From contig JAVXUO010001916.1 in the NCBI GenBank assembly GCA_033065855.1, forward strand, positions 32,605 through 96,604: a DNA stretch of 64,000 bases, in the 5' to 3' direction. Positions 1-64,000 of the stretch are shown here, one piece after another. Positions within the stretch are counted from its first letter, which is position 1; each line of letters starts with the position of its first letter. The notes under the pieces were generated by a model. That model saw only the letters and a list, made by a program, of their open reading frames with translations. It did not search any database and had not been told where the DNA came from. A program made the translations under genes and the position numbers. The stretch is from Escallonia rubra (taxonomy: Eukaryota > Streptophyta > Magnoliopsida > Escalloniales > Escalloniaceae).

Positions 1-184
1 GTCTTGATAGCATGTACTTTATCGGATCAGTTTGTGCAATCACTAATATGTCAAAAGGCAACATGTAATGTCGAAGTTTAACAGTAGTAGAATACAAAGT
101 TAAACACAACTTTTTCACAATAGAGTATTTCTACTCAGCTACATTTAAACCTCAAGTAAAGTAGTAGATAGCTTGTTCAAAACC

Positions 185-400
185 CTAACTGTTTTGGGCT
201 GACAGACTGCAAAGCGATGACTCTGCTGCCGATACATATAACTTCAGTGGCCTCCCCATCCCCGGTGGCATCAATACAGGAAATTTGGCTAGATATTCTT
301 TTATCGAATAAAAATCTTGTTGATGTTCCGCTTCCCATCGATACTTGATATCTCTTTTCAACCCCAACAAAACTAAGAATGGTAAACACTCTTTGTGGAA
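185..400 (-). mobile_element. Ty3/gypsy pol fragment (RT to RNase H region), fossil
   Basis: The minus strand encodes a short piece typical of the end of a Ty3/gypsy reverse transcriptase and the start of RNase H, with cores such as KEYLAKFPVLMPP and GRPLKLYVS. No LTR, capsid or integrase part is seen nearby. It is a broken fragment lying inside the accessory-gene region of MULE copy 1. Its outer limits are not clear. Confidence 0.6.
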
Positions 401-444
401 TAAAAGTACCAGGGAAGCTAAAGCTCGAAGTTCGATTGAAGAGA

Positions 445-573
445 CGGAGGCCCAAGCAAGCTAATCATTCGGACATCGGCAACTTCATCTGCATGTACAT
501 GGACTACATTTGTCGGGATGAGAGCCTCAAGAAGGCTGTCTGGATCGAAGAAGATGTAGAAAAATTTAGATAG
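445..573 (+). pseudogene. Ulp1-type cysteine protease C-terminal remnant of MULE copy 1
   Basis: The last 40 or so codons of the short plus-strand reading frame match the tail of the accessory gene in MULE copy 2 (53850-53935). Copy 2 reads NHSDCGVFILMYMDYI, the region around the catalytic cysteine of Ulp1/SENP SUMO proteases. Copy 1 reads NHSDIGNFICMYMDYI, so the nucleophile position is Ile. The residues upstream that should carry the catalytic His and Asp are not visible. The frame ends at 573 and is convergent with the transposase gene ending at 1882. It is a dead remnant; assignment to Ulp1 rests on this one motif plus the known carriage of Ulp1-like genes by some plant MULEs (Kaonashi type). 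Confidence 0.6.
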
Positions 574-880
574 CTTGGCAAATTCATAGCGGCCGGCTTA
601 GAGCAGTTAGAAATATTGTAAATTCGGCTCACGATGAGAATTGAGGCCCAATGACATTGTAAACGATTATTTTTATGACATAATTTTTATTTTGAAACAT
701 CTGATCTCTTTCTTGAGACATGTTTTTTTGTGTGTTGTGATTTTTTTGGGTGTTGTGGGTTTTTTGTCCTTGTTGAGACAAGTTTGATGATTGGTAAGAA
801 AATGTTATGGTGTGGTTTTTTTGCCCTTGTTGAGATAGGTTGATGGTGGGAAAGAAAATGAGGGTAATGTCTTTACATGT
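574..880. other. 3' flank of the accessory gene, no gene
   Basis: T-rich, AT-rich sequence following the Ulp1 remnant, with repeats of TTTTTTG/TGTTGAGACA-like words near 710-840. No open reading frame of note. It corresponds to 53940-54220 in MULE copy 2. Confidence 0.5.
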
Positions 881-1775
881 TTCTGCTACACCGTCCGCTA
901 TATAGTGTAGCGGACAGCCAAAACACCAAAAAAATTCTAAGTATTGATATCTAATGTTTCTACTACACCATCCGCTACCTAGTCTAGCAGACGGCTTAAA
1001 ACACCAAAAATTCTAAGTGTTGATGTCTAATGTTTCTGCTACACCGTCCGCTACACAGTCTAGCAGACGGACAAAACACCAAAAAAATTCTTAGTGTTCA
1101 TGTCTAATGTTTCTGCTACACCGTCCGCTGCATAGTCCAGCGGACGGCTTAAAACACCTAAACAATTCTAAGTGTTGATGTCTAATGTTTCTTCTACACC
1201 GTCCGTTACATAGTCTAGCGGACGGACAAAACACCAAAAAAATTCTAAGTGTTGATGTCTAATGTTTCTGCTACACCGTCCGCTACATAGTCTAGGGGAC
1301 GGACAAAACACCAAAAACATTCTAAGTGTTGATGTCTAATGTTTCTGTTACACCATCTGCTACATAGTCCAGCGGACGGCTTAAAATACCTAAAAAATTC
1401 TAAGTGTTGATGTATTATGTTTCTACTACATAGTCCAGCGGACGGCTTAAAACACCAAAAAAAAAAAAATAAGTGTTGATGTCTAATGGTTCTGCTACTC
1501 CGTCTGCTACATAGTCTAGCAGACGGCCAAAACACCAAAAAAATTCTATGTGTTGAAGTGTAATTTAAGTGACCAAAAATACCAAAAAAATTCTAAGTGT
1601 TAAAGTCTAATGTTTCTGCTACGCCATCCACAATATAGTGTAGCGGATGGTTTAAAACACTGTAATTCTAAGTTGGCGAAAAACAACAAAAAAATTATAA
1701 GTGTTGATATCTAATATTGTTGCTACACCATCCAGTACATAGTCTAGCAGATGAAAAAAATAAAAATTTAGTGTT
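881..1775. repeat. Tandem array of palindrome-bearing units, about 75 bp each (MULE copy 1)
   Basis: About eleven units spaced roughly 72-80 bp. Each has a hairpin-forming core of the form CCGTCCGCTACATAGT followed by its near reverse complement CTAGCGGACGG, then a spacer containing AAAACACCAAAAAAATTCTAAGTGTTG and ATGTTTCTGCTAC. The array lies exactly between the convergent 3' ends of the Ulp1-tail gene and the FAR1-type transposase. A homologous array sits at the same place in MULE copy 2. Reading frames through it are products of the repeat. Confidence 0.85.
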
Positions 1776-1881
1776 TTAGTGTGATGTTTCTTGCTCATAA
1801 AATATTATTACAAAATAACTTATTACAAAAAGTCCAACAGACTTGATGGCTCATAAAAGATTATTACAAAAAAAAAAAAGA

Positions 1882-3290
1882 TTAAAGGTCGACTGCATCT
1901 TCTTCTTCCTCGCCTTCGGCATCATCTTCTTCGTCGTCTTGCAAACCCCCTGGACTTATCCCCAGTGCCTTGTAATGGTTCCGCTTGTCATGGTTGGTCA
2001 TTTTGTTGGACAGTGCACACCTTCTCAGCTTTTTAGGTTGAGTTGCTTGTTCAATAGAGCTCTTCATCCATGTAGATCTTTTGCGGCTTTCGTTTGCGAT
2101 ATAATTGGATCCAATGGCCAGATATCATTGTCCTCTTCCTCAACCGGCTCATCATCTTCTGATCCCTACATAGGCTCAGTGTCAACCACATTACAGACTG
2201 AAGCTACTTCAAACTGGTCGATGATGGGCTCTTGCTGCTCTGCCATCTCGCAGAGATGTTGATAACCAACCATTGTAGCAGCACCCTTTACGGACAAACG
2301 GGTAATCATTATCACTAGATGATTACACCGCAACGTCTCTGATTCTTCAAAGTTAGTATACAGATGCTCCAAAAATGCAATGGTACTGTGCAACCTATTT
2401 GCAACATTGGTCCACCGCAGCAAGACTTATTTATCGGGGATTACCTTGATATTCTTCTGGCTGAAAAACTGCAGAATGTGTCTACACAGCATGCCATGGA
2501 ACTCAAACTTCTTGCAAACACATGTCACCGAATCCGTTAATGTGTCATGGCTCACCGTATACATTCTACGCAGCTTTTCAAGGACGAGGTCGTTCATCAG
2601 CAAATAAACCTTGTACTCACGTGTAGACTTTTCTACCACCTTGTTTATACTGTATCGTCCCGATTTTTGCAGCTCTTCTTCGTATTGCATGAACATCTCA
2701 TTCGTATAGACTTTTGCACCGTTCACCTCCAGCAGGGTCTCAAGCAACCTTCTCCTTTGTTTGTACGTGCTTGCAAAGTCTGCAGCCCTTTCTTTGATGA
2801 ATAACGAGGCAACTGCTTTTTTGGCTGATGTGACGAAACTCTTCAAATTTTTAGCTGTACCTACATAACTATTGAACAAGGCATTCATAAATTCACTCCT
2901 GCCCGTCATTTTCATGCCCGCAAGAAAAAAACCTTCTCGTATAGACGCCAATCCATTCACCTCTCCTCAAATTCCTCAATCGTTAACGACTTGTTAACGC
3001 ACCTGTCAAAATCTTGTTTGTAGTCTGGATACTTTGCATACACGTGATGCAGACGTTCAGAGTATTTATTGCTTACGTGCCAAGTGCACAAGTTGTGTCG
3101 AGTATCTGGGAAGAAGGTAGGAATAGCCTTCTTCATTGCCAAATCTTGATCGGTGATGATAACTTTAGGAGCTTTGTTGTTCATGGCTTCTAGCCACGTC
3201 TTAAACAACCATACAAAAGAACTCTCGCTCTCATCCCTTAACAATGAAAATCCGAACAGGATGGAGTGATAATGATGATTAACGCCTATC
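1882..3290 (-). pseudogene. FAR1/MULE transposase, C-terminal two thirds (copy 1)
   Basis: The minus strand encodes the middle and end of a FAR1/FHY3-like MULE transposase. From 3290 it reads VIGVNHHYHSILFGFSLL, then the second catalytic Asp in ITDQD, then CTWHVSNKY. It is followed by a SWIM zinc finger (CVC...GMLCRHIL, about 2470-2530) and a C-terminal acidic tail with a degenerate zinc-knuckle-like NKMTNHDKRNH before the stop at 1882. At least two frame changes separate the blocks. The gene is split at 3290 by the CACTA element, and its N-terminal part resumes at 11784. In the intact family this protein cuts and joins the ends of the MULE in the nucleus. Confidence 0.8.
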
Positions 3291-3640
3291 ACTACAAGAA
3301 AAGACAGATTTAGCGACGGACTTTTAGCGACAGAATGCATTCCGTCGCTAAAAAACTTTTCAGCGACATGTTTTATCGTCGATAAAACTTCCGTCGCTAA
3401 AACTTTTTATCGACGGAATGATCAGTCGGTAAAAGTATTTGCCAACAGACTTTTACCGACGGATATTTACCGACAAATGTTACCGTCGCTAAACATTTTT
3501 TAGAATTTTAGAATTTTCGATGTTTTTTAAAAAATATTTAAGCGACGGAATATTTCTGTCACTAAAAATTATGTCTATGAAAAGTTTCTTTTAACGACGG
3601 ACTTTTACCGACAGCATCGTTTCGTCGCTAAAAGTCCTGT
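3291..3640. repeat. CACTA left subterminal repeats
   Basis: Many direct and inverted copies of the motif AGCGACGGA / TCCGTCGCT(A)AAA occur next to the left terminus. Such short subterminal repeats are the binding sites of the TNPA-type protein in En/Spm elements. A second cluster stands at the right end (11525-11760). Confidence 0.8.
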
Positions 3641-5280
3641 CTTAAATCTCAGATCCCCTTCTTTCTCTTCTTTCTTTTCTTTCTTTTCTTTCACCCGTTT
3701 CTCTCTCTCTGTTAATTATTTCTCACCGGTGATCCACTGGCCTTCTTACTCCGACGACCTCCTCTACAGCAGTCCACCTCTGGCAACCCCTCCGGCGACA
3801 CCCCCGTCTTCCACACTTGGCTCTGACTGGCAACAAGACGTTGCAGGTAAAAGTCATCCTTCATCAAGACTCCCAAGTGGACCTTCGAAGGTTAGCTTTC
3901 TAGTCTCTGAGATCTCAAACAAAATTACCCACCATAATGGTATCATTTGCATGTTTTGTATGTTCAAATTGGGTTTCGTTTGTCAAATCAGGGAATGTCA
4001 AAGGGGTTTCCTTTTCTTCTTGTCTTGAGCATGTACTCTTGTGTCTTGCAATGTTTGTCAACGTATGTTCAGGACTGACTTCCCAATCTGGGTATGTTTC
4101 TATGTTTGCCATTGGTCTTTTTGTTCCTCATAACTTGCACTGTTTGATTCAATTGATCGGTATCTATTAACATTCAGTTATTCAATTCATGGAATTAGTG
4201 AACTTTCTCAGTGCATTCTGGATTCCAGCTATTTTGTTCTTTAAATTTCCTTTTACCTCCTTAAGATTAATATATGTTTCGATAGCAAAATAAAAGACTA
4301 GACACACTCAAAATCAGAATTTGCAGAAGGAAAACCATGAAGTGTATGAGAAGCTGATTTTTACTTTTTGACAGTACAGATTAACACTATGTTTGGATCA
4401 TTCAGTCACCGTGTCATCACATAATATTGCCCAGTATCTAGGCAAAGTAGGTTCGTTCTTCTTTTGGTAACATAATTTGAGAATTGCCGTATAAGACTGC
4501 AAATTTTAGAATAAGGTGTGCCGTGCAGTTTCGATTTGTGTAGAATAAGAGGAATGAGTAGGATTATCAAGCCCCAGAATGTCTTTTGACTGTCAGAGAC
4601 AGGTTTCAAGAAATCAATAAACAAAATGAGAGCTTCTAATTTCATTAAATGAATTCTAATCGTGAGAAAATATAATGCAAGGAAGCAGTTGTCTTAAAAG
4701 AAAGCAGAAAGCAGAATACTCGTTAAGACATCTGGCAATGTTTGTCAAAGGGGTTTTCAAAAGAGTAAACATTAGATTTGTTTGAAATGCATATGAGGAT
4801 TGGTATTGTGTTTATGATCGATGCTCTATTTCATTAGAACACCAAAATAAGATCATACACTTCTTAATGTATGATATACAATGCTTGAGCAATTGTTTAA
4901 ATCCTTAAGCTTTCAGAACATATGGTAACTTCTCATGGTATTATTAGATATCTGATTTTCACAAGGTTTTGAATTCGATTCTTCCCGCCTGAATATTTGC
5001 AACCCCCCCCCCCCCCCCCAATAGCACAATTTGCACTCTGATTATGAACATGGCGATTGTGCACCTTAATTTTAGGTTGTTAATTGATGATTTTAGTTAG
5101 TTAATTTTGCATTGAGTATTTGAGATATTGAGATTGTGGACGGAGGATGGGACCCAATTGGATTGAATATGTGATTTTGATTAATTTTTATTTTACTGAG
5201 CATTTGAGAATTGAGATTGTTAATTGTTGATTGTGCATTGAGCATTTGAGAATTGAGATTGTTGATTAACAATATTTTAA
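3641..5280 (+). other. CACTA leader and non-coding region
   Basis: A pyrimidine-rich stretch (CTTTCTTTTCTTTC words, about 3658-3720) is followed by a possible short leader exon ending before GTAAAAGTC near 3849. The rest is AT-rich, with a poly(C) run at about 5003-5019. It looks like the untranslated leader and first intron of the transposase gene. No domain is recognisable in its short frames. Confidence 0.4.
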
Positions 5281-6245
5281 TAAATCAATTAACCCTAATT
5301 AGCTCTAACGAGCCTAATTAGTTTTAATTAACCCTAAGAACCTAATGAAAATCAAATTAGCTGTAATTACCCCAAATTAGCCCAAATGAACCCAATTACG
5401 CGCATATTGATTATAGTTAGCCTAATTAGTCATAATTTGCACTAACATAACCCAATTAAGCCTAATTAGCGCTAATTAGGACTAATCAACACTACTCGGC
5501 ACAATTAAACCCTAATTAGGACTAAATAACCCTAATTAGTCCTAATCAACCCTAATTAGCTATAATTATCCGAAACTAGCCCTCATTAACAATAATTAGT
5601 CCTAACATAACCCAATTAAGCCTAATTAGTCCTAATTAGGACTAATCAGCACTACTCGGCACAATTAAACCCTAATTAAGACTAAATAATCCTAATTAGT
5701 CATAATAAACCCTAATTAGCTATAATTATCCGAAACTAGCCCTCATTAACAATAATTAGCCCTAACATAACCCAATTAAGCCTAATTAGCCCTAATTAGG
5801 ACTAATCAGCACTACTCGGCACAATTAAACCCTAATTAGGACTAAATAACCCTAATTAGTCCTAATCAACCCTAATTAGCTATAATTATCCGAAACTAGC
5901 CCTCATTAACAATAATTAGCCTTAACATAACCCAATTAAGCCTAATTAGTCCTAATTACGACTAATCAGCACTACTCGGCACAATTAAACCCTAATTAGG
6001 ACTAAATAACCCTAATTAGTCCTAATCAACCCTAATTAGTTATAATTATCTAAAACTAGCCCCTCATTAACAATAATTAGCCATAACATAACTTAATTAA
6101 GCCTAATTAGCCCTAATTACGACTAATCAGCACTAGTCGGCACAATTAAACCCTAATTAGGACTAAACAACCCTAATTAGTCCTAATCAACCCTAATTAG
6201 CTATAATTAATACTCGTAATTAACCCTAATAACCCAGTTAGCCCT
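5281..6245. repeat. 160-bp tandem repeat array in the CACTA element
   Basis: The word CCCAATTAAG recurs at 5451, 5611, 5771 and 5931, and in a variant form at 6092, giving a period of 160-161 bp and about five units. Each unit is built from smaller words of the type CCTAATTAG and CCCTAATTAGGACTAA. The sequence resembles plant telomere repeat only superficially, because CCCTAAA runs are absent. It is non-coding minisatellite DNA inside the transposon. Confidence 0.9.
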
Positions 6246-6984
6246 AATTAGCTCTTGTACATCCCATAATTACTCCATATTACCCAGAGATGGTTCAATT
6301 ACTCGTTGTTTACAAACCCTGCCTTCTTTATATTAGTTGTTGTTTTGAGAAGTCCATTGGCAACGAGATGGTTCAACTCGTTGCCAACGAATTCTATTTA
6401 ACGTGGAATTGGTAACATATGTAACGATCTTTCTGCATTTTTGATATTTCAGAAAGATTCTTGCATATGTTATCAATTTTTGAACGCATGCATCCATAAA
6501 AACCCTTAGTTCCCGTTCAAAGGTACTCATTACAAAGTAATGCTTTGTAATGAGCCTTTGGATGTCCAGTTTGGAAAAGCTAATTGTTTATAAAACAGTG
6601 TTTTGACTCATGCTTTGTGTTATATGTCGTGGATATTTGGTACACGTTCTCGTGTGTTTCTCCGGGTGCATACAGATCTGGTGTTCTAATCCGTCAAACC
6701 TTGCAAGGCAAGGTTAGATGAATGTTAGAACACCTAATCAATGTCGTGTACTTGGGGAAATGCGGGGAGGTGCTGCCGAATTTTTCGCAGACATGGGACT
6801 AAGCATGAGTTATTCACTGTTTTATAAACACGTGTTTTTTAGAATGAGATAGGACCACTACCTGTTAGAGAGTGGAGGGGAAATATATAGACATGTTGTC
6901 AATTCATGCATTCATATTTACATCGGCAATGCCTAATGACTGGTCATAATTGAAGGTGGTATACAGTACGATAATTCAGTCGTC
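6246..6984 (+). other. CACTA region upstream of the transposase
   Basis: Unique AT-rich sequence between the 160-bp array and the transposase start. It holds a short imperfect inverted repeat around 6530-6560 (TACAAAGTAATGCTTTGTAATG). No coding segment is recognised. Confidence 0.4.
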
Positions 6985-9434
6985 ATGTCAGTCGATCGAA
7001 GTTGGATGAAAATGAAGAATGCTGAAGATTTTGAGTGTCGCATTGACGAATTTATCGACTTCGCTTATGCGCATCCTGCACATGTTGACCTTGATAAGAT
7101 AAGGTGTCCGTGCGATAGATGTGAGTTATTGCACTGGAGAAAAAGAATTGAAGTAAAATGGCATCTTCGTCGGTACGGTTTTATGGGTGGATACACAAGG
7201 TGGACGAAGTACGGGAAACGATAGTATTGTCATCCAACCCAGCTAGTCACACTGGACTACCCATCTGGTGAAGAAGTGCTCTCACACCTAAAGGCATTTG
7301 ATACTGACATACCACACGGAAAGGGTGTGCCGGATCAGAAGATTCCAGGGTACGGGAAAGAGCACAACTGGAGAAAATTGTGTATCTTCTGGGAGTTAGC
7401 CTACTGGAGGACGCTCGTTATCCGAAACAACATGGATGTGATGCATATTGAGAAGAACGTTTTTGATAATGTGTTCAACACAGTGATGAATGTCAAGGGC
7501 AAATCGAAAGATCACCTTAAAACGAGAAGGGATCTACAACAGTTGGGTGTACGCCGTGAATTGCATCCTCGGACAGTCAGTGGGAGGACGATACTTCTGA
7601 AAGCACCTTACTGTCTAGACAAGAACCAAGTGGAGAAGGTCTGTCAGTGAGTTAAGAATTTGAAGCTTCCGGAAGAGTTTGCATCCAACATATCTCGTTG
7701 TTACAATGTATCGAAATGCAAGTTTCAAGGGATGAAGAGTCACGACTGCCACGTATTCATGGAGAGATTCATTCATATTGCCTTCCGGAGACTGTTGCCA
7801 CGGGTTGTTTGTGAGAGTTTGACTGAATTATCTAATTTCTTTCGAGATATATGTTCTTCTACTATCCGGGTAAGTAACATGGAAGTGCTTGAGAAGAACA
7901 TTGTGGTGACGATTTGCAAGCTGGAGAAAATCTTTCCACCTTCGTTCTTTGATTCAATGGAGCATCTGCCTGTTCACTTGGCATATGAAGCTAAGATGAG
8001 TGGACCCGTGCAATATCGGTGGATGTATCCCTTCGAGAGGTCATCTTTAAATTATTACAGTTGTTCATTTACACTTAATGTGACACCTGTTATCATTGAT
8101 ATTTCACCGAACTCGATTCACTAAACTTATAGGTTCATGTTCCATTTAAAGAAAAAAGTCTGTAATAAGGCCCGGGTTAAGGGCTCAATTGCGGAGGCTT
8201 ACGTAATGGAAGAACTTGTAAACTTTTGTAGTCAATATTTCGGGCCTGATATTGGTACAAGGTTAAATCAACTAGGTCGAAATGACCCTGGATCAAGCAT
8301 AAATTTGGAAGGGCAATTGTTAATATTCAAGCAGTCAGGTAGTCCATTCGGCCGAACGTATACTCTATGGCTAACGGATGAAGAGTACAGTGCTACAACA
8401 ATATATGCCCTTCTAAATTGCGATGAAGTTTCGGCATTCGTTGAGTAAGTTAAAGTCTTAATTCACTTACATTGATGTACATAATTGAAAGTGTGTGTTA
8501 AGCGAGTCAACTATATTGGTTTGCAGTGAGTTCGATGCGGAATCTTTAATCACTGATCCCGCTGGACTTGAATCTTATCAAAAATCACAATTTGTACAGT
8601 GGTTCAAAAGGCGTGTAAGATTGATTAATGAAATTATATTATATGTTATATACAGTTCTGTGGCCAATTAGTATACTGATTTATCCTTAATTTTTACCGT
8701 CATCTACAATAGGTTCAGTCAATGGATAGACCAGTGGCCTCCTGCTTGAAATTACTAGCTGAAGGCCCTAACAAACAAACATCCTGTTACGGAGGCTATA
8801 TCATCAACGGGTTTAGGTTTAACGTAAAAGATGATGACTGAAAAAACAAACCCAAAACAGTGGAGTCTTGGTCAACGGCGACTGTTACGCCGAGAATTGC
8901 ATGGACTTTTACGGAGAGCTAGATGAGATTGTTGACCTAACATATCTAGGTTCCCAAAACCGCCTGGTAATGTTCAAGTGTATGTGGTTCGATGTCACAT
9001 GCAGTAGAGGAATCTGTGTTAGCTCTCCAGGGATTGTAGATGTCAATGTCAAGTCAAGACTTGCATCAGACGAGCCCTTTGTGTTTGCTAGTCAAGTTGT
9101 ACAAGTCTTTTACGCGGAGGACGTCGCCAATCCCAAATCTCATTGGTATACAATTATCAAGTCCAAGAAATTGCCCGTGACATATGACAGTGAGCTAGAC
9201 TCCTTTCAAGCCGACCAATCACATGTCTTGTTCCCTGTTGAGGTCAACAACGAGGAGGACGATCTTCCTCTTCCAACAACACTTCATGTAAGAGAAGAAG
9301 TCGTAGATGATGTGACCGAGTCTACTGATGAAGAGGATGAATTAGAAGATGAAGAGGACGACGAGTCCCACGAAGAAGAGGATGACGAGGAAAGTGATGA
9401 AGATGATGATGATTCTCAAATTGAAAATGATTGA
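6985..9434 (+). pseudogene. CACTA TNP2-like transposase (TNPD), internally deleted
   Basis: Blocks follow in family order. First is the N-terminal transposase-associated domain (6985-7224, with RSWM, DEFIDFAYAHP and CPCDRC). Next is a short C-terminal piece of the TNP2 domain (7276-7650, NNMDVMHIEKNVFDNVFN). DUF4218 follows (7660-8444, with KSHDCHVFMER, HLPVHLAYEA and YRWMYPFER), then a small exon (8527-8614). Last is DUF4216 (about 8712-9434, with YGGYIINGFRF, FKCMWFDV and an acidic C-terminus). GT-AG introns are visible at 8445-8526 and 8615-8711. Most of the catalytic TNP2 core between the first two blocks is missing, and stops or frame changes occur at about 7224, 7650 and 8840. The intact protein would cut the CACTA ends. 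Confidence 0.8.
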
Positions 9435-9595
9435 CTTGTAATGTTGTAACATCACGGGAAAAATGTAGTAACATTTTAGAACTTGGTTCATATTGATGTG
9501 TTTTTGCACCTCCGTTCATATATATATATAGTATCGATGATGATTTCTGCCAAATTATTGTTTTTAACGTGTTAATGTCTTTGTAATTTATCTAT

Positions 9596-11202
9596 ATGAA
9601 GTCAGTTATGGATAGGATACGGGCTATTCGTGGCCAGGCTGGACGCCGAGCTGCTTCCTCCCCGGTGGATCCCACCTCGTCATTGCCCACTGATGACGAG
9701 GCACAGAGTGATCGCGTACTGCAGATGGGGCCTCAGCTCCATCCCCAGCCCCAACCTCAGCCATCGCCCCAACCCCAGCCGTCACCCTAGCCCCAGCCAT
9801 CGTCCCAGCCCGACGCAGATTCATCCCACACGTGCATTCTCCTTCTTCTGTGGGTTCTACCTCATGTATAGTTGATAACGGTGTTTAGTACATTTTCGCT
9901 AGCCTTATATTTAAAGTATATTTGAACTGTATTAATGTCTGTGTTTTGTAGGATCTCGACGAGGCCGTGGTCCGACACACGGGGTACACATCGACCCCCA
10001 GTGTAAACAGAGAGTTACACTCACCCATGAGGGCCTGTAAGTAAAAAAAATATCACATCATGCCTCATATTTAAAATTTTGGGGTGTTAATTTATATTTG
10101 AACTGTATTAATTAATTTATTTACTTCTTTGGCAGGATCCTGGAGAATCAGGCGAGGACGAAGATCGGCGTTCTTGTGAAGGGCCGATTCTTCGAGCCAC
10201 GCCTATACTGGAAGGACTGGGATGCCGCTGCGAGGGAATCCCTATGGGAGGAGTGGCTGGTACGGTGAAGTATTTTTTTCAGTGATAGTAGTTGTTTAAT
10301 TAGAGTTTGTTTTCTGTTGTTAGTTTGTGTTATTGAATGCCTTACAGGAGAGGTTCACGTTTGACTTGCCTGAGCAGCAGGCACTAGGGCAGCATGCCTT
10401 CTTTGCTTACATCGGCAAGAATTACCGTCGATGGCTCCACGACGCACGGGACCGGGCAAAGAAGATGTTGCCCGAGGGTGGCCTGATGACGGAGATGACA
10501 AGATATCCCCCACATTGGATATCTCACGGTGTATGGGGGGAGATGATAGATCGGTGGGCTATGGATCCAGGCTGGGACGCCAAGAGTAAGAGCGGGGTCG
10601 AGAATAGACATAACAGAGATCCGACGCACACCGGGGGGGGGGGGTCGGTGCCACACGACATCGTCCGACACATGAACGCGGTCGAGCACCCGGATCTGGA
10701 GGAGGATGAGGTCATAGCTCTGACGTATAGTCAGACGCACGTGCGAAAGAATGACAAGGATGAGGCACACCGGGCGGGCGACTATATTTCAGATATTGCC
10801 CGGCGGATCGATGTGAGTCAATTTGTTTAAGTGTTTAATTTTTTGTCTTTCTATCCTCAATGTCTGTTGCGTTAATTAATGCCCTAACATATCGTTAAAT
10901 CATTGTTTTTGCAGGCCTCGTATGAACAGCTTAGGGGGTCCGAGCAGCAATCCGAACAGCCATCAGCGTCCACTAGTACGGGTGCGAGTACTGGGGCGTT
11001 AAAGCGATGGCTGGATACGCCGGAGGTCGTCAATCGGCCGAAAGACCGCATACGCGGCCTGCCTAGCACGACTACTCGTGCCATGATAGGAGCGTCCTCA
11101 CCCCCTGCTGCCCTTCCACAGACACCGGTTCCTCGGCATCCGTTGGACAACGAGGAGATCCAGCGCATTGCTACGGTGGTGGTGAGGATGACCAGGGAGT
11201 AG
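9596..11202 (+). pseudogene. CACTA TNPA-like gene with Transposase_24 domain
   Basis: Several plus-strand exons are seen. 9596-9790 carries an Ala/Ser/Pro- and Gln-rich start with a PQPQPQPS run. About 9951-10038 reads RGPTHGVHIDPQ. About 10138-10266 reads RFFEPRLYWKDWDAAARE. 10327-10815 reads FFAYIGKNYRRWLHDARDRAKK and WAMDPGWDAKSKSGVENR. About 10915-11202 has a Ser/Thr-rich tail. This order matches the plant En/Spm Transposase_24 family, the accessory protein that binds subterminal repeats. The exon joins at 10266 and 10830 are plausible but the first exon runs into a stop, so the gene is either spliced earlier or broken. A G run of about nine lies in the 10630 region. Confidence 0.65.
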
Positions 11203-11783
11203 GGTACCGCTGCTGGACATGCCGAGCCGGCCCCGGATTAGCAGGATCCAGATCCAGGACTCGGCAACCCCTGATGAGCCCCTTCTCGTGCCCGTTCCCA
11301 GCTACCCCCCCCTCCCCGCGCCCGGCTTGTACTCTTCTCCCCTCCCCTAACCGGCTGTATCCGGTTCCCGGCTTGTACATAATGAGTCTTTTTTATAAAA
11401 GACATTTTTTATGATTGATTATATATATTTCTTTGTCTATTGATTATTCCGCGTTGTTGTTGAGAAATGAAATTTTTATTACAGGTCTGGGTAATAGAAA
11501 AAAAACAAATTTTAAAAAAAAATTGACTTTTGACGACAGATTAATTCCGTCACTAAAAGTGTTCCTACTATCAGTTAATTAGCGATGGACTATTCCATCG
11601 CTAAAAAGCTTATTTAGCGACGGAATATTCCGTCGCTAATTTAACAAAAAAGAAAATAAATTAAAATACTTAAATTATAATTAGAGACGGATATTCCGTC
11701 GCAAAAACTTACATATAACACGACAGATTTGAAAATTCCGTCGCCAAACTATTAGTAACGGGCTTTTCTTTTTTCTTATAGTG
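11203..11783. repeat. CACTA 3' region and right subterminal repeats
   Basis: After the TNPA-like gene comes a short 3' trailer, then from about 11525 a cluster of TAGCGACGGA / TTCCGTCGCTAA motifs in both orientations, ending in TTCTTATAGTG at 11783. The cluster mirrors the left end. Confidence 0.8.
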
Positions 11784-12602
11784 TATGAAAGGAGCGAACG
11801 ACATCGAGTACTTGTTAGTACGGTATGTGGTATTGAAAGTCACAACATCCCTGAAATGCTTATAAGCAAGTCTCGAACGACCGTCGACCCAAAAAATTGT
11901 GGTAACTTGGTGCTCGTCGTCAAGTTTATAATCATAGGTAAAGTGCGGGTCCTCAATCTGTATCTGCTTCAATAAGTTCATTGTGGATTGAGCATCATTG
12001 AGGTCATACGTGGCTCGTCTTTGGGTTTAGACTACGTTACGAACTTATGTCGTGTTAAAATTCAGATTGTGAATTCCCCCAGCCTGTTCAGCAAGAACAT
12101 TAACAATGTCGGTAGGTCATATCCGCTCATTACTCATTGTATGAATCAGGCTCCTTGCGACATTACCCATCTTCTTGTGTTAATGCATCTGACTCACCTT
12201 CGAAGGGATTACTAACGGGTGATTTTGTGCAAATTCCAAGGTAGTAATAAGCCAATGATCTTGCTTGGGTATATGGCTTACGAACATCTTGACCTTACAA
12301 TTAGTACGCACAAAGCAGTCTCATCTTCTTCGTGCATATCCTATTTCATCATCACTATCATCATTACCGACGTCTGTCTCATTTTGCAATGGTTGTCTGG
12401 TCCTATGACACCCGTATAAGCGAGAGCATATTTTTTTTGTTATGTTGCTTGTTCTTGTAGTCTTGATTCTAATGTCAAAACCAACCCTCAACGAATACGC
12501 TCGAAAACATTCTTCGGCTTCCTCCAATGTTTGAAATGTTCGCCCTAGATACGGATCACTAGCATTTACTGGGGTGTTGGAGTTTGACACAAAATCAGAC
12601 AT
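11784..12602 (-). pseudogene. FAR1/MULE transposase, N-terminal part (copy 1)
   Basis: The minus strand starts at ATG 12602-12600 (MSDFVSNSNTP), giving a FAR1-type DNA-binding domain (GRTFQTLEEAEECFRAYS) at 12321-12602. After a degenerate stretch the beginning of the transposase domain follows (YDYKLDDEHQVTTIFWVDGRS, then VVTFNTTYRTNKYSM) up to the CACTA insertion at 11783. The first catalytic Asp of the family, seen as FDTTYRTNKY in copy 2, is Asn here (AAT instead of GAC). The start was chosen because copy 2 begins at the equivalent ATG (57419). It continues in sequence at 3290. Confidence 0.75.
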
Positions 12603-12654
12603 TGTGCGACAAAACCTATGTAGAAATAGATTACGCTTAACTATCAAATGGCGT

Positions 12655-12985
12655 TTCTTGAACATAACAAATCAAAATTACATTGATGAATAGCTCAATT
12701 TAGCATGCAAATATAACAAACATAATCTCAAAAGTATCTCCAATTTAACAATTATTAATTTCTTGAACATAACAAATTAAAATTACTCTAATGAATAGAC
12801 AAATTTCGCATGCCAAAATACAACAAACATAATCTCAAAAAATTCGAATTTAACTATAATAATTTTTTTGAAGTTAACAAATCAATTTCTTGAACATCAC
12901 AAATTAAAATTACTTTGATGAATAGACTGATAAATACAACAAACAAACATAATCCCAAAAAAAATTATATATTCATCCAGAAAAA
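12655..12985. repeat. Upstream tandem repeat of the MULE transposase gene, copy 1
   Basis: Three diverged units of about 108 bp with the core AACATAACAAATTAAAATTAC ... GATGAATAGAC ... ACAACAAACATAATCTC. The same array with about 105-bp units stands at 57511-57790 upstream of the transposase in copy 2. Its position suggests promoter or leader sequence. Confidence 0.7.
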
Positions 12986-13149
12986 AAACTTCATCGTTCA
13001 ATCTATAAAGAAAACTTCACCATTCACAAACTTACCTTGCTTGAGTGAATCTTGAAGCAAGTGTTACTTGAAACTTGGAACTTGAAGAGAGCTGAAAATG
13101 GCAGCGAGTGGATCTCAATGAGATGAAAATGGAAAAAGAGCTAACAATT

Positions 13150-13492
13150 AGGGCACTTTTAGGTATATCTGCCACGTCGTCCGCCATACTGTCTGGCGGA
13201 CAGACGTGGGGGGACAGGATGTGATATGTGTCAGCCAAAAGCCGTCAGCCATACTGTGTAGCGGATAACTTTTAGACTAACAATTGTCAAGGTCAAAAAG
13301 TCATCCGCTACACTGTGTAGGGGACGACTTGGGCGGGGCAGTTTGGTAAAATAAACTGTCGGCCACACTATATAGCGAACAGTTTCTTTCTTTGTAAAAA
13401 AAACAGATCTGGGCCGTCCATCTTTAAAGGATGGACGACCAGATCGCGCGGACAACTTATCCCATTTTGTCCGCGTGGTTAACGGATCAGCT

Positions 13493-13495
<3 letters not shown>
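13150..13495 (-). repeat. Right terminal inverted repeat of MULE copy 1
   Basis: This matches, in reverse complement, the left end of copy 2 (49668-49990), and directly the right end at about 62270-62595. It carries four degenerate palindromes of the type CCGCTACACTGTGTAGCGG, near 13178, 13244, 13301 and 13357. The outer end reads ...GGTTAACGGATCAGCTCCC followed by (TA)n. Confidence 0.8.

Positions 13496-13530
<35 letters not shown>
13496..13530. repeat. (TA)n/(CA)n microsatellite
   Basis: About 27 bases of alternating TA followed by ACACACACAG, lying exactly between the MULE copy 1 right end and the next element. Confidence 0.95.
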
Positions 13531-13531
<1 letters not shown>

Positions 13532-14577
13532 GATATAGGGGCTGGATCCACACCGACCGGTGGATAATATCGACCAACCGCAACAATTTGTTGCGGTTTG
13601 CCAATGATGATTTTTTTGTGAAAGCCCCACCCTCACCCTCACCCTCACCCACCCCCCACCCCCAAGGAGTTACGGTTCTTTTTTCGTGGGCCCCCCACCC
13701 CCAACCGCAACTCCTAGTTGCGGTTCCCTTTTCCCCGCGGCCCCCCACCCCCCGGTTCCCGTGGAGCCCCCACCCCCGAACCGCAACCGCAACGTCTTGT
13801 TGCGGTCCTTTGGTCCCATTGTCCTTTCCTTTTCTTTCTTCCTTTGCAAAAGTCTTCACGTGGCCCCCACCCCCTAAAGTCCTTTTCTTTTCTTTCTTCC
13901 TTTCCTAAAGTCTTCACGTGCCCCCCCCCCCCCCTAAAGTCCTTTCCTTTTCTTTCTTCCTTTTCTTCACGTGCTGATGCGGCCTCCATTTTTTGACGTG
14001 GCCCCCACCCCTGCCCAAACTGTTGGATATCGTGCACTTGTTGAAATTTTTCAAAACTTTACAGTAAGTTTTACAGGACAATATTAGAATTACTGTTAAA
14101 ATTTCGCATTTTTCTGATATCGTTTGGTATTTTTAATATTTTCTGTAATTTCAGTTCTTTTAAAATTTGTGAAGAGCCTTTAAAAATCATATTAAATTAT
14201 GGAAAGATTTCAGTAATGGTTTTGTATCACAAAGACAACTCAGTTTCAGTTTTGTAAATTTTAGAGTTGATTTGCTATTATTATTCATATCGCATTTGAT
14301 TTAGCTAAACATACGATTTTAAATTGATTTCGACACTTTATAACTTTTGATTTTAATTTCTATATTATCCTTGTATATTGTAAAGCTATTGTAAAATTTA
14401 TGGGACTTTATTTTCAGCTAGAAATAATTATGGCTATTTATAGGTTTTTATTGGGGGGTGGGGGGGGGGGGGGGGGGCGAAAGTAATGATGGGGAAGGAA
14501 AGGACAAAGACAAAACACATGCAACCGCAACAAATTGTAGCGGTTTGGTGGATATTATCGACTGGTGGATGGAGATC

Positions 14578-14580
<3 letters not shown>
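13531..14580. mobile_element. Non-autonomous MULE-like element flanked by (TA)n
   Basis: The left end (GGATCCACACCGACCGGTGG...) and the reverse complement of the right end (GATCTCCATCCACCAGTCGA...) form an imperfect inverted repeat of about 55 bp, roughly 80% alike. Both contain the near-palindrome CCGCAACAATTTGTTGCGG. (TA)n tracts flank it on both sides. The left half is very C-rich (CCCTCACCCTCACCC runs near 13626-13670, poly-C at 13920-13935) and the right part has a long G run (about 14454-14477). The rest is AT-rich with no gene. Proline- and glycine-rich frames across it are composition effects. Superfamily assignment is tentative. Confidence 0.6.

Positions 14581-14614
<34 letters not shown>
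14581..14614. repeat. (TA)n microsatellite
   Basis: About 34 bases of pure TA immediately after the right end of the preceding element. Confidence 0.95.
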
Positions 14615-14616
<2 letters not shown>

Positions 14617-15773
14617 GGATTACAAGAGCTTCAAAATTAAGAATAATGGTATTAGGATTTAGATAATTAGATGAAGATCTATGAATATGGTAAGTATACG
14701 TCTCTTACTTGCATTAAATGATGTCATCAGCTGTCACTTTCATCTGACTCTTAGTTTTGTGATTCATCAACTAGAGAAAAGTTGTAGAAATAAAAAAGGA
14801 ACTTTTGCCGGATATTTTGTGTATGAATTTGCTTCAAAAAATTTAGTATTAATTAGATACAGCTTTGGAAACAAATTGAATCATTTTCAAAAGGCTTATG
14901 CGAAAGAAAATAATAAATAAATACCTAAATAGCGACAGAATGTCATGACCTTTCCAAGACGTAGTATCTATTGAAAATAAGACTTGTGCCCTTTACTTGT
15001 AGACTTTTATGTTAGTCTAGATGCAGTTGTACCTTGGGGAATATCTACCCTGATTTTTTTGTAATATTCAACACATGGTTTTTGTCTAAAAAAAGTAAAA
15101 AAGGGAATTTACTTGAGATTTTACACGTGGGGATTTGGGTTTGCCAAGCCACCTAAATTGGTTTATAAAGTTTTTCTTTTAAGAGAAGAAAATGGGCATA
15201 GGATTACAAGGTTTGGTAAAATAGGTAAATTGAAACTAATTTGAATTTGCAGTGTATCTATGAAATAAATATTTATTGATAAAACTTTTCATCTAAAAGA
15301 AAATGAAAATTCTTATTTCAATGATAAATTTTTTATAAGTACGTGGCTAAGAAATGTGGGGTACATACCGGCGAACTACAAATATTTTACGAAACATATA
15401 ATAACAATGATTTTATGGGTCATGTATAAACAAAAAAAAGATCGTAATAATGACGTAAGAAATTTAGAGCCAATAATCACTGTGGGCCATTTCACGCACG
15501 CACTGAACACAACCCGAGTACGTGGTACAACTATGCAAGCAGTGGGTACCGCCCAATAGCATAGACCCACTTCTTCGTCTTCCTCTCTTCTCTGCACACA
15601 CCCAGAATATACACCCGAATACAGACACGTTACAGACACGGTACACACACCTACAAATACTCTACACACGCGCACAAAGCACACTCACACGCACACATAC
15701 TACCTTGCGGCCACCATGGCTGCCCACACTATTTTTGATGACCAGCATGAGTTTGTTCGGACCATTCATATCT
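14615..15773. other. AT-rich intergenic region downstream of HCT-like locus
   Basis: No recognisable gene. From about 15590 there is an ACAC-rich stretch (ACACACCC, CACACGCGCAC) and at 15712-15730 a strong start context GCCACCATGG opening a frame MAAHTIFDDQHEF that runs antisense into the HCT-like gene and stops soon. I could not assign it; it may be the first exon of an unrelated truncated gene or chance. Confidence 0.3.
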
Positions 15774-17044
<1,271 letters not shown>

Positions 17045-17221
17045 TTAAGCCTCCCCCGCTAACCTGTGCCCCCTCGGCGCTGTCGTACGCCTCGAATGCG
17101 ATCCTACGCCTCTTCCTGCTTTCTTCCGTCTTCAGCTCCTGTGGATGGTGGGCCTCTAAACGGAAAAGTGGGTGGTAGTCTACTACTATAATTCATATCC
17201 CTAAATACTAACGGATGAGTA

Positions 17222-17671
17222 TCAACAAGCAAAACATATTAACCCTATACGACAAGCATTTCCTAAAACAAACATAAACACATATGATTTCAAATCTAAC
17301 AACAACCAACCATTGGCGATAAGCCCTGCGGAGACCAGCTGGATTCTCCTCAGAACCGGAGCTTGGAGAAGATCCACCGGTTGTCGCCGACCTTGAAGCG
17401 CTCCTCGAACCAGGTCTTGACCTCTTTGGCGGCTGTGAACCACTCGCAAGGCAAGCTCGATGTAAGATTTCAGGCCTGTCACGTGACTGGGATGTAGGAG
17501 TGAAGGAAATCGGAAAGGAGGCTGCCGGCGACGGAGAAAGGGACTGACGGCGGTGGGAACACTCGGGTGATGGAGAGAGGCTCCACCGGCGATGGTGATG
17601 GCTGTCACGGTCGCAAGAAAGCGTCGCGGGAGAGAACCAACGGGCGACGGCAGAGCATGTTCTCTTCTCAT
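17222..17671 (-). pseudogene. Unrecognised coding-like fragment upstream of HCT-like gene
   Basis: The minus strand opens with ATGAGAAGAGAACATGCTC after an AAACCCTAG-like leader. One frame contains a well-formed peptide (CEWFTAAKEVKTWFEERFKV and DNRWIFSKLRF, then stop, about 17359-17456) that looks like the conserved C-terminus of a real protein. The opening ATG frame differs from it, so at least one frame change lies between. I do not recognise the family. It sits beside a hAT-like end, so it may be a fragment carried by a transposon. Confidence 0.3.
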
Positions 17672-17694
17672 CTAGGGTTTTCTACGTCTTGTAA

Positions 17695-17885
17695 TTATAG
17701 GACCCGTTTGGACCCGCGGGTCGAGTGACCCAACCCGTTATAACCCTTATTAATTTGAACAACCCAATTCTGACCCGCGGGTCGAGTGACCATCCCACGG
17801 ATTTGATTGGGTTGACCCGCGGTGAATAAAAATGAACGGATTGGGTTGGGTTCAATGGGTTGGGTCATATTTTGCCAGGCCTAGT
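17695..17885. mobile_element. hAT-like terminal fragment rich in GACCCGCGGGTC
   Basis: Repeated GACCCGCGGGTCGAGTGACC and GGGTTGGGT words run up to ...CATATTTTGCCAGGCCTAG. Its reverse complement (CTAGGCCTGGCAAAATATG) resembles hAT termini. A matching second end was not found, so it is a truncated or diverged element. Confidence 0.4.
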
Positions 17886-18409
17886 TGGCAGGTTTGAAAA
17901 TGGGAAATCCATCTCTCTCTAGAATGACCGGTGGCTGCCGAACAACCCGTCACTTCTTTCTAGTTATCAAACACTGCATAATTGATACATTAGAATGTTA
18001 GACTTAATCAATCCCGAAACCTTCACTTTTGATCCTGGTCAAATTTCTATCTATTTCCAGTATTTATAGTTACTCAGTTATTCCGTATCTTTGAAGTGAT
18101 AGACGGGAACATGTATACGATGTTCAGGCATTATGTGACTCGTGCGAACTTCTCAGTCAACTCCACCTTTCGTCTGATTCAATCTGTTATATTGAATGCT
18201 TGTCCTTAGGAAGCCTGTCTTGCCCCAAAGCTAAGCGTAAACTCTGGAGGATGCCTTTTCTAGCAAAAATACTAGTATTCCTTTGGTAGTTCGTAAGATA
18301 AAGACTCCCAGTGAGAACAGAATTAGTCAAATTTTGTTGTGGCATTTCTATGTTGTGCCTCCTTTGTCAATTATATGCAGAAACACATAATTATGGCTGG
18401 GTGCGCTCC
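17886..18409. other. Intergenic, nothing recognised
   Basis: No open frame, repeat or RNA gene could be supported in this stretch. Confidence 0.4.
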
Positions 18410-19465
18410 ATATGGTCAAAAATGCTAGTGCGTGGCCAGGTTTCGATGACTGCATCGAGTTTATCCATATCGTGGCTACGTGCCTAGTTTATGCAGTGAA
18501 TTCGGCCCATGGTATTGCACAGATTCCTCTAGTTGGCAATAGCTCTATGGTTTTATCTGATGTTTAAATCACAACTTACACTAACCCGAATCTAAGAATT
18601 AGACAAATCTGTGTGGCAATGCCCCAGTGCCAAAGACTACTGACTCAAAATCAACTGTGCCTCGAATCCGGTAAGGCTGCGATTACCAGCCTCCATTATG
18701 CAGTTCTACTCCCCATTCTTGCACTCTTTGGGATGATGTGTATGCTCTACGCTGATGCCCCAAGTCTTCTGCACAATCTCGACCGTAAGATACGAGTCTA
18801 AGTTACGATCAGCGATCAGACTTATGTTATTCAATAAAACATGTTCCTTGATTGGAGCATACATGCAAACCATCGACATTGATGATGAACGATCAGCTTT
18901 ATGAACTGCGGTCCTGTTAGCTATCTCTTGGCTTGTTGCTCATGCATATAGGCAAGAATGCCGGTGGGTTCCAGGTGTTGATGACTGCACTGAGTTGTTC
19001 TATATTATGGCTACGAGCCTGGTTGATGTAACCAATTCTTTGTCAGCCTATGGTACACATATTCCTCTAGTTCGCAGTAACTCTATGGTTTATCTGGTGT
19101 CCTCGAAATGAGGTTATTTCTTGTGAGGTAGTGTTTATGTAGGCAACGCCCCGGTGCCAGAGGCTACTACTTAAAATCAATTGTGCCCAGATTCGTCCAA
19201 GGTTGCGATTACCAGTCTCCTTCGTGCACCTTCACCCCCAACTCTTGCCTATGCAGCCTTTGAGAAGATGTGCATGCTCTACGCTGATGCCCGTACGAGT
19301 CTGAGTTGCTATCAGCGATCGAATTTGTATTTTTCACTACGACATGGTCCTCGATTGGAAGAGCGTTTATGCAAAGCATTGACTTGGATGATGAACCATC
19401 AGCTTAAGCAACTGCGGTTCTATGAGTTACCTCTTGGCTTGCTGCTCATGACTGTTTTCATTCCA
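18410..19465. repeat. Diverged tandem duplication, unit about 534 bp
   Basis: The segment from about 18410-18940 recurs at about 18945-19465. Shared words include GATGACTGCA at 18446 and 18980, ATTCCTCTAGTT, TCTATGGTTT, and GATGTGTATGCTCTACGCTGATGCCC at 18735 against GATGTGCATGCTCTACGCTGATGCCC at 19267. Identity looks like about 75-80%. Neither unit has a convincing frame. It could be a decayed gene, a non-coding transcript or part of an unrecognised element. Confidence 0.65.
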
Positions 19466-19584
19466 CTCCTGTAATATATTTATGCAGATCATGAGGCAGG
19501 GTTAGTAGATGAGCCATTTTACCTCATACATAATCAAGATCAAGCATTGTTGCTGCCTTTTGTATATATTATGTACATATTGCC

Positions 19585-19887
19585 TAATATAACTAAAAAC
19601 ATCCCTCCAGTCTACGGGCGACAGCTGGCGGTTATGACGCGTGACCCGTACTGACTCACTACTGATATGGCACTTACCATATCAGTCATCAGACATAATC
19701 CTAAAAAGACTCTGATTCTATCAGCTCAGATTGACATAAGGATCTTCTAAGATCCTAATTGGATTCTGATTAGAGTTGGTCAAAGCTCAGTCTTACTAGG
19801 ATTCCTCCTCCTACCACTATATAAAGGGGTCATGCCCCTCAGGCCTGATTTCTGGTGCTGTTCTCGATCCAGTTTTTAGCCGCAATA
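19585..19887 (+). repeat. 5' LTR
   Basis: Direct copy of 24928-25230. It contains a TATATAAA box at about 19819 followed by GGGGTCATGCCCC, a short inverted repeat in the likely transcript start region. Confidence 0.92.
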
Positions 19888-19921
19888 AATTGGCGCCATC
19901 CGTGGGACCCCTACAGGGAAC

Positions 19922-22228
19922 ATGGCTAACCACTCTTCTTCCCATGACTCTTCACAGAATCATCATGCGCGAACTAACGACTCTCATCGACCAGGTCATT
20001 CTCATGATCAACGCTCGACCCCTCTGCGTCGTCGTCGCACCAGTTCTTCCGAAGATAATTACGTCAACGTAACATCTGCTACTCCCGAATCAGAAACTAG
20101 ACCTCGGAGAAACCAATCTCCAACGTCTACTCTGAAAAACGGTGACCTTCGCCATCGCCTGAACCGTCAGCTATTCAAAACACCACATGATAACCTTACC
20201 AAGGAAATCCATGAACTGAAGGATGTTGTAAACACTCTTCAGCGAAAGCTTGACATGGCAGTGGCTCCGCAGTCCACTCACCATTCTCATCTTGACCCTA
20301 ACGACCTTCGTCTTCGTCTCACCTCCAGATCAAGCTACGGCCGCAAATACAGATCAACGGCCGATCCAACTTATGATCCCAGAGAAAAGAGCGGAGATCA
20401 TATGACCAGGAGTGGATCATGCTATCGACGGGATCCATCAGTCAAAGGCAGTACCAACTCCTCTCCCAGACGAGTCGCCAGAGCTGAAACCCCTCGAAGA
20501 TCTGTCCACAGAAAGAAGACGCCTGAGTTTCGTTCCCAAGAACGAGACTCCTGGAAGATGGTGCCTAGATATCACTCTCCAGAACGATCTCTCCCAAGGG
20601 TAGAATCTGGATATCCGTTATCCAAAACCATTGAAAAAGCAAAGTTACCCCCCAACTTCCGAATGCCTCAGTGTGACATCTACGACGGAACTGGAGATCC
20701 GAGCGAACATGTTTATCAGTTTCAAACAAACATGTTACTCCTCCAAGTTTCAGATGCTGTCATGTGCAGAGCCTTTCCTACCACTTTGAGGAAGGCTGCA
20801 CATGCATGGTTCAAATCTCTGCAACCAAGATCCATCTATTCCTTCAGCCAATTATCGGATCTCTTTCAAAAACACTTTGTAAGCAGTCGCTCCCGAAGAA
20901 AGAACTCGGCGACTCTGTTAAACATTGTGCAAGAGAAAAACGAGTCTCTGGCGTGCTTCCTCGGACGATTCAACGCAGCTACTCTGGAAATCGATAACTT
21001 GGACGAATCCGTGAAGTATACTGCCTTCCTCCGAGGCCTCCGTCCGACATCCAAGTTTGCGTTCTCTGTAAACAAAAGTCCTTCGGGTAATATAAAAGCC
21101 CTTCTCGAGAAGGCTAACAAGTATATTCAAGCTGAAGAATACCTGGAGACCCACAGAGGAAGACGCAGAGAAGGCAAAGAAGAACAAAAGAAACGATCTC
21201 GAGAAATAACTCCTCAAGGAGGGAAGTCAGCAAAACAATCTAAGCATGATGAAAGGCGTCCGAAAAACCCGTTTGCTTCTGAAAATCTGACACCCCTCAA
21301 CGCTAAACCATCACAGATTCTTCACGAGATCAAAGACAATAAAGCTCTCCAGTGGCCGGACAAGATGAAATCTCTACCCAATAAAAGGAACAAAGATTTA
21401 TGGTGTCACTTTCACAACGATCATGGTCACACAACTGACAATTGCGGGTCACTTAAACGAACAATTGAGGCCCTTATCAAGCGCGGCCAGTTGAGAAAGT
21501 TTGTCGCTCATAGAGAAGGAAGACAACAGACACCTCCGGACATGGAAGAGAGAGAAGACCGGGAAGAGAATACGGGTACAATCAACACTATATCTGGGGG
21601 ATTGGCCGCAGGAGGTTCTTCAGGACAGGCTCGAAAAGCATATGCCAGAGAAGTGTACATAACGAGCCAACCCCCGAATAAGAAACAGAAGACAGTACCC
21701 GTAGCGGCAATCACCTTTTCCGACGAAGATTCAAAGGATATAAAAACTCCTCATGATGATCCATTAGTCATCACAATTAAGGTTGGGAACTTCGACATAA
21801 AGCGTGTCCTGATTGATAACGGAAGTTCCGCAGAAGTCTTATTTTACGATGCATTCAAGAAGATGAACATTCCAACGGACCGTCTCCGAAAGATGGATAC
21901 ACCGTTGTATGGATTCTCCAATCATCCAGTTGAGGTTGAAGGTATTATCGCACTCCCAGTTGCGATTGGTACACCTCCGACACAAGCCAACTTCATGCTT
22001 GATTTTGTGGTGGTAAAGGTCCCCTCAGCATACAACGCCATATTGGGACGACCAGCACTCAATCAACTACAGGCTGTAGTGTCAACCTATCACCTCAAGA
22101 TGAAGTTCCCCACGGAACACGGGATTGGAGAGGTGAAAGGAGACCAAATTACAGCTCGTCAGTGCTATGTCACTTCGTGCCGACCAAATAAGACAAAGAA
22201 ATTGGACTCCGACGAAATCTTGATCTGA
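19922..22228 (+). CDS. LTR element gag with protease-like C-terminus
   Basis: A 768-residue open frame that looks whole. The first about 240 residues are Ser/Arg-rich and low complexity. A retrotransposon gag domain follows near residues 243-360 (MPQCDIYDGTGDPSEH, KAAHAWFKSL). Near residue 493 is the zinc-binding-like WCHFHNDHGHTTDNC seen in Tat/Retand-type gag. Near residue 630 comes a retropepsin-like segment with IDNGSSAEVLF. In this family the product forms virus-like particles in the cell. The start follows the primer-binding site by about 15 bases. Confidence 0.88.
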   Translation: MANHSSSHDSSQNHHARTNDSHRPGHSHDQRSTPLRRRRTSSSEDNYVNVTSATPESETRPRRNQSPTSTLKNGDLRHRLNRQLFKTPHDNLTKEIHELKDVVNTLQRKLDMAVAPQSTHHSHLDPNDLRLRLTSRSSYGRKYRSTADPTYDPREKSGDHMTRSGSCYRRDPSVKGSTNSSPRRVARAETPRRSVHRKKTPEFRSQERDSWKMVPRYHSPERSLPRVESGYPLSKTIEKAKLPPNFRMPQCDIYDGTGDPSEHVYQFQTNMLLLQVSDAVMCRAFPTTLRKAAHAWFKSLQPRSIYSFSQLSDLFQKHFVSSRSRRKNSATLLNIVQEKNESLACFLGRFNAATLEIDNLDESVKYTAFLRGLRPTSKFAFSVNKSPSGNIKALLEKANKYIQAEEYLETHRGRRREGKEEQKKRSREITPQGGKSAKQSKHDERRPKNPFASENLTPLNAKPSQILHEIKDNKALQWPDKMKSLPNKRNKDLWCHFHNDHGHTTDNCGSLKRTIEALIKRGQLRKFVAHREGRQQTPPDMEEREDREENTGTINTISGGLAAGGSSGQARKAYAREVYITSQPPNKKQKTVPVAAITFSDEDSKDIKTPHDDPLVITIKVGNFDIKRVLIDNGSSAEVLFYDAFKKMNIPTDRLRKMDTPLYGFSNHPVEVEGIIALPVAIGTPPTQANFMLDFVVVKVPSAYNAILGRPALNQLQAVVSTYHLKMKFPTEHGIGEVKGDQITARQCYVTSCRPNKTKKLDSDEILI

Positions 22229-22489
22229 TAGAAAAGGTTCGGACTCAAGCCCATGAACGATCCGTTTTATAAAGCAACGGATCACGCAATAGCATCTTAC
22301 CCCGAGGCAAGACACTTCTTTTTTTTTTTGGAGATAAGGGGCTCAGACCTTATCAAAACCCCAATCTCTCAGAAATTGTCTTTAGAAGATTTTTCCGAAT
22401 AAATGGGTTGTTAAGCAATCCAATGTAAACTTTATCTTTTGCTGGAGCAATAAAATTATTTTTCTCAGGATTCTTGTAATGTAAGCTTA

Positions 22490-23285
22490 GCCAAAACATT
22501 CTGTCTGAACAGAGTGATGGCCGAACACTCTGCCCGAACAGAGTGATCAACTTATACACATTATTCTGTCCAAACAGAGTGATGGCCGAACACTCTGCCC
22601 GAACCGAACAGAGTGATGGCCGAACACTCTGCCCGAACAGAGTGATAAACTTAGCCAAAACATTCTGTCCGAACAGAGTGATGGCCGAACACTCTGCCCG
22701 AACAGAGTGATAAACTTAGCCAAAACATTCTGTCCGAACAGAGTGATGGCCGAACACTCTGTCCGAACAGAGTGATAAACTTAGCCAAAACATTCTGTCC
22801 GAACAGAGTGATGGCCGAACACTCTGCCCGAACAGAGTGATAAACTTAGCCAAAACATTCTGTCCGAACAGAGTGATGGCCGAACACTCTGCCCGAACAG
22901 AGTGATAAACTTAGCCAAAACATTCTGTCCGAACAGAGTGATGGCCGAACACTCTGCCCGAACAGAGTGATAAACTTAGCCAAAACATTCTGTCCGAACA
23001 GAGTGATGGCCGAACACTCTGCCCGAACAGAGTGATAAACTTAGCCAAAACATTCTGTCCGAACAGAGTGATGGCCGAACACTCTGCCCGAACAGAGTGA
23101 TAAACTAAGCCAAAACATTCTGTCCGAACAGAGTGATGGCCGAACACTCTGCCCGAACAGAGTGATCAACTTATACAAAACATTCTGTCTGAACAGAGTG
23201 ATGGCCGAACACTCTGCCCGAACAGAGTGATCAACTTATACAAAACATTCTGTCCAAACAGAGTGATGGCCGAACATTCTTGAGT
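22490..23285. repeat. 65-bp tandem array inside the LTR element
   Basis: The word CATTCTGTCC recurs every 65 bp at 22661, 22726, 22791, 22856, 22921, 22986, 23051, 23116, 23181 and 23246, with less regular units before. Each unit has two hairpin-prone modules, e.g. ACTCTGCCCGAACAGAGT. Minus-strand frames through it are repeat artefacts. Confidence 0.93.
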
Positions 23286-24495
23286 TTTATAAAAATACAA
23301 GAGTAGGCCAAACGGATTAGCTACAGATCTAAGTCCGTGAAGAAACAAAAGTTAATGGGGGCACCGTCACTCCACAAAAGCTTTTGCTTCTTCGAAATTT
23401 AGGCCGAGCGAGGGTGCTCGACTTCTTTGCCAACTCTTTAAGTGACGAATAAAGAGTTAGAGTCAAAGTAAAAACAAATAACGCTGTGTGAATGGTAGAA
23501 TAAACCATAAAAAAACACATAGTGAACAAAGTACCATCAATAGAACAAAAGATAGAGTACATACAATGCCCTTAAAAGGGCATCAAAATACTCAGTCTAA
23601 AAAGAAATAAAGAGCCTACAAGATGAAGACTAGATCTAAGGCTCGAAGGCAACGCCTGAAGGACCGTCCTTTGGAGGATGAGGTCATACGTGGAAATTGA
23701 AACCAACATTCTGTCCGAGCAGAATGTTGGCCGAACACTCTGCCCGAGCAGAGTGACCAAAGCTTGGACCAACATTCTGTCTGAACAGAATGTTAGCCGA
23801 ACAGAATGTTGGCCGAGCACTCCGCCCAAGTAGATAACCAACTTCATACCCTTTGTGCTCGGATGAAGCATAAAGGAACCAAAGCATCATGCCCGAACAG
23901 ATTGGGAATAAACCCGTTGAGCTCGGACAAGCCATGTCCGAGCAGAATGATCGCCGAACTCGTCGCCCGTGCAGACATCTTAACTCCATTTCCTTTGTGC
24001 TCTGAAGAGCCCGTGGGTAAAACTCTACGGAGTTTGACTAAAGAAAGTTCTCGAGTGGAGGTCAAAGGAATTTTTTATAAGTAGAGCTTCCAACTGAAGT
24101 CTTTTGGAGGAAAGGAGGTTTTCTATGGATAGAGCTCGAAAAACTATCCGAAATCAAAAAAAAATTCACCTCAATCGGATATCCGAGCAAAAAGTTATGA
24201 ACTTTTCAAGTTCTCAAGTGATAGTACAAGTTTATTTTCTGCGCGGATTTGACAAACATGGCCGAGCAGCCCAATGGCATTTGGTTCCTCTTCCGCGCGC
24301 GAGGTCAAGGGTTCGAATCTGCTCGGCCACATGAGCAATAAGGATTCCTTTACTTTTTAAACAAGGAGTTCATTACAGATTGGGCCTCTCCACCATCAGG
24401 CCCAAATCCGCGCAGCAAGGCCGCACAGCATGTCCGAGCAGATCTTGGTCCGAGCCCAACGACCGAGCAGGGAAAAATGTTGGGGCTTCTCAGCT
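23286..24495. other. LTR element interior, non-coding spacer
   Basis: Between the two arrays, with scattered relatives of the array modules (CATTCTGTCCGAGCAGAATG and CCGAACACTCTGCCCGAGCA at about 23706-24000). No polymerase or integrase domain is seen on either strand. Confidence 0.7.
24256..24332 (+). repeat. tRNA-like/SINE-like segment with A- and B-box words
   Basis: A 10-bp inverted pair (GGCCGAGCAG...CTGCTCGGCC) encloses GCCCAATGGC, similar to an RNA polymerase III A box, and GGTTCGAATCT, similar to a B box. No anticodon arm can be drawn with confidence, so it is not called a tRNA gene. It may be a SINE head or a relic. Confidence 0.35.
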
Positions 24496-24790
24496 CGGAC
24501 CATAGTCCGAGCAGAACATGGTCCGAGCAGAATGATCCGAACAGGCCCATAGTCCGAGCAGAACATGGTCCGAGCAGAAAGATCCGAACAGGCCCATAGT
24601 CCGAGCAGAACATGGTCCGAGCAGAATGATCCGAACAGGCCCATAATCCGAGCAGAACATGGTCCGAACAGAAAGATCCGAACAGGCCCATAATCCGAGC
24701 AGAACATGGTCCGAGCAGAAAGATCCGAACAGGCCCATAGTCCGAACAGAACATGGTCCGAACATAAATTTGCCCGAACAGATTCATGTC
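24496..24790. repeat. 47-bp tandem array inside the LTR element
   Basis: CATGGTCCGA recurs at 24517, 24564, 24611, 24658, 24705 and 24752, a 47-bp period with about six units built of CCGAGCAGAA and GATCCGAACAGGCCCAT. It shares the CCGARCAGA core with the 65-bp array. Confidence 0.92.
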
Positions 24791-24927
24791 CGAGCAGAAT
24801 CTCGTCCGAGCAGAATTTAAAATTATGACAAACAGATTCAATTCTGTTTTTGGCATATTTCGCTATCACCAGTGAAAAAAGTGTGCTTCCACCCGCTTCA
24901 TTAACGCTGGTAAAAGCAGGGGGCATA

Positions 24928-25230
24928 TGATATAGCTAAAAATATCCCTCCAGTCTACGGGCGACACGTGGCGGTTATGACGCGTGACCCGTACTGACTC
25001 ACTACTGATATGGCACTTACCATATCAGTCATCAGACATAATCCTAAAAAGACTCTGATTCTATCAGCTCAGATTGACATAAGGATCTTCTAAGATCCTA
25101 ATTGGATTCTGATTAGAGTTGGTCAAAGCTCAGTCTTACTAGGATTCCTCCTCCTACCACTATATAAAGGGGTCATGCCCCTCAGGCCTGATTTCTGGTG
25201 CTGTTCCCGATCCAGTTTTTAGCTGCAACA
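24928..25230 (+). repeat. 3' LTR
   Basis: Direct copy of 19585-19887, beginning TGATATAGC and ending GCTGCAACA, followed by the target duplication TTGCC. Confidence 0.93.
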
Positions 25231-25481
25231 TTGCCCAAGGGACTGAGTCTAGCTCAGGCTTTGGCTTTCTGCGCTTGTCAAGCTGGCGTCTTTGTGCACT
25301 ATGCCTAATTTGATCCTGTACGGACTAATGTTTCTGCTCTACCACCTCGAAGCTCGCCAATGACCTAAGTCCTTTTAAGATTTTTGAGCTGGTACATGGA
25401 GTCCCAACGGATGGAGTTGTCGTCATTTTTCTTTTGCTCGCTTTTAGGTTGCCTAGGGTAGCTTGATGCCCTCTTAGTTTT

Positions 25482-25750
25482 CTACTCCATCCGTCCCACA
25501 TGAATCGATGGTTTTTTTTTTTTTTTGCATGCAGATTAAAGATTTAACTCATATCTTGTGTGTTTCTCATTTTATCCTTTAGAAAGAGAGAGAAAATGAG
25601 TTAGCGATGTGTTAAATGTAGAGATATAAATAGAATAAAAAAGTGTAAAAAAATAACTTAAGAGAGAAAATAAGTTGGTGAAAAGTTAAATAAAGTATAA
25701 AAACGGTAAAAATGTCTACAAAATTATTTTTAATTTAAAAAATGAGTAAT
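25482..25750. mobile_element. Stowaway-like MITE remnant
   Basis: Begins CTACTCCATCCGTCCCACAT and continues with ATTAAAGATTTAACTCATAT, CATTTTATCC and GAGAGAAAATGAGTT blocks shared with 37700-38069 and 31097-31310. The right terminus is degenerate and no TA duplication can be fixed. Confidence 0.6.
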
Positions 25751-26068
25751 TTTTATAGAACAGCTTAAAAAAATTATGATTGATTTTGGTGAGAAGAAAA
25801 GTAGAGTATTATTTTGGAAACCAAAGAACAATCTACTCTTGCGTGAGACCACTTGGGATACTTTTCGTAGCTTGACCGCAGTAGTTGAATTAGTAAGTTT
25901 TAAAAAACCTCAGTGTGACTAGTACTTCATCCATTTGGCTGCTGGTCCATCGTTTTCATACTAGCACGTTATCCGCCCTTTTCACACTGAAGCCACATCC
26001 CCATCCAGAAAGACGAACAACATCCCGACATTGGCACACCAATTCATTCTCAATTGTAAGACACAGAA

Positions 26069-27007
26069 ATGGAGGTGAAGCGGCGAACAGCCAAGGCACT
26101 GGTGACGAAGCTAAGCTCCGTATCCGAGCTGACCCGGACCGAGGCCCTCTGCGAGCTCCGCCTCATGTCCAAGCACGACCCGGAGATCCGACCCGTCATC
26201 GCCGACGCCGGCGCCATCCCTCTCCTCTCCGAGACCCTCTACGCGCCGTCTCTAGCCTCCCAGGAGAACGCCGCCGCCACCCTCCTCAACATCTCCATCA
26301 CCTCCAAGGAGCCCCTCATGTCCACCCGCGGCCTCCTCGACGCGCTCTCCCACGCTCTCCGCAGCACCCCCTCCTCCGCCGCCGCCCGCTCAGCCGCCGC
26401 CGCCACCCTCTTCAGCCTCCTCACCGTCGACTCCTACCGCCCCATCATCGGCTCCAAGCGCGACATCGTCTACGCCCTGATCGACATCATTAAAAACCCT
26501 AGCTCCGATCCTAGATCCATGAAGGACTCGTTGAAGGCGCTGTTTGGGCTGTCTCTGTATCCGTTGAACCGGGCGACGGTGATCGAGTTAGGGGCTGCCG
26601 CGGCGCTGTTCTCGCTGATAGTCAAGGACGGGAGGGTTGGGATGGCGGAGGACGCGACGGCCGTGATTGCGCAAATAGCGGGATGTGAGGAGGCCGGAGA
26701 CGCGTTTAACAAGGTGTGTGGAATTGAGGTTTTGGTGGACTTGTTGGATTTGTCGACGGGGTCGAGTGGGAGGACTAAGGAGAATGCGGTTTCAGCGCTG
26801 TTGAATTTGGTGCAATGTGGGAGAGAGGAGGTTGGGGAGAGTGTACGCGAACTGGGGTTGGGCGTGCTCGACGGGATTGCGGGGGTGGCGGAGAGTGGGA
26901 GCGCAAAAGGGATGCGCAAGGCTGCTGAATTGTTGAAGATACTTGATGCTCGGAGCAATGGCTTTCTAGAACAACGGTTTGATTCTTTGTTAAATCACGC
27001 TTGTTGA
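26069..27007 (+). CDS. Armadillo-repeat protein of the plant U-box family type, without U-box
   Basis: A single uninterrupted 312-residue frame. Repeating alpha-helical armadillo units are clear, for example ALCELRLMSKHDPEIRPVIA, IPLLSETLYAPSLASQENAA, ATLLNISI, VLVDLLDL and AVSALLNLVQCGREEV. The nearest family is the ARM part of plant U-box E3 ligases (PUB38/PUB45-like), but no U-box precedes it, and such ARM-only proteins are normal plant genes. They are thought to act as protein-interaction scaffolds, and substrate or partner cannot be told. The 5' half is strongly GC-rich with C in third positions and the 3' half is less so. The ATG at 26069 is the first in frame and the repeat begins at once after it. 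Related decayed 3' copies lie at about 28795-29290 and 29415-29605. Confidence 0.88.
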   Translation: MEVKRRTAKALVTKLSSVSELTRTEALCELRLMSKHDPEIRPVIADAGAIPLLSETLYAPSLASQENAAATLLNISITSKEPLMSTRGLLDALSHALRSTPSSAAARSAAAATLFSLLTVDSYRPIIGSKRDIVYALIDIIKNPSSDPRSMKDSLKALFGLSLYPLNRATVIELGAAAALFSLIVKDGRVGMAEDATAVIAQIAGCEEAGDAFNKVCGIEVLVDLLDLSTGSSGRTKENAVSALLNLVQCGREEVGESVRELGLGVLDGIAGVAESGSAKGMRKAAELLKILDARSNGFLEQRFDSLLNHAC

Positions 27008-27390
27008 ACTGTTGAGCGCTATTATGCTATATATTTGTAAATGATTTTGTTTTCCTGTTCAGCTGATGCATAGAGTAGTTTTCAAAGTTTTAGAGTTTGG
27101 TGCAGTCTAGAGATTAGGATATTGAATTGGATTGATTTTGTGATACAGGTATGCAATATATCAGAGCACTTAGGTGTTTTTTTTTTTCTTTAGATTACAT
27201 ACTCTGTGCTTGTTACTAATCTGTATCTTTAGATTTTTAACAAAGGCTTCTGCTTATTGTGACCAGTCAGTAAGTTTTCTGTACTTCTTGGTATTGCACA
27301 CAAATACTTTCCTGCAACCCGCACTAAAAGTAATATCCGCAGCTTTTGTAAGTTCAAGCTGCATTTTTAAATGTCCTGCGCCACCTCCAA

Positions 27391-27466
27391 CAGCTGTTTT
27401 CAATACTTTGACTCATCTTCAAAGTGAACAGCTGTTTTCAATACTTTGACTCATCTTCAAAGTGTG
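27391..27466. repeat. 38-bp direct duplication
   Basis: The block AACAGCTGTTTTCAATACTT...CTTCAAAGTG occurs twice in tandem in the 3' flank of the armadillo gene. Confidence 0.9.
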
Positions 27467-27564
27467 TACTCCAGAGCTTGTCAATTTATACGGAATAGCT
27501 GTTGAATATGAAATATTGACGAATTGCACAATTATGGGCAGTTAGTTTTGCTCTTAAAAGGGGA

Positions 27565-27812
27565 GGGCAAGGTCACATGTTTAATTTGTTTCACCAATTA
27601 AGTAGAAAACAGAACTTCTGCAGTGCTTGTGAAGATGCAAGTAAACGGAGGATGTTCATGCCTTGAGATGGGAACCAATTGTAGTCTAGGGCAAGGTCAC
27701 ACGTTTAATTTGTATCACCAATTAAGTAGAAAACAGAACTTCTGCAGTGCTTGTGAAGATGCAAGTAAACGGAGGATGTTCATGCCTTGAGATGGGAACC
27801 AATTGTAGTCTT
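27565..27812. repeat. 124-bp tandem duplication
   Basis: The 124 bases starting GGGCAAGGTCACATGT at 27565 are repeated from 27689 with only about two differences, so the duplication is recent. A third, diverged partial copy lies at about 27853-27925. The surrounding 27008-28790 holds no recognisable gene. Confidence 0.92.
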
Positions 27813-28794
27813 CAGTTCATCTAAGGCTATACAAGTCCTTAACTGGATGGGTTCTCCAGTGCTTGTGAAGATACATCTGCCAGAGGATGCTCACACCTTG
27901 AGCAGGAACCATTTCAAGTCCTCAGTTGCAAAACTTATGGACAATTACAAAGCACCTTAACCCATCATAGCCATACTAGTCCTTAACTTGAAGAACGTTT
28001 AACTACTTTATGTGCTAGTAGGTCTCGATCTTATAGTTGAAAACTGGTCCAGATGAACTCAATATAAACATTGGCTCTGAATATAAGTACTAAAAACAGG
28101 AGTGTTTTGGACTTCTGAGATTTGTTTAGGTGTAAATCGAGGGACAGGATGGGATGGAAGGAGTTGTGCTCCCTCTTCAACTATGGAGAGATTGGAATTT
28201 GAGAGGTTTCTATCAGGTTTATCTATAACTTTCAACTCGGGGTGTTTTAAGGTGCTATCTCTGTCTCTGAAAATGTGAAACCTTCAGCTTGGTGGCTTTG
28301 GAATTTTGAGAGGCATCAGCCATCGGGGTAGTTTGTTTGACAAGGTTACTTTTAGTATGGTTTACAGCAGGCGAGCAGAGTAACTGGATGTCCCACGATG
28401 ATCTCTACTCATACTGTCGGTTGATGGACTCTGTGAATGTCAGTCTGATGATTGGCTGGGCCTCAGAATCTGTTTTTCGGCATGATAGGTGGTGAACTGT
28501 AGCATTTGAAAACACAGCTTCCTTGGCAGTATTCTAATGCAGCAGATAGGCGGGATTTGTGGCAGCTGTGACCCTGGTATTTAAAGAATTTTCAGTTACT
28601 GGGGTTCAACAAAGTTGCAACTTTTATGGAGGTAATCCATTAGAGCTGGATTCCTATTTGAGGGTCTGTTTACAGTCAGGTCTTAATGGCGTCTTCTTTC
28701 TAAGATCGACTCTTGGGAAGTTACATGAAAAGCTTTCTGGGAGATGATACTTCCTCCTTACGTTGGCTTCTGTGTGTAAAATGCAGCTTTTGTC

Positions 28795-29290
28795 AACATT
28801 CAGACTGATAACTTGAGGAAATTAGTGGATTTGTTGGATCTGTCGACGAGGTCTAGCATTGCTGACTTTGATGCAATGGCAAATGGAGGTGGGTGTGTTT
28901 GATGGGATTGTGGAGGTAGCCGAGAGTGGGAGCGTCAATCCATGTCCTAGGTGTTATAAAAAATGTTATTTTCACTAAGCAAGAGGAACCTGCCTTTTTC
29001 CTCTTGATTAGCCTGTCCTTTCGGAAGCACATGACGTCGTTATTAGTAGTCCTTCCTGTAGTCATCCTACTTCTGAATAAGAAATTTGAGAAGAGTAGGG
29101 CTAGTGAATTAGTGAAGATACTTGTGCTGGATTAGTGGCTTGGCAGTCCAACTCTTTGATTCTTTGTTAAGTCATTCTTGTTTAAAATGTTGAGCTCTAT
29201 TTATATACCGTGATTGTGAATTGTGTTGGTTTGTTTATAGCTGATGCAGTTTTTGTACTTATATGCACTTTGGTGCAATGTACAGATTAG
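28795..29290 (+). pseudogene. Decayed partial copy 1 of the armadillo gene 3' end
   Basis: GTGGATTTGTTGGATCTGTC matches codons of VDLLDLS in the gene at about 26732. GATGGGATTGTGGAGGTAGC and GAGAGTGGGAGCG match DGIAGVAESGSA. TTGATTCTTTGTTAA matches the last codons, and the trailer up to GCTGATGCA also matches. About 150 unrelated bases (28940-29090) interrupt the copy. Open reading is lost. Confidence 0.75.
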
Positions 29291-29414
29291 ATTATTTGAA
29301 CCGAATTGATATAGGAGTGAGGTTGTGGTGGATTTATGCAATATATCAGATTAGAGGTGTTATACAATTGTTGATATGTAACTCAGAATCTTAACCAACC
29401 ACTATGTCATTTCT

Positions 29415-29605
29415 GGCTTGTTGGACAAACGGGTTGACTCCTTGTTAAACCATTCTTGTTGAACTTGTTGAGCTTCATTCATAAGCAATGTCTGCGAATG
29501 GTTTTTTTGGTTAAGCTGATGAGTAGTGTAGCTTTTATTGCTGTATACTTCGGTGTGGTGTAGACTAGGATATTGGATTGGACTGATATGTAATTAATCA
29601 GGCTA
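29415..29605 (+). pseudogene. Decayed partial copy 2 of the armadillo gene 3' end
   Basis: TTGACTCCTTGTTAAACCAT, TCTTGTTGAAC and the 3' trailer up to AGACTAGGATATTGGATTGG match 26975-27140 of the intact gene. Only the last codons and 3' flank remain. Confidence 0.7.
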
Positions 29606-31090
29606 CATGTTGCTGTTTCTTTAGGCAATTGTTTCCAATACTCGTTACAAGGCGGTGAAAATAGTTTTTTTTTTTTCCATATGCGTATTGTTATGAACTT
29701 ATGTCAAAACTGTGTCCTAAATTATACATCAGGTTCATATTTCAAATGTACCAAATTAGTACCACTACCAAACAGTCCAAAAGTGGACAGAATTAGGTGA
29801 CTACTTTTTACGAGCAAACATGTCGATGCAAAAGAAGAAAAACCCTCAAATAGGTGATAATATTATTATTTGTCTTTTAATTCTGTTTTTTGCCTTTTGT
29901 TTTTCTGAGCCGCTCATCAATTACCACAGCTGACAGTTACACGACACCCACCACCACCATTTCCGGTGGCACAACACCCACCAATCTCATAGCCGGACAA
30001 CCACCACCACTAGTCATAGCCACACCCAACACCACCACCACTCACATTGACATCCATCACCACCACTTCCATGGCCCAACAACACCAATGCCATATTTAA
30101 GCACCACCATTGCCGGTCATCTCTACCATTGGACTCGAGGTCGAATATGGTACAATCAGAGGGCCTCCATCACGCAACTGCGACCCACCACCACTGGCGG
30201 TTATCATGACACCTCCCATTGCAAACGATCCACCAGGGGACCCATCTCATTGGTAACAACAAAGACACCAAGTAGCTGCAATATCACCATCATCTCAAAA
30301 TTCCAAGTTCATAGGCTGTAAATTGAAGGTAAAAAATGACAATAACTTTAAGGACTCATTTGGGATGGGTTTGGATTTGTGGGCTTGACTTTGACTTTGA
30401 TCTAGGTTTTCGCTTTGCGATGTGGAATTTGATTTGTATTTGTCATTGGGTTTTGAACGGAACAAAACGTTGGCGGCGATGAAAATTTTGATGAAGAAAG
30501 GATATGGGGTTCTTGTATATGGTTGATGCCATTGATGAGTATGATCAGTTGTTGAATGATTGTTTTAGGCTAGAAACTGGTTTCAGCGACCAAGGAGGGT
30601 TTGACTTGCCGAGAGAGAGGATGAAAAGAAGCAAGAGAACTCTAAAGGGGAAATTGCCAGTGGCTATTGGTGGTGGTGGTTACGATGAACAAAAGGTGAA
30701 TGTGGGTGAAGATGATTAATGATGTTGGTTGTGGTGTGGTGACAGGTTCAACAAGTTTGTTGATGGTGGTGGTGATCAGGTGGAGGAGTTACTGCACGGA
30801 AGCCAGAGTGGTGATGGTGTTTGGTTGTTGTAATTGTGATAAGGGGGTGGAAGAAGAAGAAGAAGTGACGAGGGATATGATTTGCTGTAGAAAAAGTATC
30901 ATGAGCCCTCCGTTTAGCTGTTACACTTCTCGTAAGGTGTTATATGTTATTGTTCATTGCGCATAACGATCGTGCATGCATGGAGGATAAAAACTAATTA
31001 TAGATTATATCGTGGGTGTGTATACAAAATTATATTATATTTTAGATCCATACAATATTTTCAGGTGTTTGTAGTATTAGAACAGGATTT
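29606..31090. other. Low-complexity CCA/GGT-rich region, no supported gene
   Basis: From about 29930 to 30250 the plus strand is rich in CCACCACCA words, and from 30670 to 30850 in GGTGGTGG. The two are roughly inverse in composition, so the region may be an element with weak inverted structure. Several short frames are open but low complexity, and none has a recognisable domain. Confidence 0.4.
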
Positions 31091-31096
31091 GTAGTA

Positions 31097-31310
31097 CTCC
31101 TTTCGTCCCACATAAATTGATCGTTTTTTTTTTTTTTGTGACGTAGATTAAGGATTTAGGTAATTTATTGTATGTTTCTCATATTACCCTTCAGATAGAT
31201 AGAGGAGGAGAAGAAGGTGAGACAGGAAAGAGAAATTGAGTTAGTGTGATGTTAACTGTGAAATGAAATAAAAAATTATAAGAAAGTGGAACGGATAAAT
31301 GTACGATGAT
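31097..31310. mobile_element. Stowaway-like MITE remnant
   Basis: Starts TACTCCTTTCGTCCCACATA and shares GATTAAGGATTTAGGTAA and the GAGAAATTGAGTTAG block with the intact MITE at 37700-38069. The right end is lost. Confidence 0.55.
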
Positions 31311-32812
31311 CGTTTCTACAGTCGTGAAGATATCATCCTACCTTTATGGTGCCGCAAAATTGCTTCTCAATGCCCGTTAGTCTTGGGATCCTTTTGGGGA
31401 GCAACCTGCGAGGAGGTGGTGGTAGGAGAAATACAATAATGGTGGGATGGATCCTCCTCAATGATAGTTGTGTACCATAGTCAGTAGCTAGATATTGATA
31501 AGGGGCAATCTAATGGCAAACCCATTGTTATTTTGGTAGGAGATGAAATCCAAATCCCTAACCACATCGGTCCCATGGCAATGTGAAGACAACTTATGAA
31601 GCCCTTCAAATGGAAAAGGAAAGCAGGCTTATATGAGTTTAATCGTACGTAGAAGTTAATCATAAGCAGTATTGGTGTTTTAAATATGCAAACTGATGAA
31701 CTCAGGCCGAAGCGCCCACATTATCAACGAATGCTTGATATATCAACATATGTTCACCATTTATACCTTTTTCGTTTTTTTTTACTGTAATTACACCCAA
31801 CTCTCAAGAACATAAGTGCAATTAACCCTTACATCTATCTTTAATCTTGTTGTTGTGTATCCAATGTCCCATCTTAAGCTTCATTTGAACATTGTCAACC
31901 TCTGTCCAAAATCACCAGATGCTTCTACTGGGGTAACGGAGAAGACGAGAACATGTTACACTTGATATATGCCCGCATAATCTATATATCATTATTGAGG
32001 AAGAGCAACCCCTTATGGTGAAACCTTTTTGAGTTTTCAGTTGTACCATCTGTTCCCCCTTTTAAAACCATCGTACACATCTCCTAAAAATTATTAACAA
32101 TAGTCATTAAAGTAATTTCAAATTTAAACTTATCTCCTAATAATCTCCTACTTTCGAGAGCCACTATCCACCTATCTCCTCATCTATTTATAACTACATA
32201 TAACTCATTTTCTGTTGATTATATCTCACTGTCTCTATTACTTTTTCTCTTCCTCTCCCTTTTTAGTTCCACCCTTAGTATTTGCAAAATTACGGTTTGC
32301 GTTTGGACAGGCATTGCGTGCGGAACCCAAGCACTAGTGCAATGCAAATTGTCCGCTAAGTAGATATCTCCTTCCAAAAGACTGCCTTAAAGAGGATTTC
32401 TTAAAAATTCACCTCAAGGTAACATACTCCGTATTTATATGTAATTAAGGGGGTTTAGGTCCAAGGAAAGTACCCAGACTCCTAAATCTGAAAATCAAGA
32501 AGCCACCCCAATCCATTGTCCAAAGTTGCACAGCTTATATATCAAAATATGGCTCGTTGGGACATCTCAAAGATATACTAGAGGAAAATTTTTGGCAGCT
32601 CCTGGGAGTTGTAAAAATCTTCCTACAATTTTCGTATAACGACAATTGACTGTAGTTAGATATTTTTAATGACTTTTATTTATTGCCGCAAAGAATTGGA
32701 GTTAAAAGTGTTGTCGGAAAAGTTACTAAGAATATTTAGCGATCACTAATCGTTGCTAAATAAGATATTGTAGATATCTTTCTACAATCAGAGTGGTAGC
32801 CAAAACTTTTGA
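31311..32812. other. Intergenic, no supported gene
   Basis: Unique AT-rich sequence. Only short frames without recognisable domains are present. Around 32720-32770 are a few AGCGATCACTAATCGTTGCT-like words reminiscent of CACTA subterminal repeats, but without termini. Confidence 0.35.
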
Positions 32813-34500
32813 TGTCAAGAAAAATGGGTTCGTACTACGTGGAGGTCTCACAAAGGATGCAGTCCGAGTCAGCTGCCAGATGTACAAAGTGAGATGCAGT
32901 GAGGGTGGAGTAAGGTCAGAGAGCAAGGATTCCCAGACAGGCCAAAATGATGACAGTGCTGTGGAGACAAGGCTGAGACGAACATGGCCGACAGTCGACA
33001 GTCCAAGCTAAGGTCCGCGTCGGGGTCCAATGTCACGGTCCAATGATAAGTTCAAGATTATGTCCAATTGTGTTTCTCTCTCTAGAATTCAAGAGCTCTT
33101 GAGTTCTAGAATGAGAAAGTGATTTTGTGAGAATGAGTCAAAAGTCCCTCCAATGAAGTCCAAAGTCCAGTATTTATAGGCAAAGGCATGCCTGTGTCAT
33201 CAATTGCCACTTGTTATCCCTTGGGAGTAACACGTCACCAAGGGGTCCAAAAATACTGGTGCTCTGTTGGATTGCCGGTTCCCATATTCGCGCTACCTGC
33301 CCCACACAGCATCGCTCTACCTGTCTGAGAAGACTGACCACACAACGTCGGCTTGATCAGAGTAAGTCTGTTGCCCTAGCCACCGGTCCAAGCCCTTACT
33401 GAATCCCATAAAGGTACATCAAGAGACGCAGAGAGAACCTGACAGTGGTGAAGGAAGGTCCATGTGCCCAACTGCCAAGCGGACTAGGCGCGATGCCCTC
33501 CGAAGACCTGCTCCCGTCTCGGAGTGACCCGGGGGTTATTATCCTAGCGGCGCACGATGATCACCGATAACGTGAGTGGACATGGTCGCAGCTCAGATGT
33601 GCCTAGTGTCATGCAAGTCACCCCAGGCGGCGATAGCTTTTGTGGTAGCGAGTCTATCCCGCTACGAAGGGTCCTCATGCTGGAGCACTACGAGCGGAGC
33701 CCCTCTGAATGCTGCACACTCCGGGGTGTGGGTCGAAGTATGTTCCGCGACCACGGCGGGGGTGCATGGTGCGGTGAATGAGTGTGACGCCCGGGGGCAT
33801 GTAACACGATTGTGGCGCACGGGCACCGTGCCAACAGCACGAGACATGACTATGGCTCATGGCCGCGACGACCCCTGTCGCGAGATAATACATGGTGTTG
33901 TGGCGCATGGGCGCGACGACCCCTGTCGCGAGATAATACCTAGTGTCGGGGGCACATGTCATGGAAGTAGCGCATGGGCGCGGCGACGGCCGTCGGTAGA
34001 CAATACCTGGTGCTGAGGGCCGCATGTCATGAAAGTGGCGCATGGGTGTGGCGACGACCGTCGCAAGACAATACCTGATGCCGGGGACATATGTCATGGA
34101 AGTGGTGCATGGGCTGGGGCGATGGCTGTCGCAGAGACGGCGCGCGGGCGCGCGTCGGGTGTCCCGGAGGCGGGCGTGAGCTGAGTGTGCATATTGTAGG
34201 AGAATGGCGAATGCAATCTCTAGTAATGGTGAAGTTGGAAATGGGAGTATGTGGCCGCCAGCGAAGGGTCCCCCAGGGATGGTGCGCGACCGCGGGCGAC
34301 AGGCATCGCGTGGACCCGAGCGACGGTCATCGTGAAGACGGCGCACCGGCGACAACGAGCATCGTGCGGTCGCAGGTGATGGGTGAGCAAAGACAGTGTG
34401 TGGTCACGGACAACAAGGAGTTGGCGCGCGACTTCAGGCAACGGCTGTAGCGAAGCCGTCGTGAAGACAACGGTGGGTGTTGCGGGGACATGTGGCTCCT
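32813..34500 (+). mobile_element. Large non-coding dispersed repeat, LTR-like (copy A)
   Basis: Homologous, in the same orientation, to 62644-64000. The shared block begins TGTCAAGAAAAATGGG (against TGCCAAGGAAAGTGGG). It includes a TATA-like TATTTATAGG at about 33172 and has no recognisable protein. A start with TG and a TATA-like box fit a long LTR, solo or part of a decayed retroelement, but no partner LTR, primer site or target duplication is proved. The end is uncertain; related GC-rich sequence continues to about 34790. Confidence 0.5.
33800..34145. repeat. GC-rich tandem units of about 60-70 bp in the dispersed repeat
   Basis: GTGGCGCATGGGCGCGACGA-type words followed by TGTCGCGAGATAATACCTGG recur about five times with variation. 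Copy B (from about 63660) has fewer units. Confidence 0.7.
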
Positions 34501-35014
34501 TGAAAAGGAGTGAAGACAACTTAGGGAAGGCCTAAGGCCAACCCCTGTGGGAAGGCCGAGGCCAACCCCTAAGGGGAGGCCAAGGCCAATCCCCTTACCC
34601 CCAAGGCATGCCGTCGTTGGTGTTTTTGAAAGAAAGGAGTTGGGCGGTCGAGGCGCGACGAGCGCGTTTCCGTGAGTTGCGCCGAAGTAAAGAAATTGGC
34701 GCCAAAGTCGCGCACGAAGCAAAGAATGCGCGTGAGTTGAGAGTGTGTATTTTGGCGGGTTCAATGCGTTAAAAGATTGACCGTTAACCGTGTCGATGTG
34801 TCACGCAAAACGTAACCCCCAATGGGCCTTTAGGTGCGACCAAGATGAGTTGTGAACAACTTTTTCTATGCTGACCACCCAATTTCAAACTTTTAAGTAT
34901 AAGGACTCTTTCGGATGGTAATTTGCGAATAATGGCACTTGATGTCAATTCGGGCTATCTTGCAGCCATTAAACAGAATAAAAAACCTAGGCTTTGGGCA
35001 CGGATAGGTACAGC
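34501..35014. other. GC-rich then unique sequence, no gene
   Basis: 34500-34620 holds a short repeat of AGGCCAAGGCCAACCCCT type. The rest shows no supported frame. Confidence 0.4.
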
Positions 35015-35726
35015 CTATGAAGCACGGGTGCTTCAAAAGGGGGGAAGTATCGGGGTCGGGTGCGCGTCGGGTGCGGGTGCGGCACGGGTGCGGCTCGGGT
35101 GCGTGTCGGGTGCGCACCCATTCTTTTCTTTTATTTTCTTTATTTTCCGAAATTCGGGTGCGGCTCGGGTGCGGCTCCGATACTTATGGGTCAAAAACAT
35201 AATTTTCAAAGGATGTTTCCGGGGTTGAAACATAGAATCTCATTTTTTTGGGGTGAAAACATAAAAGAAATAATTCTAACTTACCTAATTAGGGCAGATT
35301 GAATTGGGGAGTCTTAGAGAGAGAGAGAGAGAGAGAAATAATGGTAGAAAGTCCTTATGTCTTCAAATTCTATTTGCTACTACCTTCTGTTATGACTTGG
35401 ACGTGGATTTTAATGGAGAGAAATAATGGTAGAAAGTTCTAACTTCTCAGTAAATTAGAACCACCGAACCAACTTATAATCAATCTACTTTTCAATGTGT
35501 GTTAATAACTTAAAGGCTTAAAGCAGTGGTTCAGTGAGTATGGTTCAATTTAATGTTTGATTCAAATTATTTAGAAACTTAATACTAGGTGTACATAGTA
35601 AAAATACGTGTATATATATATATATTTGCCGTATTCCCGCCGCACCCGTATCCTAAAATTTTCAAAAATGCCGTATCCCCGTATCCGCACCCGCATCGTA
35701 TCCGCACCCGTGTCCGTGCTTCTTAG
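35015..35726. mobile_element. Non-autonomous hAT-like MITE, 712 bp
   Basis: The left end CTATGAAGCACGGGTGC and the reverse complement of the right end (CTAAGAAGCACGGACAC) form the terminal inverted repeat. GGTACAGC stands on both sides (35007-35014 and 35727-35734), an 8-bp target duplication typical of hAT. Subterminal regions carry repeats of CGGGTGCGG and CCGTATCCGCACCC. It contains a (TA)n tract and no transposase. Confidence 0.85.
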
Positions 35727-37699
35727 GGTACAGCAGATGATCAAGTCAACCTTCAAGAATGGACTGAGGAGCCCAAACAGTAACAATATTTGAACCAGCA
35801 TAAAGCTCGGTCAATTATGACAATTTTCCGGGCCTAAAGAAAGGGGCAACTGCTAAGGTGTTCAATCTGCAACACCGGAGAACGATCAAACAGTGTTTTT
35901 AATGCATGGGGGACTCCCAGTTAAGACAAAACTAATCAAGAGAAGTATATCTATGCACCCAACTTGGAGATTATGCCATCAGGATCCTAACAGCATAAAT
36001 CACTTGTTCTTCCGATGAGAGTTTGTAAAACTAACTCGGTTTGCTAGCCAACTCAATGTAGATCCATTCCGAATTTCTTTGGTACGTTATGGGACTTGAT
36101 TCTTATTCTGGATGTGTACTACAGCTTATGTATAAAAAAAAAATTTGCCAAAAAAGAAAAAAGAAAAACCCTTTTAGACTTTAAAAAGAAAAGAAGGTAA
36201 AAAGTCGATGGAGGCATGCAGGTGCATACCAAGATAATCTACAAAAGAATAAAGGTAATTTACCTATAGATCTCTCGTGGTTTGGACAAGTTGCAAAAAC
36301 ACACTTTTGCTTCCAAGTTTTCGTAAGTGACCCTCTGGTGCCTATTATAATGCCACGTTGACGAGACGTGATACTCACGCTCTTGAAAAATGAACACGTA
36401 AAAATGACGATAATACCCTTAGTTCCTTTTTATGTCTCACTCATGTCCTAATCTCTTATCCACCCCAACCAAACTTAACCCTAGTCGTCACCCTCACTAA
36501 CTCAGCCCCATCCGCCATCACCACCCTAGGCCTGTTGACCATCGTCACCATCCCGGCTTATTCGTAGCCACCACCACTTGCGTCCACCACCAGGCACCAA
36601 TCCACAGCCCTACCACCACTCTCGCCCAGCACTAGCCCATCCCCATCCAACGCCACCACTCGCGCCCACCACAAGCCAAATTATGTCCAACCACCACCAC
36701 TCGCATGCAACACTTATCCAACCCCGTCAACCACCATCACTCATGTCAGCCACCACCACTCACGTGCACTACGGCCAGATCTGGGTGCAATGGACAGTTC
36801 GATGGTTGCAGATATGTTATTCCTTATTGCCACGACTAGATCTGGTGCTATGGGATCGTAAAATGTTTAGGGTCTTGCGACGATGGAGGGTAATGGTGGG
36901 AGGATCGTTAAATACACATTTGTAAGGGACAAATCAAACATCTTCTCTATTCTGTCATGTTTTTAACGAATGCAGTAAAATGAGCGCCGCCACATAAAGT
37001 CATTTTCGAGGAACGTAAGCAAAAGTAATTTTTGTTGCAAACATGGAGAGAAAAGTCTATGTGCTAATTATCTATGAAACAAGTCAATAACCACAAAAAT
37101 GCTCTAGCAGTGGCATTCCACCGAAAGGTTTAAAAAATCACGGAAGATGGTGTTAAAAAAGGGGGAAGAAAAGTGTGGAACAAAAGAGGAGCTAAGAAGG
37201 TGTGGGGGGTGACGGGAGCGCATTGTCCAAAGGGTGAGTGGTGGTGGTGGTGTGATTGGGGGGCATTAGAAATATATTGAAAAGGGAGTGGGTGACAACC
37301 CCACGTGACTGACCACTCCATCCGTCGGTGGATGTCATGGTTGGCTTCATATCAACGCTAACAGCCAAAATGCCCCCCAAACCTCTCATCTCAAGTCTCA
37401 ACTACACACACACACAACACAAAACCAACATATACCCACGAAAAGATGACTCCACCTAAAAGGCATTTCGAAATAAAGTTGAGGTTACCTATCATTAACT
37501 CATTTGACAAAAGTGACCCTTCCCTTTTGGTTGGCCACTAGCTAGCTGGCTAGCTACCCACTAGCCCCCCTTCCTTCTTCCCTCTCTCTAACGCTAGTGG
37601 TTCCTTCTTTTCTGCGGGGCATACCCAAATAGGAACTAATCACGCCAGTTTCAGTTTTTGTTTCGTTCCATCCGTCCACTCACTGTAGCAAGAATAATA
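35727..37699. other. Intergenic, low-complexity stretches, no supported gene
   Basis: 36480-36780 is a CCACCACC-rich segment similar in composition to 29930-30250. Frames through it are compositional. No domain or RNA gene was recognised elsewhere in the stretch. Confidence 0.4.
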
Positions 37700-38069
37700 C
37701 TCCCTCCGTCCCTTTTTAGTGCACCATTTTTTTTTACACGTATATTAAGGGTTTAGGTTATATATTGTGTGTCTTTCCCATTTTACCCTTTAGAGAGGGG
37801 GGAAGAAAGTGGCCATGAGAGAGAAAATTGATAGGTAGAGCGTTAAATGAGGAAAGAGAAAGAATATAAAGTAGTGTAAAGTGGTAGAAAAAAAAAAAAA
37901 AAATGAGTTGGTAGAGAATTAATTGTTGTGAGAGAAATAGAATAAAAATATATATAAAAAGGGTAAATATGTAAAAATACCTACAGAATATTTCCTAATT
38001 TGGAAGTGATCACTTTTTGTGGGACGGCCTAAAAAGGAAATTTGATCACTTTTTAAGGGACGGAGGGAG
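37700..38069. mobile_element. Stowaway (Tc1/mariner) MITE, 370 bp
   Basis: Ends CTCCCTCCGTCCCTTTTTAG and ...AAGGGACGGAGGGAG are inverted repeats, flanked by TA on both sides (37698-37699 and 38070-38071). Internal blocks match the two remnants at 25482 and 31097. It lies about 650 bp upstream of the trihelix gene. Confidence 0.92.
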
Positions 38070-38726
38070 TAATACTTTCTATGTTCTTTTAAAAAAAAAT
38101 AAAAAAAATTTATATCATATGATTTATATAATAAATAAACGTGCAAGTCAAACATAATTAAGCAACTGGAGACGGCAGAAGTACAACCGTCAAAACTAAT
38201 ATGCCTTTTATAAAAACAATCAGTGCAATAAATTGTTGCACTTTTTTTGAGTTTTTATATTTTGGCTTTGCTTGTTTTGGTATTAGGCGTACCCTTAGAA
38301 AATTGGTTGGCGTCTCGCGTGACGGTGAACCTACATTTGTACAACTACGTTTAGATTTGGGCGTAAATTTGGCGGAACGAATCTAGTCTTTACCAACAAA
38401 TGCACCTTTTTAGCAGCAAACCGAAGCCTAAACTGCAGACGTATTGGAGCACTGATTGGTACCTTGCGAAAAGGAAACGTCCAACCCTTGAAGTCAGGCA
38501 GCACCGAACGAAACATTGTTAAGCACTCGGCTTGAAAGCTTTTTATCCTTGACTCTTTCTCTCTTTAGTGCTACGCCAATACTAGCACTAACTTTTCTTT
38601 TTCTCCCTCTACATGCTAGTGGCTCTACGTATCCACCCTCTTTTCCTCTTTCCTTTGAGTGCTTTAACTTCTTGAGGTCTCATTTCATGTTAGCAGCTAA
38701 GACTGGCAAGTTTGGGATGAGGAGAG
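38070..38726 (+). promoter_or_regulatory. Upstream region and probable 5' leader of the trihelix gene
   Basis: Begins after the Stowaway MITE. From 38540 it is CT-rich (GACTCTTTCTCTCTTTAGTG, TTTTCTTTTTCTCCCTC), as in many plant leaders. No clear TATA box was fixed. Confidence 0.35.
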
Positions 38727-40616
38727 ATGGATAGGGATACAAAGCAAGACAACCCATCTGCACTAAGCAATAACAATCACAAGATCAAGGAAGAATCCCC
38801 TAGGAAGCTGCCACTTGGTGGTGGTGGTGGTGGCGGTGGCGCCAACAACGACAGGTTAAAGAGAGACGAATGGAGCGAAGGGGCGGTTTCGACGCTGCTA
38901 GAGGCTTACGAGGCCAAATGGGTCCTTAGGAATAGGGCAAAGCTCAAAGGTCACGACTGGGAAGATGTTGCCAAGTATGTCTCGTGCCGTTCCAATTCAA
39001 CCAAGTCACCCAAGACTCAAACACAGTGCAAGAACAAGATCGAGTCCATGAAGAAGCGGTACCGGTCCGAGTCTGCCACCGCCGATGGTTCTTCTTGGCC
39101 GCTTTTTCCGCGGCTTGATCTCTTACTACGCGGAAGTGCTGCTCCTCCTCCGCCACAACCCGCTCTTGCTAATCCTCCTTTGATGCTATTGGAACCGTTA
39201 CCGCCACGGGAAGAAGTGCCACCACCACCACCACCACCACCAGCTCCAGCTCCAGCTCCTGCTATCCCACTTGGTGTTGCACAAAATTCAATTGGTTCAA
39301 CTGGCGTTGAGCCGGTGGCAAAGGTAAACTTTCCAATGTTTTCTCTTTCTTGTTCTTGCAAATAGATTAGCTCGTTCCATCGGGTCATGATTATCTTTAG
39401 TGTCGAGCTCTTTACTGATTAATCAACACCGAAACAGAAGAAAAGAAAATTTCGAGAACAACTGAATTTTTTTTCCGGGCATGATGGTTTTTAGCCTAAT
39501 ACGATTTCAACTACCAAAATAAGACTTCGTTCACAAAGCTTCACTAATCTGGGTAGGCCTTTGTGAGCTGTGAACTTCACTCCCAAAACTTTTCAACTGA
39601 AATTGAGTGGACAGGGTACTAGAATTTTCCAGCTTTTGGTGACTGAAAAGATGACCGCTTGATAATTTACCTTCGCCTTTTCCCCCTAAAAAGGGCTTTT
39701 TAGTCTAGGCGTAATGATATCGTGTTAAGTTTCCTTTAGGCATCCCACAAGAGGCCCGAGTCAGATGGGCACTTCTCTTATTAGTCAGCTCAATTTCACT
39801 CCACCATTCCACACGCACTTACATGCTGATATGATGCCAAATAGCGGAACAGCATAACCATGCTTAGTCCAAGTGCGCTTTTTTGTTCTCTCTTTTTTTA
39901 GTCAGACGGTAAGAAGTAACTTTTTTGGTTGGATGGTAAGAAGTAGTTTCGAGGCAGCTTCTCTTTCTCGTATAATTTTTAAAGGTTCAAACCTCCTTGA
40001 TCACTAAGGAAACCTCATGGAGTTTATGCCAAGTATGATTTAGACATGATGATACGAGGATAAATAACATAATAACATGGGCATGCGTGGCCCAAGACAT
40101 GGTGGTACTTGAGTACGATTTAGCAATTCCAACAATCTTTGCATCCTAATTAAGCATGGGTAGGAACGAATGAGTTGGGCAATCCCACAATCAAAATAAA
40201 CTAATGGCTGCCAAATATCCTTCTGATATTCGCAGGAAGATGGAGGGGCTATGACATTGTCAGATCATGTTGCAGAAAAGAATGCCATTGAGACGGATAG
40301 TAGCACACCTGCCCTCTATAGCGACAAGGAGAAGATGAAGTCGAAGAACCTCAAGACAAAGAAGAAGCGGAAGAGGGAAGATTGGGACATCTCAGAGAGC
40401 ATTCGATGGTTAGCTGAAGTAGTAGTGAGGTCGGAGCAAGCGAGGGTGGACACGATGAGGGAGATAGAGAGGATGAGGGCGGAAGCCGAGGTCAAGAGAG
40501 GAGAGATGGACCTGAAACGAACCGAGATCATCGCTAACACACAACTGGAGATTGCTAGACTCTTTGCGGGCTCTGCAAAAGGCGTCGATTCTTCATTGAG
40601 GATCGGAAGAAGTTGA
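38727..40616 (+). CDS. Trihelix transcription factor (SIP1/ASIL-like)
   Basis: Two exons, 38727-39323 and 40236-40616, joined in phase 0 (GCAAAG|GTAAAC ... CGCAG|GAAGAT), give 325 residues. A Gly run (residues 31-38) precedes the trihelix/MADF-type domain at about 47-125, with WSEGAVSTLLEAYEAKW, LKGHDWEDVAKYV and QCKNKIESMKKRYR. A Pro/Ala-rich linker with PPPPPPPP follows. Exon 2 gives a basic KTKKKRKR signal and a C-terminal coiled coil (WLAEVVVRSEQARVDTMREI ... RTEIIANTQLEIARLF) typical of the SIP1 clade. It should bind GT-type promoter elements in the nucleus; Arabidopsis relatives ASIL1/ASIL2 repress seed-maturation genes. The start is the first ATG in frame with the domain. Confidence 0.9.
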
Positions 40617-42353
40617 GGATTTAACTAGAGGAAGCTATCTTTTACAATATGTACACACTTACATACGTGTAGAAGTGATTTTTAACATGGTATAGGCTGC
40701 TTATATGTGAGTTATAAAGAAGAAAAGTGACAGTTCTACCTCATTGTAATGTCCCTTTTTTCCCTGAGAAGTTCATATATTTCTTAAGCACACAGGACAG
40801 TTGCTCATATCTTAACCTAAGAACCTCAACTGGATTGTAATAACACGAGGATTCTGCCCGGCCTCTGACTGTACTCGGCGACATATTAGCTCTATGTTGA
40901 ACGAGAACAAAGGCTGAGCACCAAGGGAAGTTGTTGATGAAGTTCCATTTTAGCTTCCATGGCCGCTTGCATGCTAGCGGAATCTTACTGAAAGGATAAT
41001 GCTAATAGCTGGTTCCTGTGAATTATCTGTGCGGCAATCGTTAACACCAAATCTGGAAGTGCAATTTACAGCAGCCACTAATTTTCATGCTAATAATGTT
41101 AAGACTTTCTGTTGCAGCTCATTTTGGCTATGCATAATTCAGATCGATGAATAAAAATCTTAGGCGGGTCTCTTAAAGAATAAGAATTTTATGATGTCCA
41201 ATTAAAAAGTTTACCACGGGCTATAATATTCATACTGGCATTCTACTGATGGGTAACGCTCCTTATATTGTATCGCTTTTCACACATAATAGTACAATAT
41301 ATAAAGCATTAAAGAGAGTGCCATTGGTCATTATTAGATACCCTTTAGTCACAAAGATATGATTACTTTGATGAACTCATATGGTCAATCCAAATGCACC
41401 ATGCACTAGCCAATATATATATAAAGATGACACAAGCAAGTACAATTTTATCACAACCCTCCCAACTACCACTGCACTGCATATATGGACTGATACCTGG
41501 GAAGAAGACGCAAGTCTTGCATCAATCTCTGCAAGTCATCTCTTCGAGTGAGGATCACTAATTCCAGATCAAGCAACAAGCTCGCGCCATTCGTTCTGGA
41601 ATCAGTCTGCTGGCTCTCAAGTAGAAGTTCCCAGAAAGAACATCTTTTGTTAAGAGATTTACAGAGATTGTAATATTTTTCCTTTCGAGTTAACAGGATT
41701 ACACATTGGTCCTTGCTTTCTTATTCTTTACCTACAGACTGAAAATTATGTGCAGTCCGATCATAAGGCATTTTAAGGCGGGGGATGAGTTAGCTACCAA
41801 GCTTCTTCTTTTTTGCATGCCCAATAGCCCCTAGTGCTAAGCATAACTTGACCTCAAAATTGAGCCAAGGGTTGGACATGGCACGTGGCCCATAGGAACT
41901 CACCCGAGTAGCTGCTCTACCATTTCTTGACAGAAGGTAAGGATGACAACTGTGTGAAACGTTGTCGTTTAGGTTATGTACCATGGGAACCTAAACCCCA
42001 CGAAAAGATAGAAGTTATACAATGATAAGACTTGGGAAAACATTCAAAGGAGTCACTGTCACATTGGAGATGTATAACATGAACCTTGCAGTGAAAGTTA
42101 TTTGAAACGCAGAGTCAACCAAATTTCTTGCTCAATACAACAACAAAGTAGCTTCGAGCTAACATACCATGCCAAGAGGGGAATAGAAAAATAGATTTAC
42201 GCCTAACTTCCCCACTATTAACATCATACCAAGTACAAAAATGTTCCATTTACTTAACAAAAGGCACCAACTTAAGTGTCACATGATACCAGGACCTGAA
42301 GGCGTGTCCCTTGCACCTTTAATTGAGAGCAGTAGGGAAAAACTCCTCATTGT
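40617..42353. other. Convergent 3' flanks of trihelix and CITRX genes
   Basis: The plus-strand trihelix gene and the minus-strand CITRX gene end facing each other across 1.7 kb. Apart from AT-rich 3' trailers no gene or complete element is seen. Confidence 0.5.
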
Positions 42354-45300
42354 TCACATGTCATTGTCGACAATATCTCGCATCATCTGTATAGGTATGA
42401 GACCCTCAGTTCTGATTGCATCTTTACTGGGATCTGGACTGATGAAATACAATGTTGGTAGTCCACGTACCTGCGCCACGGCATATGTTTATTGGATGAT
42501 ACTTTGTACTATCAAGTGCTTACTAGTCAATTGAAGAATTTCCACCATGGAATTTAGATCCAGTGAAACAACATTGTTCTGGTAACCTTAGATAACAAGG
42601 GACATGATACCACTAGAACAGATTCATAACGTCTACAAGGGAGGGAGGGACTTGAACCACATATTTAACATTTAGTTAGAAGTCGGATGTGGATAAGCAT
42701 AAGAGGATGCAGTTTAAACATATTTCATATACTACTGGTCACCTGAGCCTAAATATGCACTTAGTGCAAATATACTACAGGTCATCTTTACCCGCAAACA
42801 ATTACATGATGCAAATAATGTTAAATGGCAAATGCAATATTACCTGCATGTCTCGTGCAAATTCATATTCATCGTCTGTGTCAACCTTCACAATTAGCGT
42901 GTTGCTTTCATACTCAACAGCAAGCTGTGTGATAATGTCAGCATGAAAGATCATTAAAGAAATTTTAGACTATCAGATTCCATCTAAGGAAGCAAGTACA
43001 AATGCATGCAAGCAGCTAACATCATCAACCAAATGTATGTGCTTATCTTCACAAAACGAAGCCATTAAATTAATTATAACTCATGCTTAACAAAAAAACT
43101 AATTGTGGTATGACCTGCTCAAAATCAATGTAACATAGACTCTTCAGAATGCATGAAGTACCAGTGTCGGACAGTCAACACGTGGACAAGGCTATAGGAA
43201 ATGTCTTCAAGTATGCCGCAATGTATATTTTCTTTTCATTATTGCTCTAAGATGAGACATCTGGGTGAAATAATGTATGTCACATGAAACAACATTTTAC
43301 CCTTGCAGTAGACAAAAACAATAATTACAATGAACACTCTGTCGTCTCTCGTTAAATCCGGTTATGAGTGTTAAGAGGCTTAGACACGTGTCCATACCAA
43401 GTGCATGCAACACTAGCTTGAAATGACATAAATTAAGCATAAGGAAAAACATATCAACAGAGGCTCTGTAACAGAAAAAGGGTATAACACTGTGTCTTGT
43501 GTTTAAGGTAGCCAAGATGATAAGTCTGTTCTTTTGGACTTTAGAACAACTAGAATCGACAACGTTGGTCCTCTAATGAATCCATTTGGTTCTCATTTTC
43601 AATTGCCCCAAAAAAAAAAGAAAAAACCACAACTACATTTGTTCTTTACTTCTTAGAAAATTAAGATTGATTAACTAAAGTCTTTGGTTATTTTGGCCTT
43701 CACATCTTTTACTTTCCTTTTTCTTTTCCTTCTTCCTTTGTCATCAGCAGACCCCTCAACAGCCTAGAAGGCATTCAACAGACCCCTTACTACATGAAAG
43801 AAGGGATTTTAATTCCATTTACCAAAGCTAAGACTGCAAAGGTTTCAAACAGCCTCATTGACTATCAATGCACTTTACTCATGGTTCCAACGCTTCAGTG
43901 GAACATTATAACGAGTAAACAGTAAGCTTTAGCAACATTGGCAAGGTAGATTCATTCCGTCCCTTATGTAGTCATATGGCCCAAGCTGCACACAATGAAA
44001 TTTGTACAACGGACAAATGTGGCATCAATTTTCATTGCAAGACTAAGTTGTGTTGAAAGGGTGCTAATTCAGTATACGTACAACCTAAGGGATCGGGTCA
44101 TGTAGTCGTGAACTGATGATACCGAATATAGTTCCTGCGTCTTTATGCAGATATTTTGCTCAGCTACTTAGCCACTCTCGTGAATTTTAATGGGTGATGA
44201 AGAAGGAAGTGCAATTAATTAAAGAGAGAGCAATCAGGTGTAGGCATGCTTTGGACAATCACCATTAACATTACAGAAAATTCTGAATATCCTCATGCAA
44301 AAAGCAACCTAGTATGACTAAAAACTTAGCAAGTCAAAGAATACAAGGATCTGAATAAACTAGACTCGAATATACCAAATTACAATTTAAAAACCAAGAA
44401 TACATAATGCCAACTACAAGTTTAATCCCATGCACAATGTTTTTATTGATTCCAGATCAGTAACAACAACCAAGTATCCATGCTTTTGTGCTACAAGGAA
44501 CACACACAATAGTGGTGGAGTAAAATTTAGTACCATATCTGGTATGATTCCTTAAATTTGTCCACCCAGCATACTTGATCACAATGTAGTTATGTTACTA
44601 AATCAAATGGAGCTGTGCAGCGTCTTCATAGCCGGAACAGAATCTGTATGTGTAGACAGATACAAGACAGTAACTTGGAAGGCTTTTGACTTCTAACAGC
44701 TGTTGTCTAAGCCTCGTTTTGGGAGAAGAGTCGCCCCAATATTAGATGCAATATGATGGAACGCGATTTGGAATCCTACTTTCAGTCAACCAACCAGCAG
44801 GGATGTAAATGAGCCAAGCCTAGTCGAAGCAAGAATTTCTCAATCTTGGTTCATTAACCATAGTTGTTAGCTTATCAAGCCGAAATCAGTAAGCTTGCAA
44901 AATTTAGAATGTAAAAGCTTGTTCGTTTATCCCACGAACCAAACTCAGATTATTCTCTGAACAAGCCACCACAAGGGGTTGCAATCCGACCAACCAGATT
45001 CTTTTAGGGTGTGGTGTTTGTTTGTCGTTTTCATATTCTTCTGTTATTGTCATTTCCTGCTTTTGGCCATCGACTTGTTTGCTTTCAGTTTAAATCTTTC
45101 CTTTTTCTTTTTTCCTTTTTGTAACCTTAATTATCTTCCTCTGCCAATCTGTGGCCCTCCTTGAAAACACTCTAGGTTGTTTTCTTACAGTTGCAACTCC
45201 AACCAGAGCTGAATAATGTGTCGCTTTCCATCTTTCTTATCCCAGTGCCTATTTCACCTAATCCAATTGCATAATCTTAAAAATAGAATCGACAAAAAAA

Positions 45301-47837
45301 AAAAACTCACAGAAACTTAAAAAGACGTACATTTAGAAAATCCAGAAGTAATTAGGAAATGAAAAGCCTAAAAGAGTCAAAACACTGCTTTCGAAGTCCT
45401 TATTCTGGGGGCGAAGAGAGGTTCCAGGGATTGCGCAAACCATGCAGGGGGAGGAGAGGGGGGATTGGAATGATTTGACTTGGAGCCCTATAGAGATTCG
45501 AACCCCTAATGCTAAAACCTCACCTAGTTCAATCCTTTTCCTTGGCGGAGACACTAACAGGATTATTTGGACAATGAAGCAAACTGGATTATAGAGCAAG
45601 ATTGGACAAGTAACAGTAAACAAATTGGCATTCATTTATTATCTCTACAATCCAAAGTCACATCCTACCGAGCAAGTCACACAAGAATACAGCCAGCTAT
45701 AAGGCATAGGATCTAGTGCAACTTTTGGACCTGCAGGGTATGCTACCATTAACAACAATTGACATGGAGTCGATCATAACCATCTGAATCATCTTTCCTA
45801 CTGTTGAAAGAATTCATCTTTCTCAAGTTCCAACATCTTGGAATAGTTTTTCCTGCAATAGCTTGCAACAATTTCTCACTAATCCCCTTTCCTTTAATTA
45901 TGAATTCCTGTCAATACAGATTATGTGACATCCTCTATTCTTTTCACTTTCCTTTCTCGAATTCAACCCAAATAGGGGATAGTCACGTTCCATCACCCTA
46001 TCTTCTCTCCAAAAGCACCAGCCATAAAAGTTGTGCGTCTGTTAGTGGTTGAACATCTACTAACAAGCTCATAACTGAAAACTTGACAAGAATTCAATTT
46101 TTTGATAGAAGCTCTAACCTACAGACCATAATATGAGAAGATAGATATATGATGGACGTTTCATCATGATCATATTCATACAGCTTAGACAAGACTCCCT
46201 CCTTCAACCATTCAGCATTACCTTAGGCTCCACTTTCGTTGCCTTGGGTGAAAAATAAACAAAGTTGCACCAGAAGCTTGGGACTCAACTCTTTGAAGCA
46301 CTCTCATAAACCTTAATAAATCAAGCAGCTAATATGTCAAACCATAGTTGCAGGATTCTCCAACTCTTGTGACGCTTCCGCCCTAGAACCTCATGCCTGC
46401 TGCGTTCACACCCCAAAACCTACTATACTTGTAACACTCCCCACCCCGGAGGACCGGAACCTCACTCTAGCTCCCCATCCTACCCACTTTTAGTGGAACG
46501 AAGAGTTAAACAAACCTAAACTTTCAATTAATGTAATTCGGTCAAACTTTTACACCATGTGTGCAATTTATTTAAGATATATGCCATTCAATGTTTTTTT
46601 TAGTCACTATGCCAATTGATGCCATCTTTGGAACTCCAAGCGACCAGTTCATTTTATCAAAATTAGGAATCAAGCAGAACAATAAGTTAGCTCAAGCTCA
46701 GCTGCAATTTAGTCAGAGCCAAACTGCATATCAAATGGCCCAGGATAGAATAACCTAAAACTTGGCTCTGTTGCTCCCACAAAGATAAGCTTGGGTTCAT
46801 TGCGCATTAAGCTTGTCGCTGGACCAACAATTTTTTTTCAACAAGTTCACATGAGATCATAGCTTTCATTTGCCACAAGCTTGTCAAATTCCCCAAAATG
46901 AGGAAAATGAGGATGAAGATTAACAGTTTGGCTAACTTAATAACTCATAGAGGATCCAGTGCAACCGTTGTTTCATGGAGAAACTGTCGAATTGTGGGGA
47001 GAACGGAAGACAAGTGAAAACAGCTATTGATTCTGTAAATAAATCTGATCAATGAGTTTTTTCCTGTCAGATTAATCTCAACCAATAATTTACTGATAAA
47101 TGGCACTGCAAGAAAAGGCTTAAACAGAACTGAGTTAGACATCTTCTCCTGCAGTTTTGGTGGCTAATGAATTCCTTTTTGTCCACAAACCAATACAGAA
47201 CTGAGCTGTTCTATATAGACGCAAACTGAATTGGCCAAATAGAGTAAGGGAGTACCATTTCAAGTTCTTGTGCCATCAAAATACAAGGGCCGCACCATGT
47301 CGCGTAGAAATCAATTATTAGTGGTACATTTCTCTCTCCTTTTACTAGCTCTTGCACCTCCGCGGCAGAATACTTCTTCTGCCAAACCATATTAACAAAA
47401 ATCCCCACAATAAGAACTCAAATTAAAACTCAACCATGAAAAGACGTAACAAACATAAAACCTGTAAAAAACAGATGTCACCAATTAGCAATACTCCATG
47501 TTACCCATCTTTTCTACATTTCTTCAGCAACCAAACAGAACCCATTTAGCAAAAGAGAATATGAAGGGATAATTTAAGAAACAAACTCATCAAAGATGCT
47601 AGGCGAAGTAAAACTATGTGGGTGTATACGTACCACAAGGTAGTCTTCTCTGACATATTTGCCTGAAGGTGGTCTACAAAGCAACTTCCTCGGTGGAGAC
47701 AGAGAGAGTAGCGGCGAAGGTAGAGAGGGTGTGCTGGAGAAAAGAGAATTTGGCAGATTGGTTTTGGAGGGAAAGTGACAGACGCAAAGTGGAGGCGGGG
47801 TTGCCGTGAATGAGAAGATGGAGGCTGCAATTTGCAT
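42354..47837 (-). CDS. CITRX: Plastid thioredoxin CITRX / TRX z
   Basis: Four exons in phase 0 on the minus strand: 47634-47837, 47256-47378, 42844-42924 and 42354-42470, giving 174 residues. Residues 1 to about 65 are a Ser/Pro-rich plastid transit peptide. The thioredoxin fold follows with the active site WCGPC at 96-100 in DFYATWCGPC, then AVEYESNTLIVKVDTDDEYE and VRGLPTLYFISPDPSKDAIR, ending MMRDIVDNDM. This pattern is specific for CITRX/TRX z, which in Arabidopsis is PAP10 of the plastid-encoded RNA polymerase complex and partners the FLN fructokinase-like proteins in plastid gene expression. All introns are GT-AG: 47379-47633, 42925-47255 (4331 bp) and 42471-42843. Both active cysteines are present and the length is near the family norm, so it looks functional. 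Confidence 0.95.
42925..47255 (-). other. 4.3-kb intron 2 of CITRX
   Basis: The donor GTACTCCC follows the codons ELEM and the acceptor ACACAG precedes LAVEYES. The intron is AT-rich with short frames only. A hAT-like end (CAGGGATGTAAATGAGCC) is present at about 44798, and near 45490-45530 the minus strand contains GGGGTTCGAATCTC, a B-box-like word. It seems enlarged by decayed insertions. Confidence 0.75.
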
Positions 47838-48098
47838 TGTAGTAGCTATCTCTGTTGCAGTGTGAGAGAGAGGGCGAGATGGAGATGGAGATTTTGCAGA
47901 GGTTTTACAGGAAAGTCATTTTATCTATGTCCTCCGGGATAAATTGCAAAAATTGTTGTCCTCGGTTGACTTTTATCTACACTTGGTGCACCTACTGGAG
48001 TCAAGCTCGAGTCCGTTATAACATACATTATTATTATTATTATACTATAAGTTTAAAATATATATTAATGCGTATTACATATCGTAAATTAAAACAAA
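47838..48098 (-). promoter_or_regulatory. 5' flank of CITRX
   Basis: The gene's leader has a CTCTCTCTC-type stretch (GAGAGAGAGGG on the plus strand at 47863). Only about 260 bp of sequence separates its ATG from the Pack-MULE-like element at 48099. Confidence 0.45.
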
Positions 48099-49474
48099 AG
48101 GATAATACCATTTTAATCCCGTGAACTATCCTCGCTTTTTTATTTTGGTCCCTGTACTTTAAAATTCGTTAAATCAGTCCATATACTTTACATCGTCATT
48201 AATTTAGTCCATCTGTTAGCATTTCTGTTAAAACTCGGGGGTATTTTAGTCAAATAATAAAAAAATATGGGATAATACCATTTTAGTCCCCTAAACTATC
48301 CCCGCTTTTTTATTTTGGTCCCTATACTTTAAAATTCGTTAAATCAGTATCTGTACTTTTCATCGTCATTAATTTAGTCCCTCCGTTAGCATTTTTGTTA
48401 AAAATTTAGGAATATTTCAGTCAAGCCCTAACCTTAAAGTCATCAACCTCTCCCCCTTACCTTTCTCTCTCTTCTCCCTTCCCCGTCTTCCTTTCCTCCC
48501 TCTCTTCTCCATCCTAGCAGCCACCACCAAAATCATGAACTCTAAATTTCATCCCTTTAAAACTAAACCCATCAATCATCTTCCACTACAATTACATATG
48601 ACTCACCACATGAAACATCACTTACCTGATTTAACATACCCTTCCTCCTCCCTCCCAACACCAACACCCCAATTACAGCAAAGGAAACTAGGAAGCCCAC
48701 CCAATTCTTTCCATTCTCAGATCTGCAACGAAAAATGACAAGAATCTGCAAAGAAAACCCAGGAAGATCACCCATCTCTATGGAGGGCTTATGCATTCCA
48801 CCAATTGCTAGAGAAAAGGCAGAAGCGGGGTAGATGAATCTGCAAAACCCAGGAAGGTTACCCTTCTGATCTCCACGTTGGACGCCGTCTTCTTCCTCCG
48901 CGGTGCCGCCGGTGACACCATCACCCTTCTCTACCCAGAGTCTCAATCGATTCACCACCTCCACAAGGCGAAGCTCCCCAAGATTGACCACAATTCCATC
49001 ACGCCCATCACTGACGAATCGACGCCATTCGCCATTTTTTTTATCCGGCTGGTGGTGATGGTTGATTTATGGTGGTCGCAGCAGATGTGGGGGAAGAAGA
49101 ATGGGCGAGAGTGGGGGGTTAATGGCAGGTATGATGAACATCTCTTTTTGTGGCTAAGAATGGTGGTGATTGAACGGTTGGTGGTGATGGTTGATTTAAA
49201 TTAATGACGATACAAAGTACATGGATTGATTTAACGAATTTTAAAGTACAGGGACCAAAATAAAAAGGCGGGGATAGTTCAGGGGACTAAAATGGTATTA
49301 TCCCATATTTTTTTATTATTTGACTAAAATACCCCCAAGTTTTAACAGAAATGCTAACGGAGGGACTAAATTAATGACGATGCAAAGTACAATGACTGAT
49401 TTAACGAATTTTAAAATACAGGGATCAAAATAAAAAAGCGGGGATAGTTCAGGAGACTAAAATGGTATTATCCC
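48099..49474. mobile_element. Pack-MULE-like element with doubled terminal repeats
   Basis: TAAAACAAA flanks both ends (48090-48098 and 49475-49483), a 9-bp target duplication typical of Mutator-like elements. The ends start (A/G)GGATAATACCATTTTA. Each terminal inverted repeat contains two tandem units of 170 bp: 48099 and 48269 on the left, and inner and outer ends at 49304 and 49474 on the right. The interior (about 48430-49190) includes a plus-strand piece with gene-like codon use at about 48878-49035 (DAVFFLRGAAGDTITLLYPE and AKLPKIDHNSITPITDESTP). I do not recognise this piece, but it looks like a captured host exon. No transposase is present. Confidence 0.85.
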
Positions 49475-49483
49475 TAAAACAAA

Positions 49484-49667
49484 TTAACATTATGAAAAAT
49501 ATTTTATTTAACTATAAAGAATAATATTAGTACCGAAATTAATCACGACTAACTTGAGTAAAATATCAAAAAACGAATTCAATGCATTATTCCCAATTTT
49601 TTATTATTAAATATCATTATTTGTTTGATTAGGCTGCATGTAATTATTATGATATATTTATATATAT
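49484..49667. other. AT-rich gap between two MULE-type elements
   Basis: Short AT-rich stretch ending in ATATATTTATATATAT immediately before the left end of MULE copy 2. Confidence 0.6.
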
Positions 49668-49990
49668 GGAGCTGATATGTTGACCGCGAGAGCAAATGGG
49701 GCTAAGTTGCCCGCGCGATCTGGCCGTCCATCCCCAAATCTTTAAAAAAAACCCCAGACCTTTTGACCAAAATGCCCCGCCCTTCTCGCCCGCTACAAAG
49801 TGTAGCGGACTACTTTTTAACCCTGACAATTGTCAATCAAAAATTCGTTCGCTACACTGTGTGGCGGACGACTTTTGGCTGACATAGTGTCACATCTTGT
49901 CCCCCCACTCCGTCCGCAGACAGTATAGCGGATGGAAGTTATCCTTATCCACACCGTCTGCTACATTGTGTAGCGGACGTTACATATAAA
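49668..49990 (+). repeat. Left terminal inverted repeat of MULE copy 2
   Basis: Contains four palindromes of the CCGCTACA...TGTAGCGG type near 49790, 49848, 49903 and 49948. The reverse complement matches the right ends at 13150-13495 and 62270-62595. Confidence 0.85.
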
Positions 49991-50281
49991 AACAACAAAC
50001 TCCTAATTTCGAAAGTCTTATCTCTTCTTTCTTCTTCCCAAACTTCCCAGCGGCGTTGACAAGTAGATCTTTGCAATTTCTTTTCAAAAAGTCCCTTTAT
50101 CGTCTAATTAATCACGTAAGTTCACAAATCAATCATTTATTTGTTTATAATCTAGAGTTTATGATGAATATTGAGTATTATGCATGATTTTGATTATATA
50201 AGTAGATCTATGCATGATTTTGATTATGTATTATGCATGTGTTAGTGTTGGTAATTTCTACATTCCGTGTATGTGTGTGCA

Positions 50282-50286
<5 letters not shown>

Positions 50287-50325
<39 letters not shown>
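50287..50325. repeat. (TA)n microsatellite
   Basis: About 39 bases of pure TA upstream of the plant-mobile-domain gene. The flanking 49991-50459 is otherwise a leader-like AT-rich region with repeated TATGCATGTGTTAGCGTTG words. Confidence 0.95.
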
Positions 50326-50326
<1 letters not shown>

Positions 50327-50459
50327 CATGTGCTAGCGTTGTATGTATTATACATGTCCTAGCGCTGTATGTATTATGCATGTATTAGCGTTGGTAATTT
50401 GCGAGCGTTTGATAAAAGCTTCCAAACTTGATATTTTTCCATAATTTCAGTGGTGAAAA

Positions 50460-53400
50460 ATGGCCTTTAATCCTGGACCGGAAGATCCCTTCATATTATA
50501 CGACCAAAAAAACCATATTAGTACATCGATTTGGAATGGACACGTAAGATGCTTTTTTTTGTTTATTTTCTTATTCTCACGAACATTGTATACCTTTTGC
50601 TTTGCTTAAATTGTTTTTATTAATTTGTAGGAAAGAGCATCACTCATCACAGTCAGTGTTATAAAAAGCGCGCCTAGGCGCGCTAAGGCTCACTAGTTGC
50701 GCCTCGCCTAGGCCTAGGCACAATGCGTTCAAGAAGGCACGCGCCCGGCACAAAGGCGCAAGACGCATCGCGGGGCGGAAGGCGCGAAGCTAGGCGCATG
50801 AGCTCTAGCCGTTGGATATGCCATCGTGTTTTTACGTGGGCCGTTGGATATGCTTTCAGATTTTAACATATTCAAGTCTTAAGACACTAACACAGTAAAA
50901 TCAAAATCCCTAAGTCTTTTTCATCAGTCACTCTCACAGTCTCAATTTTCACGCACGGAACGGTCGCCGCTTGCTTGCCTTTCCCGTGGCCTCCGCCGAC
51001 AGCCTTGCTCCGATCATCGCATCGCCTTTCCCTATCGCTACTGACGGTTTGTTGCTCCAGCCCCTGCTCCAGAGTCCGGCCAACACCGCCGCTGTTTACT
51101 TGTAAGTTGTAACTGGTTAGTATTTGCCGTCACCAACAATTTTCCCTTTTTCTTGTTGCTAATGGAATTTGAGACTTGAGTAATACTAGTTTACTTGGTG
51201 ATGAACTCAGCTGGTTAGCATGTGACTTGTTCATCTCCATTTTTGGTCTAGTGTGGTTTTGCACGTTACATGTTTGACATATTGCGTCAATGACTGTGCT
51301 TTGCTCTATCCCTGCAATTATGCTATGGTCAAGAAATTGTTAGTATAAGGGATGAACCCTTTAACAAAATTAGCTGTTTCCATTTGCTTAAGGACTATAC
51401 AAAAACTAATAACATGGAAGTTAGGGCACTTGACTACACAAATGGAGCTCTCTTTTTCTGCTGATTACCACACAAAGAGAGTGTTTCACCCAAATTTCTT
51501 TTCCGAAGTTAGTGCACGTTTGCAGTGGACAAAAGATAATGAAAGCACATTCTGTAATTTGTGATGGGTGCCATAGTCCTAGGCACCTGGCATGAAGGAA
51601 TTGCAACTGAAATTCCTTCAAAGGATTTATGACTTTTCTCATGTTAAAAGCTTGTTAAATTATGATGTTATAAAATTTGGAACTTTTTCTTGTGTTTGGA
51701 AGATTGTTAATTGTCATTTTTTTATTTTTTTTTGACGTAATTTTATTATTTTAATGCACTATTATTATTTATTTTTAATATTGCACCTCGCTTCGAAAAG
51801 GTGCGCGCCAAGGCTCTAGGGACCTTTTGCGCCTTAAGTACGCTTGCGCCTTTAATAACACTGATCACAATAGAAGTAAACGAACAATTCAGAAATTGGC
51901 AATTGAACAAATTTTAGAAAAAAAAATTGTTGCATGGAATTGGGTTTGGGGTTTTTACACATGGGGATATCTTTCAGGAAATTGACCGGAACTTAATAGG
52001 TGCTCTTGTTGAAAGGTGGAGAAGTGAAACGAATAGGTTTCACTTTCCTCTTGGAGAGATGACAATAACCTGAGAAGATGTAGGGTTCATCTTAGGGTTA
52101 CCGGTGACGGGGCGGCCGGTAATTGATCCTCTGTCTTCCGCAACAAATAAAAGAGCTACGAGGGACTTCTTTACTTCGATACCCGAGAGTGAATTTAGCA
52201 GTGGTGGGATAAAGTTTAGGTGGTTGGTCGAAAATTTCGGGGTTCTGCCAAAGGTCTTCCTGCTGTGGGTGATGAGGGCAATTCTATTCCCAACGACGTT
52301 GAAGAATACGGTTCAAATAAAATATTTAGCGTTGTTGGGTAACTTGCAAGAGGTTGGGGAGTATGCCTGGGATGCAGCAACTCTTACCTACTTGTATTGA
52401 GCATTGCACAAGCCAACGAGGCCCGACTCCAAAGTTATATGTGCATGTCTTTCATTGTTGCATGTATATCATTTAACTCTTTGTAATTATGTTTTTTATA
52501 TTTTTTATTAGTCGATGCACAATAAGTTTTGACGATGTGACTCTAATTTCTCTTTGTTCTCAGGTGTGGTCTTATGAACACATTATTACCGACGTACCCA
52601 ACTGTGGGAAGGGAACCAATAATGTGTGGCATCGGTTGTGCGCTTGGGAGTACATTCAGAGGTAGAGCCACTACTCAAGGAGAGATGATCCCCATCACAA
52701 CATTGTGTTCTATCGGGCAGAGTTCAACTCGCTATCTCCGGGCCAAATGTGTTGGGCGCCGTATAAACGTTTGACGGGACAGGTGGCAGAGTCTTTCATC
52801 TTCACGCTCTCCGGGTTGCAACGCACACCACTAATCCACTTTGAGATCTCGGAGTGGCAACTATTAGATCGCACAATGTGCCATTTTAACTGCCTGCAAC
52901 GGTTGCCAGCCGATGCCCCAGATATGAGGGTAAATAAAAACCCCCCGGGTGTCCCACAATTTTGTCAAGGTGAATGCGCACGAATTGTGTGCAAATGAAA
53001 TTGAACTGTGGGGTTCTTGGCAAGACACGCTAGCGGCCATTGTGTGGGAGCCTGACCCCGTGGTCAGCATTGAGCAGTATCTAGGGTGGTACTACCGCAT
53101 CACTCGGAAGAGAACTGCCCTAATAAGGTGGACAAAAGGGCAGAAGTACCACCCTAGGGGTCAGATCGATGAGCATAAGGCATATGAGCTCGTAAGTTGC
53201 CTGATGCTTTTGATTGAATTTAATGTTTCTTGTTTTACATTCAATCTCGTTTGTGTTTGAAGTTACTTATTATCTCTTTGGATGTAGGTTAATGCCTCGC
53301 TCGCCTTCTTCAAGAAGCTGAATGAGCGGAAGCATCTGATTGATGCCATGAGAGCGTATCTTCGCTCCCAGGCTGAGGTATTGACGATTGGCTACAAGGA

Positions 53401-53935
53401 GTTTGTGAGCCGTTATACAGGACACCCTTCGGGCGTGAGCCCGGGAATGGATTATCAGGGTTGGCAGCCTCCCCATGTGAGCGAGGGATACAATGATCCC
53501 TCGAGGAAAACTTCAAGGGTGAGCGAGGGAGTTGGTGGTCCCTCTGTAGCTGGGATGGGTGGATCTTGGGGCCGCTATCGAGCATGGGAATGGCTCATTG
53601 GGATGAGTTCAGTGCCCTATCGTTTGCTTTGCTTGGGGACTCGAAAGTTACACCACTCTGTCAGAGTCAAGTCACACAAGACTTCGACTTCGTAAACTTC
53701 AATCTCTTCGTGTCACTGCCACTCATCCTATGGGCGGGATGTTCTGGCCTTGGGATACCCGAAGAGCCGTAGGAGGACAATATCCCCCTGTTGACCCCCT
53801 CCCCCCCGGAGGGCAATATCCCCCAGACGACAATATCCCCCGACCCATGCAAGCTAATCATTCGGACTGCGGCGTCTTCATCTTGATGTACATGGACTAC
53901 ATTTGTCAGAATGAGAGTCTCAAGGTAGCCGTCTA
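50460..53935 (+). pseudogene. Plant mobile domain (PMD) gene with Ulp1-type tail carried by MULE copy 2
   Basis: Exon 1 (50460-50543) reads MAFNPGPEDPFILYDQKNHI, the opening typical of MAIN/MAIL1-like and PP7-long-form PMD proteins. GTAAGA donor and TTTGTAG acceptor lead to exon 2 at 50631, which is split by the hAT at 50654-51863. The PMD continues from 51978 (GALVERWRSETNRFHFPLGE, then GFILGLPVTGRP after a stop at about 52070). It goes on through 52564-53260 (HNIVFYRAEFNSLSPGQMCW, HELCANEIELW, YYRITRKRTALIRWTKGQ) and 53288-53560. The last segment (about 53848-53935) has NHSDCGVFILMYMDYI, the catalytic-Cys motif of Ulp1 proteases. Several frame changes make it non-functional. PMD proteins are known as host silencing factors and as genes in plant transposons; what the domain does for the element is unknown. 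Confidence 0.72.
50654..51863. mobile_element. Non-autonomous hAT element, 1210 bp, in the PMD gene
   Basis: Ends CAGTGTTATAAAAAGC and ...TTTAATAACACTG are inverted repeats. The 8-bp flanks ATCACAGT (50646-50653) and ATCACAAT (51864-51871) match at seven of eight positions. Subterminal DNA is full of GCGCCTAGGCGC and AAGGCGC words. The interior is AT-rich with a central CT/GC-rich part near 50940-51110, and no transposase was recognised. Confidence 0.85.
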
Positions 53936-54224
53936 GAGCGAAGCAGACGTATAAAACTTTAGATATATGATAACTTGACAAATTCATAGCGGACGGCCTA
54001 AAGTCGTTAGGAATATTGTAAATCCGGCTCACCACGAGAATCCGGCTCAAGATGAGGCCGAATGACATTATAAACATTTATTTTTATGACATAGCATTGT
54101 TACTTCAAATTGCTTGTGATTTTGAAACATTTGATCTCCTTTGTTTATGAAAGGCAATGTGAATCAGACATTTGTGTTGTGGTTAATAATTTTATGTGTT
54201 TTGGAAAAAATTCTAAATGTGGGA

Positions 54225-54900
54225 GTGCAATGTTTCTGCTACCTCGTCCGCTACATAGTGTAGCGGACGACTAAAACACCAAAAAAATTCTAAGTGTTGG
54301 ACCCCAAAGTTTCTGCTAGGTTGTCCGCTGCATAGTGTAGCGGACGGCTAAAACACCAAAAAAATGTGTTGGACTCCAATGTTTCTGTACACAGTGTAGC
54401 GGACGATCATAAGCACCAAACAAATTCTAAGTGTTGGAGTGTAATGTTTCTGCTACCTCTTCCGCTACATAGTGTAGTGTAGCAGACGGTCATAAACACC
54501 AAAAAAATTATAAGTGTTGGAGTGTAATTTTTCTGCTACCTCGTCCGCTACATAGTGTAGCGGACGGCTAAAACATCTAAGTGTTGGACTCCAATGTTTC
54601 TGCTAGGCCGTCCGCTACACAGTGTAGCGGACAGCCAAAAACACCAAAAAAATTCTAAGTGTTGGAATGTAATATTTCTACTACCCGTCCGCTACATAGT
54701 GTACCGGATGGCTAAAACACCAAAAAATATTCTAATTGTTGGACTTCAATGTTTCTGCTAGGCCGTCCGCTACACAGTGTAGCGGACTGACAAAACACCA
54801 AAAAAGTTATAAGTAGTGGAGTGTAATATTTTATGCTAAGTCATTCGCTACACAGTGTAACGGACGACAAAAAACACAAAAAAAAAAAAAAAAATTAAGT
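54225..54900. repeat. Tandem array of palindrome-bearing units (MULE copy 2)
   Basis: About nine units of 70-80 bp with the core CCGCTACACAGTGTAGCGG or close variants, separated by AAAACACCAAAAAAATTCTAAGTGTTGGA and AATGTTTCTGCTA. It lies between the convergent ends of the Ulp1-tail gene (53935) and the transposase (55150), as in copy 1. The palindromes are better kept here than in copy 1. Confidence 0.88.
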
Positions 54901-55149
54901 GTTGGACTACAATGTTTCTGCAAGAGTACATTAAAATTGGGCTAAATGTTGGATGCAATGTTTTTGCAAGAGTACATTAAAATTTAGGTAGTAAAGAAAC
55001 ACAATTCGTGAATAATCAAATGGTACGGTAAAATTTGAGTATGAATAAACATCTAGGATTATTACAGGATTATTACAAAGTCTACAATTCAAATACAACG
55101 CCAACAGACTTGATGGATCCTAAAAGATTATTACAAAAATAAAATTAGA

Positions 55150-57419
55150 CTAAAGGTCCACTGCATCTTCTTCGGCATCATCTTCTTCCTCATCTTGAAA
55201 ACCCCTCGGACTTATCCACACTGCCTTGTAATGGTTCCGTTTGTCATGATTGGTCATTTTGTTGCACAGTGTACACATTCTCAGCGTTTTAGGTTGAGTT
55301 GCTTGTTCAGTAGAGCTCTTCATCAGTGCAGATCTCTGGCGGCCTTTCGTTTGCGATATAAATGGATCCAAAGGCTGGATATCATTGTCCTCTTCCTCAA
55401 CCAGCACATCATCTTCTGATCCCTGCGTAGGCTCAGTGTCAACCGCATTGCTGACTGAAACTACTTCAAACTGGTCGACGATAGGCTCTTGCTACTCCGC
55501 TATCTCACGGAGATGTTTATATTCGGTCATTATAACAGCACCCTTTACGGACAAACATGTAAACATTGTCACCAGATGATTATACCGCAACGTCTCTGAT
55601 TCTTCAAAGTCAGTATACGGATGCTCTGGAAAGGCAATGGTACCGTGCAACCTATTTGCAACCTTAGTCCACCGCGGCAAGATGTATATATCGGGGATTG
55701 CCTTGATATTCTTTTGGGTGAAAAATCGCAGAATGTGTCTACACAGCATGCCATGGAACTCAAGCTTCTTGCAAACACATGTTACCGAATCCGTCTCTGT
55801 GTCATGGCTCACTGTATAGAATCTACGTACCTTCTCAGGGGTGAGGTCGTTCACCAATGAATAAACCTTATACTCACGTGTAGACTTTCTGCCACCTTGT
55901 TTATACTGTATCGTCCTGATTTTTACAGCTCCACTTGGTATTGCATAAACATCTCATTCGTATAGACTTTTGCACCATTCACCTCCAACGGGGTCTCAAA
56001 CAACCTTCTCCTTTGTTTGTACGTGCTTGCAAAGTCCGCAGCCTTTTCTTTCACGAATGACTGTGCAATCACTTTTTAGACGGATGTGACGAAACTCTTC
56101 AAATTTGTAGTTGTACCTACGTAACTATTGAACAAGGCATTCATAGATTCACTCATGCCCGTCGTTTTCATGCCCGCAAAAAAACACCTTATCGTGTAAA
56201 CGCCAATCCATTGCTCTTTGAGCTCATACAAGTGTTGGAGCCACTTGTGGTCTTGCAATGAGTAATCCCGAACAACATTTTCCACCTCTCTTCAAATTCC
56301 TTAATCTTTAACGACTTGTTAACGCACCTGTCAAAATCTTATTTGAAGTCTAGATACTTTGCATACACGTGATGCAGACGTTCAGGGTATTTGTTGCTTA
56401 TGTGCCAAGTGCATAAGTTGTGTCGAGTATCTGGGAAGATGGTAGGAATAGCCTTCTTTATTGCCAAATCTTGATCGGTATGATAACTTTAGGTGTTCTG
56501 TTGCTCATGGCTTCTAGCCATGTCTTAAACAACCATACAAAAGAACTCTTGCTCTCATCCCTTAACAATGCGAACGCGAACAGGATGGAGTGATAATGAT
56601 GATTAACGCCTGTGAATGGAGCGAATGTCATCGAGTACTTGTTGGTACGGTATGTGGTGTCGAAAGTCACAACATCCCCAAAATACTGATAAGCAAGTCT
56701 CGAATGACCGTTGACCCAAACAATTATGGTAACCCGGTGCTCATTGTCAAGTTTATAATCATAGGTAAACTGCGGGTCCTCCATATACATCCGCTTCAAT
56801 AGGCTCATTGTGGATTGAGCATCATTGAGGTCATACGAGGCTCGTCTTTGGATTCGGACCGCGTTACGAACGTCTGTCATGTTAAAGTTTCGATTATGAA
56901 TTCCCCCAACTTGTTCAGCAAGAACATTAACAATATCGGTAGGTCATATCCGCGCATTACTCATTGTGTGAATCAAGCTCCTTATGACATTACCCATCTT
57001 CTTGTGTTGATGCATCTGACTCACCTTTGAAGGGGTTACTAACGGGTGATTGTGTGCCAATTCCAAGCTAGTAATAAGTCAATGATCTTGCTTGGGTTTA
57101 TGGCTTACGAACATCTTGACCATGCAATTCGTGGGCGTAAAAAAATCTCATCTTCTCCGTGCATATCCTATTTCGTCGTCACTACCGACGTGTTTCTCAT
57201 TTTGTAATGGGTGTCTACTCCTATGACATTCATATAAGCAATATCATATTTGTTTTGTTACGTTGCTTGTTCTAGTTGTCTAGATTCTAATGCCAAAACT
57301 AACCCTCAACGAATACGCTCGAAAATATTATTCGGCTTCTTCCAATGTTCAAAACGTTCGCCCTAGATACGGATCACTAGCATCTACTGGGTCTTTGAGC
57401 TTGACCCGAAATCAGACAT
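55150..57419 (-). pseudogene. FAR1/MULE transposase (copy 2)
   Basis: The start at 57419 equals that of copy 1. A degenerate FAR1-type DNA-binding region (57250-57419) leads into the transposase domain at 56458-56880 (YDYKLDNEHRVTIIVWVNGH, VVTFDTTYRTNKYSMTFAPF, GVNHHYHSILFAFALL). The first catalytic Asp is kept, in FDTTYR. Further blocks are at 56076-56285 and 55492-55857 (SWIM zinc finger CVCKKLEFHGMLCRHIL). A C-terminal zinc-knuckle-like CTLCNKMTNHDKRNH (55150-55407) comes before an acidic end. At least four frame changes or stops separate the blocks. The uninterrupted 56600-56640 stretch shows the empty site of the CACTA insertion in copy 1. Confidence 0.8.
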
Positions 57420-57510
57420 TGTGAAACAAAACCTACGTAAAAATAAATTATGTTTAACTATCAGATTGTAACATTTTTAGGCATGGAAATTAATTAAAAA
57501 GGGGGTCTCT

Positions 57511-57790
57511 TGAACATAGCAAATCGAAATTACTTTGATAAATAGACCAATTTAGCATGACAAATATAACAAACATAATCTAAAAAAATCAAAATTAACA
57601 ATTATTAATTTCTTGAGCATAACAAATCAAAATAACTTTAATGAATAGACCAATTTAGCATGCCAAATACAACAAACATAATCTAAAAAAAATACGAATT
57701 TAATAATAATTAATTTCTTAAACATAACAAATTAAAATTACTTTGATGAATAGCTCATAACTACAACCAACATAATCTCAAAAAAAATTA
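57511..57790. repeat. Upstream tandem repeat of the MULE transposase gene, copy 2
   Basis: Three units of about 105 bp matching 12655-12985 (AACATAACAAATTAAAATTA ... CAATTTAGCATGCCAAATAC). Confidence 0.72.
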
Positions 57791-58487
57791 TATAAACATC
57801 GAAAATAATTCACCATTTTACCCATAAAAAAAACTTCACCATTCACCCACTTACCTTGCTTGTAGGGATGGCAATGGGGCGGGTCGGATGCGGGTTTTAC
57901 GAAATTCCGAACCCGCCCCGCTACTTAGTAAACTTTGTCTCGCCCCAGTCCGGGTTATTTATGTTAAATACCATACCCGATCCTATGTAGATTTAGGAAC
58001 CCCGAACCCGCCCCGTTCCGCCCCGGCCCGCGCTGTAGCACGCAAAAAACCCGATCCGACCCGATCCGACGACCTGTTCTACTGACTACTTGGTATTGCA
58101 GATTTCACTCTTTTTAAACATGTATAACACCAAAACTTACACCTGTGTCACAAAAAATAAACTATACACATCATATTAATGTCTAAAAATTCTAAAAAGA
58201 CATTAGTAAATTACAACATAGTTCAAATAAATTACAACATAGTTCAAATAAATTACAACATATTCAAATTAATGTTCAAAAAGATAACACCACATTAACG
58301 TTCAATCACTGGGAAGTAGCAAATACAAGAGATCAAGCTCGTTAAGCCGGTCCGCATTCCAACTCCAAAGTCCAAATATAACTGCAGTCACCGTTCACTG
58401 AAAAAATAATAGGAATAAAATGACATTAAAATGAATGGATACAAAAAAAAAAGTAAAATTAATCTGAAATACAATTTACCCAAAGAA

Positions 58488-60757
58488 TCATACATCCGTC
58501 ACACATGAGCTGTCACCGTCTTTGTCATCATTAATTGTTGCATATTCCTTGTGTGCTAGATTAGATACACCTACAACACCATAGTACAAATTTACAAGTA
58601 CCCGTGAAAATTCAAAGTATTGTCAAATTTAACTGCATGAATAAAATAATAGAATGAGCTTACCTTTCATTTCAGCAGCCCACAACCAGTCTTGAGCACA
58701 CATTAACGCTTCTAGTGTCTTTGGATGAAGCCTATTACGGTGAGGACTCACTAACCTACCACTTGTGCTAAAAGACGCCTCTGATGCGACTGTAGATATG
58801 GGAATAGCAAGAATATCCTTAGCCATCAACTGTAATGTTGGGTATTTCAATCCATTAGTCCTCCACCAAGCCAAATATCAAAGTCCAAAGACCTAGGCAA
58901 CACATCCTCCTCGAGATAATGATCCAACTCAGATTTTACTACAGTCTTTCTCTTCTTCTTGACATGTTCATCGAAACCTTTAAGAGAATCTAGACATCCC
59001 ACCTCAACACGCTCTTGCGAGCGAACAGATGATCCTCCACGAGTATTATGATCACTAACCTCTCTATTTTGATACTCACGAAGAAGTCTATAACAAAGTG
59101 ATGATACCTTTTCAGTTTCTCCCTCTTCTCCCGACCCGTAAAGCTGACTATAATAATACTGAATCAACTCCATTTTGTACCTAGGATCCAACACTACAGC
59201 AACCGCCATGATTCCATGAATATCCAACCAATATTTATCGAACTTCTCAAGCATTTTCTTAGCCATACTTCTAATCACCTCACTTGAGCTCATGAGCCAC
59301 TCACCTAACACCATTCTAATCTCACAAATTTTAGGAAAAAACAAGTTAGCCGTAGGATACTTTGTGCCCGAAAACATCTTTGTTGTTTCATAAAACAACC
59401 TCAACTTGTCACAAATCTCTCTTGCAAAAGTCCACTCCTCTTCACTTGGGCAAATTTTATATTGAGACTCTCGTTGCTTCAAGCGAAAAAAAACATCTTT
59501 ATACACAAATGCAGTTTCAAGCATAAAAAACGTTGAGTTCCATCTTGTAGGACAATCAAGTGCCAACTTTTTTGTGCTTGAAATACGCAATTGACGAGCA
59601 GTCTCTTCAAATTTCTCATCTCTCTTCGGTGATGCCCTCCAAAAAGCCACATTATCTCTAACCTTTTCAATTCCCTCATTTATCACACTCAACCCATCTT
59701 TAACAATCAAATTCAACACATGTGCCGTACACCGCATATGAATCAATTCAACAAACAATAACATAGAACTAGAATCCAACTTAAGCAACAAGTCATCAAT
59801 CATCGCATCATTCGTAGTACAATTGTCAACCGTAATTGTACATAATTTTCTATCAATGTTCCAATCAAGCAATGTTTGTGACAAAGCCTCACAAATAACT
59901 TCACTAGTGTGTGGACATGGCAAATATAAGAACCTATAAAGGATAAATTTAACAATTATTATGCGAAAGTAGGAATAAAATTAGATTGTAAAATACCAAA
60001 TTTGCAAAAAAAGTAAAGCATACCTCAAAATGCGACTTTGAAGAATGAACTCTTCATCGATAAAATGTCCCGTGACAGCCATGAAACCCTTCTTTTGATT
60101 ACCAGAAGTCCACAAATCAGTAGTGACAGCAACCCTACTTCTTATCCCCTCCAACAACTTCATCACTTGCTCCCTCTCATGTTCATAGATATTTATAATG
60201 TCGCTCTTCACTGTGTTCCGGGTTGGTATCTTAAACAATGGCTGAAGTGCAGACGAATACCTCCTAAACCCCACGTGGTCAACAATAGATAACGGGTATT
60301 CATGCAAAATTATCATGGTTCCAAGTTCTCTCCTGGCAAAATCCTGATCAAAGGTATAATTACCTAATTCGGGCTTAACATTTGCTTTACCCATTATCCC
60401 AGCCAAGAGTTTCTGTCTAACATCCGGTTGCCTTAGACGTTTACATCTGTCTAAGTGCACACGCAAGTAAGTAGTCCCATTTTTTGGGTTTGCCCCAAGG
60501 GTTTTCCGGCAGTGACTACATGTTGCTGTCACATTTCCACCATTTTTTTTCCTTTCGAAGTGCGCCCACACACTACTTTTCAAGTTCTCGTTGTTTAAAT
60601 CATTGGCGCCACTGTCAAGGTCAACTGGTGTAGAAGCAGAGACTCCCATGCTTGCATTTGGTGTTGATGGCTCAAAAGTTTGATCCTCTAATGTAGCTCT
60701 AGGGGTTTGCACCGGAGATGATGCAACGGGAGAAGACGTAATTTCATTGGAAGACAT
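58488..60757 (-). pseudogene. hAT transposase (BED zinc finger, RNase H-like, hAT dimerisation)
   Basis: Exon 1 is 60024-60757, starting MSSNEITSSPVASS. A BED zinc finger spans about residues 61-108 (WAHFERKK, CSHCRKTLG, HLDRC) and the first catalytic Asp region is VTTDLWTSGNQKKGF. After an 89-bp GT-AG intron (59934-60023) exon 2 runs from 59933: FLYLPCPHTSEV, TITVDNCTTND, CTAHVLNLIVKDGL, CPTRWNSTFFML. Near 58880 one base is lost in a T run, shifting frame. The other frame then carries AWWRTNGLKYPTLQLMA, IPISTVASEASFSTSGR and RNRLHPKTLEALMCAQDWLW, the hAT dimerisation domain with the catalytic Glu. A likely last exon (58488-58570, ending CVTDV) follows an intron starting GTAAGC. Apart from this single shift it appears complete. 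The protein would excise and insert the element in the nucleus. Confidence 0.88.
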
Positions 60758-62151
60758 GATTTTATCTATATATTCATTTAAACAGAAAAGAATGATTTTC
60801 AAGAAAATCAAATAAATAATACCTACTCCGAAATAATACCAAATTAGCAAGGACTTTTCTAATATGCCCTCATAAAACCATAAGTAAACTATCTCAGGAA
60901 ACTTGCTACTTGGAAAAGAGTGTTAATTTAAGGACAGCTTGGACATGTTAAGCAACTGAATAACTGATATAGGAAAGCCCTAACATCAAGTTTCTCACTC
61001 TTGGTAACACATGAAAAGTAGTACACAGCTGAAATAAAATCAACAGCAATAAAAGAAGATTAATTAAACCAGAATACAATGAGGTCGATTAGCAAAGTAA
61101 ACTTTCATTAATTAAGAAAACTAACTCTGCTGGGTAAAGGGTATTGATTAGATATCCGGTTTGAACCTAACAGGCAACAAACCTACAGTTTCCAGCAAAG
61201 TGTCAACATTCAACACTTCAAGTTTTACAAAAAGCATTTGGGTTTTAAAGTGAACGTAATTAACAGTCTAACAGAAGACATGGAAACAAACAAACCAGAA
61301 GAATGCATTCTCTTGTTTTATGGGTATACAGTATACACTATACACATATATAAAAAGATGAAATCCTGTTAAAAATCATGCACCCAACCAAATACTGAAA
61401 ACCCATCGTAGTGTGATTAGTGGAGGCCCCTGCATGATCAAAACCCATCGGATTTCACCAGGTTTACTCTGATTTTTAAGAATACAGTTACTCTATCTAT
61501 AGCAAGAACAAGCGGGTGGGTGCGTACTGCGTACCTGGACACTGCAGATCCAACTCTGAGAGCCGTGCGCCTTGCGGTGCTGCGGTGGTGGTTCGTCGCA
61601 GTAGATCCAACTCTCGTCGCAGTACTGGCAGTAGATCCAACTCTAAGAACAAGCTTGTCGCAGTGGTGGTTCGTCGCCGTGTGGTACTGCGGTGGACAGC
61701 CGTGCGAGGTGCGGTGGGCTCCAATTCGTGAGGTGGTCAGGTGGATGGAGAGTGGCCGGAGCCGTGAGCCGTGCGCCGTGCGGGTGGAGAGCGGCCGTGC
61801 CGTCGGTACCGCAGTGGCTGTCTGGCTATCCGCTGTCGTCTGTCGAGATTGGAGAGGCAAGCCGCAAGCAGTCAAAGCACAAATCTAAAAGTAGGGTGGA
61901 AAATAGACATTAAGATTTAAGACATATATATATGGTATAGATGGACGGCTAAGATTAAGTAAGCTATTAGGGTTAGTATACCGGGGCGGGGCGGGGCGGT
62001 GTAGGTAAATACCATACCCGCCCCTAACCCGCTGCGGGTTTTTTTTTAAATACCATACCCGCCCCACGACCCGGTCAAAGTCAAAAAAACCCGGTCCTAT
62101 CGGGGCGGGGCGGGGCGGAAACCTGCGGGTTCGGATTTTTTTGCCATCCCT
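60758..62151 (-). other. hAT 5' leader and subterminal region
   Basis: Upstream of the transposase start lies AT-rich DNA to about 61440. A GC-rich block (61500-61870) follows, with repeats of GTAGATCCAACTCT and GTGGTGGTTCGTCGC. Then come terminal GGGGCGGGGCGG tracts at about 61982 and 62102. Frames through the GC-rich block have no recognised domain; promoter function is inferred from position only. Confidence 0.45.
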
Positions 62152-62269
62152 ACTTGCTTGAGTGAAGCTTGAAGCTATGTTACTTGAAGTTAGGAACTTA
62201 AGGGGAGCTGAAAATGGAGGCAAGTAGAGCTCAAGAGCTAAAAATGGAAGAAGAGCTGAGAATTACCAA

Positions 62270-62590
62270 AATTTAGGTATATTTGCCACTGCCATCCGCT
62301 ACACTGTCTGGCGGACGGAGTGGGGGAAAAGATGTGACACTATATTAGCCAAAAGTCGTATGCCATATAGTGTGGCAGATGACTTTTTGAGTGACAATTG
62401 TCAGGGTCAAAAAGTAGTCTGCTACACTATGTAGCAGACAGGAAGGGCGGGGCATTTTGGTCAAAAGGTCTGTCCCCCACACTGTGTGGTGGACAGTCTT
62501 TATTTTTAAAAAAAAGATCTGGGCCGTACATCCTTAAAGGATGGACGGCTAAAAGTGCGGGCAACTTAGCCCAATTTGCCCGCGCGGTCA

Positions 62591-62595
<5 letters not shown>
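62270..62595 (-). repeat. Right terminal inverted repeat of MULE copy 2
   Basis: Four degenerate palindromes near 62291, 62347, 62417 and 62473. It matches the copy-1 right end directly and the left end in reverse complement. Confidence 0.82.

Positions 62596-62640
<45 letters not shown>
62595..62640. repeat. (TA)n microsatellite at MULE copy 2 right end
   Basis: About 46 bases of TA separate the MULE right end from the dispersed repeat copy B. Confidence 0.95.
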
Positions 62641-62643
<3 letters not shown>

Positions 62644-64000
62644 TGCCAAGGAAAGTGGGTTCGTACCTACGTGGAGGTGCAACAAAGGCTGCAGTCCGAG
62701 TCAGCTTCCAAGTATGCAAAGTGAAAGACAGTAAGGGCAGAGAGCAAGGCTTCCCAAACAGGCCGTGAGAGATGGCAGTATTGTGGAGACAAGGCTGAGA
62801 CAAACAGGGCCGGCAGTCAACACTCCAAATCAAGGTCCAAGTCCGGGTCCAATGTTATAGTCCAAAGTTATGTCCAATTTGTGTTTCTGTCTCTAGAATC
62901 CAAGAGCTCCCAAATTCTAGAGTGAGAAAGTGATTTTTGTAAGAATGAGCAAAAAGTCCTTGAATAAGTCATAAAGTCCACTATTTATAGGAAACAATGT
63001 GCATGTGTCATAAAATGCCACATGTCATCCCCTGGGAGTGACACATCACCAGGGGTCCAAAAATACCGGTTCTCCGTTAGACAGTCGGTTCCCAAATTAG
63101 CGTTACCTGCCCCACACAACGTCGCTCTACCTGTCTGAGAAGACTGACCACACCATAACGGCATAACATCATGATCAGAGTAAGCTCGTTGCCCCAGCCA
63201 CCGGTCCAAGCCCTTACTGAATCCCACAAGGTGCGTCAAGAGACGCGTAGAGAACCTAACAGCGGTGAGGGTTTCCCCTATAGCCAACTGCTAGGCAGAC
63301 TAGGCGCGATGCCCTCCAAAGACCTGCTCCCATCCCGGAGTGACCCGGGGGTCATCGTCCTAGGGGCGCCGATGATCACCGGTAACGTGAGTGGACATGG
63401 TCGTAGCTCAGTGCCTAGTGTTATGCAAGTCACCCCAGATGTGAAGACAATGATAACTTTGTGGTAACGAGCCTATCCCGTTGTGAATAGTCCTTGTACC
63501 GGAGCACTACGAGCGGAGCCCCTCAAAATGCTACACAGTCCGGATAGTGGGTTGAAGCATGTTCCACGTCCATGGTGTGGGCACATGGTGTGGTGAATAA
63601 GTGTGATGCCCAGAGGCCTGTAACATGCATGGGCATGGTGCCTACATCACAAGACCTGATCGTGGCGCATGGGCGCGATGCCAACGACTATCGCGGAGAC
63701 AATACATGGTGCCGAGGCACGTATTACGGAAGTGGCGCATGGGCGCAGCGACGACCATCGCGGAGACGGCGCACGGGCGTGTGTCAGGTGTCCCAGAGAT
63801 GGGGCATAAGTTGAGTGTGCATGTTATACCAAAATAATGAATGCAATATTTAGTAATGACAAAGTTGGGAGTGATGGTTCACAGTCGTCGGTGACGGGTC
63901 ATTCGGCGGTAACGCGCCACTTTGGGCGACGGGCATCGCGGAGGCGGTGCAGGACCGGGGGTGACGGACGACGAACGTCGTGAGGTTGGTGTACGAGCAT
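62644..64000 (+). mobile_element. Large non-coding dispersed repeat, LTR-like (copy B, runs out of window)
   Basis: Collinear with 32813-34320: TGCCAAGGAAAGTGGGTTCG, TCTAGAATCCAAGAGCTC, a TATTTATAGG box at about 62981, TACCTGCCCCACACA, GCGATGCCCTCC and the GGCGCATGGGCGCG units near 63665-63740. Divergence from copy A looks like roughly 20%, so both are old. No coding domain is visible. Confidence 0.5.

Follow-up and report, generated by a model that had tools for sequence, protein, structure and literature searches.

A palindrome common to the terminal repeats and the central array of a Mutator-like transposon of Escallonia rubra, a candidate anti-silencing operator

A Mutator-like transposon (MULE) of Escallonia rubra carries the same 23-bp palindrome, GTCCGCTACAYWGTGTAGCGGAC, in its terminal repeats and in a tandem array at the junction of its two convergent genes. 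One of these genes encodes a FAR1-MULE-SWIM transposase and the other, facing it, a plant mobile domain (PMD) protein with an Ulp1/C48 protease end. The site, its placement, its presence across the family, the tandem turnover of the array and the gene content of the element can be read directly from the DNA. We consider it quite possible, though short of probable, that the palindrome is a dyad-symmetric site for a protein of the element, most likely PMD-Ulp1, which would act as an anti-silencing or activating factor like VANC. An initial annotation of this DNA had also favored an element-encoded binder, and we agree that this is the likeliest meaning of the site.

Two copies of the element are present in the window, i.e., the whole 64,000-nucleotide stretch that was analyzed (Table 1). 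Their assignment to MULEs in the initial annotation is borne out by the transposase domain of copy 2 (PF10551, 7.8e-19); the SWIM match of this copy is below the Pfam cut-off (0.012), and its FAR1 region was located by tblastn with a copy-1 piece as query. In a relative, C85, the FAR1, MULE (PF10551, 3.8e-33) and SWIM domains all pass the Pfam cut-off, and the accessory gene matches both PMD and C48, a point in favor of the reading with PMD-Ulp1. The accessory gene of copy 2 matches PF10536 in its first two frames (52074-52397, 4.9e-16; 52666-52995, 8.8e-09); the other two frames (52934-53257 and 53288-53692) had no match in the Pfam scan and are similar to the C85 copy. The frame of the protease remnant has no Pfam match on its own, and its final 31 residues are 71% alike to C85 6651-6743, within a frame that matches Peptidase_C48 (2.3e-06). 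The PMD gene lies on the plus strand and the transposase on the minus strand, a convergence also seen in C85. The terminal inverted repeats of copy 2 share 186 bp at 87% within the 323- and 326-bp ends, plus 84 bp at 81%. In a check for a 9-bp target-site duplication, the element ends were seen to adjoin (TA)n of varying length. Another locus of the same assembly, C2613, matches copy 2 at 99.3% over 16 kb including the flanks and is therefore probably its haplotig.

Table 1. Features of the two element copies in the window (palindromes of the terminal repeats located by local alignment)
Feature	Position	Strand	Remarks
Copy 1, accessory-gene end (C48 remnant)	448..540	+	tblastn (C303L 10053-10145)
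Copy 1, central array	877..1753	.	11 palindromes (893-1752)
Copy 1, transposase, C-terminal part	1939..3406	-	
Copy 1, transposase, N-terminal part with FAR1 region	11712..12671	-	separated by inserted DNA
Copy 1, right terminal repeat	13150..13495	-	4 palindromes: 13179-13201, 13244-13265, 13304-13325, 13358-13380
Copy 2, element	49668..62595	.	(TA)n adjoining both ends
Copy 2, left terminal inverted repeat	49668..49990	+	4 palindromes: 49790-49810, 49847-49869, 49912-49932, 49956-49978
Copy 2, accessory gene, PMD part	52074..53692	+	frames 52074-52397, 52666-52995, 52934-53257, 53288-53692
Copy 2, accessory gene, C48/Ulp1 protease remnant	53607..53933	+	DCGVF stretch
Copy 2, central array	54205..54885	.	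9 palindromes (54246-54865), unit ~77 bp
Copy 2, transposase pieces	55153..57467	-	C-terminal tail, SWIM region, MULE domain, FAR1 region
Copy 2, right terminal inverted repeat	62270..62595	-	4 palindromes: 62295-62316, 62362-62379, 62417-62439, 62472-62494

At up to 6 mismatches, the palindrome has 30 matches in the window, and none of the 30 lies outside the two arrays and three terminal repeats, so that the use of one palindrome at the ends and in the center, as described in the initial annotation, is confirmed. A chance origin was rejected: 20 Markov simulations gave a mean of 0.05 matches, and reversed-pattern controls gave none. A looser consensus (three free center positions, up to 6 of 20 mismatches) found 34 matches versus 0.85 expected, including four weak ones (5-6 mismatches) outside the repeats and arrays, at 13576, 13785, 14523 and 16559. 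The annotated count of four palindromes per terminal repeat holds, and the annotated spacing of 55-65 bp widens to 54-67 bp; the left repeat of copy 2 deviates, with spacings of 57, 65 and 44 bp. This repeat has a fifth, weaker match at 49878-49890 (local alignment score 20), and the site at 62362 scores equally low. The central palindromes, annotated as about eleven (881-1775) and nine (54225-54900), were recovered in these numbers. The exact 19-mer quoted for them occurs only at 54612 and 54767; the others are variants of the same type. In both copies the array lies between the last accessory homology (448-540 in copy 1; the frame ending at 53933 in copy 2) and the last transposase homology (1939 and 55153), i.e., where the convergent genes meet, as had been claimed. 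The core site is the same when read on either strand, so the array has no single orientation.

The family extends over the 566-Mb host genome, in which the looser palindromic pattern has 18,172 exact sites versus 0 for the reversed control. That the array is restricted to the two copies in the window could be rejected, since it is present in all nine tabulated elements with both gene ends (4-18 sites each; 4-17 at up to 4 mismatches); these elements are not a random sample, because they were found via the terminal repeat or transposase described here, and their region limits were drawn by hand. The nine come from ten elements examined, C3020 being left out (it lacks an array, and the 3' half of its transposase is missing as well). 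Outside the tabulation are the probable haplotig C2613, which has an array; C247, with array sites and no transposase match; C2290, with only the accessory start; C1912, of a different family; C1465, with 6 sites next to the transposase end and no accessory match; and C1249 and C1881, for which neither gene end was matched in the fetched stretch (0 and five sites, respectively). In the tabulation, some sites lie beyond the element limits: two each in C303L, C404 and C85, and three in C3020. The palindrome is also not equally common elsewhere in the element: the other interior DNA of six elements (41,333 bp) has no site, and none at up to 4 mismatches, with 0 expected in simulations.

This absence bears on an explanation in which the palindrome is bound by a host transcription factor or by nothing, and is a passenger that was carried along with the terminal repeats and multiplied through tandem duplication. 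This explanation is unlikely in our judgment. Against it, the palindrome occupies four different positions of each repeat and recurs in the array, with surroundings no longer alike, and the remaining interior of the six elements lacks it; array and terminal sites have the palindrome in common and hardly anything around it. The number of tandem units does change between copies, as a passenger would predict, with runs at a 78-bp step of 9 (C64), 9 (C85) and at least 11 (C439) units among the matches listed. Related elements of the same genome bear inner variants of the site, which also fits a passenger. So does the conservation: among nine whole terminal repeats aligned, palindrome columns are not better conserved than the rest (mean pairwise identity 0.802 versus 0.805, p 0.95), and therefore selection for the palindromes over the remaining repeat is not seen at the present depth, a point against an operator as well. 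The higher information inside the sites is partly built in, because sites were chosen by their likeness to the consensus. Co-evolution of array and terminal sites within each element was considered and is not supported, which likewise counts against an operator: they are not more alike within one element than between elements (permutation fraction 0.29 of 720).

The family also has short derivatives. In one of 133 bp there is hardly anything apart from the element ends and two perfect palindromes. Both ends occur at 34 places of 117-136 bp, and the palindrome is present in all seven of which the sequence was inspected (in part); these seven are near-identical and therefore represent one lineage. 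Two larger elements, C12 (1.4 kb) and C70 (1.1 kb), keep the terminal palindromes and have no central array. These observations speak for a site of the transposase, which the 133-bp derivative would suit equally well as, or better than, an anti-silencing operator. The transposase, through its FAR1 domain, would bind the palindromes, several per end would build a synaptic complex, and the central array would titrate the transposase or allow its self-regulation. Extensive contacts at the left end via multiple BED domains are described for the hAT transposase Hermes in the available text of PMC10368747. We regard this explanation as on the unlikely side: the sites begin ~100-120 bp inside the end in copies 1, 2 and C85, the bases at the very end, GGGAGCTGATCCNTTG, look more like a core transposase site, the inspected derivatives speak for a single lineage, and a pure end-recognition site leaves the array of every tabulated two-gene element unexplained.

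The array could instead act as RNA, forming strong hairpins where the 3' ends converge and thereby terminating both transcripts or giving rise to small RNAs. In copy 2 its folding is much stronger than that of shuffled sequences (-242.9 kcal/mol, z -11.7 versus 20 shuffles). For a comparison of pairing with letters, 324 sites were collected, 19 of them at 6 mismatches, where chance matches arise (0.85 per 64 kb); since some were counted twice where fetched stretches overlap (e.g., two in C1465), 281 distinct sites were used. Dyad symmetry co-varies at positions 7/17 (43 versus 11.9 expected) and 9/15 (24 versus 12.9), as a hairpin would give likewise. However, compensated double changes at pairs 3/21 to 6/18 show no excess (8 versus 12.6 expected), and therefore pairing does not maintain the G+C arms. 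The test is mixed overall. Some mismatches are fixed across units: 9 of the 11 copy-1 units have C-C at 9/15, and all 12 long-array units of C85 have G-A at 7/17. The same palindrome is also found in terminal repeats, away from the gene 3' ends. A role as RNA therefore seems quite improbable to us.

The mode of decay of the sites may have a bearing on silencing. At conserved C/G positions, 79% of substitutions are transitions (320/405), and changed cells amount to 12.5% there versus 3.8% at conserved A/T positions, a pattern that would be expected if methylated DNA decays. An anti-silencing operator could operate as follows. The terminal-repeat sites are located at the outer end of each gene, the expected place of its promoter, and the array spans the junction, at which the two transcripts are expected to terminate. 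A protein bound at these sites would keep the noncoding DNA of the element clear of silencing marks, which would permit expression of the transposase and access to the ends, and non-autonomous copies that retain terminal sites would profit in trans. The placement of the sites, their reuse in unlike surroundings, the differences in array copy number and the decay at C/G positions all speak for this reading. A more distant PMD-C48 MULE, C1912 (32-57% at the amino acid level in nine pieces), does not show this palindrome within its span and has 322-bp tandem repeats outside its genes instead, which we also count in favor. A search for a short motif common to these repeats and the intergenic DNA of C1912 led nowhere, the k-mer comparison giving only AGATTTTTC.

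The closest model is the VANDAL/VANC system of Arabidopsis, and this and the following comparisons refer to the available portions of the cited sources. VANC21 binds a short motif of noncoding DNA, and this motif propagates in tandem repeats (PMC5735166); both binding and demethylation have been shown for VANDAL MULEs with their tandem arrays of the bound motif (PMC5735166, PMC10398659), whereas for the Escallonia element they are putative. Both are MULEs with an extra gene and a motif that is repeated in noncoding terminal and intergenic DNA in tandem numbers varying between copies, and in Escallonia, too, the tandem motif is confined to noncoding DNA. VANC proteins, however, have DUF1985 and DUF287, whereas the Escallonia element has PMD and C48; DUF1985 gave only sub-threshold matches (0.025-0.031, ~15 bits versus a cut-off of 35.1; Pfam, single exons scanned), which counts against a VANC-like protein. 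The motifs differ too: that of VANC21 is short and runs in a single orientation, and that of Escallonia is a 23-bp palindrome, which is a further point against the reading. The Escallonia element also has long terminal repeats, whereas VANDALs are termed non-TIR (PMC13317346).

Several parts of the arrangement are already described. PMD genes ride in many plant MULEs and are antisense to the transposase in MUDR, MUDRAVI2, MDR and MULE-Monocots (PMC6446971), which also resemble the Escallonia element in a SWIM-finger transposase and terminal repeats of tens to hundreds of bp; the palindromic array, C48 part and (TA)n insertion are not mentioned in the text available. An anti-silencing role for MULE-borne PMD has been proposed as speculation (PMC5418596). 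Ulp1 genes occur in reverse orientation in MULEs (PMC2528002), and KIU-type VANC genes with Ulp1 have been reported to recognize motifs in noncoding DNA (PMC2528002, PMC13317346; Sasaki et al. cited there); these KI-MULEs share the protease gene reverse to the transposase but are non-TIR elements for which those sources describe no palindrome. MuTAnT of Medicago is likewise a MULE family within TA microsatellites with short derivatives, but is smaller, and no accessory gene or array is described for it (PMC4486113). In Escallonia, insertion in TA microsatellites is evident: 1,164 of 3,175 exact ends GGGAGCTGATCCNTTG have TATATN directly before them (one TA phase counted). The initial annotation knew of no MULE family with this layout, which holds in part. 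Earlier work covers antisense PMD genes, reverse Ulp1 genes and arrays of a VANC-bound motif, but in the available portions of the literature searched we found no description of the palindromic site, of its occurrence in long terminal repeats as well, or of an array where the convergent genes meet. Taken as a whole, the interpretation of the initial annotation is partly supported; the decoy, synapsis or small-RNA roles that it proposed for the central copies may apply.

It is possible, if rather doubtful, that this family represents a second anti-silencing system, similar to VANC but built of PMD-Ulp1 and a 23-bp palindromic operator in a long-terminal-repeat family, with ~18,000 exact sites in the genome; the operator may then serve as a cis passport for tiny derivatives composed of ends and two operators. 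The palindrome provides a concrete candidate DNA target for the PMD-Ulp1 protein, testable by gel, and thousands of candidate sites placed over one plant genome. A comparison with VANC would be a natural way to study how sequence-specific escape from silencing evolves in transposons.

The 64-kb window was searched for the 23-bp palindrome with the consensus GTCCGCTACAYWGTGTAGCGGAC, allowing up to 6 mismatches. This search yielded 30 sites, every one inside the three terminal repeats or two central arrays of the Mutator-like element (MULE), against a mean of 0.05 expected from 20 Markov simulations. A looser consensus gave 34 sites in the window (0.85 expected), including four weak ones outside the repeats and arrays. 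Local alignment located four sites in each terminal repeat, as the initial annotation had claimed; the left repeat of copy 2 gave one further, weaker match. The arrays (unit length ~77 bp) carry 11 sites in copy 1 and 9 in copy 2, also in agreement with that annotation; the 19-mer it quoted occurs in exact form just twice, the other sites being variants. A second, CCGTCCATCTTTAAAGGATGGACG-like palindrome, which has CCGTCC/GGACG in common with the main one, is present in the outer terminal repeat (13414-13437, 62524-62547) and in stretches L062 and L064.

The minus-strand gene encodes a FAR1-MULE-SWIM transposase, and the plus-strand accessory gene has a plant mobile domain (PMD) at its start and a C48/Ulp1 protease remnant at its end. 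The window remnant gave no Pfam match on its own and was recognised via the copy on contig C85, whose reading frames match PMD (4.3e-50 and 1.5e-18) and Peptidase_C48 (3.4e-05 and 2.3e-06) in Pfam; the best solved-structure match of its first protease part is SENP2 (1.2e-06). Both window copies are damaged, and in copy 1 the transposase halves are separated by other DNA. Contig C2613 matches copy 2 at 99.3% over 16 kb, flanks included, and is likely its haplotig. The elements lie within (TA)n microsatellites (49660-49668, 13495-13523 and 62595-62640), as MuTAnT does, and TATATN precedes 1,164 of 3,175 exact ends genome-wide; (TA)n-targeting MULEs are already known (PMC4486113).

Other features of the window
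Feature	Position	Strand	Remarks
Tandem array of CTAATTAGC-like words	5261-6250		160-bp unit; part of an insertion in copy 1, close to a DUF4218 frame
Transferase-family protein, host-like gene	15777-17044	-	
LTR-type element	19587-25228		299-bp direct repeats 98% alike; gag the only frame type seen so far (one 768-aa frame with gag match, then 65-bp and 47-bp tandem arrays)
ARM-repeat protein, host-like gene	26069-27007	+	
Myb/SANT-like DNA-binding protein, host-like gene	38721-39362	+	
hAT-like transposon (BED finger, hAT RNase-H fold)	58850-60922		nested in copy 2; also in C2613

The source genome searched comprises 566 Mb. Reading frames were 770-790 aa long in 64 of 149 cases, with lengths taken from the 150 matches listed. 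Ten elements were tabulated, and all nine that retain both gene ends contain the central array, with 9, 11, 13, 4, 17, 18, 10, 15 and 13 sites by the looser consensus and 9, 8, 12, 4, 16, 17, 8, 14 and 13 at ≤4 mismatches. The tenth, C3020, has lost the 3' half of the transposase and has no array. In the six elements for which both ends were available, the rest of the interior (41,333 bp) contained 0 sites. Neither of the observations that the initial annotation had set against itself, relatives lacking the array and palindromes equally common in other MULE DNA, was made among the elements with both gene ends or in this interior DNA. The central sites of C85 fall into two groups, 5 adjoining the transposase stop codon and 12 in a nearly uniform tandem array that has its own variant (17 by group listing; the looser consensus adds one). 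A diverged PMD-C48 MULE on C1912 (stretches L019/L020) has long inverted repeats made of 322-bp tandem units, ~99% alike, and a 60-bp repeat within its accessory region.

Genome-wide, GTCCGCNANANNNTNTNGCGGAC has 18,172 exact sites and its reversed pattern 0, and the C85-type array unit has 1,444 matches with one mismatch tolerated. Among the matches listed, units at 78-bp steps number 9 in C64, 9 in one C85 array and at least 11 in C439. A PMD match lies 2.0-2.3 kb off on the accessory-gene side in C64, C155, C257, C259, C408, C439 and two C85 arrays, which fits expectation for the gene junction; other arrays among the matches listed had no nearby PMD match within the 150 PMD matches listed.

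When aligned on the palindrome, array sites (n=110) had 1.42 bits per position inside versus 0.55 in flanks, terminal sites (n=53) 1.41 versus 0.26, and the nine per-element array consensuses 1.83 versus 1.27, values inflated by choosing sites for resemblance to the consensus. Nine whole terminal repeats, aligned free of this bias, showed no extra conservation (mean pairwise identity 0.802 in palindrome columns, 0.805 in others), which weakens the reading that the accessory protein binds the site. It also counts against that reading that an element's array sites resemble its own terminal sites no more than expected (permutation fraction 0.29). The evidence left is reuse: the same palindrome occurs at four repeat positions and in an array whose surroundings are unlike the repeat. 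Two further blocks, TCTAAGTGTTG and GTTTCTGCT, are kept in array units, implying that the unit is inherited whole. That the palindrome is a passenger or a host site is improbable.

In a set of 281 distinct sites, double changes that compensate each other exceeded expectation at pairs 7/17 (43 versus 11.9), 9/15 (24 versus 12.9), 2/22 (4 versus 0.22) and 1/23 (12 versus 7.5), counts taken as weak evidence because related sequences inflate them. Pair 11/13 showed no excess (19 versus 24.0). Such a pattern would arise from binding by a homodimer whose inner preference drifts. Action as a hairpin is quite improbable: array RNA is predicted to fold strongly (z -11.7), but the G+C-arm pairs 3/21, 4/20, 5/19 and 6/18 jointly have 8 compensated changes versus 12.6 expected. 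At conserved C/G positions 405 of 3,240 cells were changed (320 transitions), versus 74 of 1,944 at conserved A/T positions, as would be expected of DNA methylated part of the time.

Small derivatives also carry the palindrome. A 133-bp element on C80 consists of GGGAGCTGATCC ends and two perfect palindromes; both ends are present at 34 places (117-136 bp), with the palindrome in all 7 whose letters were partly seen, and the near-identity of those seen points to a single lineage. In C12 (1.4 kb) and C70 (1.1 kb) the terminal palindromes are retained and a central array is absent. Eight 130-bp derivatives are clustered at C2288:86450-88115, some at ~142-bp steps, like a small satellite. These sequences suggest use of the palindrome in cis without genes, which is compatible both with a transposase site, a rather unlikely reading that gene-free derivatives nonetheless fit, and with relief of silencing in trans.

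In the portions of the literature consulted, VANC, the anti-silencing protein of Arabidopsis VANDAL MULEs, binds a short repeated motif in its own family's noncoding DNA and strips silencing marks (PMC5735166; PMC10398659), an anti-silencing role of MULE-borne PMD is speculation by Ikeda et al. (PMC5418596), and the Arabidopsis PMD proteins MAIN and MAIL1 are connected with a promoter motif (PMC7156037). VANC genes carrying Ulp1 are likewise known (PMC13317346). The initial annotation knew of no described MULE family with this layout; antisense PMD genes (PMC6446971) and reverse-oriented Ulp1 genes (PMC2528002) are in fact known, and the possible novelty is the palindromic array, of which the literature listed for palindromes in MULE ends or with PMD/Ulp1, mostly seen below full text, gave no description. 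The Escallonia element differs from VANDALs in giving no DUF1985 match above threshold in the single exons scanned, in the symmetry of its motif, a palindrome, and in its long terminal repeats, VANDALs being non-TIR.

The palindrome is a real, family-wide, well-placed site of regulatory type. Tentatively, and by analogy, we regard it as a candidate site for the PMD-Ulp1 accessory protein, the likeliest of the four readings weighed; the likeness to VANC logic lies in the position of the sites within noncoding control regions, in their tandem turnover and in the presence of an accompanying PMD-Ulp1-type gene. The protein would bind the repeated palindrome in the noncoding control regions of the element and, once bound, may relieve silencing of its own family, as VANC does.
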